Below, piece after piece: positions 1-64,000 of a DNA stretch of 64,000 nt. The DNA lies in contig CM050672.1 in assembly GCA_027574665.1 (NCBI GenBank), positions 10,214,001 to 10,278,000 of the forward strand, given 5' to 3'. Under the pieces are notes generated by a model, which saw nothing but the letters and a program-made list of their open reading frames with translations, was not told the origin of the DNA and ran no database searches. This DNA comes from Rhynochetos jubatus. Taxonomy: Eukaryota > Chordata > Aves > Eurypygiformes > Rhynochetidae. Each line of letters starts with the position of its first letter. The first letter of the stretch is position 1. A program made the position numbers and the translations under genes.

Positions 1-3000
1 GCTGCCTTTTGGGCTGGAGCTTCTCCTGGATTGAGGCCTGGCTTGCTCCACCCCCTGCTCTTGAGATTCTCCCGGATGTGGGCTGGATTTTGGCTGCCTT
101 TTGGGCTGGAGCTTCTCGTGGTTTGAGGCCTGGCTTGCTCCACCCCCTGCTCTTGATATTCCCCCGGATGTGGGCTGCATTTTGGCTGCCTTTTGGGCTG
201 GAGCTTCTCGTGGTTTGAGGCCTGGCTTGCTCCACCCCCTGCTCTTGAGATTCTCCCGGATGTGGGCTGCATTTTGGCTGTCTTTTGGGCTGGAGCTTCT
301 CGTGGTTTGAGGTCTGGCTTGCTCCACCCCCTGCTCTTGAGATTCTCCCGGATGTGGGCTGCATTTTGGCTGCCTTTTGGGCTGGAGCTTCTCGTGGTTT
401 GAGGCCTGTCTTGCTCCACCCCCTGCTCTTGAGATTCTCCCGGATGTGGTCTGCATTTTGGCTGAATCTTGGGCTGGAGCTTCTCATGGTTTGAGGCCTG
501 GCTTGCTCCACCCCCTGCTCTTGAGATTCTCCCGGATGTGGGCTGCATTTTGGCTGCCTTTTGGGCTGGAGCTTCTCGTGGTTTGAGGCCTGGCTTCCTC
601 CACCCCCTGCTCTTGAGATTCTCCCGGATGTGGGCTGCATTTTGGCTGTCTTTTGGGCTGGAGCTTCTCGTGGTTTGAGGCCCGGCTTGCTCCACCCCCT
701 GCTCTTGAGATTCTCCCGGATGTGGGCTGCATTTTCGCTGCCTTTTGGGCTGGAGCTTCTCGTGGTTTGAGGCCTGTATTGCTCCACCCCCTGCTCTTGA
801 GATTCTCCCGTATGTGGGCTGCATTTTGGCTGATTCTTGGGCTCGAGCTTCTCGTGGTTTGAGGCCTGGCTTGCTCCACCCCCTGCTCTTGATATTCTCC
901 TGGAGGTGGGCTGCATTTTGGCTGCTTATTGGGCTGGAGCTTCTCGTGGTTTGAGGTCTGGCTTGCTCCACCCCCTGCTCTTGATATTCTATCGGATGTG
1001 GGGTGCATTTTGGCTGCCTTTTGTGCTGGAGCTTCTCGTGGTTTGAGGCCTGGCTTGCTCCACCCCCTGCTCTTGAGATTCTCCCGGATGTGGGCTGCAT
1101 TTTGGCTGCCTTTTGGGCTGGAGCTTCTCGTGGTTTGAGGCCTGCCTTGCTCCACCCCCTGCTCTTGAGATTCTCCCGGATGTGGGCTGCATTTTGGCTG
1201 CCTTTTGGGCTGGAGCTTCTCGTGGTTTGAGGCCTGGCTTGCTCCACCCCCTGCTCTTGAGATTCTCCCGGATTTGGGCTGCATTTTGGCTGCCTGTTGG
1301 GCTGGAGCTTCTCGTGGTTGGAGGCCTGGCTTGCTCCACCCGCTGCTCTTGAGATTCTCCCGGATTTGGGCTGCATTTTGGCTGCCTTTTGGGCTGGAGC
1401 TTCTCGTGGTTTGAGGCCTGGCTTGCTCCACCCCCTGCTCTTGATATTCTCCCGGAGGTGGGTTGCATTTTCGCTGCCTGTTGGGCTGGAGATTCTCGTG
1501 GTTTGAGGCCTGGCTTGCTCCACCCCCTGCTCTTGAGATTCTCCCGGATGTGGGCTGGATTTTGTCTGCCTTTTGGGCTGGAGCTTCTCGTGGTTTGAGG
1601 CCTGGATTGCTCCAGCCCCTGCTCTTGAGATTCTCCCAGATGTGGGCTGCATTTTGGCTGATTCTTGGGCTGGAGCTTCCCGTGGTTTGAGGCCTGGCTT
1701 GCTCCACCCCCTGCTCTTGATATTCTCCCGGACGTGTGCTGCATTTTCGCTGCCTTTTGGGCTGGAGCTTCTCGTGGTTTGAGGTCTGGCTTGCTCCATC
1801 CCCTGCTCTTGATATTCTCCCGGAGGTGGGCTGCATTTTGGCTGCCTTTTGGGCTGGAGCTTCTCGTGGTTTGAGGCCTGGCTTGCTCCACCCCCTGCTC
1901 TTGATATTCTCCCGGAGGTGGGCTGCATTTTGGCTGCCTTTTGGGCTGGAGCTTCTCGTGGTTTGAGGCCTGGCTTGCTCCACCCCCTGCTCTTGAGATT
2001 CTCCCGGATGTGGGCTGCATTTTGGCTGCCTTTTGGGCTGGAGGTTCTCATGGTTTGAGGCCTGGCTTGCTCCACCCCCTGCTCTTGAGATTCTCCCGCA
2101 TGTGGGCTGCATTTTGGCTGCCTTTTGGGCTGGAGCTTCTCGTGGTTTGAGGCCTGCCTTGCTCCACCCCCTGCTCTTGATATTCCCCCGGATGTGGGCT
2201 GCATTTTGGTTGCCTTTTGGGCTGGAGCTTCTCGTGGTTTGAGGCCTGGCTTGCTCCACCCCCTGCTCTTGAGATTCTCAGGGAGGTGGGCTGCATTTTG
2301 GTTGCCTTTAGGGCTGGAGCTTCTCGTGGTTTGAGGCCTGGCTTGCTCCACCCCCTGCTCTTGAGATTCTCCCGGATGTGGGCTGCATTTTGGCTAAATC
2401 TTGGGCTGGAGCTTCTTGTGGTTTGAGGCCTGGCTTGCTCCACCCCCTCCTCTTGAGATTCTCCCGGATGTGGGCTGCATTTTGGCTGCCTTTTGGGCTG
2501 GAGCTTCTCGTGGTTTGAGGCCTGGCTTGCTCCACCCCCTGCTCTTGAGATTCTCCCGGATGTGGGCTGCATTTTGGCTGATTCTTGGGCTGGAGCTTCT
2601 CGTGGTTTGAGGCCTGGCTTGCTCCACCCCCTGCTCTTGAGATTCTCCTGGATGTGGGCTGGATTTTGGCTGCTTATTGGGCTGGAGCTTCTCGTGGTTT
2701 GAGGCCTGGCTTGCTCCACCCCCTTCTCTTGAGATTCTCCCGGATTTGGGCTGCATTTTGGCTGCCTGTTGGGCTGGAGCTTCTCGTGGTTTGAGGCCTG
2801 GCTTGCTCCACCCCCTGCTCTTGAGATTCTCTCGAATGAGGGCTGCATTTTGGCTGCCTTTTGGGCTGGAGCTTCTCGTAGTTTGAGGCCTGGCTTGCTC
2901 CACCCCCTGCTCTTGAGATTCTGCCGGATGTGGGCTGCATTTTGGCTGATTCTTGGGCTGGAGCTTCTCGTGGTTTGAGGCCTGGCTTGCTCCACCCCCT

Positions 3001-3872
3001 GCTCTTGAGATTCTCCCAGAGGTGGGCTGCATTTTGGCTGCCTGTTGGGCTGGAGATTCTCGTGGTTTGAGGCCTGGCTTGCTCCACCCCCTGCTCTTGA
3101 TATTCTCTCGGATGTGGGCTGCATTTTGGCTGCCTTTTGGGCTGGAGCTTCTCGTGGTTTGAGGCCTGGCTTGCTCCACCTCCGGCTCTTGATATTCTCT
3201 CGGATGTGGGCTGCATTTGGGCTGATTCTTGGGCTGGAGCTTCTCGTGGTTTGAGGCCTGGCTTGCTCCACCCCCTGCTCTTGAGATTCTCCCGGATGTG
3301 GTCTGCATTTTGGCTAAATCTTGGGCTGGAGCTTCTCGTGGTTTGAGGCCTGGCTTGCTCCACCCCCTGCTCTTGAGATTCTCCAGGATGTGGGCTGCAT
3401 TTTGGCTGCCTTTTGGGCTGGAGCTTCTCGTGGTTTGAGGCCTGGCTTGCTCCACCCCCTGCTCTTGAGATTCTCCCGGATGTGGGCTGCATTTTGGCTG
3501 ATTCTTGGGCTGGAGCTTCTCGTGGTTTGAGGCTTGGCTTGCTCCACCCCCTGCTCTTGAGATTCTCCTGGATGTGGGCTGGATTTTGGCTGCCTGTTGG
3601 GCTGGAGCTTCTCGTGGTTTGAGGCCTGGCTTCCTCCACCCCCTGCTCTTGAGATTCTCCCGGAGGTGGGCTGCATTTTGGCTGCCTGTTGGGCTGGAGA
3701 TTCTCGTGGTTTGAGGCCTGGCTTGCTCCACCCCCTGCTCTTGAGATTCTCCCGGATGTGGGCTGCATTTTGGCTGCCTTTTGGGCTGGAGCTTCTCGTG
3801 GTTTGAGGCCTGGCTTGCTCCACCCCCTGCTCTTGAGATTCTCCCGGATGTGGGCTGGATTTTGGCTGCATT

Positions 3873-5827
3873 TTGGGCTGGAGCTTCTCGTGGTTTGAGG
3901 TCTGGCTTGCTCCACCCCCTGCTCTTGATATTCTCTCGGATGTGGGCTGCATTTTGGCTGCCTTTTGGGCTGGAGCTTCTCGTGGTTTGAGGCCTGGCTT
4001 GCTCCACCTCCGGCTCTTGATATTCTCTCGGATGTGGGCTGCATTTGGGCTGATTCTTGGGCTGGAGCTTCTCGTGGTTTGAGGCCTGGCTTGCTCCACC
4101 CCTGCTCTTGAGATTCTCCCGGATGTGGGCTGCATTTTGGCTGCCTTTTGGGCTGGAGCTTCTCGTGGTTTGAGGCCTGGCTTGCTCCACCCCCTGCTCT
4201 TGAGATTCTCCTGGATGTGGGCTGCATTTTGGCTGCTTATTGGGCTGGAGCTTCTCGTGGTTTGAGGCCTGGCTTGCTCCACCCCCTGCTCTTGAGATTC
4301 TCCCGGAGGTGGGCTGCATTTTGGCTGCCTATTGGGATGGAGCTTCTCGTTCTTTGGGGCATGGCTGGCTCCACCTCCTGCTCTTGAGATTCTCCCGGAT
4401 GTGGGCTGCATTTTGGCTGCCGTTTGGGCTGGAGCTTCTCGTGGTTTGAGGCCTGGCTTGCTCCACCCCCTGCTCTTGAGATTCTCCCGGATGTTTGCTG
4501 CATTTTGGCTGTTTTTTGGGCTGGAGCTTCTCGTGGTTTGAGGCCTGCCTTCCTCCAACCCCTGCTCTTGACATTCTCCGGATATGGGCTGCATTTTGGC
4601 TGCATTTTGGGCTGGAGCTTCTCCTGGTTTGAGGCCTGGCTTGCTCCACCCCCTGCTCTTGAGATTCTCCCGGAGGTGGGCTGCATTTTGGCTGCATTTT
4701 GGGTTGGAGCTTCTCGTGGTTTGAGGCCTGGCTTGCTCCACCCCCTGCTCTTGAGATTCTCCCGGATGTGGGCTGCATTTTGGCTGCCTTTTGGGCTGGA
4801 GCTTCTCGAGATTTGAGCCCTGGCTTCCTCCATCCCCTACTCTTCATATTCTCCTGTATGTGGGCTGCATTTTGGCTGCCTTTTGGGCTGGAGCTTCTCG
4901 TGGTTTGAGGCCTGGCTTGCTCCACCCCCTGCTCTTGAGATTCTCCCGGAGGTGGGCTGCATTTTGGCTGCCTGTTGGGCTGGAGATTCTCGTGGTTTCA
5001 GGCCTGGCTTGCTCCACCCCCTGCTCTTGAGATTCTCCCGGATGTGGGCTGGATTATGGCTGCCTTTTGGGCTGGAGCTTCTCGTGGTTTGAGGCCTGGC
5101 TTGCTCCACCCCCTGCTCTTGAGATTCTCCCGGATGTGGGCTGCATTTTGGCTGCATTTTGGGCTGGAGCTTCTCGTGGTTTGAGGTCTGGCTTGCTCCA
5201 CCCCCTGCTCTTGATATTCTCTCGGATGTGGGCTGCATTTTGGCTGCCTTTTGGGCTGGAGCTTCTCGTGGTTTGAGGCCTGGCTTGCTCCACCTCCGGC
5301 TCTTGATATTCTCTCAGATGTGGGCTGCATTTGGGCTGATTCTTGGGCTGGAGCTTCTCGTGGTTTGAGGCCTGGCTTGCTCCACCCCTGCTCTTGAGAT
5401 TCTCCCGGATGTGGGCTGCATTTTGGCTGCCTTTTGGGCTGGAGCTTCTCGTGGTTTGAGGCCTGGCTTGCTCCACCCCCTGCTCTTGAGATTCTCCTGG
5501 ATGTGGGCTGCATTTTGGCTGCTTATTGGGCTGGAGCTTCTCGTGGTTTGAGGCCTGGCTTGCTCCACCCCCTGCTCTTGAGATTCTCCTGGATGTGGTC
5601 TGGATTTTGGCTGCTTATTGGGCTGGAGCTTCTCGTGGTTTGAGGCCTGGCTTGCTCCACCCCCTGCTCTTGAGATTCTCCCGGAGGTGGGCTGCATTTT
5701 GGCTGCCTATTGGGATGGAGCTTCTCGTTCTTTGGGGCATGGCTGGCTCCACCTCCTGCTCTTGAGATTCTCCCGGATGTGGGCTGCATTTTGGCTGCCG
5801 TTTGGGCTGGAGCCTCTCGTGGTTTGA
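3873..5827 (-). repeat. Duplicated block of 14-15 units
   Basis: A run near 3,873-4,449 recurs at 5,159-5,827. The offset is 1,286 bp at first and 1,378 bp after one extra unit in the second copy. Shared private marks include the CCACCTCCGGCTC unit, the short CCACCCCTGCTC unit that has lost one base (4,096 and 5,384), and the unit reading ATTGGGATGGAGC followed by CGTTCTTTGGGGC (about 4,330 and 5,708). The last variant is a divergent subfamily that reappears at 7.0-8.6 kb. Confidence 0.75.
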
Positions 5828-6749
5828 GGCCTGGCTTGCTCCACCCCCTGCTCTTGAGATTCTCCCGGATGTGGGCTGCATTTTGGCTGCCTTTTGGGCT
5901 GGAGCTTCTCGAGATTTGAGCCCTGGCTTCCTCCATCCCCTACTCTTCATATTCTCCTGTATGTGGTTAGGATTTTGGCTGAATTTTGGGCTGGAGCTTC
6001 TCGTGGTTTGAGGCCTGGCTTGCTCCAGCCCCTGCTCTTGAGATTCTCCCAGATGTGGGCTGCATTTTGGCTGCCTTTTGGGCTGGAGCTTCTCGTGGTT
6101 TGAGGCCTGGCTTTCTCCACCCCCTGCTCTTGAGATTCTCCCGGATGTGGGCTGGATTATGGCTGCCTTTTGGGCTGGAGCTTCTCGTGGTTTGAGGTCT
6201 GGCTTGCTCCACCCCCTGCTCTTGATATTCTCCCGGATGTGGGCTGCATTTTGGCTGCCTTTTGGGCTGGAGCTTCTTGTGGTTTGAGGCCTGGCTTGCT
6301 CCACCTCCTGCTCTTGAGATTCTCCCGGATGTGGGCTGCATTTTGGCTGCTTTTTGGGCTGGAGCTTCTCGTGGTTTGAGGCCTGGCTTGCTCCACCCCC
6401 TGCTCTTGAGATTCTCCCGTATGTGGGCTGCATTTTTACTGATTCTTGGGCTAGAGATTCTCGTGGTTTGAGGCCTGGCTTGCTCCACCCCCTGCTCTTG
6501 AGATTCTCCCAGAGGTGGGCTGCATTTTGGCTGCCTTTTGGGCTGGAGCTTCTCGTGGTTTGAGGCCTGCCTTGCTCCATCCCCTGCTCTTGAAATTCTC
6601 CCTGAGGTGGGCTGCATTTTGGCTGCCTTTTGGGCTGGAGCTTCTCATGGTTTGAGGCCTGGCTTGCTCCAACCCCTCCTCTTGATATTCTCACGGATGT
6701 AGGCTGCATTTTGGCTGCCTTTTGGGCTGGAGCTTCTCATGGTTTGAGG

Positions 6750-7669
6750 CCTGGCTTGCTCCAACCCCTCCTCTTGATATTCTCCCGGATGTGAGCTGGA
6801 TTTTGGCTGCTTTTTGAACTGGAGCTTCCAGTGGTTTGAGGCCTGGCTTTCTCCAGCCCCTGCTCTTGAGATTCTCCCGGATGTGGGCTGAATTTTGGCT
6901 GCTTATTGGGCTGGAGCTTCTCGTGGTTTGAGGCCTGGCTTGCTCCACCCCCTGCTCTTGAGATTCTCCCGGATGTGGGCTGCATTTTGGCTGACAATTG
7001 GGATGGAGCTTTTCGTTCTTTGGGGCATGGCTGGCTCCAACCCCTCCTCTTGATATTCTCCCGGATGTGAGCTGGATTTTGGCTGCTTTTTGAACTGGAG
7101 CTTCTCGTGGTTTGAGCCCTGGCTTGCTCCACCCCCTGCTCTTGATATTTTCCCGGATGTGGGCTGCAGTTTGGCTGCTTTTTGGGCTGGAGCTTCTCGT
7201 GGTTTGAGGCCTGGCTTGTTCCAACCCCTCCTCTTGATATTCTCCCGGATGTGAGCTGGATTTTGGCTGCTTTTTGAACTGGAGCTTCCAGTGGTTTGAG
7301 GCCTGGCTTTCTCCAGCCCCTGCTCTTGAGATTCTCCCGGATGTGGGCTGAATTTTGGCTGCTTATTGGGCTGGAGCTTCTCGTGGTTTGAGGCCTGGCT
7401 TGCTCCACCCCCTGCTCTTGAGATTCTCCCGGATGTGGGCTGCATTTTGGCTGACAATTGGGATGGAGCTTTTCGTTCTTTGAGGCCTGGCTTGCTCCAA
7501 CCACTCCTCTTGATATTCTCCCGGATGTGAGCTGGATTTTGGCTGCTTTTTGAACTGGAGCTTCTCGTGGTTTGAGCCCTGGCTTGCTCCATCCCCTGCT
7601 CTTGATATTCTCCTGTATGTGGTTAGGATTTTGGCTGCTTTTTGGGCTGGAGCTTCTCGTGGTTTGAGG
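6750..7669 (-). repeat. Five-unit (460-bp) tandem duplication
   Basis: Positions 6,750-7,209 and 7,210-7,669 share a series of rare variants at a constant 460-bp offset. These are CCCCTCCTCTTGATATT (about 6,766 and 7,226), TTTTTGAACTGGAGC, GCTTCCAGTGG, ATTGGGATGGAGCTTTTCG (near 6,995 and 7,455) and TTTGAGCCCTGGC. Later point changes separate the copies, such as CTTTGGGGC against CTTTGAGGC. The duplication lies in the most divergent part of the left arm. Confidence 0.8.
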
Positions 7670-7733
7670 CCTGGCTTGCTCCGCCCCCTGCTCTTGATAT
7701 TCTCCTGGATGTGGGCTGCATTTTGGCTGCTTA

Positions 7734-8770
7734 TTGGGCTGGAGCTTCTCGTGGTTTGAGGCCTGGCTTGCTCCACCCCCTGCTCTTGAGATTCTCCCGG
7801 ATGTGGGCTGCATTTTGGCTGACAATTGGGATGGAGCTTTTCGTTCTTTGGGGCATGGCTGGCTCCACCTCCTGCTCTTGAGATTGTCCCGGATGTGGGC
7901 TGCATTTTGGCTGCCTTTTGGGCTGGAGATTCTCGTGGTTTGAGGCCTGGCTTGCTCCACCCCCTGCTCTTGAGATTCTCCCGGATGTTTGCTGCATTTT
8001 GGCTGCTTTTTGGGCTGGAGCTTCTCGTGGTTTGAGGCCTGCCTTCCTCCAACCCCTGCTCTTGACATTCTACGGATATGGGCTGCATTTTGGCTGCCTT
8101 TAGGGCTGGAGCTTCTCGTGGTTTGAGGCCTGGCTTGCTCCACCCCCTACTCTTCATATTCTCCTGTATGTGGTTAGGATTTTGGCTGAATTTTGGGCTG
8201 GAGCTTCTCGTGGTTTGAGGCCTGGCTTGCTCCAGCCCCTGCTCTTGATATTCTCCCAGATGTGGGCTGAATTTTGGCTGCTTTTTGGGCTGGAGCTTCT
8301 CGTGGTTTGAGGCCTGGCTTGCTCCACCCCCTGCTCTTGAGATTCTCCCAGAGGTGGGCTGCATTTTGGCTGCCTTTTGGGCTGGAGCTTCTCGTGGTTT
8401 GAGGCCTGGCTTGCTCCACCCCCTGCTCTTGAGATTCTCCCGGATGTGGGCTGGAGTTTGGCTGCCTTTTGGGCTGGAGCTTCTCGTGGTTTGAGGCCTG
8501 GCTTGCTCCACCCCCTGCTCTTGAGATTCTCCCGGAGGTGGGCTGCATTTTGGCTGACTATTGGGATGGAGCTTTTCGTTCTTTGGGGCATGGCTGGCTC
8601 CACCTCCTGCTCTTGAGATTCTCCCGGATGTGGGCTGCATTTTGGCTGCCTTTTGGGCTGGAGATTCTCGTGGTTTGAGGCCTGGCTTGCTCCACCCCCT
8701 GCTCTTGAGATTCTCCCGGATGTTTGCTGCATTTTGGCTGCTTTTTGGGCTGGAGCTTCTCGTGGTTTGA
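7734..8770 (-). repeat. Duplicated block of about eight units
   Basis: Units at 7,734-8,035 recur at 8,469-8,770 with an offset of 735 bp, one base short of eight units. Both copies contain the GGGATGGAGCTTTTCG unit, then a unit with GGCTGGAGATTCTCG, then a unit with GGATGTTTGCTGC. The missing base comes from the short CTCCGGATATGGG or CTACGGATATGGG class seen at 4,570, 8,069 and 8,885. Confidence 0.7.
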
Positions 8771-9659
8771 GGCCTGGCTTGCTCCACCCCCTGCTCTTGA
8801 GATTCTCCCGGATGTGGGCTGGAGTTTGGCTGCCTTTTGGGCTGGAGCTTCTCGTGGTTTGAGGCCTGGCTTGCTCCACCCCCTGCTCTTGACATTCTCC
8901 GGATATGGGCTGCATTTTGGCTGCCTTTTGGGCTGGAGCTTCTCGAGGTTTGAGGCCTGGCTTGCTCCATCCCATACTCTTCATATTCTCCTGTATGTGG
9001 TTAGGATTTTAGCTGAATTTTGGGCTGGAGCTTCTCGTGGTTTGAGGCCTGGCTTGCTCCAGCCCCTGCTCTTGATATTCTCCAGGATGTTGGCTGCATT
9101 TTGGCTGCCTTTTGGCCGGGAAATTCTCGTGGTTTGAGGCCTGCCTTGCTCCATCCCCTGCTCTTGAGATTCTCCCGTATGTGGGCTGCATTTTGGCTGA
9201 TTCTTGGGCTGGAGCTTCTCGTGGTTTGAGGCCTGGCTTGCTCCACATCCTGCTCTTGATATTCTCCCGGATGTGGGCTGGATTTTGGCTGCCTTTTGGG
9301 CTGGAGCTTCTCGTGGTTTGAGGCCTGCCTTGCTCCACACCCTGCTCTTGAGATTCTCCCGGATGTGGGCTGCATTTTGGTTGCTCTTTGGGCTGGAGCT
9401 TCTCGTGGTTTGAGGCCTGGCTTGCTCCACCCCCTGCTCTTGAGATTCTCCCGGATGTGGGCTGCATTTTGGCTGCCTATTGGGCTGGAGCTTCTCATGG
9501 TTTGAGGCCTGGCTTACTCCACCCCCTGCTCTTGAGATTCTCCCGGATGTGGGCTGCATTTTGGCTGCCTTTCGGGCTGGAGCTTCTCGTGGTTTGAGGC
9601 CTGGCTTGCTCCATCCCCTGCTCTTGATATTCTCCCGGATGTGGGCTGCATTTTGGCTG

Positions 9660-11962
9660 CCTTTTGGGCTGGAGCTTCTCGTGGTTTGAGGCCTGGCTTG
9701 CTCCACCCCCTGCTCTTGAGATTCTCCCAGATGTGGGCTGCACTTTGGTTGCCCTTTGGGCTGGAGTTTCTCGTGGTTTGAGGCCTGGCTTGCTCCACCC
9801 CCTGCTCTTGAGATTCTCCCGGATGTGGGCTGCATTTTGGCTGCATTTTGGGCTGGAGCTTTTCGTGGTTTGAGGCCTGCCTTGCTCCACCCCCTGCTCT
9901 TGAGATTCTCCCAGATGTGGGCTGCATTTTGGCTGCTTATTGGGCTGGAGCTTCTCATGGTTTGAGGCCTGGCTTGCTCCACCCCCTGCTCTTGAGATTC
10001 TCCCAGATGTGGGCTGCATTTTGGCTGCCTATTGGGCTGGAGCTTCTCATGGTTTGAGGCCTGGCTTGCTCCATCCCCTGCTCTTGATATTCTCCCGGAT
10101 GTGGGCTGCATTTTGGCTGCATTTTGGGCTGGAGCTTCTCGTGGTTTGAGGCCTGGCTTCCTCCACACCCTGCCCATGATATTCTCCCGGATGTGGGCTG
10201 CATTTTGGCTGCCTTTTTGGGCTGGAAATTCTCGTGGTTTGAAGCCTGGCTTGCTCCACCCCCTGCTCTTGAGATTCTCCCGGATGTGGGCTGCATTTTG
10301 GCTGATATTTGGGCTGGAGCTTCTCGTGGTTTGAGGCCTGGCTTGCTCCACCCCCTGCTCTTGAGATTCTCTCGGATGTGGGCTGCATTTTGGCTGCTTT
10401 TTGGGCTGGAGCTTCTCGTGGTTTGAGGCCTGGCTTGCTCCACCCCCTGCTCTTGAGATTCTCCCGCATGTGGGCTGCATTTTGGTTGCTCTTTGGGCTG
10501 GAGCTTCTCGTGGTTTGAGGCCTGGCTTGCTCCACCCCCTGCTCTTGAGATTCTCCCGCATGTGGGCTGCATTTTGGTTGCTCTTTGGGCTGGAGCTTCT
10601 CGTGGTTTGAGGCCTGGCTTGCTCCACCCCCTGCTCTTGAGATTCTACCGGATGTGGGCTGCATTTTGGGTGCCTTTTGGGCTGGAGCTTCTCGTGGTTT
10701 GAGGCCTGCCTTCCTCCAACCCCTGCTCTTGATATTCTCCTGGATGTGGGCTGGATTTTGGCTGCCATTTAGGCTGGAGCTTCTCGTGGTTTGAGGCCTG
10801 GCTTGCTCTACCCCCTGCTCTTGATATTCTCCCAGATGTGGGCTGCATTTTGGCTGCCTTTTGGGCTGGAGCTTCTCGTGGTTTGAGGCCTGCCTTCCTC
10901 CAACCCCTGCTCTTGATATTCTCCCGGATGTGGGCTGTATTTTGGCTGACATTTGGGCTGGAAATTCTCGTGGTTTGAGGCCTGGCTTGCTCCACCCCCT
11001 GCTCTTGAGATTCTCCCGGAGTTGGGCTGGATTTTGGCTGCCTTTTGGGCTGGAGCTTCTCATGGTTTGAGGCCTGGCTTCCTCCACTCCCTGCCCATGA
11101 TATTCTCCCGGATGTGGGCTGCATTTTGGATGCCTTTTGGGCTGGAGCTTCTCGTGGTTTGAGGCCTGGCTTGCTCCACCCCCTGCTCTTGAGATTCTCC
11201 CAGATGTGGGCTGCATTTTGGTTGCCCTTTGGGCTGGAGTTTCTCGTGGTTTGAGGCCTGGCTTGCTCCACCCCCTCCTCTTGAGATTCTCCCGGATGTG
11301 GGCTGCATTTTGGCTGCATTTTGGGCTGGAGCTTTTCGTGGTTTGAGGCCTGCCTTGCTCCACCCCCTGCTCTTGAGATTCTCCCAGATGTGGGCTGCAT
11401 TTTGGCTGCCTATTGGGCTGGAGCTTCTCATGGTTTGAGGCCTGGCTTGCTCCACCCCCTGCTCTTGAGATTCTCCCAGATGTGGGCTGCATTTTGGCTG
11501 CCTATTGGGCTGGAGCTTCTCATGGTTTGAGGCCTGGCTTGCTCCACCCCCTGCTCTTGAGATTCTCCCAGATGTGGGCTGCATTTTGGCTGCCTATTGG
11601 GCTGGAGCTTCTCATGGTTTGAGGCCTGGCTTGCTCCATCCCCTGCTCTTGATATTCTCCCGGATGTGGGCTGCATTTTGGCTGCATTTTGGGCTGGAGC
11701 TTCTCGTGGTTTGAGGCCTGGCTTCCTCCACACCCTGCTCTTGATATTCTCCCGGATGTGGGCTGCATTTTGGCTGCCTTTTGGGCTGGAGCTTCTCGTG
11801 GTTTGAGTCCTGGCTTGCTCCACCCCCTGCTCTTGAGATTCTCCCGGATGTGGGCTGCATTTTGGCTGCATTTTGGGCTGGAGCTTCTCGTGGTTTGAGG
11901 CCTGGCTTGCTCCACCCCCTGCTCTTGAGATTCTCCCGCATGTGGGCTGCATATTGGTTGCT
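9660..11962 (-). repeat. Duplicated block, 16-unit spacing
   Basis: Positions 9,660-10,490 and 11,133-11,962 carry the same order of variant units at an offset of 1,472-1,473 bp. Marks include TTTGGTTGCCCTTTGGG, GGAGTTTCTCG, GGAGCTTTTCGTGG and runs of ATTGGGCTGGAGC joined to CTCATGG. In the second copy one of these units is present an extra time, consistent with local unequal exchange. Confidence 0.7.
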
Positions 11963-14654
11963 CTTTGGGCTGGAGCTTCTCGTGGTTTGAGGCCTGGCTT
12001 GCTCCACCCCCTGCTCTTGATATTCTCCCGGATGTGGGCTGCATTTTGGCTGCCTTTTGGGCTGGAGCTTCTCGTGGTTTGAGTCCTGGCTTGCTCCACC
12101 CCCTGCTCTTGAGATTCTCCCGGATGTGGGCTGCATTTTGGCTGCATTTTGGGCTGGAGCTTCTCGTGGTTTGAGGCCTGGCTTGCTCCACCCCCTGCTC
12201 TTGAGATTCTACCGGAAGTGGGCTGCATTTTGGCTGCCTTTTGGGCTGGAGCTTCTCGTGGTTTGAGGCCTGGCTTCCTCCACCCCCTGCTCTTGATATT
12301 TTCCCGGATGTGGGCTGCATTTTGGGTGCCTTTTGGGCTGGAGCTTCTCGTGGTTTGAGGCCTGGCTTGCTCCACTCCCTGCTCTTGATATTCTCCCGGA
12401 TGTGGGCTGCATTTTGGCTGCTTTTTGGGCTGGAAATTCTCGTGGTTTGAGGCCTGGCTTGCTCCACCCCCTGCTCTTGAGATTCTCCTGGATGTGGGCT
12501 GGATTTTGGCTGCATTTTGGGCTGGAGCTTCTCGTGGTTTGGGGCATGGCTGGCTCCACCCCCTGCTCTTGAAATTCTCCCGGATGTGGGCTGGAGTTTA
12601 GCTGCAATATGGGCATGGAGCTTCTCGTGGTTTGAGGCCTGCCTTGCTCCAACCCCTGCTCTTGAGATTCTCCCGGATGTGGGCTGGATTTTGGCTTACT
12701 TTTGGGCTGGAGTTTCTCGTGGTTTGAGGCCTGGCTTGCTCCACCCCCTGCTCTTGATATTTTCCCGGATGTGGGCTGCAGTTTGGCTGCTTTTTGGGCT
12801 GGAGCTTCTCGTGGTTTGAGGCCTGGCTTGTTCCACCCCCTGCTCTTGAGATTCTCCCGGATGTGGGCTGCATTTTGGCTGCCTTTTGGGCTGGAGCTTC
12901 TCATGGTTTGAGGCCTGCCTTGCTCCACCCCCTGCTCTTGAGATTCTCCCGGTTGTGGGCTGCATTTTGGCTGCCTTTTGGGCTGGAGCTTCTCATGGTT
13001 TGAGGCCTGGCTTACTCGACCCCCTGCTCTTGAGATTCTCCCGGATGTGGGCTGCATTTTGGCTGCCTTTTGGGCTGGAGCTTCTCGTGGTTTGGGCCCT
13101 GGCTTGATCCACCCCCTGCTCTTGAGATTCTCCCGGAGGTGGGCTGGATTTTGGCTGACATTTGGGCTGGAAATTCTCGTGGTTTGAGGCCTGGCTTGCT
13201 CCACCGCCAGCCCATGATTTTCTCCCAGATGTGGGCTGGATTTTGGCTGACATTTGGGCTGGAAATTCTCGTGGTTTGAGGCCTGGCTTGCTCCACCCCC
13301 TGCTCTTGAGATTCTCCCGGATGTGGGCTGCATTTTGGCTGCCTTTTGGGCTGGAGGTTCTCATGCTTTGAGGCCTGGCTTGCTCTACCCCCTGCTCTTG
13401 ATATTCTCCTGGAGGTGGCCTGTATTTTGTCTGCGTTTTGGGCTGGAGCTTCTTGTGGTTTGAGGCCTGGCTTGCTCCACCCCCTGCTCTTGATATTCTC
13501 CCGGATGTGGGCTGCATTTTGGCTGCCTTTTGGGCTGGAGCTTCTCGTGGTTTGAGGCCTGGCTTGCTCCACCCCCTGCTCTTGAGATTCTCCTGGATGT
13601 GGGCTGCATTTTGGCTGCCTTTTGGGCTGGAGCTTCTCGAGGTTTGAGGCCTGGCTTGCTCCAACCCCTGCTCTTGAGATTCTCTCGGAGGTGGGCTGGA
13701 TTTTGGCTGCATTTTGGGCTGGAGCTTCTTGTGGTTTGAGGCCTGGATTGCTCCAACCCCTGCTCTTGATATTCTCCCACATGTGGGCTGCATTTTGGCT
13801 GCGTTTTGGGCTGGAGCTTCTCGTGGTTTGAGGCCTGTCTTGCTCCACCCCCTGCTCTTGATATTCTCCCGGATGTGGGCTGGATTTTGGCTGCCTTTTG
13901 GGCTGGAGCTTCTCGTGGTTTGAGGCCTGGCTTACTCCAGCCCCTGCTCTTGAGATTCTCCCGGATGTGGGCTGTCTTTTGGCTCCCTTTTGGGCTGGAG
14001 CTTCTCGTGGTTTGAGGCCTGGCTTGCTCCACCCCCTGCTCTTGATATTCTCCGAGATGTGGGCTGCATTTTGGCTGCTTTTAGGGCTGGAGCTTCTCGT
14101 GGTTTGAGGCCTGGCTTGCTCCACCCCCTGCTCTTGAGATTCTCCCGGAGGTGGGCTGCATTTTGGCTGCCTTTTGGGCTGGAGCTTCTCGTGGTTTGAG
14201 GCCTGCATTGCTCCACCCCCTGCTCTTGAGATTCTCCCCGATGTGGGCTGCATTTTGGCTGCACTTTGGGCTAGAGCTTCTCGTGGTTTGAGGCCTGGCT
14301 TGCTCCACCCCCTGCTCTTGAGATTCTCCCGGATGTGGGCTGCATTTTGGCTGCATTTTGGGCTGGAGTTTCTCGTGGTTTGAGGCCTGGCTTGCTCCAC
14401 CCCCTGCTCTTGAGATTCTCCCGGATGTGGGCTGGATTTTGGCTGCATTTTGGGCTGGAGCTTCTCGTGGTTTGAGGCCTGGCTTGCTCCACCCCCTGCT
14501 CTTGATATTCTCCTGGAGGTGGGCTGCATTTTGGCTGCCTTTTGGGCTGGAGCTTCTCATGCTTTGAGGCCTGGCTTGCTCCACCCCCTGCTCTTGAGAT
14601 TCTCCCGGATGTGGGCTGGAGTTTAGTTGCATTTTGGGCTGGAGTTTCTCACGG

Positions 14655-17600
14655 TTTGAGGCCTGGCTTTCGCCACCAACAGCTCTTGATATTCTCCCAG
14701 ATGTACGCTGGATTTTAGCTGCATTTTGAGCTGGAGCTTCTCGTGGTTTGAGGCCTGGCTTGCTCCACCCCCTGCTCTTGAGATTCTCCCAGATGTGGGC
14801 TGGATTTTCGCTGCACTTTGGGCTCTAGATTCTCGTGGTTTGAGGCCTGGCTTGCTCCACCCCCTGCTCTTGAGATTCTCCCAGATGTGGGCTGGATTTT
14901 CGCTGCCCTTTGGGCTCTAGATTCTCGTGGTTTGAGGCCTGGCTTGCTCCACCCTCTGCTCTTGATATTCTCCCGGATGTGGGCTGCATCTTGGCTGCTT
15001 TTTGGGCTGGAGCTTCTCGTGGTTTGAGGCCTGGCTTGCTCCACCCCCTGCTCTTGATATTCTCCTGGATGTGGGCTGCATTTTGGCTGCCTTTTGGGCT
15101 GGAGCTTCTCGTGGTTTGAGGCCTGGCTTGCTCCACCCCCTGCTCTTGATATTCTCCCGGATGTGGGCTGCATTTTGACTTCTTTTCGGGCTGGAGCTTC
15201 TCATGGTTTGAGGCCTGGCTTGCTCCAACCCCTGCTCTTGAGATTCTCCCAGATGTGGGCTGGATTTTTGCTGCCCTTTGGGCTCTAGATTCTCGTGGTT
15301 TGAGGCCTGGCTTGCTCCACCCTCTGCTCTTGATATTCTCCCGGATGTGGGCTGCATTTTGGCTGCTTTTTCGGCTGGAGCTTCTCGTGGTTTGAGGCCT
15401 GGCTTTCGCCACCAGCAGGTCTTGATATTCTCCCAGATGTGGGCTGCATTTTAGCTGCCTTTTGGGCTGGAGCTTCTCGTGGTTTGAGGCCTGGCTTGCT
15501 CCACCCTGTGCTCTTGATATTCTCCCATATGTGGGCTGCATTTTGGCTGCATTTTGGGCTGGAGCTTCTCGTGGTTTGAGGCCTGGCTTGCTCCACCCCC
15601 TGCTCTTGATATTTTCCCGGATATGTGCTGGATTTTTACTGCATATTGGGCTGGAGCTTCTCGTGGTTTGAGGCCTGGCTTGCTCCACCCCCTGCTTTTG
15701 AGATTCTCCCGGATGTGGGCTGCATTTTGGCTGCCTTTTGGGCTGGAGCTTCTCGTGGTTTGAGGCCTGCCTTGCTCCACCCCCTGCTCTTGATATTCTC
15801 CCGGATGTGGGCTGCATTTTGGCTGCCTTTTGGGGTGGAGATTCTCATGCTTTGAGGCCTGGCATGCTCCACCCCCTGCTCTTGAGATTCTCCCGGATGT
15901 GGGCTACATTTTGGCTGCCTTTTAGGCTGGAGCTTCTCGTGGTTTGAGGCCTGCCTTCCTCCAACCTCTGCTCTTGATATTCTCCCAGATGTTGGCTGGA
16001 TTTTGGCTGCCTTTCGGGCTGGAGCTTCTCATGGTTTGAGGCCTGGCTTGCTCCACCCCCTGCTCTTGAGATTCTCCCGGATGTGGGCTGCATTTTCGAT
16101 GCCCTTTGGGCTCTAGATTCTCGTGGTTTGAGGCCTGGCTTGCTCCACCCTCCGCTCTTGATATTCTCCCGGATGTGGGCTGCATTTTGGCTGCTTTTTG
16201 GGCTGGAGCTTCTCGTGGTTTGAGGCCTGGCTTTCGCCACCAGCAGCTCTTGATATTCTCCCAGATGTGGGCTGCATTTTAGCTGCCTTTTGGGCTGGAG
16301 CTTCTCGTGGTTTGGGGCCTGGCTTGCTCCACCCTGTGCTCTTGATATTCTCCCAGATGTGGGCTGCATTTTGACTTCCTTTTGGGCTGGAGCTATTCAT
16401 GGTTTGAGGCCTGGCTTGCTCCACCCCCTGCTCTTGATATTCTCCCAGATGTGGGCTGCATTTTGACTTCCTTTTGGGCTGGAGCTTCTCATGGTTTGAG
16501 GCCTGGCTTGCTCCAACCCCTGCTCTTGATATTCTCCCAGATGTGGGCTGCATTTTGGCTGCCTTTTTGGGCTAGAGCTTCTCGTGGTTTGAGGCCTGCA
16601 TTGCTCCAACCCCAGTTCTTGCTATTCTCCCGCAGGTGGGCTGGATTTTGGCTGACATTTGGGCTGGAAATTCTCGTGATTTGATGCCTGGCTTGCTCCA
16701 CCCCCTGCTCTTGATATTCTCCCGGATGTGAGCTGCATTTTGGCTGCATTTTGGGCTGGAGCTTCTCGTGCTTTGAGGCCTGGCTTGCTCCACCCCCTGC
16801 TCTTGATATTCTCCCGGATGTGGGCTGCATTTTGGCTGCCTTTTGGGCTGGAGCTTCTCGTGGTTTGAGGCCTGGCTTGCTCCACCCCCTGCTCTTGAGA
16901 TTCTCCCGGATGTGGGCTGCATTTTGGCTGCCTTTTGGGCTGGAGCTTCTCATGCTTTGAGGCCTGGCTTGCTCCACCCCCTGCTCTTGAGATTCTCCCA
17001 GATGTGGGCTGCATTTTGGCTGCCTTTAGGGCTAGAGGATCTCGAGGTTTGAGGCCTGGCTTGCTCCACCCCCTGCTCTTGAGATTCTCCCGGATGTGGG
17101 CTGCATTTTGGCTGCCTTTTGGGCTGGAGCTTCTCGAGGTTTGAGGCCTGGATTGCTCCACCCCCTGCTCTTGATATTCTCCCGGATGTGGGCTGGAGTT
17201 TAGCTGCATTTTGCTCTAGAGCTTCTCGTGGTTTGAGGCCTGGCTTGCTCCACCAACTTCTCTTGATATTCTCCCAGAATTGCGCTGGATTTTAGCTGCC
17301 TTTTGGGCTGGAGCTTCTCGTGGTTTGAGGCCTGCCTTCCTCCAACCCCTGCTCTTGATATTCTCCTGGATGTGGGCTGCATTTTTGCTGAAATTTCGGC
17401 TGGAGCTTCTCGTGGTTTGAGGCCTGGCTTGCTCCAACCCCTGCTCTTGAGATTCTCCCAGATGTGGGCTGCATTTTGGCTGCCTTTTGGGCTGGAGCTT
17501 CTCCTGGTTTGAGGCCTGCATTGCTCCAACCCCAGCTCTTGTTATTCTCCCGCAGGTGGGCTGGATTTTGGCTGATATTTGGGCTGGAGCTTCTCGTGGT

Positions 17601-20300
17601 TTGAGGCCTGGCTTGCTCCACCCCCTGCTCTTGAGATTCTCCCGGATGTGGGCTGCATTTTGGCTGCCTTTTGGGCTGGAGCTTCTTGTGGTTTGAGGCC
17701 TGGATTGCTCCAACCCCTGCTCTTGATATTTTCTCGGATGTGGGCTGGAGTTTAGCTGCATTTTGGGCTAGACCTTCTCGCGGTTTGAGGCCTGGATTTC
17801 GCCACCAAAAGCTCTTGATATTCTCCCAGGTGTGCGCTGGATTTTAGCTGCCTTTTGGGCTGGAGCTTCTCGTGGTTTGAGGCCTGGCTTGCTCCACCCA
17901 CTGCTCTTGAGATTCTCCCTGATGTGGGCTGGATTTTGGCTGATTCTTGGGTTGGAGCTTCTCGTGGTTTGAGGCCTGGCTTGCTCCACCCCCTGCTCTT
18001 GAGATTCTCCCAGATGTGGGCTGCATTTTCGCTGCCCTTTGTGCTGGAGATTCTCGTGGTTTCAGGCCTGGCTTGCTCCACCCCCTTCTCTTGAGATTCT
18101 CCCTGATGTGGGCTGCATTTTGGCTGCCTTTTGGGCTGGAGCTTCTCATGCTTTGAGGCCTGGCTTGCTCCACCCCCTGCTCTTGAGATTCTCCCGGATG
18201 TGGGCTGCATTTTGGCTGCCTTTTGGGCTGGAGGTTCTTGTGGTTTGAGGCCTGAATTGCTCCACCCCCTGCTCTTGATATTCTCCCGGATGTGGGCTGG
18301 AGTTTAGCTGGATTTTCCTCTAGAGCTTCTCGTGGTTTGAGGCCTGAATTGCTCCACCCCCTGCTCTTGATATTCTCCCGGATGTGGGCTGGAGTTTAGC
18401 TGGATTTTCCTCTAGAGCTTCTCGTGGTTTGAGGCCTGGATTGCTCCACCCCCTGCTCTTGATATTCTCCCGGATGTGGGCTGCATTTTGGCTGTCTTTT
18501 GGGCTGGAGCTTCTCGTGGTTTGAGGCCTGGCTTGCTCCACCCCCTGCTCTTGATATTCTCCCTGATTTGGGCTGCATTTTGGCTGCCTATTGGGCTGGA
18601 GCTTCTCATGGTTTGAGGCCTGCCTTGCTCCACCCCCTGGTCTTGAGATTCTCCCGGATGTGGGCTGCATTTTGGCTGCCTTTTGGGCTGGAGCTTCTCG
18701 TGGTTTGAGGCCTGGCTTGCTCCACCCCCTGCTCTTGAGATTCTCCCGGATGTGGGCTGCATTTTGGCTGCCTTTTGGGCTGGAGCTTCTCGTGGTTTGA
18801 GGCCTGGCTTGCTCCACCCCCTGCTCTTGAGATTCTCCCGGATGTGGGCTGCATTTTGGCTGATATTTCGGCTGGATCTTCTCGTGGTTTGAGGCCTGGC
18901 TTGCTCTACCCAATGCTCTTGAGATTCTCCTGGATGTGGGCTGCATTTTGGCTGCCTTTTGGGCTGCAGCTTCTCGTGGTTTGAGGCCTGGCTTGCTCCA
19001 CCCCTTGCTATTGAGATTCTCCCGGAGGTGGGCTGCATTTTGGCTGCTTTTTGGGCTGGAGCTTCTCGTGGTTTGAGGCCTGGCTTGCTCCACCCCCTGC
19101 TCTTGAGATTCTCCTGGGTGTGGGCTGGATTTTGGCTGCCTTTTGGGCTGGAGCTTCTCATGGTTTGAGGCCTGGCTTGCTCCACCCCCTGCTCTTGAGA
19201 TTCTCCCGGATGTTTGCTGCATTTTGGCTGATTTTTGGGCTGGAGCTTCTCGTGGTTTGAGGCCTGCCTTCCTCCAAGCACTGCTCTTGATATTCTCCTG
19301 GATGTGGGCTGCATTTTTGCTGCCATTTCGGCTGGAGCTTCTCGTGGTTTGAACCCTGCCTTGCTCCATCCCCTGCTCTTGAGATTCTCCCGGATGTGGG
19401 CTGGATTTTGGCTGCCTGTTGGGCTGGAGCTTCTCGTGGTTTGAGGCCTGCCTTCCTCCAAGCACTGCTCTTGAGATTCTCCCGGATGTGGGCTGCATTT
19501 TGGCTGCCTTTTGAACTGGAGCTTCCTGTGGTTTGAGGCCTGGCTTGCTCCACCCCCTGCTCTTGAGATTCTCCCGGATGTGGGCTGCATTTTGGCTGCC
19601 TTTTGGGCTGGAGCTTCTCGAGGTTTGAGGCCTGGATTGCTCCACCCCCTGCTCTTGATATTCTCCCGGATGTGGGCTGGAGTTTAGCTGCATTTTGCTC
19701 TAGAGCTTCTCGTGGTTTGAGGCCTGGCTTGCTCCACCAACTTCTCTTGATATTCTCCCAGAATTGCGCTGGATTTTAGCTGCCTTTTGGGCTGGAGCTT
19801 CTCGTGGTTTGAGGCCTGCCTTCCTCCAACCCCTGCTCTTGATATTCTCCTGGATGTGGGCTGCATTTTTGCTGAAATTTCGGCTGGAGCTTCTCGTGGT
19901 TTGAGGCCTGGCTTGCTCCAACCCCTGCTCTTGAGATTCTCCCAGATGTGGGCTGCATTTTGGCTGCCTTTTGGGCTGGAGCTTCTCCTGGTTTGAGGCC
20001 TGCATTGCTCCAACCCCAGCTCTTGTTATTCTCCCGCAGGTGGGCTGGATTTTGGCTGATATTTGGGCTGGAGCTTCTCGTGGTTTGAGGCCTGGCTTGC
20101 TCCACCCCCTGCTCTTGAGATTCTCCCGGATGTGGGCTGCATTTTGGCTGCCTTTTGGGCTGGAGCTTCTTGTGGTTTGAGGCCTGGATTGCTCCAACCC
20201 CTGCTCTTGATATTTTCTCGGATGTGGGCTGGAGTTTAGCTGCATTTTGGGCTAGACCTTCTCGAGGTTTGAGGCCTGGATTTCGCCACCAAAAGCTCTT
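14655..20300 (-). repeat. Scattered subfamily with block change TTTCGCCACCA
   Basis: Five units, at about 14,668, 15,402, 16,231, 17,797 and 20,281, replace the usual TTGCTCCACCCCCTGCTC by forms of TTTCGCCACCAACAGCTC. Several bases change together, so the copies must share one ancestor. Units at 17,251, 19,735 and 29,390 carry a partial relative, CTCCACCAACTTCTC. Neighbouring units at 14,820-16,120 often have GGGCTCTAGATTCTCG. The pattern points to a subfamily spread within the left arm and absent from the right. Confidence 0.7.
17050..19533 (-). repeat. 27-unit (2,484-bp) higher-order block, copy 1
   Basis: This block is repeated directly at 19,534-22,024 with a constant offset of 2,484 bp, exactly 27 times 92. 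The copies agree in a long ordered list of rare variants, including CATTTTGCTCTAGAGC, GGTGTGCGCTGG, TTTCCTCTAGAGC, CCTGGTCTTGAG, TACCCAATGCTC and TCCAAGCACTGC. Only a few differences are visible, for example at 18,008-18,020 against 20,492-20,504. The upstream edge is set where homology stops, between GGCTAGAGGATCTCG at about 17,029 and the different unit at 19,513. Confidence 0.88.
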
Positions 20301-22024
20301 GATATTCTCCCAGGTGTGCGCTGGATTTTAGCTGCCTTTTGGGCTGGAGCTTCTCGTGGTTTGAGGCCTGGCTTGCTCCACCCACTGCTCTTGAGATTCT
20401 CCCTGATGTGGGCTGGATTTTGGCTGATTCTTGGGTTGGAGCTTCTCGTGGTTTGAGGCCTGGCTTGCTCCACCCCCTGCTCTTGAGATTCTCCCAGATG
20501 TGGGCTGGATTTTCGCTGCCCTTTGTGCTGGAGATTCTCGTGGTTTCAGGCCTGGCTTGCTCCACCCCCTTCTCTTGAGATTCTCCCTGATGTGGGCTGC
20601 ATTTTGGCTGCCTTTTGGGCTGGAGCTTCTCATGCTTTGAGGCCTGGCTTGCTCCACCCCCTGCTCTTGAGATTCTCCCGGATGTGGGCTGCATTTTGGC
20701 TGCCTTTTGGGCTGGAGGTTCTTGTGGTTTGAGGCCTGAATTGCTCCACCCCCTGCTCTTGATATTCTCCCGGATGTGGGCTGGAGTTTAGCTTGATTTT
20801 CCTCTAGAGCTTCTCGTGGTTTGAGGCCTGAATTGCTCCACCCCCTGCTCTTGATATTCTCCCGGATGTGGGCTGGAGTTTAGCTGGATTTTCCTCTAGA
20901 GCTTCTCGTGGTTTGAGGCCTGGATTGCTCCACCCCCTGCTCTTGATATTCTCCCGGATGTGGGCTGCATTTTGGCTGTCTTTTGGGCTGGAGCTTCTCG
21001 TGGTTTGAGGCCTGGCTTGCTCCACCCCCTGCTCTTGATATTCTCCCTGATTTGGGCTGCATTTTGGCTGCCTATTGGGCTGGAGCTTCTCATGGTTTGA
21101 GGCCTGCCTTGCTCCACCCCCTGGTCTTGAGATTCTCCCGGATGTGGGCTGCATTTTGGCTGCCTTTTGGGCTGGAGCTTCTCGTGGTTTGAGGCCTGGC
21201 TTGCTCCACCCCCTGCTCTTGAGATTCTCCCGGATGTGGGCTGCATTTTGGCTGCCTTTTGGGCTGGAGCTTCTCGTGGTTTGAGGCCTGGCTTGCTCCA
21301 CCCCCTGCTCTTGAGATTCTCCCGGAGGTGGGCTGCATTTTGGCTGATATTTCGGCTGGATCTTCTCGTGGTTTGAGGCCTGGCTTGCTCTACCCAATGC
21401 TCTTGAGATTCTCCTGGATGTGGGCTGCATTTTGGCTGCCTTTTGGGCTGCAGCTTCTCGTGGTTTGAGGCCTGGCTTGCTCCACCCCTTGCTATTGAGA
21501 TTCTCCCGGAGGTGGGCTGCATTTTGGCTGCTTTTTGGGCTGGAGCTTCTCGTGGTTTGAGGCCTGGCTTGCTCCACCCCCTGCTCTTGATATTCTCCCG
21601 GGTGTGGGCTGGATTTTGGCTGCCTTTTGGGCTGGAGCTTCTCATGGTTTGAGGCCTGGCTTGCTCCACCCCCTGCTCTTGAGATTCTCCCGGATGTTTG
21701 CTGCATTTTGGCTGATTTTTGGGCTGGAGCTTCTCGTGGTTTGAGGCCTGCCTTCCTCCAAGCACTGCTCTTGATATTCTCCTGGATGTGGGCTGCATTT
21801 TTGCTGCCATTTCGGCTGGAGCTTCTCGTGGTTTGAACCCTGCCTTGCTCCATCCCCTGCTCTTGAGATTCTCCCGGATGTGGGCTGGATTTTGGCTGCC
21901 TGTTGGGCTGGAGCTTCTCGTGGTTTGAGGCCTGCCTTCCTCCAAGCACTGCTCTTGAGATTCTCCCGGATGTGGGCTGCATTTTGGCTGCCTTTTGAAC
22001 TGGAGCTTCCTGTGGTTTGAGGCC
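19534..22024 (-). repeat. 27-unit (2,484-bp) higher-order block, copy 2
   Basis: Tandem copy of 17,050-19,533. Homology to the first copy ends at about 22,024, where this copy reads GCCTGCCTTGC and the first reads GCCTGGCTTGC before entering the next repeat. The second half of this copy and its downstream flank (21,110-23,030) match 25,525-27,445, so the block has been copied a further time over a longer distance. Confidence 0.88.
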
Positions 22025-25023
22025 TGCCTTGCTCCACCCCCTGCTCTTGATATTCTCCCGGATGTGTGCTGGATTTTGGCTGCCTTTTGGGCTGGAGCTT
22101 CTCGTGGTTTGAGGCCTGGCTTCCTCCACCCCCTGCTCTTGAGATTCTCCCAGATGTGGGCTGCATTTTGGCTGCCTTTTGGGCTGGAGCTTCTCATGGT
22201 TTGAGGCCTGCCTTGCTCCACCCCCTGCTCTTGAGATTCTCCCGGATGTTGGCTGCATTTTGGCTGCTTTTTGGGCTGGAGCTTCTCAAGGTTTGAGGCC
22301 TGGCTTCCTCCACCCCCTGCTCTTGAGATTCTCCCGGAGGTGGGCTGGATTTTGGCTGCCTTTTGGGCTGGAGCTTCTCGTGGTTTGGGGCATGGCTGGC
22401 TCCACACCCTGCTCTTGATATTCTCCCAGATGTGGACTGCATTTTGGCTGATTTTTGGGCTGGAGCTTCTCGTGGTTTGAGGCCTGCCTTCCTCCAAGCC
22501 CTGCTATTGATATTCTCCCGGATGTGATCTGCATTTTTGCTGCAATTTCGGCTGGAGCTTCTCGTGGTTTGAACCCTGCCTTGCTCCATCCCCTGCTCTT
22601 GAGATTCTCCCGGATGTGGGCTGGATTTTGGCTGCCTTTTGGGCTGGAGCTTCTCGTGGTTTGAGGCCTGGCTTGCTCCAACCCCAGCTCTTGATATTCT
22701 CCTGCAGGTGGTCTGGATTTTGGCTGCCTTTTGGGCTGGAGCTTCTTGTGGTTTGAGGCTGCCTTGCTCCAACACCTGCTCTTGATATTCTCCCTTATAT
22801 GGGCTGGATTTTGGCTGCATTTTGGGCTGGAGCTTCTCGTGGTTTGAGGCCTGACTTGCTCCACCTCCTGCTCTTGATATTCTCCCGGATGTTGGCTGGA
22901 GTTTGGCTGCCTTTTGGGCTGGAGCTTCTCATGGTTTGATGCCTGGCTTGCTCCACCCCCTGCTCTTGAGATTATACCGGATGTGGGCTGCATTTTGGCT
23001 GCCTTTTGGGCTGGAGCTTCTCGTGGTTTGAGGCCTGGCTTGCTCCACCCCCTGCTCTTGATATTCTCCCTTATATGGGCTGGATTTTGGCTGCCTTTTG
23101 GGCTGGAGCTTCTCGTGGTTTGAGGCCTGGATTACTCCAACCCCTGCTCTTGATATTCTCCCAGATGTGGGCTGCATTTTGGCTGCCTTTTGGACTGGAG
23201 CTTCTCGTGGTTTGAGGCCTGACTTGCTCCACCTCCTGCTCTTGAGATTCTCCCGGATGTTGGCTGGAGTTTGGCTGCCTTTTGGGCTGGAGATTCTCGT
23301 GGTTTGAGGCCTGCCTTCCTCCAACCTCTGCTCTTGATATTCTCCTGGATGTGGGCTGCATTTTGGCTGCCTTTTGGGCTGGAGCTTCTCATGCTTTGAG
23401 GCCTGGCATGCTCCACCCCCTGCTCTTGAGATTCTCCCGGATGTGGGCTACATTTTGGCTGCCTTTTAGGCTGGAGCTTCTCGTGGTTTGAGGCCTGCCT
23501 TCCTCCAACCTCTGCTCTTGATATTCTCCTGGATGTGGGCTGCATTTTGGCTGCATTTTGGGCTGGAGCTTCTCATGCTTTGAGGCCTGGCTTGCTCCAC
23601 CCCCTGCTCTTGAGATTCTCCTGGATGTGGGCTGCATTTTGTCTGCATTTTGGGCTGGAGCTTCTCGTGGTTTGAGGCCTGGCTTGCTCCACCCCCTGCT
23701 CCTGAGATTCTCCCGGAGGTGGGCTGCATTTTGGCTGCCTTTTGGGCTGGAGCTTCTCGTGGTTTGAGGCCTGGCTTGCTCCACCCCCTGCTCTTGAGAT
23801 TCTCCCGGATGTGGGCTGCATTTTGGCTGCCTTTTGGGCTGGAGCTTCTCGTGGTTTGATGCCTGCCTTGCTCCATCCCCTGCTCTTGAAATTCTCCCGG
23901 ATGTGGGCTGGAGTTTAACTGCATTTTGGGCATGGAGCTTCTCGTGGTTTGAGGCCTGACTTGCTCCACCCCTTGCTCATAATATTCTCCCAGATGTGCC
24001 CTGGATTTTGGCTGCATTTTGGACTGGAGCTTCTCGTGGTTTGAGGCCTGGTTTCCTCCGCTCCCTGCCCATGATATTCTCCCGGATGTGGGTAGGATTT
24101 TGGCTACCTTTCGGGCTGGAGCTTCTCGTGGTTTGAGGCCTGGCTTGCTCCACCCCTTGCTCTTGAGATTCTCCCGGAGGTGGGCTGCATTTTGGCTGCA
24201 TTTTGGGCTGGAGCTTCTCGTGGTTTGAGGCCTGGCTTGCTCCACCCCCTGCTCTTGATATTCTCCTGGATGCGGGCTGGATTTTGGCTGCCTTTTGGGC
24301 TGGAGCTTCTCGTGGTTTGAGGCCTGGCTTGCTCCACCCCCTGCTCTTGAGATTCTCCCAGATGTGGGCTGCATTTTGGCTGCCTTTTGGGCAGGAGTTT
24401 CTCATGGTTTGAGGCCTGGCTTGCTCCACCCCCTGCTCTTGCTATTCTCCCGGATGTGGGCTGCATTTTCGCTGTGGTTTGGGCTGGAGATTCTCGTGGT
24501 TTGCGACCTGGCTTGCTCCACCCCCTGCTCTTGATATTCTCCCTTATATGGGCTGGATTTTGGCTGCCTTTTGGGCTGGAGCTTCTCGTGGTTTGAGGCC
24601 TGGCTTGCTCCACCCCCTGCTCTTGAGATTCTCCCGGATGTGGGCTGCATTTTGGCTGCCTTTTGGACTGGAGCTTCTCGTGGTTTGAGGCCTGGCTTGC
24701 TCCACCCCCTGCTCTTGAGTTTCTCCCGGATGTGGGCTGCATTTTTGTTGCCTTTTGGGCTGGAGCTTCTCATGCTTTGAGGCCTGGCTTGCTCCACCCC
24801 CTGCTCTTGAGATTCTCCCGGATCTGGGCTGGATTTTGGCTGCATTTTGGGCTGGAGCTTCTCGTGGTTTGAGGCCTGGCTTGCTCCACCCCCTGCTCTT
24901 GAGATTCTCCCGGATGTGGGCTGCATTTTGGCTGATACTTGGGCTGGAGCTTCTCGTGGTTTGAGGCCTGGCTTCCTCCAACCTCTGCTCTTGAGATTCT
25001 CCCCGATGTGGGCTGCATTTTAT

Positions 25024-28000
25024 CTGCCTTTTGGGCTGGAGTTTCTCATGGTTTGAGGCCTGGCTTGCTCCACAACCTGCTCTTGCTATTCTCCCGGATG
25101 TGGGCTGCATTTTCGCTGCCTTTTGGGCTGGAGATTCTCGTGGTTTGAGGCCTGGCTTGCTCCACCCCCTGCTCTTGAGATTCTCCCAGATGTGTTCTGC
25201 ATTTTGGCTGCCTTTTGGACTGGAGCTTCTCGTGGTTTGAGGCCTGGCTTGCTCCACCCCCTGCTCTTGAGTTTCTCCCGGATGTGGGCTGCATTTTTGC
25301 TGCCATTTCGGCTGGAGCTTCTCGTGGTTTGAGGCCTGGCTTGCTCCACCCCCTGCTCTTGAGATTCTCCAAGATTTGGGCTGCATTTTGGCTGCCTTTT
25401 GGGCTGGAGCTTCTCGTGGTTTGAGGCCTGCATTGCTACCACCGCAGCTCTTTATATTCTCCCGGATGTGGCCTGCATTTTGGCTGCCTTTTGGACTGGA
25501 GCTTCTCGAGGTTTGAGGCCTGACTTGCTCCACCCCCTGCTCTTGAGATTCTCCCGGATGTGGGCTGCATTTTGGCTGCCTTTTGGGCTGGAGCTTCTCG
25601 TGGTTTGAGGCCTGGCTTGCTCCACCCCCTGCTCTTGAGATTCTCCCGGATGTGGGCTGCATTTTGGCTGCCTTTTGGGCTGGAGCTTCTCGTGGTTTGA
25701 GGCCTGGCTTGCTCCACCCCCTGCTCTTGAGATTCTCCCGGATGTGGGCTGCATTTTGGCTGATATTTCGGCTGGATCTTCTCGTGGTTTGAGGCCTGGC
25801 TTGCTCTACCCAATGCTCTTGAGATTCTCCTGGATGTGGGCTGCATTTTGGCTGCCTTTTGGGCTGCAGCTTCTCGTGGTTTGAGGCCTGGCTTGCTCCA
25901 CCCCTTGCTATTGAGATTCTCCCGGAGGTGGGCTGCATTTTGGCTGCTTTTTGGGCTGGAGCTTCTCGTGGTTTGAGGCCTGGCTTGCTCCACCCCCTGC
26001 TCTTGATATTCTCCCGGGTGTGGGCTGGATTTTGGCTGCCTTTTGGGCTGGAGCTTCTCATGGTTTGAGGCCTGGCTTGCTCCACCCCCTGCTCTTGAGA
26101 TTCTCCCGGATGTTTGCTGCATTTTGGCTGATTTTTGGGCTGGAGCTTCTCGTGGTTTGAGGCCTGCCTTCCTCCAAGCACTGCTCTTGATATTCTCCTG
26201 GATGTGGGCTGCATTTTTGCTGCCATTTCGGCTGGAGCTTCTCGTGGTTTGAACCCTGCCTTGCTCCATCCCCTGCTCTTGAGATTCTCCCGGATGTGGG
26301 CTGGATTTTGGCTGCCTGTTGGGCTGGAGCTTCTCGTGGTTTGAGGCCTGCCTTCCTCCAAGCACTGCTCTTGAGATTCTCCCGGATGTGGGCTGCATTT
26401 TGGCTGCCTTTTGAACTGGAGCTTCCTGTGGTTTGAGGCCTGCCTTGCTCCACCCCCTGCTCTTGATATTCTCCCGGATGTGTGCTGGATTTTGGCTGCC
26501 TTTTGGGCTGGAGCTTCTCGTGGTTTGAGGCCTGGCTTGCTCCACCCCCTGCTCTTGATATTCTCCCGGATGTTGGATGGATTTTGGCTGCTTTTTGGGC
26601 TGGAGCTTCTCGTGGTTTGAGGCCTGGCTTCCTCCACCCCCTGCTCTTGAGATTCTCCCAGATGTGGGCTGCATTTTGGCTGCCTTTTGGGCTGGAGCTT
26701 CTCATGGTTTGAGGCCTGCCTTGCTCCACCCCCTGCTCTTGAGATTCTCCCGGATGTTGGCTGCATTTTGGCTGCTTTTTGGGCTGGAGCTTCTCAAGGT
26801 TTGAGGCCTGGCTTCCTCCACCCCCTGCTCTTGAGATTCTCCCGGAGGTGGGCTGGATTTTGGCTGCCTTTTGGGCTGGAGCTTCTCGTGGTTTGGGGCA
26901 TGGCTGGCTCCACACCCTGCTCTTGATATTCTCCCAGATGTGGACTGCATTTTGGCTGATTTTTGGGCTGGAGCTTCTCGTGGTTTGAGGCCTGCCTTCC
27001 TCCAAGCCCTGCTATTGATATTCTCCCGGATGTGATCTGCATTTTTGCTGCCATTTCGGCTGGAGCTTCTCGTGGTTTGAACCCTGCCTTGCTCCATCCC
27101 CTGCTCTTGAGATTCTCCCGGATGTGGGCTGGATTTTGGCTGCCTTTTGGGCTGGAGCTTCTCGTGGTTTGAGGCCTGGCTTGCTCCAACCCCAGCTCTT
27201 GATATTCTCCTGCAGGTGGTCTGGATTTTGGCTGCCTTTTGGGCTGGAGCTTCTTGTGGTTTGAGGCTGCCTTGCTCCAACACCTGCTCTTGATATTCTC
27301 CCGGATGTTGGCTGGAGTTTGGCTGCCTTTTGGGCTGGAGCTTCTCATGGTTTGATGCCTGGCTTGCTCCACCCCCTGCTCTTGAGATTATACCGGATGT
27401 GGGCTGCATTTTGGCTGCCTTTTGGGCTGGAGCTTCTCGTGGTTTGAGGCCTGGCTTCCTCCAACCTCTGCTCTTGATATTCTCCTGGATGTGGGCTGCA
27501 TTTTGGCTGCCTTTTGGGCTGGAGCTTATCGCGGTTTGAGGCCTGGCTTGCTCCACCCCCTGCTCTTGAGATTCTCCCGGATGTGGGCTGCATTTTGGCT
27601 GCCTTTTGGGCTGGAGTTTCTCATGGTTTGAGGCCTGGCTTGCTCCACAACCTGCTCTTGCTATTCTCCCGGATGTGGGCTGCATTTTCGCTGCCTTTTG
27701 GGCTGGAGATTCTCGTGGTTTGAGGCCTGGCTTGCTCCACCCCCTGCTCTTGAGATTCTCCCAGATGTGTTCTGCATTTTGGCTGCCTTTTGGACTGGAG
27801 CTTCTCGTGGTTTGAGGCCTGGCTTGCTCCACCCCCTGCTCTTGAGTTTCTCCCGGATGTGGGCTGCATTTTTGCTGCCATTTCGGCTATAGCTTCTCGT
27901 GGTTTGAGGCCTGGCTTGCTCCACCCCCTGCTCTTGAGATTCTCCAAGATTTGGGCTGCATTTTGGCTGCCTTTTGGGCTGGAGCTTCTCGTGGTTTGAG

Positions 28001-28045
28001 GCCTGCATTGCTACCACCGCAGCTCTTTATATTCTCCCGGATGTG
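25024..28045 (-). repeat. Dispersed five-unit duplication
   Basis: About 450 bp at 25,024-25,470 recur at 27,599-28,045 (offset 2,575 bp). Shared rare variants are CTCCACAACCTGCTC, GATGTGTTCTGC, TCTCCAAGATTTGGG and GCTACCACCGCAGCTC. A related stretch at 27,330-27,720 matches 28,158-28,550 at 828 bp (nine units). Together they show overlapping rounds of copying in the last 7 kb of the left arm. Confidence 0.7.
25525..27445 (-). repeat. Partial third copy of the higher-order block
   Basis: This segment matches 21,110-23,030 at an offset of 4,416 bp (48 units). The offset is 4,508 bp between about 26,580 and 27,300, where this copy has one extra unit, and it returns to 4,416 after one unit is lost. 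Shared marks include TACCCAATGCTC, TGGGCTGCAGC, the TTGAACTGGAGCTTCCTG unit, and the 91-bp unit with TTTGAGGCTGCCTTGC (22,750 and 27,258). The paired gain and loss of single units shows small slippage events after the large copy. Confidence 0.82.
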
Positions 28046-28065
28046 GGCTGCATTTTGGCTGCCTT

Positions 28066-30610
28066 TTGGGCTGTAGCTTCTCGTGGTTTGAGGCCTGGAT
28101 TTCTCCAACCCCTGCTCTTGATATTCTCCCGGATGTGGGCTGCATTTTGGCTGCCTTTTGGGCTGGAGATTCTCATGCTTTGAGGCCTGGCTTGCTCCAC
28201 CCCCTGCTCTTGAGATTCTCCCGGATGTGGGCTGCATTTTGGCTGCCTTTTGGGCTGGAGCTTCTCGTGGTTTGAGGCCTGCCTTCCTCCAACCTCTGCT
28301 CTTGATATTCTCCTGGATGTGGGCTGCATTTTGGCTGCCTTTTGGGCTGGAGCTTTTCGCGGTTTGAGGCCTGGCTTGCTCCACCCCCTGCTCTTGAGAT
28401 TCTCCCGGATGTGGGCTGCATTTTGGCTGCCTTTTGGGCTGGAGTTTCTCATGGTTTGAGGCCTGGCTTGCTCCACAACCTGCTGTTGCTATTCTCCCGG
28501 ATGTGGGCTGCATTTTCGCTGCCATTTGGGCTGGAGATTCTCGTGGTTTGAGGCCTGGCTTGCTCCACCCCCTGCTCTTGAGATTCTCCCTTATATGGGC
28601 TGGATTTTGGCTGCCTTTTGGGCTGGAGCTTCTCGTGGTTTGAGGCCTGGTTTCCTCCGCTCCCTGCCCATGATATTCTCCCGGATGTGGGTAGGATTTT
28701 GGCTACCTTTTGGGCTGGAGCTTCTCGTGGTTTGAGGCCTGGCTTGCTCCACCCCTTGCTCTTGAGATTCTCCCGGAGGTGGGCTGCATTTTGGCTGCAT
28801 TTTGGGCTGGAGCTTCTCGTGGTTTGAGGCCTGGCTTGCTCCACCCCCAGCTCTTGATATTCTCCCTTATATGGGCTGGATTTTGGCTGCCTTTTGGGCT
28901 GGAGCTTCTCGTGGTTTGAGGCCTGACTTGCTCCACCCCTTGCTCATAATATTCTCCCAGATGTGCCCTGGATTTTGGCTGCATTTTGGGCTGGAGCTTC
29001 TCGTGGTTTGAGGCCTGCCTTGCTCCATCCCCTGCTCTGGATATACTCCCGGATGTGGGCTGCATTTTGGCTGCCTTTTGGGCTGGAGCTTCTCGTGGTT
29101 TGAGGCCTGCCTTCCTCGAGCCCCTGCTCTTGAGATTCTCCCGGATGTGGGCGGCATTTTGGCTGCCTTTTGAACTGGAGCTTCCTGTGGTTTGAGGCCT
29201 GCCTTGCTCCACCCCCTGCTCTTGATACTCTCCCGGATGTGTGCTGGATTTTGGCTGCCTTTTGGTTTGGAGGTCTCGTGGTTTGAGCCCTGGCTTGCTC
29301 CAGCCCCTGCTCTTGAGATTCTCCCAGATGTGGGCTGGATTTTGGCTGCCTTTTGGGCTGGAGCTTCTCGTGGTTTGAGGCCTGGCTTGCTCCACCAACT
29401 TCTCTTGATATTCTCCCAGATGTGTGCTGGATTATGGCTGCCTTTTGGGCTGGAGCTTCTTGTGGTTTAAGGCCTGGCTTGCTTCACTTTCTGCCCTTGA
29501 TATTCTCCCGGAGGTGGGCTGCATTTTGGCTGCATTTTGGGCTGGAGCTTCTCGTGGTTTGAGGCCTGGCTTGCTCCACCCCCTGCTCTTGATATTCTCC
29601 CGGATGTGGGCTGGATTTTGGCTGCCTTTTCGGCTGGAGCTTCTCGTGGTTTGAGGCCTGGCTTGCTCCACCCCCTGCTCTTGAGATTCTCCCAGATGTG
29701 GGCTGCATTTTGGCTGCCTTTTGGGCTGGAGTTTCTCATGGTTTGAGGCCTGGCTTGCTCCACCCCCTGCTCTTGCTATTCTCCCGGATGTGGGCTGCAT
29801 TTTCGCTGTCGTTTGGGCTGGAGCTTCTCGTGGTTTGAGGCCTGGCTTGCTCCACCCCCTGCTCTTGAGATTCTCCCTTATATGGGCTGGATTTTGGCTG
29901 CCTTTTGGGCTGGAGATTCTCGTGGTTTGAGGCCTGGATTGCTCCAACCTCTGCTCTTTATATTCTCCCGGATGTGGCCTGCATTTTGGCTGCCTTTTGG
30001 ACAGGAGCTTCTCGAGGTTTGAGGCCTGACTTGCTCCACCTCCTGCTCTTGAGATTCTCCTGGATGTGGGCTGCATTTTGGCTGCCTTTTGGGCTGGAGC
30101 TTCTCGTGGTTTGAGGCCTGGATTTCTCCAACCCCTGCTCTTGATATTCTCCCGGATGTGGGCTGCATTTTGGCTGCCTTTTGGGTTGGAGATTCTCATG
30201 CTTTGAGGCCTGGCTTGCTCCACCCCCTGCTCTTGAGATTCTCCCGGATGTGGGCTGCATTTTGGCTGCATTTTGGGCTGGAGCTTCTCGTGGTTTGAGG
30301 CCTGCCTTCCTCCAACCTCTGCTCTTGATATTCTCCTGGATGTGGGCTGCATTTTGGCTGCCTTTTGGGCTGGAGCTTATCGCGGTTTGAGGCCTGGCTT
30401 GCTCCACCCCCTGCTCTTGAGATTCTCCCGGATGTGGGCTGCATTTTGGCTGCCTTTTGGGCTGGAGTTTCTCATGGTTTGAGGCCTGGCTTGCTCCACA
30501 ACCTGCTCTTGCTATTCTCCCGGATGTGGACTGCATTTTCGCTGCATTTTGGGCTGGAGCTTCTCGTGGTTTGAGGCCTGGCTTGCTCCACCCCCTGCTC
30601 TTGAGATTCT
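28066..30610 (-). repeat. Duplicated block, 22-unit spacing
   Basis: Positions 28,066-28,590 recur at 30,089-30,610 with an offset of 2,023 bp. Both carry GATTTCTCCAACCCC, GATTCTCATGCTTTGAGG, the GCGGTTTGAGG unit and CTCCACAACCTGCT. Separately, 24,030-24,220 matches 28,630-28,820, sharing TTTCCTCCGCTCCCTGCCC and GGGTAGGATTTTGGC. Confidence 0.65.
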
Positions 30611-31552
30611 CCCTTATATGGGCTGGATTTTGGCTGCCTTTTGGGCTGGAGCTTCTCGTGGTTTGACTCCTGGTTTCCTCTGCTCCCTGCCCATGATATT
30701 CTCCCGGATGTGGGCTGGATTTTGGCTACCGTTTGGGCTGGAGCTTCTCGTGGTTTGAGGCCTGCATTGCTCCAACCCCAGCTCTTGATATTCTCCTGCA
30801 GGTGGGCTGGATTTTGGCTGACACTTGGGCTGGAAATTCTCATGGTTTGAGGCCTGCCTTGCTCCATCCCCTGCTCTTGAAATTCTCCCGGATGTGGGCT
30901 GGAGTTTAGCTGCCTTTTGGGCTGGAGCTTCTCGTGGTTTGAGGCCTGGCTTGCTCCACCCCCTGCTCATAATATTCTCCCAGATGTGCACTGGATTTCG
31001 GCTGAATTTTGGGCTGGAGATTCTCGTGGTTTGAGGCCTGCCTTGTTCCACCCCCTGCTCTTGATATTCTCCCGGATGTGGGCTGCATTTTGGCTGCCTT
31101 TTGGGCTGGAGCTTCTCGTGGTTTGAGGCCTGGCTTGCTCCACGCCCTGCTCTTGAGATTCTCCCGGATGTGGGCTGCATTTTGGCTGCCTTTTGGGCTG
31201 GAGCTTCTCGTGGTTTGAGGCCTGGCTTCCTCCACCCCCTGCTCTTGAGATTCTCCCGAATGAGGGCTGCATTTTGGCTGCCTTTTGGGCTGGAGCTTCT
31301 CGTGGTTTGAGGCCTGGCTTGCTCCACCCCCTGCTCTTGAGATTCTCCCGGATGTGGGCTGCATTTTGGCTGCGTTTTGGGCTGGAGCTTCTCGTGGTTT
31401 GAGGCCTGGCTTGCTCCACCCCATGCTCTTGAGATTCTCCCGGATGTGGGCTGCATTTTGGCTGCCTTTTGGGCTGGAGCTTCTCGTGGTTTGAGGCCTG
31501 TCTTGCTCCACCCCCTGCTCTTGATATTCTCCCGGTTGTGGGCTGCATTTTG

Positions 31553-31826
31553 GCTGTATTTTGGCTGGAGCTTCTCGTGGTTTGGGGCCTGGCTTGTTCC
31601 ACCCCCTGCTCTTGAGTTTCTCCCGGATGTGGGCTGCATTTTGGCTGTATTTTGGCTTTAGGTTCTCGTGGTTTGGGGCCTGGCTTGTTCCACCCCCTGC
31701 TCTTGAGTTTCTCCCGGATGTGGGCTGCATTTTGGCTGTATTTTGGCTGGAGCTTCTCGTGGTTTGGGGCCTGCCTTGCTCCACCCCCTGCTCTTGAGAT
31801 TCTCCCGCATGTTGGCTGGATTTTGG
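31553..31826 (-). repeat. Three consecutive 91-bp derived units beside the junction
   Basis: Three units share the plus-strand form GCTGTATTTTGGCT in place of GCTGCCTTTTGGGCT, which removes one base. They also carry TTTGGGGCC in place of TTTGAGGCC, and two of them have TTGTTCC and GAGTTTCTCC. The middle unit has a further change near 31,650 (TTTAGGTTCTCG). The set occurs nowhere else in the window that I can see. It ends at the orientation switch, so it appears to be a small private amplification at the end of the left arm. Confidence 0.85.
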
Positions 31827-31891
31827 ATTTGGAGAATCTCAAGAGCAGAGGGTGGAGCAAGGCAGGCCTCAAACCACGAGAAGCTCCAGCC
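31745..31891. repeat. Orientation-switch junction with short inverted repeat
   Basis: Minus-oriented units run up to GGCTGGATTTTGG (ending 31,826). ATTT follows, and plus-oriented sequence starts at GGAGAATCTCAAGAG (31,831). The 15-base CTCTTGAGATTCTCC at 31,791-31,805 is the exact complement of 31,831-31,845, with a 25-nt spacer. The match continues outward for 61 bp (31,745-31,805 against 31,831-31,891) with two mismatches. Both arms share the less common GCAAGGCAGG variant next to the junction. Beyond this first unit the arms do not mirror each other. Any two opposed monomers would match at most positions, so the shared variant is the only extra evidence for a fold-back origin. An assembly join cannot be excluded. 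Confidence 0.9.
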
Positions 31892-33059
31892 CAAAAGGCA
31901 GCCAAAATCCAGCCCACATCTGGGAGAATCTCAAGAGCAGGGGGTGGAGCAAGCCAGGCCTCAAACCACGAGAAGCTCCAGCCCAAAAGGCAGCCAAAAT
32001 GCAGCCCACCTCAGGGAGAATCTCAAGAGCAGGGGGTGGAGCAAGCCAGGCCTCAAACCACGAGAAGCTCACGCTCAAATTACAGCAAAAATCCAGCCCA
32101 ACTCTGGAAGAATATGAAGAGCAGGGGGTGGAGCAAGCCAGGCCTCAAACCATGAGAAGCTCCAGCCCAGAAAGGCAGCCAAAATCCAGCCCACCTCCAG
32201 GAGAATATGAAGAGCACGGGATAGAGCAAGCCAGGCCTGAAACCAGGAGAAGCTCCAGCCCAAAAGGCAGCCAAAATCCAGCCCACATCCAGGAGAATCT
32301 CAAGAGCAGGGGGTGGAGCAAGCCAGGCCTCAAACCACGAGAAGCTCCAGCCCAAAATATAGCCAAAATCCAGCCCACCTCTGGGGGAATATCAAGAGCA
32401 GGGGTTGGAGCAAGCCAGGCCTCAAACCACGAGAACTCCAGCTCAAAATGCAGCCAAAATGCAGCCCACATCCGGGAGAATATCAAGAGCAGGGGGTGGA
32501 GCAAGCCAGGCCTCAAACCACGAGAAGCTCCAGCCCAAAAAGCAGCCAAAATCCAGCCCACATCTGGGAGAATCTCAAGAGCAGGGGGTGGAGCAAGCCA
32601 GGCCTCAAACCACGAGAAGCTCCAGCCCAAAAGGCAGCCAAAATGCAGCCCACATCCGGGAGAATATCAAGAGCAGGGGGTGGAGCAAGCCAGGCCTCAA
32701 ACCACGAGAAGCTCCAGCCCAAAAAGCAGCCAAAATCCAGCCCATCTGCAGGAGAATCTCAAGAGCAGGGGGTGGAGCAAGCCAGGCCTCAAACCACGAC
32801 AAGCTCCAGCCCAAAATGGAGCCAAAATCCAGCCCACATCTGGGAGATTATTAAGAGCAGGGAGTGGAGCAAGCCAGGCCTCAAACCACGAGAAGCTCCA
32901 GCTCAAAATGCAGACAAAATGCAGCCCACATCTGGGAGAATCTGAAGAGCAGGGGGTGGAGCAAGCCAGGCCTCAAACCATGAGAAGATCCAGCCGAAAA
33001 AGCAGCCAAAATCCAGCCCACATCCGGGAGAATCTCAAGAGCAGGGGGTGGAGCAAGCC

Positions 33060-36000
33060 AGGCCTCAAACCACGAGAAGCTCCAGCTCAAAATGCAGCCA
33101 AAATGCAGCCCACCTCCGGGAGAATCTGAAGAGCAGGGGGTGGAGCAAGCCAGGCCTCAAACCATGAGAAGCTCCAGCCCAAAAAGCAGCCAAAATGCAG
33201 CCCATATCCGGGAGAATCTCAAGAGCAGGGGGTGGAGCAAGCCAGGCCTCAAACCACAAGAAGCTCCAGCCCAAAAGGCAGCCAAAATCCAGGCCCCGTC
33301 CGGGAGAATATCAAGAATAGGAAGTGAAGAAAGCCAGGCCTCAAACCAGGAGAAGCTCCAGCCCAAAAGGCAGCCAAAATACAGCGCACATCCGGGAGAA
33401 TCTCAAGAGCAGGGGGTGGAGCAAGCCAGGCCTCAAACCACGAGAAGCTCCAGCCGAAAATGCAGCCATAATTCAGACCACATCCGGGAGAATCTGAAGA
33501 GCAGGGTGTGGAGCAAGCCAGGCCTCAAACCATGAGAAGCTCCAGCCCAAAAAGCAGCCAAAATGCAGCCCACATCCGGGAGAATCTCAAGAGCATGGGG
33601 TGGAGCAAGCCAGGCCTCAAACCACAAGAAGCTCCAGCCCAAAAAGCAGCCAAAATCCAGCCCACCTGCAGGAGAATCTCAAGAGCAGGGGGTGTAGCAA
33701 GCCAGGCCTGAAACCACGAGAAGCTCCAGCCCAAATGGCAGCCAAAATCCAGACCACATCCGGGAGAATCTCAAGAGCAGGGGGTGGAGCAAGCCAGGCC
33801 TCAAACCACGAGAAGCTCCAGCCCAAAATGCAGCCATATTCCAGCCCATATCTGGGAGATTATCAAGAGCAGGGGGTGGAGCAAGCCAGGCCTCAAACCA
33901 CGAGAAGCTCCAGCCCAAAATCCAGCCATAATCCAGCCCACATCTGGGAGAATCTCAAGAGCAGGGGGTGGAGCAAGCCAGGCCTCAAACCACGAGAAGC
34001 TCCAGCCCAAAAGGCAGCCAAAATGCAGGCCACATCCGGGAGAATCTCAAGAGCAGGGGGTGGAGCAAGCCAGGCCTCAAACCACGAGAAGCTCCAGCCG
34101 AAATCAGCCAAAATGCAGCCCACATCCGGGAGAATCTCAAGAGCAGGGGGTGGAGCAAGCCAGGCCTCAAACCACGAGAAGCTCCAGCTCAAAATGCAGC
34201 CAAAATGCAGCCCACCTCCGGGAGAATCTGAAGAGCAGGGGGTGGAGCAAGCCAGGCCTCAAACCATGAGAAGCTCCAGCCCAAAAAGCAGCCAAAATGC
34301 AGCCCATATCCGGGAGAATCTCAAGAGCAGGGGGTGGAGCAAGCCAGGCCTCAAACCACAAGAAGCTCCAGCCCAAAAGGCAGCCAAAATCCAGGCCCCG
34401 TCCGGGAGAATATCAAGAATAGGAAGTGAAGAAAGCCAGGCCTCAAACCAGGAGAAGCTCCAGCCCAAAAGGCAGCCAAAATACAGCGCACATCCGGGAG
34501 AATCTCAAGAGCAGGGGGTGGAGCAAGCCAGGCCTCAAACCACGAGAAGCTCCAGCCGAAAATGCAGCCATAATTCAGACCACATCCGGGAGAATCTGAA
34601 GAGCAGGGGGTGGAGCAAGCCAGGCCTCAAACCATGAGAAGCTCCAGCCCAAAAAGCAGCCAAAATGCAGCCCACATCCGGGAGAATCTCAAGAGCATGG
34701 GGTGGAGCAAGCCAGGCCTCAAACCACGAGAAGCTCCAGCCGAAATCAGCCAAAATGCAGCCCACATCCGGGAGAATCTCAAGAGCAGGGGGTGTAGCAA
34801 GCCAGGCCTGAAACCACGAGAAGCTCCAGCCCAAATGGCAGCCAAAATCCAGACCACATCCGGGAGAATCTCAAGAGCAGGGGGTGGAGCAAGCCAGGCC
34901 TCAAACCACGAGAAGCTCCAGCCCAAAATGCAGCCATATTCCAGCCCATATCTGGGAGATTATCAAGAGCAGGGGGTGGAGCAAGCCAGGCCTCAAACCA
35001 CGAGAAGCTCCAGCCCAAAATCCAGCCATAATCCAGCCCACATCTGGGAGAATCTCAAGAGCAGGGGGTGGAGCAAGCCAGGCCTCAAACCACGAGAAGC
35101 TCCAGCCCAAAAGGCAGCCAAAATGCAGGCCACATCCGGGAGAATCTCAAGAGCAGGGGGTGGAGCAAGCCAGGCCTCAAACCACGAGAAGCTCCAGCCG
35201 AAATCAGCCAAAATGCAGCCCACATCCGGGAGAATCTCAAGAGCAGGGGGTGGAGCAAGCCAGGCCTCAAACCATGAGAAGCTCCAGCCGAAATCAGCCA
35301 AAATGCAGCCCACATCCGGGAGAATATCAAGAGCAGGGGGTGGAGCAAGCCAGGCCTCAAACCATGAGAAGGTCCAGCCCAAAAAGCAGCCAAAATGCAG
35401 CCCAAATCTGGGAGAATCTGAAGAGCAGGGGGTGGAGCAAGCCAGGCCTCAAACCATGAGAAGCTCCAGCCGAAAAAGCAGCCAAAATCCAGCCCACATC
35501 CGGGAGAATCTCAAGAGCAGGGGGTGGAGCAAGCCAGGCCTCAAACCACGAGAAGCTCCAGCCCAAAAGGCAGCCAAAATGCAGCCCACATCTGGGAGAA
35601 TCTGAAGAGCAGGGGGTGGAGCAAGCCAGGCCTCAAACCATGAGAAGCTCCAGCCCAAAAAGCAGCCAAAATGCAGCCCACATCCGGGAGAATCTCAAGA
35701 GCATGGGGTGGAGCAAGCCAGGCCTCAAACCACAAGAAGCTCCAGCCCAAACAGCAGCCAAAATCCAGCCCACCTGCAGGAGAATCTCAAGAGCAGGGGG
35801 TGTAGCAAGCCAGGCCTCAAACCACGAGAAGCTCCAGCCCAAATGGCAGCCAAAATCCAGACCACATCCGGGAGAATCTCAAGAGCAGGGGGTGGAGCAA
35901 GCCAGGCCTCAAACCACGAGAAGCTCCAGCCCAAAATGCAGCCATATTCCAGCCCATATCTGGGAGATTATCAAGAGCAGGGGGTGGAGCAAGCCAGGCC

Positions 36001-39000
36001 TCAAACCATGAGAAGCTCCAGCCCAAAAGGTAGCCAAAATGCAGCCCACATCCGGGAGAATATCAAGAGCAGGGGTTGGAGAAACCCAGGCCTCAAACCA
36101 CGAGAAGCTCCAGCCCAAAATCCAGCCATAATCCAGCCCACATCTGGGAGAATCTCAAGAGCAGGGGGTGGAGCAAGCCAGGCCTCAAACCACGAGAAGC
36201 TCCAGCCCAAAAGGCAGCCAAAATGCAGCCCACATCCGGGAGAATCTCAAGAGCAGGAGGTGGAGCAAGCCAGGCCTCAAACCACGAGAAGCTCCAGCCG
36301 AAATCAGCCAAAATGCAGCCCACATCCGGGAGAATCTCAAGAGCAGGGGGTGGAGCAAGCCAGGCCTCAAACCACGAGAAGCTCCAGCCCAAAAGGCAGC
36401 CAAAATCCAGCCCACATCTGGGAGATTATCAAGAGCAGGGAGTGGAGCAAGCCAGGCCTCAAACCACGAGAAGCTCCAGCTCAAAATGCAGACAAAATGC
36501 AGCCCACATCTGGGAGAATCTGAAGAGCAGGGGGTGGAGCAAGCCAGGCCTCAAACCATGAGAAGATCCAGCCGAAAAAGCAGCCAAAATCCAGCCCACA
36601 TCCGGGAGAATCTCAAGAGCAGGGGGTGGAGCAAGCCAGGCCTCAAACCACGAGAAGCTCCAGCTCAAAATGCAGCCAAAATGCAGCCCACCTCCGGGAG
36701 AATCTGAAGAGCAGGGGGTGGAGGAAGCCAGGCCTCAGACCACGAAAAGCTCCAGCCCAAGTATCAGGCAAAATGCAGCCCACATCCGGGAGAATCTCAA
36801 GAGCAGGGGGTGGAGCAAGCCAGGCCTCAAACCACGAGAAGCTCCAGCCCAAAAGGCAGCCAAAATGCAGCCCACATCCAGGAGAATATCAAGAGCAGGG
36901 GGTGGAGCAAGCCAGGCCTCAAACCACAAGAAGCTCCAGCCCAAAAGGCAGCCAAAATCCAGGCCCCGTCCGGGAGAATATCAAGAATAGGAAGTGAAGA
37001 AAGCCAGGCCTCAAACCAGGAGAAGCTCCAGCCCAAAAGGCAGACAAAATACAGCGCACATCCGGGAGAATCTCAAGAGCAGGGGGTGGAGCAAGCCAGG
37101 CCTCAAACCACGAGAAGCTCCAGCCGAAAATGCAGCCATAATTCAGACCACATCCGGGAGAATCTGAAGAGCAGGGGGTGGAGCAAGCCAGGCCTCAAAC
37201 CATGAGAAGCTCCAGCCCAAAAAGCAGCCAAAATGCAGCCCACATCCGGGAGAATCTCAAGAGCATGGGGTGGAGCAAGCCAGGCCTCAAACCACTAGAA
37301 GCTCCAGCCCAAAAAGCAGCCAAAATCCAGCCCACCTGCAGGAGAATCTCAAGAGCAGGGGGTGTAGCAAGCCAGGCCTCAAACCACGAGAAGCTCCAGC
37401 CCAAATGGCAGCCAAAATGCAGCCCACATCCGGGAGAATCTCAAGAGCAGGGGGTGGAGCAAGCCAGGCCTCAAACCACGAGAAGCTCCAGCCCAAAATG
37501 CAGCCATATTCCAGCCCATATCTGGGAGATTATCAAGAGCAGGGGGTGGAGCAAGCCAGGCCTCAAACCATGAGAAGCTCCAGCCCAAAAGGCAGCCAAA
37601 ATGCAGCCAACATCCGGGAGAATATCAAGAGCAGGGGTTGGAGAAACCCAGGCCTCAAACCACGAGAAGCTCCAGCCCAAAATCCAGCCAAAATCCAGCC
37701 CACATCTGGGAGAATCTCAAGAGCAGGGGGTGGAGCAAGCCAGGCCTCAAACCACGAGAAGCTCCAGCCCAAAAGGCAGCCAAAATGCAGCCCACATCCG
37801 GGAGAATATCAAGAGCAGGGGGTGGAGCAAGCCAGGCCTCAAACCACGAGAAGCTCCAGCCGAAATCAGCCAAAATGCAGCCCACATCCGGGAGAATCTC
37901 AAGAGCAGGGGGTGGAGCAAGCCAGGCCTCAAACCATGAGAAGCTCCAGCCGAAATCAGCCAAAATGCAGCCCACATCCGGGAGAATATCAAGAGCAGGG
38001 GGTGGAGCAAGCCAGGCCTCAAACCATGAGAAGCTCCAGCCCAAAAAGCAGCCAAAATGCAGCCCAAATCTGGGAGAATCTGAAGAGCAGGGGGTGGAGC
38101 AAGCCAGGCCTCAAACCATGAGAAGCTCCAGCCGAAAAAGCAGCCAAAATCCAGCCCACATCCGGGAGAATCTCAAGAGCAGGGGGTGGAGCAAGCCAGG
38201 CCTCAAACCACGAGAAGCTCCAGCCCAAAAGGCAGCCAAAATGCAGCCCACATCTGGGAGAATCTGAAGAGCAGGGGGTGGAGCAAGCCAGGCCTCAAAC
38301 CATGAGAAGCTCCAGCCCAAAAAGCAGCCAAAATGCAGCCCACATCCGGGAGAATCTCAAGAGCATGGGGTGGAGCAAGCCAGGCCTCAAACCACGAGAA
38401 GCTCCAGCCCAAACAGCAGCCAAAATCCAGCCCACCTGCAGGAGAATCTCAAGAGCAGGGGGTGGAGCAAGCCAGGCCTCAAACCACGAGAAGCTCCAGC
38501 CCAAATGGCAGCCAAAATCCAGACCACATCCGGGAGAATCTCAAGAGCAGGGGGTGGAGCAAGCCAGGCCTCAAACCACGAGAAGCTCCAGCCCAAAATG
38601 CAGCCATATTCCAGCCCATATCTGGGAGATTATCAAGAGCAGGGGGTGGAGCAAGCCAGGCCTCAAACCATGAGAAGCTCCAGCCCAAAAGGTAGCCAAA
38701 ATGCAGCCCACATCCGGGAGAATATCAAGAGCAGGGGTTGGAGAAACCCAGGCCTCAAACCACGAGAAGCTCCAGCCCAAAATCCAGCCATAATCCAGCC
38801 CACATCTGGGAGAATCTCAAGAGCAGGGGGTGGAGCAAGCCAGGCCTCAAACCACGAGAAGCTCCAGCCCAACAGGCAGCCAAAATGCAGCCCACATCTG
38901 GGAGAATCTGAAGAGCAGGGGGTGGAGCAAGCCAGGCCTCAAACCATGAGAAGCTCCAGCCCAAAAAGCAGCCATAATTCAGACCACATCTGGGAGAATA

Positions 39001-41000
39001 TCAAGAGCAGGGGGTGGAGTAAGCCAGGCCTCAAACCACGAGAAGCTCCAGCCCAAAAAGCAGCCAAAATGCATCCCACCTCCGGGAGAATCTCAAGAGC
39101 AGGGGGTGGAGCAAGCCAGGCCTCAAACCATGAGAAGCTCCAGCCCAAAATGCAGACAAAGTACAGCCCAACTCCGGGAGAAATTCGAGAGCAGGGGGTG
39201 GAGCAAGCCAGGCCTCAAAACACGAGAAGCTCCAGCCCAATATGCAGTAAAAATCCAGCACATACCCGGGAGAATATCAAGAGCAGGGGGTGGAGCAAGT
39301 CAGGCCTCAAACCACGAGAAGCTCCAGCCCAAAAGGCAGCCAAAATGCAGCCCACATCCGGGAGAATCTCAAGAGCAGGGGGTGGAGCAAGCCAGGCCTC
39401 AAACCACGAGAAGCTCCAGCCCAAAAGGCAGCCAAAATGCAGCCCACCTCCGGGAGAATTTCAAGAGCAGGGGGTGGAGCAAGGCAGGCCTCAAACCACG
39501 AGAAGCTCCAGCCCAAAATGCAGACAAAATTCAGCCCACATCCGGGAGAATCTCAAGAGCAGGGGCTAGAGCAATATTGGCCATAAAACACGAGAAGCTC
39601 CAGCCCAAAAGGCAGCCAAAATGCAGCCCACATCCGGGAGAATCTCAAGAGCAGGGGTTGGAGCAAGCCAGGCCTCAAAACACGAGAAGCTCCAGCCCAA
39701 AATGCAGCCATAATGCAGCCCACATCCGGGAGAATCTCAAGAGCAGGGGGTGGAGCAAGCCAGGCCTCAAACCACGAGAAGCTCCAGCCCAAAACGCAGC
39801 CAAAATGCAGCCCACATCTGGGAGAATCTGAAGAGCAGGGGGTGGAGCAAGCCAGGCCTCAAACCATGAGAAGCTCCAGCCCAAAAAGCAGCCAAAATGC
39901 AGCCCACATCCGGGAGAATCTCAAGAGCATGGGGTGGAGCAAGCCAGGCCTCAAACCACGAGAAGCTCCAGCCCAAACAGCAGCCAAAATCCAGCCCACC
40001 TGCAGGAGAATCTCAAGAGCAGGGGGTGTAGCAAGCCAGGCCTCAAACCACGAGAAGCTCCAGCCCAAATGGCAGCCAAAATCCAGACCACATCCGGGAG
40101 AATCTCAAGAGCAGGGGGTGGAGCAAGCCAGGCCTCAAACCACGAGAAGCTCCAGCCCAAAATGCAGCCATATTCCAGCCCATATCTGGGAGATTATCAA
40201 GAGCAGGGGGTGGAGCAAGCCAGGCCTCAAACCATGAGAAGCTCCAGCCCAAAAGGTAGCCAAAATGCAGCCCACATCCGGGAGAATATCAAGAGCAGGG
40301 GTTGGAGAAACCCAGGCCTCAAACCACGAGAAGCTCCAGCCCAAAATCCAGCCATAATCCAGCCCACATCTGGGAGAATCTCAAGAGCAGGGGGTGGAGC
40401 AAGCCAGGCCTCAAACCACGAGAAGCTCCAGCCCAAAAGGCAGCCAAAATGCAGCCCACATCCGGGAGAATCTCAAGAGCAGGGGGTGGAGCAAGCCAGG
40501 CCTCAAACCACGAGAAGCTCCAGCCGAAATCAGCCAAAATGCAGCCCACATCCGGGAGAATCTCAAGAGCAGGGGGTGGAGCAAGCCAGGCCTCAAACCA
40601 CGAGAAGCTCCAGCCCAACAGGCAGCCAAAATGCAGCCCACATCTGGGAGAATCTGAAGAGCAGGGGGTGGAGCAAGCCAGGCCTCAAACCATGAGAAGC
40701 TCCAGCCCAAAAAGCAGCCATAATTCAGACCACATCTGGGAGAATATCAAGAGCAGGGGGTGGAGTAAGCCAGGCCTCAAACCACGAGAAGCTCCAGCCC
40801 AAAAAGCAGCCAAAATGCATCCCACCTCCGGGAGAATCTCAAGAGCAGGGGGTGGAGCAAGCCAGGCCTCAAACCATGAGAAGCTCCAGCCCAAAATGCA
40901 GCCAAAGTACAGCCCAACTCCGGGAGAAATTCGAGAGCAGGGGGTGGAGCAAGCCAGGCCTCAAAACACGAGAAGCTCCAGCCCAATATGCAGTAAAAAT
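33060..41000 (+). repeat. Six-fold repeated block of about 11-17 units
   Basis: A recognisable unit with GAGCATGGGGTGGAGC occurs near 33,593, 34,695, 35,701, 37,263, 38,363 and 39,927. In most copies it is followed two units later by GGGGGTGTAGCAAGCC, then by CAAATGGCAGCC and GCAGCCATATTCC. Spacings are 1,102, 1,006, 1,562, 1,100 and 1,564 bp, about 11, 12 or 17 units. An extra segment with ATCAAGAATAGGAAGTGAAG is present at 33,312, 34,414 and 36,982. The copies differ by whole units gained or lost, as expected from unequal crossing over. Confidence 0.82.
34090..40535 (+). repeat. 90-bp unit subfamily
   Basis: Eight units read CCAGCCGAAATCAGCC where the consensus has CCAGCCCAAAAGGCAGCC, a loss of two bases. 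They lie near 34,098, 34,739, 35,199, 35,289, 36,298, 37,860, 37,951 and 40,524. All are in the right arm within the 33-41 kb block, and two pairs are adjacent. They share one origin and have been carried along by block duplication. Confidence 0.85.
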
Positions 41001-41332
41001 CCAGCACATACCCGGGAGAATATCAAGAGCAGGGGGTGGAGCAAGTCAGGCCTCAAACCACGAGAAGCTCCAGCCCAAAAGGCAGCCAAAATGCAGCCCA
41101 CCTCCGGGAGAATTTCAAGAGCAGGGGGTGGAGCAAGGCAGGCCTCAAACCACGAGAAGCTCCAGCCCAAAATGCAGACAAAATTCAGCCCACATCCGGG
41201 AGAATCTCAAGAGCAGGGGCTAGAGCAATATTGGCCATAAAACACGAGAAGCTCCAGCCCAAAAGGCAGCCAAAATCCAGCCCACATCCGGGAGAATCTC
41301 AAGAGCAGGGGTTGGAGCAAGCCAGGCCTCAA

Positions 41333-44300
41333 AACACGAGAAGCTCCAGCCCAAAATGCAGCCATAATGCAGCCCACATCCGGGAGAATCTCAAGAGCAG
41401 GGGGTGGAGCAAGCCAGGCCTCAAACCACGAGAAGCTCCAGCCCAAAAGGCAGACAAAATCCAGCGCACATCCGGGAGAATCTCAAGAGCATGGGGTGGA
41501 GCAAGCCAGGCCTCAAAACACGAGAAGCTCCAGCCCAAAAGGCAGCCAAAATGCAGCCCACATCTGGGAGAATCTCAAGAGCAGGGGGTGGAGCAAGCCA
41601 GGCCTCAAACCACGAGAAGCTCCAGACCAAAAAGCAGTAAAAATCCAGCGCATACCCGGGAGAATATCAAGCGCAGGGGGTGGAGCAAGCCAGGCCTCAA
41701 ACCACGAGAAGCTCCAGCCCAAAAGGCAGCCAAAATGCAGCCCACATCCGGGAGAATCTCAAGAGCAGGGGGTGGAGCAAGCCAGGCCTCAAACCATGAG
41801 AAGCTCCAGCCCAACAGGCAGCCAAAATGCAGCCCACATCCGGGAGAATCTCAAGAGCAGGGGGTGGAGCAAGCAAGGCCTCAAACCATGAGAAGCTCCA
41901 GCCCAAACTGCAGCCAAAATGCAGCCCACATCCGGGACAATTTCAAGAGCAGGGGGTGGAGCAAGCAAGGCCTCAAACCATGAGAAGCTCCAGCCCAAAC
42001 TGCAGCCAAAATGCAACACACATCCGGGAGAATCTCAAGAGCAGAGGGTGGAGCAAGCCAGGCCTCAAACATCGAGAAGCTCCAGCCCAAAGGCAGCCAA
42101 AATGCAGCCCACATCCAGGAGAATCTCAAGAGCAGAGGGTGGAGCAAGCCAGGCCTCAAACCACAAGAAGCTCCAGCCCAAAAGGCAGCCAAAATGCAGC
42201 CCACATCCGGGAGAATCTCAAGAGCAGGGGGTGGAGCAAGCCAGGCCTCAAACCTCGAGATTCTCCAGCCCAAAAGGCAGCCAAAATGCAGCCCACATCC
42301 GGGAGAATCTCAAGAGCAGGGGGTGGAGCAAGCCAGGCCTCAAACCACGAGAAGCTCCAGCCCAAAAGGCAGCCAAAATGCAGCCCACATCCGGGAGAAT
42401 CTCAAGAGCAGGGGTTGGAGCAAGGCAGGCCTCAAACCTCGAGAAGCTCCAGCCCAAAAGGCAGCCAAAATGCAGCCCACATCCGGCAGAATCTCAAGAG
42501 CAGGGGGTGGAGCAAGCCAGGCCTCAAACCACGAGAATTTCCAGCCCAAATATCAGCCAAAATCCAGCCCACATCCGGGAGAATCTCAAGAGCAGGGGGT
42601 GGAGCAAGCCAGGCCTCAAACCACGAGAAGCTCCAGCCCAAAAGGCAGCCAAAATGCAGCCCACATCCGGGAGAATCTCAAGAGCAGGGGGTGGAGCAAG
42701 CCAGGCCTCAAACCACGAGAAGCTCCAGCCCAATAGGCAGCCAAAATGCAGCCCACATCCGGGAGAATCTCAAGAGCAGGGTGTGAAGCAAGGAGGCCAC
42801 AATCCACGAGAAGCTCCAGCCCAAGAATCAGCCAAAATCCAGCCCACTTCCGGGAGACTACCAAGAGCACGGGGTGGAGCAAGCCAGGCCTCAAACCACA
42901 AGAAGCTCCAGCCCAAAATGCAGCCAAAATGCAGCCCACATCCGGGAGAATATCAAGAGCAGGGGGTGGAGCAAGCCAGGCCTCAAACCATGAGAAGCTC
43001 CAGCCCAATATGCAGTAAAAATCCAGCGCATACCCGGGAGAATATCAAGAGAAGGGGGTGGAGCAAGCCAGGCCTCAAACCACAAGAAGCTCCAGCCCAA
43101 AAAGCAGCCAAAATGCAGCCCACCTCCGGGAGAATCTCAAGAGCAGGGGGTGGAGCAAGCCAGGCCTCAAACCATGAGAAGCTCCAGCCCAAAATGCAGC
43201 CAAAGTACAGCCCAACTCCGGGAGAAATTCGAGAGCAGGGGGTGGAGCAAGCCAGGCCTCAAAACACGAGAAGCTCCAGCCCAATATGCAGTAAAAATCC
43301 AGCACATACCCGGGAGAATATCAAGAGCAGGGGGTGGAGCAAGTCAGGCCTCAAACCACGAGAAGCTCCAGCCCAAAAGACAGCCAAAATGCAGCCCACC
43401 TGCAGGAGAATCTCAATAGCAGGGTGTGGAGCAAGCCAGGCCTCAAACCACGAAAAGCTCCAGCCCAAATATCAGCCAAAATGCAGCCCACCTCCGGGAG
43501 AATTTCAAGAGCAGGTTGTGGAGCAAGCCAGGCCTCAAACCACGAGAAGCTCCAGCCCAAAAGAAGCCACAATCCAGCCCACATCCGGGAGAATCTCAAG
43601 AGAAGGGGGTGGAGCAAGCCAGGCCTCAAAACACAAGAAGCTCCAGCCCAAAAAGCAGCCAAAATCCAGCCCACCTGCAGGAGAATCTCAAGAGCAGAGG
43701 GTGGAGCAAGCCAGGCCTCAAACCATGAGAAGCTCCAGCCCAAAATGCAGCCAAAATCCAGCGCACATCCGGGAGAATCTCAAGAGCAGGGGTTGGAGCA
43801 AGCCAGGCCTCAAACCTCGAGATTCTCCAGCCCAAAAGGCAGCCAAAATGCAGCCCACATCCGGGAGAATCTCAAGAGCAGGGGGTGGAGCAAGCCAGGC
43901 CTCAAACCACGACAAGCTCCAGCCCAAAATGCAGCCAAAATGCAGCCCACATCTGGGAGAATCTGAAGAGCAGGGGGTGGAGCAAGCCAGGCCTCAAACC
44001 ACGAGAAGCTCCAGCCCAAAAGGCAGCCAAAATGCAGCCCACATCCGGGAGAATCTCAAGAGCAGGGGGTGGAGCAAGCCAGGCCTCAAACCACGAGAAG
44101 CTCCAGCCCAAAAGGCAGCCAAAATGCAGCCCACATCCGGGAGAATCTCAAGAGCAGGGGCTAGAGCAATATTGGCCATAAAACACGAGAAGCTCCAGCC
44201 CAAAAGGCAGCCAAAATCCAGCCCACATCCGGGAGAATCTCAAGAGCAGGGGGTGGAGCAAGCCAGGCCTCAAAACACGAGAAGCTCCAGCCCAAAAGGC

Positions 44301-44549
44301 AGCCAAAATGCAGCCCACATCCGGGAGAATCTCAAGAGCAGGGGGTGGAGCAAGCCAGGCCTCAAACCACGAGAAGCTCCAGCCCAAAAGGCAGCCAAAA
44401 TGCAGCCCACATCCGGGAGAATCTCAAGAGCAGGGGCTAGAGCAATATTGGCCATAAAACACGAGAAGCTCCAGCCCAAAAGGCAGCCAAAATGCAGCCC
44501 ACATCCGGGAGAATCTCAAGAGCAGGGGCTAGAGCAATATTGGCCATAA
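41333..44549 (+). repeat. Higher-order block, longer relative (3,217 bp)
   Basis: This segment is homologous to the two 2,757-bp blocks that follow it. Its first part aligns at an offset of 3,217 bp. Compared with them it lacks one unit near 41,690 and has six more at about 42,190-42,740. From 42,746 on it aligns at exactly 2,757 bp. Marks include GCGCATACCCGGG with ATATCAAGCGCAG, AGGGTGTGAAGCAAGGAGG, GAGAAATTCGAGAGC and the CTAGAGCAATATTGG units at its end. Confidence 0.82.
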
Positions 44550-47306
44550 AACACGAGAAGCTCCAGCCCAAAAGGCAGCCATAATGCAGCCCACATCCGG
44601 GAGAATCTCAAGAGCAGGGGGTGGAGCAAGCCAGGCCTCAAACCACGAGAAGCTCCAGCCCAAAAGGCAGACAAAATCCAGCGCACATCCGGGAGAATCT
44701 CAAGAGCATGGGGTGGAGCAAGCCAGGCCTCAAAACACGAGAAGCTCCAGCCCAAAAGGCAGCCAAAATGCAGCCCACATCTGGGAGAATCTCAAGAGCA
44801 GGGGGTGGAGCAAGCCAGGCCTCAAACCACGAGAAGCTCCAGCCCAAAAAGCAGTAAAAATCCAGCGCATACCCGGGAGAATATCAAGCGCAGGGGGTGG
44901 AGCAAGCCAGGCCTGAAACCACGAGAAGCTCCAGCCCAAAAGGCAGCCAAAATGCAGCCCACATCCGGGAGAATCTCAAGAGCAGGGGGTGGAGCAAGCC
45001 AGGCCTCAAACCACGGGAACCTCCAGCCCAAAATGCAGCCAAAATGCAGCCCACATCCTGGAGAATCTCAAGAGCAGGGGGTGGAGCAAGCCAGGCCTCA
45101 AACCATGAGAAGCTCCAGCCCAACAGGCAGCCAAAATGCAGCCCACATCCGGGAGAATCTCAAGAGCAGGGGGTGGAGCAAGCCAGGCCTCAAACCACAA
45201 GAAGCTCCAGCCCAAAAGGCAGCCAAAATGCAGCCCACATCCGGGACAATTTCAAGAGCAGGGGGTGGAGCAAGCAAGGCCTCAAACCATGAGAAGCTCC
45301 AGCCCAAACTGCAGCCAAAATGCAGCACACATCCGGGAGAATCTCAAGAGCAGAGGGTGGAGCAAGCCAGGCCTCAAACATCGAGAAGCTCCAGCCCAAA
45401 GGCAGCCAAAATGCAGCCCACATCCAGGAGAATCTCAAGAGCAGAGGGTGGAGCAAGCCAGGCCTCAAACCACAAGAAGCTCCAGCCCAAAAGGCAGCCA
45501 AAATGCAGCCCACATCCGGGAGAATCTCAAGAGCAGGGTGTGAAGCAAGGAGGCCACAATCCACGAGAAGCTCCAGCCCAAGAATCAGCCAAAATCCAGC
45601 CCACTTCCGGGAGACTACCAAGAGCACGGGGTGGAGCAAGCCAGGCCTCAAACCACAAGAAGCTCCAGCCCAAAATGCAGCCAAAATGCAGCCCACATCC
45701 GGGAGAATATCAAGAGCAGGGGGTGGAGCAAGCCAGGCCTCAAACCATGAGAAGCTCCAGCCCAATATGCAGTAAAAATCCAGCGCATACCCGGGAGAAT
45801 ATCAAGAGAAGGGGGTGGAGCAAGCCAGGCCTCAAACCACAAGAAGCTCCAGCCCAAAAAGCAGCCAAAATGCAGCCCACCTCCGGGAGAATCTCAAGAG
45901 CAGGGGGTGGAGCAAGCCAGGCCTCAAACCATGAGAAGCTCCAGCCCAAAATGCAGCCAAAGTACAGCCCAACTCCGGGAGAAATTCGAGAGCAGGGGGT
46001 GGAGCAAGCCAGGCCTCAAAACACGAGAAGCTCCAGCCCAATATGCAGTAAAAATCCAGCACATACCCGGGAGAATATCAAGAGCAGGGGGTGGAGCAAG
46101 TCAGGCCTCAAACCACGAGAAGCTCCAGCCCAAAAGACAGCCAAAATGCAGCCCACCTGCAGGAGAATCTCAATAGCAGGGTGTGGAGCAAGCCAGGCCT
46201 CAAACCACGAAAAGCTCCAGCCCAAATATCAGCCAAAATGCAGCCCACCTCCGGGAGAATTTCAAGAGCAGGTTGTGGAGCAAGCCAGGCCTCAAACCAC
46301 GAGAAGCTCCAGCAAAAAAGAAGCCACAATCCAGCCCACATCCGGGAGAATCTCAAGAGAAGGGGGTGGAGCAAGCCAGGCCTCAAAACACAAGAAGCTC
46401 CAGCCCAAAAAGCAGCCAAAATCCAGCCCACCTGCAGGAGAATCTCAAGAGCAGAGGGTGGAGCAAGCCAGGCCTCAAACCATGAGAAGCTCCAGCCCAA
46501 AATGCAGCCAAAATCCAGCGCACATCCGGGAGAATCTCAAGAGCAGGGGTTGGAGCAAGCCAGGCCTCAAACCTCGAGATTCTCCAGCCCAAAAGGCAGC
46601 CAAAATGCAGCCCACATCCGGGAGAATCTCAAGAGCAGGGGGTGGAGCAAGCCAGGCCTCAAACCACGACAAGCTCCAGCCCAAAATGCAGCCAAAATGC
46701 AGCCCACATCTGGGAGAATCTGAAGAGCAGGGGGTGGAGCAAGCCAGGCCTCAAACCACGAGAAGCTCCAGCCCAAAAGGCAGCCAAAATGCAGCCCACA
46801 TCCGGGAGAATCTCAAGAGCAGGGGGTGGAGCAAGCCAGGCCTCAAACCACGAGAAGCTCCAGCCCAAAAGGCAGCCAAAATGCAGCCCACATCCGGGAG
46901 AATCTCAAGAGCAGGGGCTAGAGCAATATTGGCCATAAAACACGAGAAGCTCCAGCCCAAAAGGCAGCCAAAATCCAGCCCACATCCGGGAGAATCTCAA
47001 GAGCAGGGGGTGGAGCAAGCCAGGCCTCAAAACACGAGAAGCTCCAGCCCAAAAGGCAGCCAAAATGCAGCCCACATCCGGGAGAATCTCAAGAGCAGGG
47101 GGTGGAGCAAGCCAGGCCTCAAACCACGAGAAGCTCCAGCCCAAAAGGCAGCCAAAATGCAGCCCACATCCGGGAGAATCTCAAGAGCAGGGGCTAGAGC
47201 AATATTGGCCATAAAACACGAGAAGCTCCAGCCCAAAAGGCAGCCAAAATGCAGCCCACATCCGGGAGAATCTCAAGAGCAGGGGCTAGAGCAATATTGG
47301 CCATAA
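44550..47306 (+). repeat. 30-unit (2,757-bp) higher-order block, copy 1
   Basis: The block spans 30 units, three bases short of 30 times 92 because several units have lost a base. It is repeated directly at 47,307-50,063. The two are identical over almost all of their length. The difference I noticed is near the block edge, where one junction reads AAAAGGCAGCCATAATGC (44,574 and 50,088) and the other AAAATGCAGCCATAATGC (47,331). Such identity in an array whose single units often differ by several percent means recent duplication or homogenisation. Confidence 0.9.
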
Positions 47307-50063
47307 AACACGAGAAGCTCCAGCCCAAAATGCAGCCATAATGCAGCCCACATCCGGGAGAATCTCAAGAGCAGGGGGTGGAGCAAGCCAGGCCTCAAAC
47401 CACGAGAAGCTCCAGCCCAAAAGGCAGACAAAATCCAGCGCACATCCGGGAGAATCTCAAGAGCATGGGGTGGAGCAAGCCAGGCCTCAAAACACGAGAA
47501 GCTCCAGCCCAAAAGGCAGCCAAAATGCAGCCCACATCTGGGAGAATCTCAAGAGCAGGGGGTGGAGCAAGCCAGGCCTCAAACCACGAGAAGCTCCAGC
47601 CCAAAAAGCAGTAAAAATCCAGCGCATACCCGGGAGAATATCAAGCGCAGGGGGTGGAGCAAGCCAGGCCTGAAACCACGAGAAGCTCCAGCCCAAAAGG
47701 CAGCCAAAATGCAGCCCACATCCGGGAGAATCTCAAGAGCAGGGGGTGGAGCAAGCCAGGCCTCAAACCACGGGAACCTCCAGCCCAAAATGCAGCCAAA
47801 ATGCAGCCCACATCCTGGAGAATCTCAAGAGCAGGGGGTGGAGCAAGCCAGGCCTCAAACCATGAGAAGCTCCAGCCCAACAGGCAGCCAAAATGCAGCC
47901 CACATCCGGGAGAATCTCAAGAGCAGGGGGTGGAGCAAGCCAGGCCTCAAACCACAAGAAGCTCCAGCCCAAAAGGCAGCCAAAATGCAGCCCACATCCG
48001 GGACAATTTCAAGAGCAGGGGGTGGAGCAAGCAAGGCCTCAAACCATGAGAAGCTCCAGCCCAAACTGCAGCCAAAATGCAGCACACATCCGGGAGAATC
48101 TCAAGAGCAGAGGGTGGAGCAAGCCAGGCCTCAAACATCGAGAAGCTCCAGCCCAAAGGCAGCCAAAATGCAGCCCACATCCAGGAGAATCTCAAGAGCA
48201 GAGGGTGGAGCAAGCCAGGCCTCAAACCACAAGAAGCTCCAGCCCAAAAGGCAGCCAAAATGCAGCCCACATCCGGGAGAATCTCAAGAGCAGGGTGTGA
48301 AGCAAGGAGGCCACAATCCACGAGAAGCTCCAGCCCAAGAATCAGCCAAAATCCAGCCCACTTCCGGGAGACTACCAAGAGCACGGGGTGGAGCAAGCCA
48401 GGCCTCAAACCACAAGAAGCTCCAGCCCAAAATGCAGCCAAAATGCAGCCCACATCCGGGAGAATATCAAGAGCAGGGGGTGGAGCAAGCCAGGCCTCAA
48501 ACCATGAGAAGCTCCAGCCCAATATGCAGTAAAAATCCAGCGCATACCCGGGAGAATATCAAGAGAAGGGGGTGGAGCAAGCCAGGCCTCAAACCACAAG
48601 AAGCTCCAGCCCAAAAAGCAGCCAAAATGCAGCCCACCTCCGGGAGAATCTCAAGAGCAGGGGGTGGAGCAAGCCAGGCCTCAAACCATGAGAAGCTCCA
48701 GCCCAAAATGCAGCCAAAGTACAGCCCAACTCCGGGAGAAATTCGAGAGCAGGGGGTGGAGCAAGCCAGGCCTCAAAACACGAGAAGCTCCAGCCCAATA
48801 TGCAGTAAAAATCCAGCACATACCCGGGAGAATATCAAGAGCAGGGGGTGGAGCAAGTCAGGCCTCAAACCACGAGAAGCTCCAGCCCAAAAGACAGCCA
48901 AAATGCAGCCCACCTGCAGGAGAATCTCAATAGCAGGGTGTGGAGCAAGCCAGGCCTCAAACCACGAAAAGCTCCAGCCCAAATATCAGCCAAAATGCAG
49001 CCCACCTCCGGGAGAATTTCAAGAGCAGGTTGTGGAGCAAGCCAGGCCTCAAACCACGAGAAGCTCCAGCAAAAAAGAAGCCACAATCCAGCCCACATCC
49101 GGGAGAATCTCAAGAGAAGGGGGTGGAGCAAGCCAGGCCTCAAAACACAAGAAGCTCCAGCCCAAAAAGCAGCCAAAATCCAGCCCACCTGCAGGAGAAT
49201 CTCAAGAGCAGAGGGTGGAGCAAGCCAGGCCTCAAACCATGAGAAGCTCCAGCCCAAAATGCAGCCAAAATCCAGCGCACATCCGGGAGAATCTCAAGAG
49301 CAGGGGTTGGAGCAAGCCAGGCCTCAAACCTCGAGATTCTCCAGCCCAAAAGGCAGCCAAAATGCAGCCCACATCCGGGAGAATCTCAAGAGCAGGGGGT
49401 GGAGCAAGCCAGGCCTCAAACCACGACAAGCTCCAGCCCAAAATGCAGCCAAAATGCAGCCCACATCTGGGAGAATCTGAAGAGCAGGGGGTGGAGCAAG
49501 CCAGGCCTCAAACCACGAGAAGCTCCAGCCCAAAAGGCAGCCAAAATGCAGCCCACATCCGGGAGAATCTCAAGAGCAGGGGGTGGAGCAAGCCAGGCCT
49601 CAAACCACGAGAAGCTCCAGCCCAAAAGGCAGCCAAAATGCAGCCCACATCCGGGAGAATCTCAAGAGCAGGGGCTAGAGCAATATTGGCCATAAAACAC
49701 GAGAAGCTCCAGCCCAAAAGGCAGCCAAAATCCAGCCCACATCCGGGAGAATCTCAAGAGCAGGGGGTGGAGCAAGCCAGGCCTCAAAACACGAGAAGCT
49801 CCAGCCCAAAAGGCAGCCAAAATGCAGCCCACATCCGGGAGAATCTCAAGAGCAGGGGGTGGAGCAAGCCAGGCCTCAAACCACGAGAAGCTCCAGCCCA
49901 AAAGGCAGCCAAAATGCAGCCCACATCCGGGAGAATCTCAAGAGCAGGGGCTAGAGCAATATTGGCCATAAAACACGAGAAGCTCCAGCCCAAAAGGCAG
50001 CCAAAATGCAGCCCACATCCGGGAGAATCTCAAGAGCAGGGGCTAGAGCAATATTGGCCATAA
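47307..50063 (+). repeat. 30-unit (2,757-bp) higher-order block, copy 2
   Basis: Near-identical tandem copy of 44,550-47,306. It ends with the same pair of CTAGAGCAATATTGG units (49,951 and 50,042). The same ordered series of private variants is present, including AGCAAAAAAGAAGCC (here at about 49,070, in copy 1 at about 46,313), where the longer relative at 43,557 has AGCCCAAAAGAAGCC. That shared change shows copies 1 and 2 are closer to each other than to the longer relative. Confidence 0.9.
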
Positions 50064-51025
50064 AACACGAGAAGCTCCAGCCCAAAAGGCAGCCATAATG
50101 CAGCCCACATCCGGGAGAATCTCAAGAGCAGGGGGTGGAGCAAGCCAGGCCTCAAACCACGAGAAGCTCCAGCCCAAAAGGCAGACAAAATCCAGCGCAC
50201 ATCCGGGAGAATCTCAAGAGCATGGGGTGGAGCAAGCCAGGCCTCAAAACACGAGAAGCTCCAGCCCAAAAGGCAGCCAAAATGCAGCCCACATCTGGGA
50301 GAATCTCAAGAGCAGGGGGTGGAGCAAGCCAGGCCTCAAACCACGAGAAGCTCCAGCCCAAAAAGCAGTAAAAATCCAGCGCATACCCGGGAGAATATCA
50401 AGCGCAGGGGGTGGAGCAAGCCAGGCCTGAAACCACGAGAAGCTCCAGCCCAAAAGGCAGCCAAAATGCAGCCCACATCCGGGAGAATCTCAAGAGCAGG
50501 GGGTGGAGCAAGCCAGGCCTCAAAACACGGGAACCTCCAGCCCAAAATGCAGCCAAAATGCAGCCCACATCCTGGAGAATCTCAAGAGCAGGGGGTGGAG
50601 CAAGCCAGGCCTCAAACCATGAGAAGCTCCAGCCCAACAGGCAGCCAAAATGCAGCCCACATCCGGGAGAATCTCAAGAGCAGGGGGTGGAGCAAGCCAG
50701 GCCTCAAACCACAAGAAGCTCCAGCCCAAAAGGCAGCCAAAATGCAGCCCACATCCGGGACAATTTCAAGAGCAGGGGGTGGAGCAAGCAAGGCCTCAAA
50801 CCATGAGAAGCTCCAGCCCAAACTGCAGCCAAAATGCAGCACACATCCGGGAGAATCTCAAGAGCAGAGGGTGGAGCAAGCCAGGCCTCAAACATCGAGA
50901 AGCTCCAGCCCAAAGGCAGCCAAAATGCAGCCCACATCCAGGAGAATCTCAAGAGCAGAGGGTGGAGCAAGCCAGGCCTCAAACCACAAGAAGCTCCAGC
51001 CCAAAAGGCAGCCAAAATGCAGCCC
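50064..51025 (+). repeat. 30-unit higher-order block, partial copy 3
   Basis: The first 960 bp or so of a third copy, aligned at the same 2,757-bp offset. Homology to copy 2 stops near 51,025, where this copy reads CCCACCTCCGGGAG and then ordinary units, while copy 2 goes on to the AGGGTGTGAAGCAAGG unit. It has one private change, CAAAACACGGGAACC at 50,521, where the others have CAAACCACGGGAACC. Confidence 0.85.
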
Positions 51026-51439
51026 ACCTCCGGGAGAATCTCAAGAGCAGGGGGTGGAGCAAGCCAGGCCTCAAACCTCGAGATTCTCCAGCCCAAAAGG
51101 CAGCCAAAATGCAGCCCACATCCGGGAGAATCTCAAGAGCAGGGGGTGGAGCAAGCCAGGCCTCAAACCACGAGAAGCTCCAGCCCAACAGGCAGCCAAA
51201 ACGCAGCCCACATCCGGGAGAATCTCAAGAGCAGGGGTTGGAGCAAGGCAGGCCTCAAACCTCGAGAAGCTCCAGCCCAAAAGTCAGCCAAAATGCAGCC
51301 CACATCCGGCAGAATCTCAAGAGCAGGGGGTGGAGCAAGCCAGGCATCAAATCACGAGAATTTCCAGCCCAAATGTCAGCCAAAATCCAGCCCACATCCG
51401 GGAGAATCTCAAGAGCAGGGGGTGGAGCAAGCCAGGCCT

Positions 51440-54400
51440 CAAACCACGAGAAGCTCCAGCCCAAAAGGCAGCCAAAATGCAGCCCACATCCGGGAGAATC
51501 TCAAGAGCAGGGGGTGGAGCAAGCCAGGCCTCAAACCACGAGAAGCTCCAGCCCAAAATGCAGCCAAAATGCAGCCCACATCCGGGAGAATCTCAAGAGC
51601 AGGGGTTGGAGCAAGCCAGTCCTCAAACCACAAGAAGCTCCAGCCCAAAATGCAGCAAAAATCCAGCCCACATCCTGGAGAATCTCAAGAGCAGGGGGTG
51701 GAGGAAGCCAGGCCTCAAACCTCGAGATCCTCTAGCCTTAAAGGCAGCCAAAATGCAGCCCACATCCGGGAGAATCTCAAGAGCAGGGGTTGGAGCAAGC
51801 CAGGCCTCAAACCACGAGAAGCTCCAGCCCAAGATTTAGCCAAAATGCAGCCCACATCCGGGAGAATCTCAAGAGCAGGGGGTGGAGCAAGCAAGGCCTC
51901 AAACCATGAGAAGCTCCAGCCCAACAGGCAGCCAAAATGCAGCCCACATCCGGGAGAATCTCAAGAGCAGGGGGTGGAGCAATCCAGGCCTCAAACCACG
52001 AGAAGCTCCAGCAAAAAAGGCAGCCAAAATGCAGCCCACATCCGGGACAATTTCAAGAGCAGGGGGTGGAGCAAGCAAGGCCTCAAACCATGAGAAGCTC
52101 CAGCCCAAAAGGGAGCCAAAATCCAGCCCACATCCGGGAGAATCTCAAGAGCAGGGGGTGGAGCAAGCCAGGCCTCAAACCATGAGACGCTCCAACCCAA
52201 AAGGCAGCCAAAATCCACCTTACATCCAGGAGAATATCAAGAGCAGAGGGTGGAGCAAGCCAGGCCTCAAACCATGAGAAGCTCCAGCCCAAAATGCAGC
52301 CAAAATCCAGCGCACATCCGGGAGAATCTCAAGAGCAGGGGTTGGAGCAAGCCAGGCCTCAAACCTCGAGATTCTCCAGCCCAAAAGGCAGCCAAAATGC
52401 AGCCCACCTCCGGGAGAATATCAAGAGCAGGGGGTGGAGCAAGCCAGGCCTCAAACCACGAGAAGCTCCAGCCCAAACTGCAGACAAAATGCAGCCCACA
52501 TCCGGGAGAATCTCAAGAGCAGGGGGTGGAGCAAGCCAGGCCTCAAACCACGAGAAGCTCCAGCCCAAAATGCAGCCAAAATGCAGCACACATCCGGGAG
52601 AATCTGAAGAGCAGGGGGTGGAGCAAGCCAGGCCTCAAACCACGAGAAGCTCCAGCCCAAAAGGCAGCCAAAATGCAGCCCACATCCGGGAGGATCTCAA
52701 GAGCAGGGGGTGGAGCAAGCCAGGCCTCAAACCACGAGAAGCTCCAGCCCAAAAGGCAGCCAAAATGCAGCCCACCTCCGGGAGAATTTCAAGAGCAGGG
52801 GGTGGAGCAAGGCAGGCCTCAAACCACGAGAAGCTCCAGCCCAAAATGCAGACAAAATTCAGCCCACATCCGGGAGAATCTCAAGAGCAGGGGCTAGAGC
52901 AATATTGGCCATAAAACACGAGAAGCTCCAGCCCAAAAGGCAGCCAAAATCCAGCCCACATCCGGGAGAATCTCAAGAGCAGGGGTTGGAGCAAGCCAGG
53001 CCTCAAAACACGAGAAGCTCCAGCCCAAAATGCAGCCATAATGCAGCCCACATCCGGGAGAATCTCAAGAGCAGGGGGTGGAGCAAGCCAGGCCTCAAAC
53101 CACGAGAAGCTCCAGCCCAAAAGGCAGACAAAATCCAGCGCACATCCGGGAGAATCTCAAGAGCATGGGGTGGAGCAAGCCAGGCCTCAAAACACGAGAA
53201 GCTCCAGCCCAAAAGGCAGCCAAAATGCAGCCCACATCTGGGAGAATCTCAAGAGCAGGGGGTGGAGCAAGCCAGGCCTCAAACCACGAGAAGCTCCAGC
53301 CCAAAAAGCAGTAAAAATCCAGCGCATACCCGGGAGAATATCAAGCGCAGGGGGTGGAGCAAGCCAGGTCTCAATCCACAAGAAGCTCCAGCCCAAAATG
53401 CAGCCAAAATGCAGCCCACATCTGGGAGAATCTCAAGAGCAGGGGGTGGAGCAAGCCAGGCCTCAAACCACGAGAAGCTCCAGCCCAAAAGGCAGCCAAA
53501 ATGCAGCCCACATCCGGGAGAATCTCAAGAGCAGGGGGTGGAGCAAGCCAGGCCTCAAACCACGAGAAGCTCCAGCCCAAAAGGCAGCCAAAATGCAGCC
53601 CACATCCGGGAGAATCTCAAGAGCAGGGGTTGGAGCAAGCCAGTCCTCAAACCACAAGAAGCTCCAGCCCAAAAGGCAGCAAAAATCCAGCCCATATCCG
53701 GGAGAATCTCAAGAGCAGGGGGTGGAGGAAGCCAGGCCTCAAACCTCGAGATCCTCTAGCTTTAAAGGCAGCCAAAATGCAGCCCACATCCGGGAGAATC
53801 TCAAGAGCAGGGGGTGGAGCAAGCCAGGCCTCAAACCACGAGAAGCTCCAGCCCAAAAGGCAGCCAAAATGCAGCCCACATCCGGGAGAATCTCAAGAGC
53901 ATGGGGTGGAGCAAGCAAGGCCTCAAACCATGAGAACCTCCAGCCCAACAGGCAGCCAAAATGCAGCCCACATCCGGGAGAATCTCAAGAGCAGGGGGTG
54001 GAGCAAGCCAGGCCTCAAACCACAAGAAGGTCCAGCCCAAAAGGCAGCCAAAATGCAGCCCACATCCGGGACAATTTCAAGAGCAGGGGGTGGAGCAAGC
54101 AAGGCCTCAAACCATGAGAAGCTCCAGCCCAAAAGGGAGCCAAAATCCAGCCCACATCCGGGAGAATCTCAAGAGCAGGGGGTGGAGCAAGCCAGGCCTC
54201 AAACCACGAGAAGCTCCAACCCAAAAGGCAGCCAAAATCCAGCTTACATCCAGGAGAATATCAAGAGCAGAGGGTGGAGCAAGCCAGGCCTCAAACCATG
54301 AGAAGCTCCAGCCCAAAATGCAGCCAAAATCCAGCGCACATCCGGGAGAATCTCAAGAGCAGGGGTTGGAGCAAGCCAGGCCTCAAACCTCGAGATTCTC

Positions 54401-54700
54401 CAGCCCAAAAGGCAGCCAAAATGCAGCCCACATCCGGGAGAATCTCAAGAGCAGGGGGTGGAGCAAGCCAGGCCTCAAACCACGAGAAGCTCCAGCCCAA
54501 ACTGCAGACAAAATGCAGCCCACATCCGGGAGAATCTCAAGAGCAGGGGGTGGAGCAAGCCAGGCCTCAATCCACGAGAAGCTCCAGCCCAAAATGCAGC
54601 CAAAATGCAGCCCACATCAGGGAGAATATCAAGAGCAGGGGGTGGAGCAAGCCAGGCCTCAAACCACGAGAAGCTCCAGCCCAAAAGGCAGCCAAAATCC
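51440..54700 (+). repeat. Duplicated block, 22-unit spacing
   Basis: Positions of about 51,440-52,680 recur at about 53,464-54,700 with an offset of 2,024 bp, exactly 22 units. Shared marks are CAAGCCAGTCCTCAAACC, CTCGAGATCCTCTAGC, CCGGGACAATTTC and CTCGAGATTCTCC. A short stretch at 52,850-53,390 separately matches 41,170-41,710. Part of the same series recurs near 58.7-59.6 kb. Confidence 0.75.
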
Positions 54701-55486
54701 AGTCCACCTCCGGGAGAATATCAAGAGCAGGGGGTGGAGCAAGCCAGGCCTCAAACCACGAGAAGCTCCAGCCCAAAATGCAGACAAAATGCAGCCCAGA
54801 TCCGGGAGAATCTCAAGAGCAGGGGGTGGAGCAAGGCAGGCCTCAAACCTCGAGATTCTCCAGCCCAAAAAGCAGCCAAAATGCAGCCCACATCCGGGAG
54901 AATCTCAAGAGCAGGGGGTGGATGAAGCCAGGCCTCAAACCACGAGAAGGTCCAGCCCAAAAGGCAGCCAAAATGCAGCCCACATCCGGGAGAATCTCAA
55001 GAGCAGGTGGTGGAGCAAGCCAGGCCTCAAACCACGAGAAGCTCCAGCCCAAAATGCAGACAACATCCAGCCCACATGCGGGAGAATCTCAAGAGCAGGG
55101 GTTGGACCAAGGCAGGCCTGAAACCACGAGAAGCTCCAGCCCAAAAGGCAGCCAAAATCCAGCCCACATCCCGGAGAATCTCAAGAGCAGGGGGTGGAGC
55201 AAGCCAGGCCTCAAACCACGAGAAGCTCCAGCCCAAAAGGCAGCCAAAATGCAGCCCACCTCCGGGAGAATCTCAAGAGCAGGGGGTGGAGCAAGCCAGG
55301 CCTCAAACCACGAGAAGCTCCAGCCCAAAAGGCAGCCAAAATGCAGCCCACATCCGGGAGAATCTCAAGAGCAGGGTGTGGAGCAAGCCAGGCCTCAAAC
55401 CACGAGAATCTCCAGCCCAAAAGGCAGCCAAAATGCAGCCCACATCCGGGAGAATCTCAAGAGCAGGGGGTGGAGCAAGCCAGGCC

Positions 55487-55972
55487 TCAAACCACGAGAA
55501 GCTCCAGCCCAAAAGGCAGCCAAAATGCACCCCACATCCGGGAGAATCTCAAGAGCAGGGGGTGGAGCAAGGCAGGCCTCAAACCACGAGAAGCTCCAGC
55601 CCAAAAGGCAGCCAAAATGCAGCCCACATCCGGGAGAATCTCAAGAGCAGGGGGTGGAGCAAGGCAGGCCTCAAACCACGAGAAGCTCCAGCCCAAAAGG
55701 CAGCCAAAACCCAGCCCACATCCGGGAGAATCTCAAGAGCAGGGGGTGGAGCAAGGCAGGCCTCAAACCACAAGAAGCTCCAGCCCAAAAGGCAGCCAAA
55801 ATGCAGCCCACATCCGGGAGAATCTCAAGAGCAGGGGGTGGAGCAAGGCAGGCCTCAAACCACGAGAAGCTCCAGCCCAAAAGGCAGCCAAAACCCAGCC
55901 CACATCCGGGAGAATCTCAAGAGCAGGGGGTGGAGCAAGGCAGGCCTCAAACCACGAGAAGCTCCAGCCCAA
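55487..55972 (+). repeat. Alternating two-unit (184-bp) run
   Basis: Successive units here alternate between two types, one with AAAATGCAGCCC and one with AAAACCCAGCCC. All share the GCAAGGCAGG variant. About five units take part, giving a local 184-bp dimer period. A shorter alternation of the same two types is seen at 60,358-60,751. Confidence 0.7.
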
Positions 55973-58939
55973 AAGGCTGCCAAAATGCAGCCCACATCCG
56001 GGAGAATCTCAAGAGCAGGGGGTGGAGCAAGCCAGGCCTCAAACCACGAGAAGCTCCAGCCCAAAAGGCTGCAAAAATCCAGCCCACATCCGGGAGAATC
56101 TCAAGAGCAGGGGGTGGAGGAAGCCAGGCCTCAAACCTAGAGATTCTCTAGCCTTAAAGGCAGCCAAAATGCAGCCCACATCCGGGAGAATCTCAAGAGC
56201 AGGGGGTGGAGCAAGCCAGGCCTCAAACCACGAGAAGCTCCAGCCCAAAAGGCAGCCAAAATGCAGCCCACATCCGGGACAATTCAAAGAGCAGGGGGTG
56301 GAGCAAGCAAGGCCTCAAACCATGAGAAGCTCCAGCCCAAAAGGCAGCCAAAATGCAGCCCACATCCGGGAGAATCTCAAGAGCAGGGGGTGGAGCAAGC
56401 CAGGCCTCAAACCACAAGAAGCTCCAGCCAAAAAGGCAGCCAAAATGCAGCCCACATCCGGGACAATTTCAAGAGCAGGGGGTGGAGCAAGCAAGGCCTC
56501 AAACCATGAGAAGCTCCAGCCCAAAAGGCAGCCAAAATGCAGCCCACATCCAGGAGAATCTCAAGAGCAGGGGTTGGAGCAAGCCAGGCCTCAAAACACG
56601 AGAAGCTCCAGCCCAAAATGCAGCCATAATGCAGCCCACATCCGGGAGAATCTCAAGAGCAGGGGGTGGAGCAAGCCAGGCCTCAAACCACGAGAAGCTC
56701 TAGCCCAAAAGGCAGACAAAATCCAGCGCACATCCGGGAGAATCTCAAGAGCATGGGGTGGAGCAAGCCAGGCCTCAAAACACGAGAAGCTCCAGCCCAA
56801 AAGGCAGTCAAAATGCAGCCCACATCTGGGAGAATCTCAAGAGCAGGGGGTGGAGCAAGCCAGGCCTCAAACCACGAGAAGCTCCAGCCCAAAAACAGTA
56901 AAAATCCAGCGCATACCCGGGAGAATATCAAGCGCAGGGGGTGGAGCAAGCCAGGCCTCAAACCACGAGAAGCTCCAGCCCAAAAGGCAGCCAAAATGCA
57001 GCCCACATCCGGGAGAATCTCAAGAGCAGGGGGTGGAGCAAGCCAGGCCTCAAACCACGGGAAGCTCCACCCCAAAATGCAGCCAAAATGCAGCCCACAT
57101 CCTGGAGAATCTCAAGAGCAGGGGGTGGAGCAAGCCAGGCCTCAAACCATGAGAAGCTCCAGCCCAAAAGGCTGCCAAAATGCAGCCCACATCCGGGACA
57201 ATTCAAAGAGCAGGGGGTGGAGAAAGCAAGGCCTCAAACCATGAGAAGCTCCAGCCCAACAGGCAGCCAAAATGCAGCCCACATCCGGGGGAATCTCAAG
57301 AGCAGGGGGTGGAGCAAGCCAGGCCTCAAACCACAAGAAGCTCCAGCCCAAAAGGCAGCCAAAATGCAGACCACATCCGGGACAATTTCAAGAGCAGGGG
57401 GTGGAGCAAGCAAGGCCTCAAACCACGAGAAGCTCCACCCAAAATGCAGACAAAATGCAGCCCAGATCCGGGAGAATCTCAAGAGCAGGGGTTGGAGCAA
57501 GGCAGGCCTCAAACCTCGAGATTCTCCACCCCAAAATGCAGCCAAAATCCAGCGCACATCCGGGAGAATCTCAAGAGCAGGGGGTGGAGCAAGCCAGGCC
57601 TCAAACCACAAGAAGCTCCAGCCCAAAAGGCAGCCAAAATGCAGCCCACATCCGGGAGAATCTCAAGAGCAGGGGGTGGAGCAAGCCAGGCCTCAAACCA
57701 CAAGAAGCTCCAGCCCAAAAGGCAGCCAAAATGCAGCCCACATCCGGGACAATTTCAAGAGCAGGGGGTGGATCAAGCAAAGCCTCAAACCATGAGAAGC
57801 TCCAGCCCAAACTGCAGCCAAAATGCAGCCCACATCCGGGAGAATCTCAAGAGCAGAAGGTGGAGCAAGCCAGGCCTCAAACATCGAGAAGCTCCAGCCC
57901 AAAGGCAGCCAAAATGCAGCCCACATGCGGGAGAATCTCAAGAGCAGAGGGTGGAACAAGCCAGGCCTCAAACCACAAGAAGCTCCAGCCCAAAATGCAG
58001 CCAAAATCCAGCCCACCTCCGGGAGAATATCAAGAGCAGGGGGTGGAGAAAGCCAGGCCTCAAACCACAAGAAGCTCCACCCAAAATGCAGACAAAATGC
58101 AGCCCAGATCCGGGAGAATCTCAAGAGCAGGGGGTGGAGCAAGCCAGGCCTCAAACCACGAGAAGCTCCAGCCCAAAAGGCAGCCAAAATGCAGCCCACA
58201 TCCGGGAGAATCTCAAGAGCAGGGGGTGGAGCAAGCCAGGCCTCAAACCACGAGAAGCTCCAGCCCAAAATGCAGCCAAAATGCAGCCCACATCCGGGAG
58301 AATCTCAAGAGCAGGGGTTGGAGCAAGGCAGGCCTCAAACCTCGAGAAGCTCCAGCCCTAAAGGCAGCCAAAATGCAGCCCACATCCGGCAGAATCTCAA
58401 GAGCAGGGGGTGGAGCAAGCCAGGCATCAAATCACGAGAATTTCCAGCCCAAATATCAGCCAAAATCCAGCCCACATCCGGGAGAATCTCAAGAGCAGGG
58501 GGTGGAGCAAGCCAGGCCTCAAACCACGAGAAGCTCCAGCCCAAAAGGCAGCCAAAATGCAGCCCACATCCGGGAGAATCTCAAGAGCAGGGGGTGGAGC
58601 AAGCCAGGCCTCAAACCTCAACAAGCTCCAGCCCAAAATGCAGCCAAAATGCAGCCCACATCCGGGAGAATCTCAAGAGCAGGGGGTGGAGCAAGCCAGT
58701 CCTCAAACCACAAGAAGCTCCAGCCCAAAAGGCAGCCAAAATGCAGCCCACATCCAGGAGAATCTCAAGAGCAGGGGGTGGAGGAAGCCAGGCCTCAAAC
58801 CTCGAGATCCTCTAGCCTTAAGGCAGCCAAAATGCAGCCCACATCCGGGAGAATCTCAAGAGCAGGGGGTGGAGCAAGCCAGGCCTGAAACCACGAGAAG
58901 CTCCAGCCCAAAAGGCAGCCAAAATGCAGCCCACATCCG

Positions 58940-60320
58940 GGAGAATCTCAAGAGCAGGGGGTGGAGCAAGCAAGGCCTCAAGCCAGGAGAAGCTCCAGCC
59001 CAAAAGGCAGCCAAAATGCAGCCCACATCCGGGACAATTTCAAGAGCAGGGGGTGGAGCAAGCAAGGCCTCAAACCATGAGAAGCTCCAGCCCAAAAGGG
59101 AGCCAAAATCCAGCCCACCTCCGGGAGAATCTCAAGAGCAGGGGGTGGAGGAAGCCAGGCCTCAAACCACGAGAAGCTCCAGCCCAAAAGGCAGCCAAAA
59201 TCCAGCCTACATCCAGGAGAATATCAAGAGCAGAGGGTGGAGCAAGCCAGGCCTCAAACCATGAGAAGCTCCAGCCCAAAATGCAGCCAAAATCCAGCGC
59301 ACATCCGGGAGAATCTCAAGAGCAGGGGGTGGAGCAAGCCAGGCCTCAAACCTCGAGATTCTCCAGCCCAAAAGGCAGCCAAAATGCAGCCCACATCCGG
59401 GAGAATCTCAAGAGCAGGGGGTGGAGCAAGCCAGGCCTCAAACCACGAGAAGCTCCAGCCCAAACTGCAGACAAAATGCAGCCCACATCCGGGAGAATCT
59501 CAAGAGCAGGGGGTGGAGCAAGCCAGGCCTCAATCCACGAGAAGCTCCAGCCCAAAATGCAGCCAAAATGCAGCCCACATCAGGGAGAATATCAAGAGCA
59601 GAGGGTGGAGCAAGCCAGGCCTCAAACCATGAGAAGCTCCAGCCCAAAAGGCAGCCAAAATGCAGCCCACCTCCGGGAGAATATCAAGAGCAGGGGGTGG
59701 AGCAAGCCAGGCCTCAAACCACGAGAAGCTCCAGCCCAAAATGCAGCCAAAATGCAGCCCAGATCCGGGAGAATCTCAAGAGCAGGGGGTGGAGCAAGGC
59801 AGGCCTCAAACCTCGAGATTCTCCAGCCCAAAAGGCAGCCAAAATGCAGCCCACCTCCGGGAGAATCTCAAGAGCAGGGGGTGGATGAAGCCAGGCCTCA
59901 AACCACGAGAAGGTCCAGCCCAAAAGGCAGCCAAAATGCAGCCCACATCCGGGAGAATCTCAAGAGCAGGGGGTGGAGCAAGCCAGGCCTCAAACCACGA
60001 GAAGCTCCAGCCCAAAATGCAGACAAAATCCAGCCCACATGCGGGAGAATCTCAAGAGCAGGGGTTGGACCAAGGCAGGCCTGAAACCACGAGAAGCTCC
60101 AGCCCAAAAGGCAGCCAAAATCCAGCCCACATCCGGGAGAATCTCAAGAGCAGTGGGTGGAGCAAGCCAGGCCTCAAACCACGAGAAGCTCCAGCCCAAG
60201 TATCAGCCAAAATGCAGCCCACCTCCGGGAGAATCTCAAGAGCAGGGGGTGGAGCAAGCCAGGCCTCAAACCACGAGAAGCTCCAGCCCAAAAGGCAGCC
60301 AAAATGCAGCCCACATCCGG
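58940..60320 (+). repeat. Block shared with 53,980-55,360
   Basis: About 1.38 kb matches 53,980-55,360 at an offset of 4,963 bp, five bases short of 54 units. Shared marks are GGACAATTTCAAGAGC, GGGAGCCAAAATCC, CAAACTGCAGAC, ACATCAGGGAGAATATC, GGGGGTGGATGAAGCC and GGGGTTGGACCAAGGC. The ordered list makes this a segmental copy, not chance resemblance of units. Confidence 0.82.
60275..60320 (+). repeat. Half-unit A of the monomer (46 bp), possible ancient subrepeat
   Basis: The first 46 bases of the monomer start GAGAAGCTC. They contain three similar short blocks in a row, CAGCCCAAAAGG, CAGCCAAAATG and CAGCCCACATCC, which look like degenerate 11-12 bp subrepeats. Aligned without gaps to the second half-unit, I count 23 identical positions of 46, with 12 of the first 16 matching. 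This suggests, but does not prove, that the 92-bp unit arose by doubling of a 46-bp element. Confidence 0.45.
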
Positions 60321-60366
60321 GAGAATCTCAAGAGCAGGGGGTGGAGCAAGCCAGGCCTCAAACCAC
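60321..60366 (+). repeat. Half-unit B of the monomer (46 bp), possible ancient subrepeat
   Basis: The second 46 bases start GAGAATCTCAAGAGC, directly comparable with the GAGAAGCTCCAGCCC that starts half-unit A. GAGAATCTC is a perfect 4-1-4 palindrome. The half then has a purine-rich stretch around AGGGGGTGGAG, and AGGCCT. The similarity to half A fades after about 16 bases. It could be partly due to shared A and G richness. Confidence 0.45.
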
Positions 60367-63300
60367 GAGAAGCTCCAGCCCAAAAGGCAGCCAAAATGCA
60401 GCCCACATCCGGGAGAATCTCAAGAGCAGGGGGTGGAGCAAGCCAGGCCTCAAACCACGAGAAGCTCCAGCCCAAAAGGCAGCCAAAACCCAGCCCACAT
60501 CCGGGAGAATCTCAAGAGCAGGGGCTGGAGCAAGCCAGGCCTCAAACCACGAGAAGCTCCAGCCCAAAAGGCAGCCAAAATGCAGCCCACATCCGGGAGA
60601 ATCTCAAGAGCAGGGGGTGGAGCAAGGCAGGCCTCAAACCACGAGAAGCTCCAGCCCAAAAGGCAGCCAAAACCCAGCCCACATCCGGGAGAATCTCAAG
60701 AGCAGGGGGTGGAGCAAGCCAGGCCTCAAACCACGAGAAGCTCCAGCCCAAAAGGCAGCCAAAATGCAGCCCACATCCGGGAGAATCTCAAGAGCAGGGG
60801 GTGGAGCAAGCAAGGCCTCAAACCTCGAGATTCTCCAGCCCAAAAGGCAGCCAAAATGCAGCCCACATCCGGGAGAATCTCAAGAGCAGGGGGTGGAGCA
60901 AGCCAGGCCTCAAACCACGAGAAGCTCCAGCCCAAAAGGCAGCCAAAATGCAGACCACATCCGGGAGAATCTCAAGAGCAGGGGTTGGAGCAAGCCAGGC
61001 CTCAAACCTCGAGAAGCTCCAGCCCTAAAGGCAGCCAAAATGCAGCCCACATCCGGGAGAATCTCAAGAGCAGGGGGTGGAGCAAGCCAGGCCTCAAACC
61101 ACGACAAGCTCCAGCCCAAAAGGCAGCCAAAATGCAGCCCACCTCCGGGAGAATCTCAAGAGCAGGGGGTGGAGCAAGCCAGGCCTCAAACCACGAGAAG
61201 CTCCAGCCCAAAAGGCAGCCAAAATGCAGCCCACATCCGGGAGAATCTCAAGAGCAGGGGGTGGAGCAAGCCAGGCCTCAAACCACGAGAAGCTCCAACC
61301 CAAAAGGCAGCCAAAATGCAGCCCACATCCGGGAGAATCTCAAGAGCAGGGGGTGGAGCAAGCCAGGCCTCAAACCACGAGAAGCTCCAGCCCAAAAGGC
61401 AGCCAAAATGCAGCCCACATCCGGGACAATTTCAAGTGCAGGGTGTGGAGCAAGCAAGGCCTCAAACCATGAGAAGCTCCAGCCCAAAAGGCAGCCAAAA
61501 TGCAGCCCACATCCGGGAGAATATCAAGAGCAGGGGGTGGAGCAAGCCAGGCCTCAAACCACGAGAAGCTCCAGCCCAAACTGCAGCCAAAATGCAGCCC
61601 ACATCCGGGAGAATCTCAAGAGCAGGGGGTGGAGCAAGCCAGGCCTCAATCCACGAGAAGCTCCAGCCCAAAAGGAAGCCAAAATGCAGCCCACATCAGG
61701 GAGAATATCAAGAGCAGAGGGTGGAGCAAGCCAGGCCTCAAACCATGAGAAGCTAAAGCCCAAAATGCAGCCAAAATGCAGCCCACCTCCGGGAGAATCT
61801 CAAGAGCAGTGGGTGGAGCAAGCCAGGCCTCAAACCACGAGAAGCTCCAGCCCAAAAGGCAGCCAAAATGCAGCCCACCTCCGGGAGAATCTCAAGAGCA
61901 GGGGGTGGAGCAAGCCAGGCCTCAAACCACGAGAAGCTCCAGCCCAAAAGGCAGCCAAAATGCAGCCCACATCCGGGAGAATCTCAAGAGCAGGGGGTGG
62001 AGAAAGCCAGGCCTCAAACCTCGAGATTCTCCAGCCCAAAAGGCAGCCAAAATGCAGCCCACATCCGGGAGAATCTCAAGAGCAGGGGGTGGAGCAAGCC
62101 AGGCCTCAAACCACGAGAAGCTCCAGCCCAAACTGCAGACAAAATGCAGCCCACATCCGGGAGAATCTCAAGAGCAGGGGGTGGAGCAAGCCAGGCCTCA
62201 ATCCACGAGAAGCTCCAGCCCAAAATGCAGCCAAAATGCAGCCCACATCAGGGAGAATATCAAGAGCAGGGGGTGGAGCAAGCCAGGCCTCAAACCATGA
62301 GAAGCTCCAGCCCAAAAGGCAGCCAAAATCCAGCCCACCTCCGGGAGAATATCAAGAGCAGGGGGTGGAGCAAGCCAGGCCTCAAACCACGAGAAGCTCC
62401 AGCCCAAAATGCAGACAAAATGCAGCCCAGATCCGGGAGAATCTCAAGAGCAGGGGGTGGAGCAAGGCAGGCCTCAAACCTCGAGATTCTCCAGCCCAAA
62501 AGGCAGCCAAAATGCAGCCCACATCCGGGAGAATCTCAAGAGCAGGGGGTGGATGAAGCCAGGCCTCAAACCACGAGAAGGTCCAGCCCAAAAGGCAGCC
62601 AAAATGCAGCCCACATCCGGGAGAATCTCAAGAGCAGGGGGTGGAGCAAGCCAGGCCTCAAACCACGAGAAGCTCCAGCCCAAAATGCAGACAAAATCCA
62701 GCCCACATGCGGGAGAATCTCAAGAGCAGGGGTTGGACCAAGGCAGGCCTGAAACCACGAGAAGCTCCAGCCCAAAAGGCAGCCAAAATCCAGCCCACAT
62801 CCGGGAGAATCTCAAGAGCAGTGGGTGGAGCAAGCCAGGCCTCAAACCACGAGAAGCTCCAGCCCAAGTATCAGCCAAAATGCAGCCCACCTCCGGGAGA
62901 ATCTCAAGAGCAGGGGGTGGAGCAAGCCAGGCCTCAAACCACGAGAAGCTCCAGCCAAAAAGGCAGCCAAAATGCAGCCCACATCCGGGAGAATCTCAAG
63001 AGCAGGGGGTGGAGCAAGCCAGGCCTCAAACCACGAGAAGCTCCAGCCCAAAATTCAGCCAAAATGCAGCCCACATCCGGGAGAATCTCAAGAGCAGGGG
63101 GTGGAGCAAGCCAGGCCTCAAACCACGAGAAGCTCCAGCCCAAAAGGCAGCCAAAACCCAGCCCACATCCGGGAGAATCTCAAGAGCAGGGGGTGGAGCA
63201 AGCCAGGCCTCAAACCACGAGAAGCTCCAGCCCAAAAGGCAGCCAAAATGCAGCCCACATCCGGGAGAATCTCAAGAGCAGGGGGTGGAGCAAGCAAGGC

Positions 63301-64000
63301 CTCAAACCTCGAGATTCTCCAGCCCAAAAGGCAGCCAAAATGCAGCCCACATCCGGGAGAATCTCAAGAGCAGGGGGTGGAGCAAGCCAGGCCTCAAACC
63401 ACGAGAAGCTCCAGCCCAAAAGGCAGCCAAAATGCAGCCCACATCCGGGACAATCTCAAGAGCAGGGGTTGGAGCAAGCCAGGCCTCAAACCTCGAGAAG
63501 CTCCAGCCCTAAAGGCAGCCAAAATGCAGCCCACATCCGGGAGAATCTCAAGAGCAGGGGGTGGAGCAAGCCAGGCCTCAAACCACAGGAAGCTCCAGCC
63601 CAAGATTCAGCCAAAATGCAGCCCACATCCGGGAGAATATCAAGAGCAGGGGGTGGAGCAAGCCAGGCCTCAAACCACGAGAAGCTCCAGCCCAAACTGC
63701 AGCCAAAATGCAGCACACATCCGGGAGAATCTCAAGAGCAGGGGGTGGAGCAAGCCAGGCCTCAATCCACGAGAAGCTCCAGCCCAAAAGGAAGCCAAAA
63801 TGCAGCCCACATCAGGGAGAATATCAAGAGCAGAGGGTGGAGCAAGCCAGGCCTCAAACCATGAGAAGCTAAAGCCCAAAATGCAGCCAAAATGCAGCCC
63901 ACCTCCGGGAGAATCTCAAGAGCAGTGGGTGGAGCAAGCCAGGCCTCAAACCACGAGAAGCTCCAGCCCAAAAGGCAGCCAAAATGCAGCCCACCTCCGG

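What the first reader, a model, noticed from the sequence alone, without database searches (positions are those of the whole stretch)
31745..31891. Abrupt orientation switch splits the array into two opposed arms
All units left of about 31,826 point one way and all units right of 31,831 the other. The switch sits in a hairpin-capable sequence with 15-bp perfect arms, extending to 61 bp with two mismatches, and a 25-nt spacer. Both flanking units carry GCAAGGCAGG. Seen: the switch and the shared variant. Inference: a single inversion or fold-back template switch, or a centre where opposed arrays meet. The non-mirrored order of variants beyond one unit argues against a recent large palindrome.
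Basis: partly seen in the sequence, partly recalled or inferred. Interest (0 to 1): 0.7.

Follow-up and report, generated by a model that had tools for sequence, protein, structure and literature searches.

The report
Dispersed satellite orientation switch, single origin
The point where a 92-bp satellite reverses direction is not a local accident: the same breakpoint sits at dozens of places across this genome, inside arrays that run outward from such a switch towards spacer blocks, so it looks like an old scar copied with the arrays and hard to lose by ordinary recombination.

Summary
The whole 64-kb window is one 92-bp satellite: 345 of 345 tiles left of 31,826 are on the minus strand, 349 of 349 right of 31,831 on the plus strand. 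The reading needs changing. The same breakpoint (J1, TTTTGG|ATTT|GGAGAAT in the 20 fetched copies) lies at 54 assembled places on 36 contigs of this 1.33-Gb genome; all 20 fetched are true switches. Two other switch types (J2, 5 places; J3, 12 places) were found; the one fetched copy of each has the same polarity. Orientation sampling suggests a rule: minus-to-plus changes are abrupt and inside satellite (22 of 22 pinned), while plus-to-minus changes hold non-satellite spacer (5 of 5 bracketed). Between contigs, left arms match left arms and right arms match right arms, at shifted unit register; 0 of 190 pairs share a cross-arm block at the strict cut. Best explanation: an old switch copied with the arrays, which recombination can flip but hardly erase. 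The hairpin is what any two opposed units give; the shared GCAAGGCAGG is confined to one sub-group. Closest known: Tribolium macro-dyad satellites and spacer-punctuated subterminal caps of apes. Function is untested; some places may be alleles.

The parts
1..31826 (-). left arm: 92-bp satellite, units on the minus strand (samples show it runs on beyond the window)
31831..64000 (+). right arm: the same 92-bp satellite, units on the plus strand (samples show it runs on beyond the window); majority consensus identical to the left arm's
31827..31830 (.). ATTT filler at the breakpoint J1; the same in the 20 fetched copies and in the listed pattern matches (which allow at most 3 mismatches)
31821..31837 (+). 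J1 core TTTTGGATTTGGAGAAT: zero diversity in the 20 fetched loci; some other listed places differ at the first one or two T's
31806..31830 (+). 25-nt unpaired middle of the inverted repeat: 21 nt of a truncated left unit plus ATTT
31741..31805 (-). left arm of the hairpin-capable inverted repeat
31831..31895 (+). right arm of the hairpin-capable inverted repeat

Best explanation
J1 is an old, single-origin rearrangement scar. Once, two opposed stretches of the 92-bp satellite were joined with a 4-nt filler. The satellite-plus-spacer macro-units that carry it were then copied to many places by exchange between heterochromatic blocks. Each macro-unit reads spacer - minus arm - switch - plus arm - spacer. 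Within an arm, unequal exchange adds and removes units, so flanks drift and shift register. An exchange between direct units cannot remove a switch without also removing a spacer. An exchange between the opposed arms only flips the switch. The breakpoint is therefore trapped and kept without needing selection. Shown: the recurrence; one polarity in the switches pinned; non-satellite spacer in the opposite changes bracketed; same-arm homology with register shifts. Inferred: single origin, the copying route, and passive topological retention as the cause.
For: Same breakpoint at 54 places on 36 contigs; backward-pattern controls 0. 20 of 20 fetched copies are true minus/plus switches with the same ATTT. 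Among 190 locus pairs, 43 share a left-left block and 48 a right-right block (5 or more units, 98% or more), and 0 a cross-arm block; blocks resume at shifted register. Minus-to-plus changes pinned to the base: 22 of 22 inside satellite (20 J1, which were found by their sequence, and one J2 and one J3 found by orientation sampling). Plus-to-minus changes bracketed by samples: 5 of 5 have a non-satellite sample between the arms. Of 31 neighbouring switch pairs, 12 have exactly one spacer site between them and none has two. Neighbouring switches are 14 opposite and 17 same in orientation, as flipping would allow. Simulated exchange (300 runs x 300 events): 0 violations in 752 boundary checks, alternation kept in 300 of 300 runs, J orientation 252 to 274.
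Against: 19 of 31 neighbouring switch pairs showed no spacer site between them; only 40 of 220 spacer candidates were scored, so this is silent rather than negative. The brackets were sampled, not walked base by base, and the one on C126 is 300 kb wide. J2 and J3 show that switches arose more than once, which a single event does not explain. Flipping should mix distal arms; only +-5 kb (the window +-32 kb) could be examined, and no mixing was seen there. At a looser cut (4 or more units, 97%) 111 cross-arm runs appear, against 390 left-left and 581 right-right. The simulation starts from alternating arrays and leaves out end joining. The 54 places are not independent: some may be alleles.
Confidence: 0.68

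Rival explanations
1. The switch is kept because it works: a dyad centre (hairpin or protein-binding site) that organises heterochromatin, replication or a kinetochore, as proposed for the conserved inversion sites of Tribolium satellites.
For: The 17-bp core has zero diversity in 20 loci, while diversity averages 0.080 over 17-bp windows of the +-8 units. A 155-nt stretch folds at -78 kcal/mol, z -16.5. Mirror identity of the two flanking units is higher within than between loci, P 0.0004 by permutation.
Against: Copies were found by similarity to the core, so its invariance is partly built in; 14 of 1481 windows, itself included, are as invariant. The mirror signal rests on one variant and disappears inside sub-groups (0.962 v 0.962, 0.935 v 0.935, 0.956 v 0.957). 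Any opposed pair of units folds this way. J2 and J3 have other sequences and fillers.
Confidence: 0.17
2. Recurrent local formation: the same sequence breaks and folds back again and again at a preferred site.
For: Three switch types exist, the fetched ones with one polarity, and hairpin-capable sequence lies at the J1 site.
Against: The identical 4-nt filler at 54 places and same-arm flank homology between contigs (from 5 to 54 units) point to descent. Fold-back should leave mirrored arms, and none are seen at J1 or J3.
Confidence: 0.08
3. A single recent inversion or fold-back at this locus.
For: One abrupt switch in the window.
Against: The same breakpoint at 53 other places; no mirror order.
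Confidence: 0.02
4. Assembly artefact: a false join of opposed contigs.
For: The sequence is highly repetitive and no reads could be examined.
Against: False joins would not be expected to repeat the same breakpoint and 4-nt filler, with different flanking variants, on 36 contigs.
Confidence: 0.02

Closest known systems
Macro-dyad satellite arrays of Tribolium madens and congeners (PMC13081366; section 7 read whole, other passages by search)
   Same: One satellite in two opposed sub-arrays with an abrupt switch inside; a few recurrent, highly conserved inversion-site types over many arrays (INV_1a, INV_1b, INV_2); signs of exchange between arrays on different contigs.
   Different: Unrelated satellite and a larger scale (switch-to-spacer distances with quartiles 301-489 kb, n=34, against a longest annotated macro-dyad of 75 kb); here the opposite change holds a non-satellite spacer, 33-39 kb at the one measured closely; far fewer copies; the paper says such arrays were documented only in Tribolium.
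Spacer-punctuated subterminal heterochromatic caps of gorilla, chimpanzee, bonobo and siamang (PMC12058530; section 19 read whole, other passages by search)
   Same: Satellite tracts of several hundred kb interrupted at intervals by copies of a spacer (32-34 kb, siamang 57 kb), dispersed over many chromosome ends.
   Different: That section mentions no reversal of satellite direction between spacers; here the arms converge on the spacer from both sides and a switch lies between spacers. Chromosomal position and methylation are unknown here.
Fold-back inversions and breakage-fusion-bridge palindromes (recalled, no call)
   Same: Opposed copies joined with a short filler and a small asymmetric loop.
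   Different: These leave mirrored arms; none are left at J1 or J3.

Membership tests
macro-dyad satellite arrays (Tribolium type) | both sub-arrays are the same satellite in opposite orientation | tested here: met
   identical majority consensus, 345 of 345 and 349 of 349 tiles
macro-dyad satellite arrays (Tribolium type) | few recurrent inversion-site sequences shared by many arrays | tested here: met
   J1 54 places, J2 5, J3 12; 22 of these 71 were fetched and seen as switches
macro-dyad satellite arrays (Tribolium type) | organisation confirmed on raw long reads | not testable with these tools
   no reads held
macro-dyad satellite arrays (Tribolium type) | arm lengths tend to symmetry | tested here: inconclusive
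   switch-to-spacer distances 162-1343 kb, median 389, n=34, with elements missing from the list
macro-dyad satellite arrays (Tribolium type) | lies in (peri)centromeric heterochromatin | not testable with these tools
   no centromere map; contigs are unnamed
ape-type spacer-punctuated caps | satellite tracts broken by copies of one spacer | tested here: met
   a 300-bp spacer piece at 24 sites, from 40 matches scored of 220 candidates; only a few sites were sampled beyond that piece
ape-type spacer-punctuated caps | subterminal position and hypomethylated spacer | not testable with these tools
   no methylation data; the C27 array lies near a contig end whose last sample is neither satellite nor telomere repeat
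recent fold-back palindrome | arms mirror each other unit by unit | tested here: not met

The most novel reading that the evidence does not exclude
The switch and the spacer are alternating organising centres of this heterochromatin. J-type dyads are kept by function (pairing, replication or kinetochore seeding), and opposed arms let whole blocks flip by recombination while the alternation stays fixed, so satellite direction would be a maintained architectural feature in this genome as has been proposed in beetles.
Probability: 0.15. Interest if true: 0.85.

Novelty: new variant of a known kind. Interest (0 to 1): 0.64.

Why it matters
Satellite arrays are usually treated as one-way and endlessly reshuffled. 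Here a base-precise, slowly changing landmark sits inside arrays, so arrays on different contigs can be recognised as descendants and their arms compared in register. That makes exchange between chromosomes, local unit turnover and inversion rates measurable. It gives a large-scale counterpart to the beetle macro-dyads in a genome whose samples hold TTAGGG repeats, and a null model (retention by topology alone) that any claim of function for conserved inversion sites should first exclude.

Tried and rejected
Fold-back origin from mirror order: no shared blocks between arms, mirror pairs at background beyond the first unit. The shared GCAAGGCAGG as a mark of origin: rejected, confined to one sub-group. 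Spacer as one large palindrome: suggested by the paired 300-bp hits 5,984 bp apart and written in note 5, then withdrawn in note 6: samples at mirrored places +-12 and +-16 kb do not match, and mirrored satellite at +-20 to +-44 kb matches only at background, 88-91%. Selection on the core: not shown. Naming the organism or satellite: text search for six 14- to 16-letter words of the unit found 0 papers, two searches for a 92-bp monomer gave 0 papers and one on soybean that I did not open, and an exact scan of viral contigs found 0. No Rfam match in the window at the gathering score. The 5,991-bp spacer piece was only listed for open frames and tandem repeats, not searched for families. J2 and J3 arms: at 97% only short runs of 5-6 units to J1 arms of either side. 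A family search (PF02422) meant to show a bird or reptile genome did not complete, so 'bird' is only a guess from genome size and TTAGGG repeats. Two of four contigs sampled for unlisted switches, C130 and C132, showed no satellite in 5 samples each.

Full report
WHAT IS IN THE WINDOW. The 64,000 bases are one satellite with a 92-bp unit. Units left of 31,826 lie on the minus strand and units right of 31,831 on the plus strand: 345 of 345 and 349 of 349 tiles. The majority consensus of the two arms is identical. Mean unit identity is 90.1% within the left arm, 91.4% within the right and 90.5% between them. Each arm has its own recent block duplications: a 27-unit block on the left, and a 30-unit block repeated in tandem on the right. 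No block of 5 or more units at 97.5% or better is shared between arms; the best cross-arm runs are 5 units at 97.2%, and the reversed-order control gives 97.2-97.4%. The mirror order that a recent fold-back would leave is absent.

THE HAIRPIN AND THE SHARED VARIANT. The inverted repeat has 65-nt arms, 95% complementary, around 25 nt, with an inner perfect stem of 18 bp, and folds well as DNA. That follows from placing any two units head to head: 34% of all left-right unit pairs match at least as well over those columns. The GCAAGGCAGG variant is on both flanks in 7 of 19 loci, all in one sub-group of 8; the eighth member has it on one flank, and the other 11 loci on neither (the twentieth locus, L014, was dropped there as a near-copy of L012). 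I infer that it came after the switch. The permutation signal for mirror identity at the first unit (P 0.0004) rests on this variant and vanishes inside sub-groups; units 2 to 6 show no signal (P 0.13 to 0.83).

THE SAME SWITCH ELSEWHERE. A search of the window's own genome (1.33 Gb, 148 contigs) with the 147-bp finding gave matches over at least 145 of the 147 bases at 40 places, the 40 scored of 2,105 candidates. Pattern searches with three forms of the junction, up to 3 mismatches, gave 38, 52 and 49 places, each with 0 for the pattern read backwards. The union of these four calls is 54 places on 36 contigs. I fetched 20 of the 40 places at about 10 kb each. All 20 are abrupt minus-to-plus switches with the same TTTTGG|ATTT|GGAGAAT. 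Sub-forms differ at single bases; one (GCTGGAGTTTGG..TTCAGGAGC) accounts for 14 exact places. C53 and C141 agree at 99.8-99.9% over 54 units on each side, and C34 and C116 share the order J1-J2-J1 with similar spacing, so some places may be alleles or long duplications.

HOW THE COPIES ARE RELATED. Seven other copies at 3 kb each (six other contigs and C27 itself) agree with the window's at about 99-100% for some 300 bp to 1.7 kb around the junction, then fall to background. This is not loss of homology: in 10-kb copies, high-identity blocks resume at a shifted unit number. Among 190 pairs of the 20 loci there are 175 left-left and 277 right-right blocks of 5 or more units at 98% or better (in 43 and 48 pairs), and no left-right block. 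The remaining pairs share no block at that cut. At the looser setting of 4 units and 97%, 111 cross-arm runs appear against 390 and 581; at 6 units and 97.5%, and at 8 units and 97%, there are none. The arms behave as separate lineages in which units are added and removed.

THE LARGER PLAN. Samples along C27 show non-satellite DNA at 0.1, 5, 8 and 9.1 Mb, then minus - J1 (9.553 Mb) - plus - spacer - minus - J1 (10.246, this window) - plus - spacer - minus - J1 (11.082) - plus, and non-satellite at the contig end. The spacer at 10.89 Mb is between 33 and 39 kb long: samples at 10.877-10.910 Mb are not regular satellite, those at 10.874 and 10.914 Mb are. The spacer at 9.90 Mb is between 28 and 51 kb by the same kind of sampling. 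I then sampled four contigs that were not in the lists. C130 and C132 showed no satellite in 5 samples each. C133 has J2, with a (CTT)n filler, at 1,210,554. C126 has J3, with a 26-nt filler, at 1,173,282, and turned out to carry a J1 at 0.391 Mb as well. J2 occurs at 5 places and J3 at 12 (10 contigs), all exact. The 22 switches pinned to the base (20 J1, one J2, one J3) are minus-to-plus and inside satellite; only J2 and J3 were found without their sequence. The 5 plus-to-minus changes that I bracketed have a non-satellite sample between the arms: two on C27 and one each on C126, C133 and C120; the brackets were sampled, not walked. A 300-bp spacer piece matched at 24 sites (40 matches scored of 220 candidates), at 16 of them as two inverted copies, 5,984 bp apart at 13 of the 16. 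Placed on one map with the 69 switches then known, 12 of 31 neighbouring switch pairs have exactly one spacer site between them, 19 have none found and none has two. Neighbouring switches are opposite in 14 and alike in 17 cases.

HOW IT MOST LIKELY WORKS. Shown: the recurrence, the single polarity of the switches pinned, the non-satellite spacer in the opposite changes bracketed, the separate arms near J1. Inferred: one origin for J1, spread of whole macro-units by exchange between heterochromatic blocks, and passive retention. Exchange between direct units changes arm length or removes and duplicates switch-plus-spacer pairs; exchange between opposed arms flips a switch or spacer and leaves the order. 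A small simulation of these two kinds of event kept alternation in 300 of 300 runs, with 0 violations in 752 checks and switch orientation close to even. It starts from alternating arrays and omits end joining, so it illustrates the logic and is not evidence about this genome. What made J1, J2 and J3 is not known; end joining of opposed satellite ends would fit the short fillers.

IS IT UNDER SELECTION? The 17-bp core shows no diversity in 20 loci, but 14 of 1,481 windows, itself included, are as invariant, and the loci were found by similarity to the core. Not shown.

COMPARISON. Tribolium madens has satellite arrays with opposed sub-arrays and conserved inversion sites, which its authors call macro-dyad symmetries, the longest 75 kb, and describe as known only from Tribolium (PMC13081366; section 7 read whole in two parts, other passages by search). 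A search for 'macro-dyad' plus 'satellite' listed two papers, that one and one whose passages with the term are in its reference list. The subterminal caps of African apes have satellite tracts of 335-536 kb broken by 32-34 kb spacers, and siamang a 57-kb spacer about every 750 kb (PMC12058530, section 19 read whole; other passages by search); a search of that paper for 'opposite orientation' and 'inverted orientation' gave two passages on other matters. The listings of my searches showed no title or abstract start with both features together; I opened only the papers named here and passages of the complete chicken genome paper (PMC9974502), and the library holds open-licence papers only. The case works like the beetle arrays and is laid out like the ape caps; I file it as a new variant of a known kind.

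LIMITS. No reads, methylation, centromere map or second individual. Organism unnamed. Flanks beyond 5 kb were held only for the window (and, on one side, for J3). Counts are of assembled places and are lower bounds for the patterns used; 49 of the 71 listed switch places were not fetched.

Noticed in passing
window about 42.6-51.1 kb: A 30-unit block (period about 2,757 bp) is repeated in tandem at 99.7% identity: a young higher-order repeat in the right arm (coordinates derived from unit numbers).
   Followed up: partly
window about 17.1-22.1 kb: A 27-unit block is duplicated in tandem at 99.7% identity in the left arm (coordinates derived from unit numbers).
   Followed up: partly
L051, L062, L125, L156 (C27, C126, C133): Spacers or array ends hold arrays of a GC-rich unit of about 23 bp (GGGGCGAGGGGGCGGGGCTTAAG); contig C120 begins in a related array.
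   Followed up: no
L053, L060 (C27 spacer flanks): Degenerate older repeats with GGAGAAATTCCAGCCC-like motifs lie between spacer and satellite; the 92-bp unit may descend from a unit of about 23 bp (not tested).
   Followed up: no
C27:9.90 and 10.89 Mb and 14 other sites: The spacer contains a 300-bp piece in two inverted copies: 13 sites 5,984 bp apart (99-100% to the query) and 3 sites about 3.8 kb apart (97-98%).
   Followed up: partly
L032 (C27:9.1 Mb), L088 (C133:1.7 Mb): Short TTAGGG / CCCTAA telomere-type repeats in samples outside the satellite on contigs that carry satellite arrays.
   Followed up: no
L029, L075, L077, L080 (C27, C130, C132): Another dispersed repeat, with shared motifs such as GGAATTTCTTAGCGAAAC and CCTCCAAAAGGG, recurs by eye in samples from contigs with and without the satellite.
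   Followed up: no
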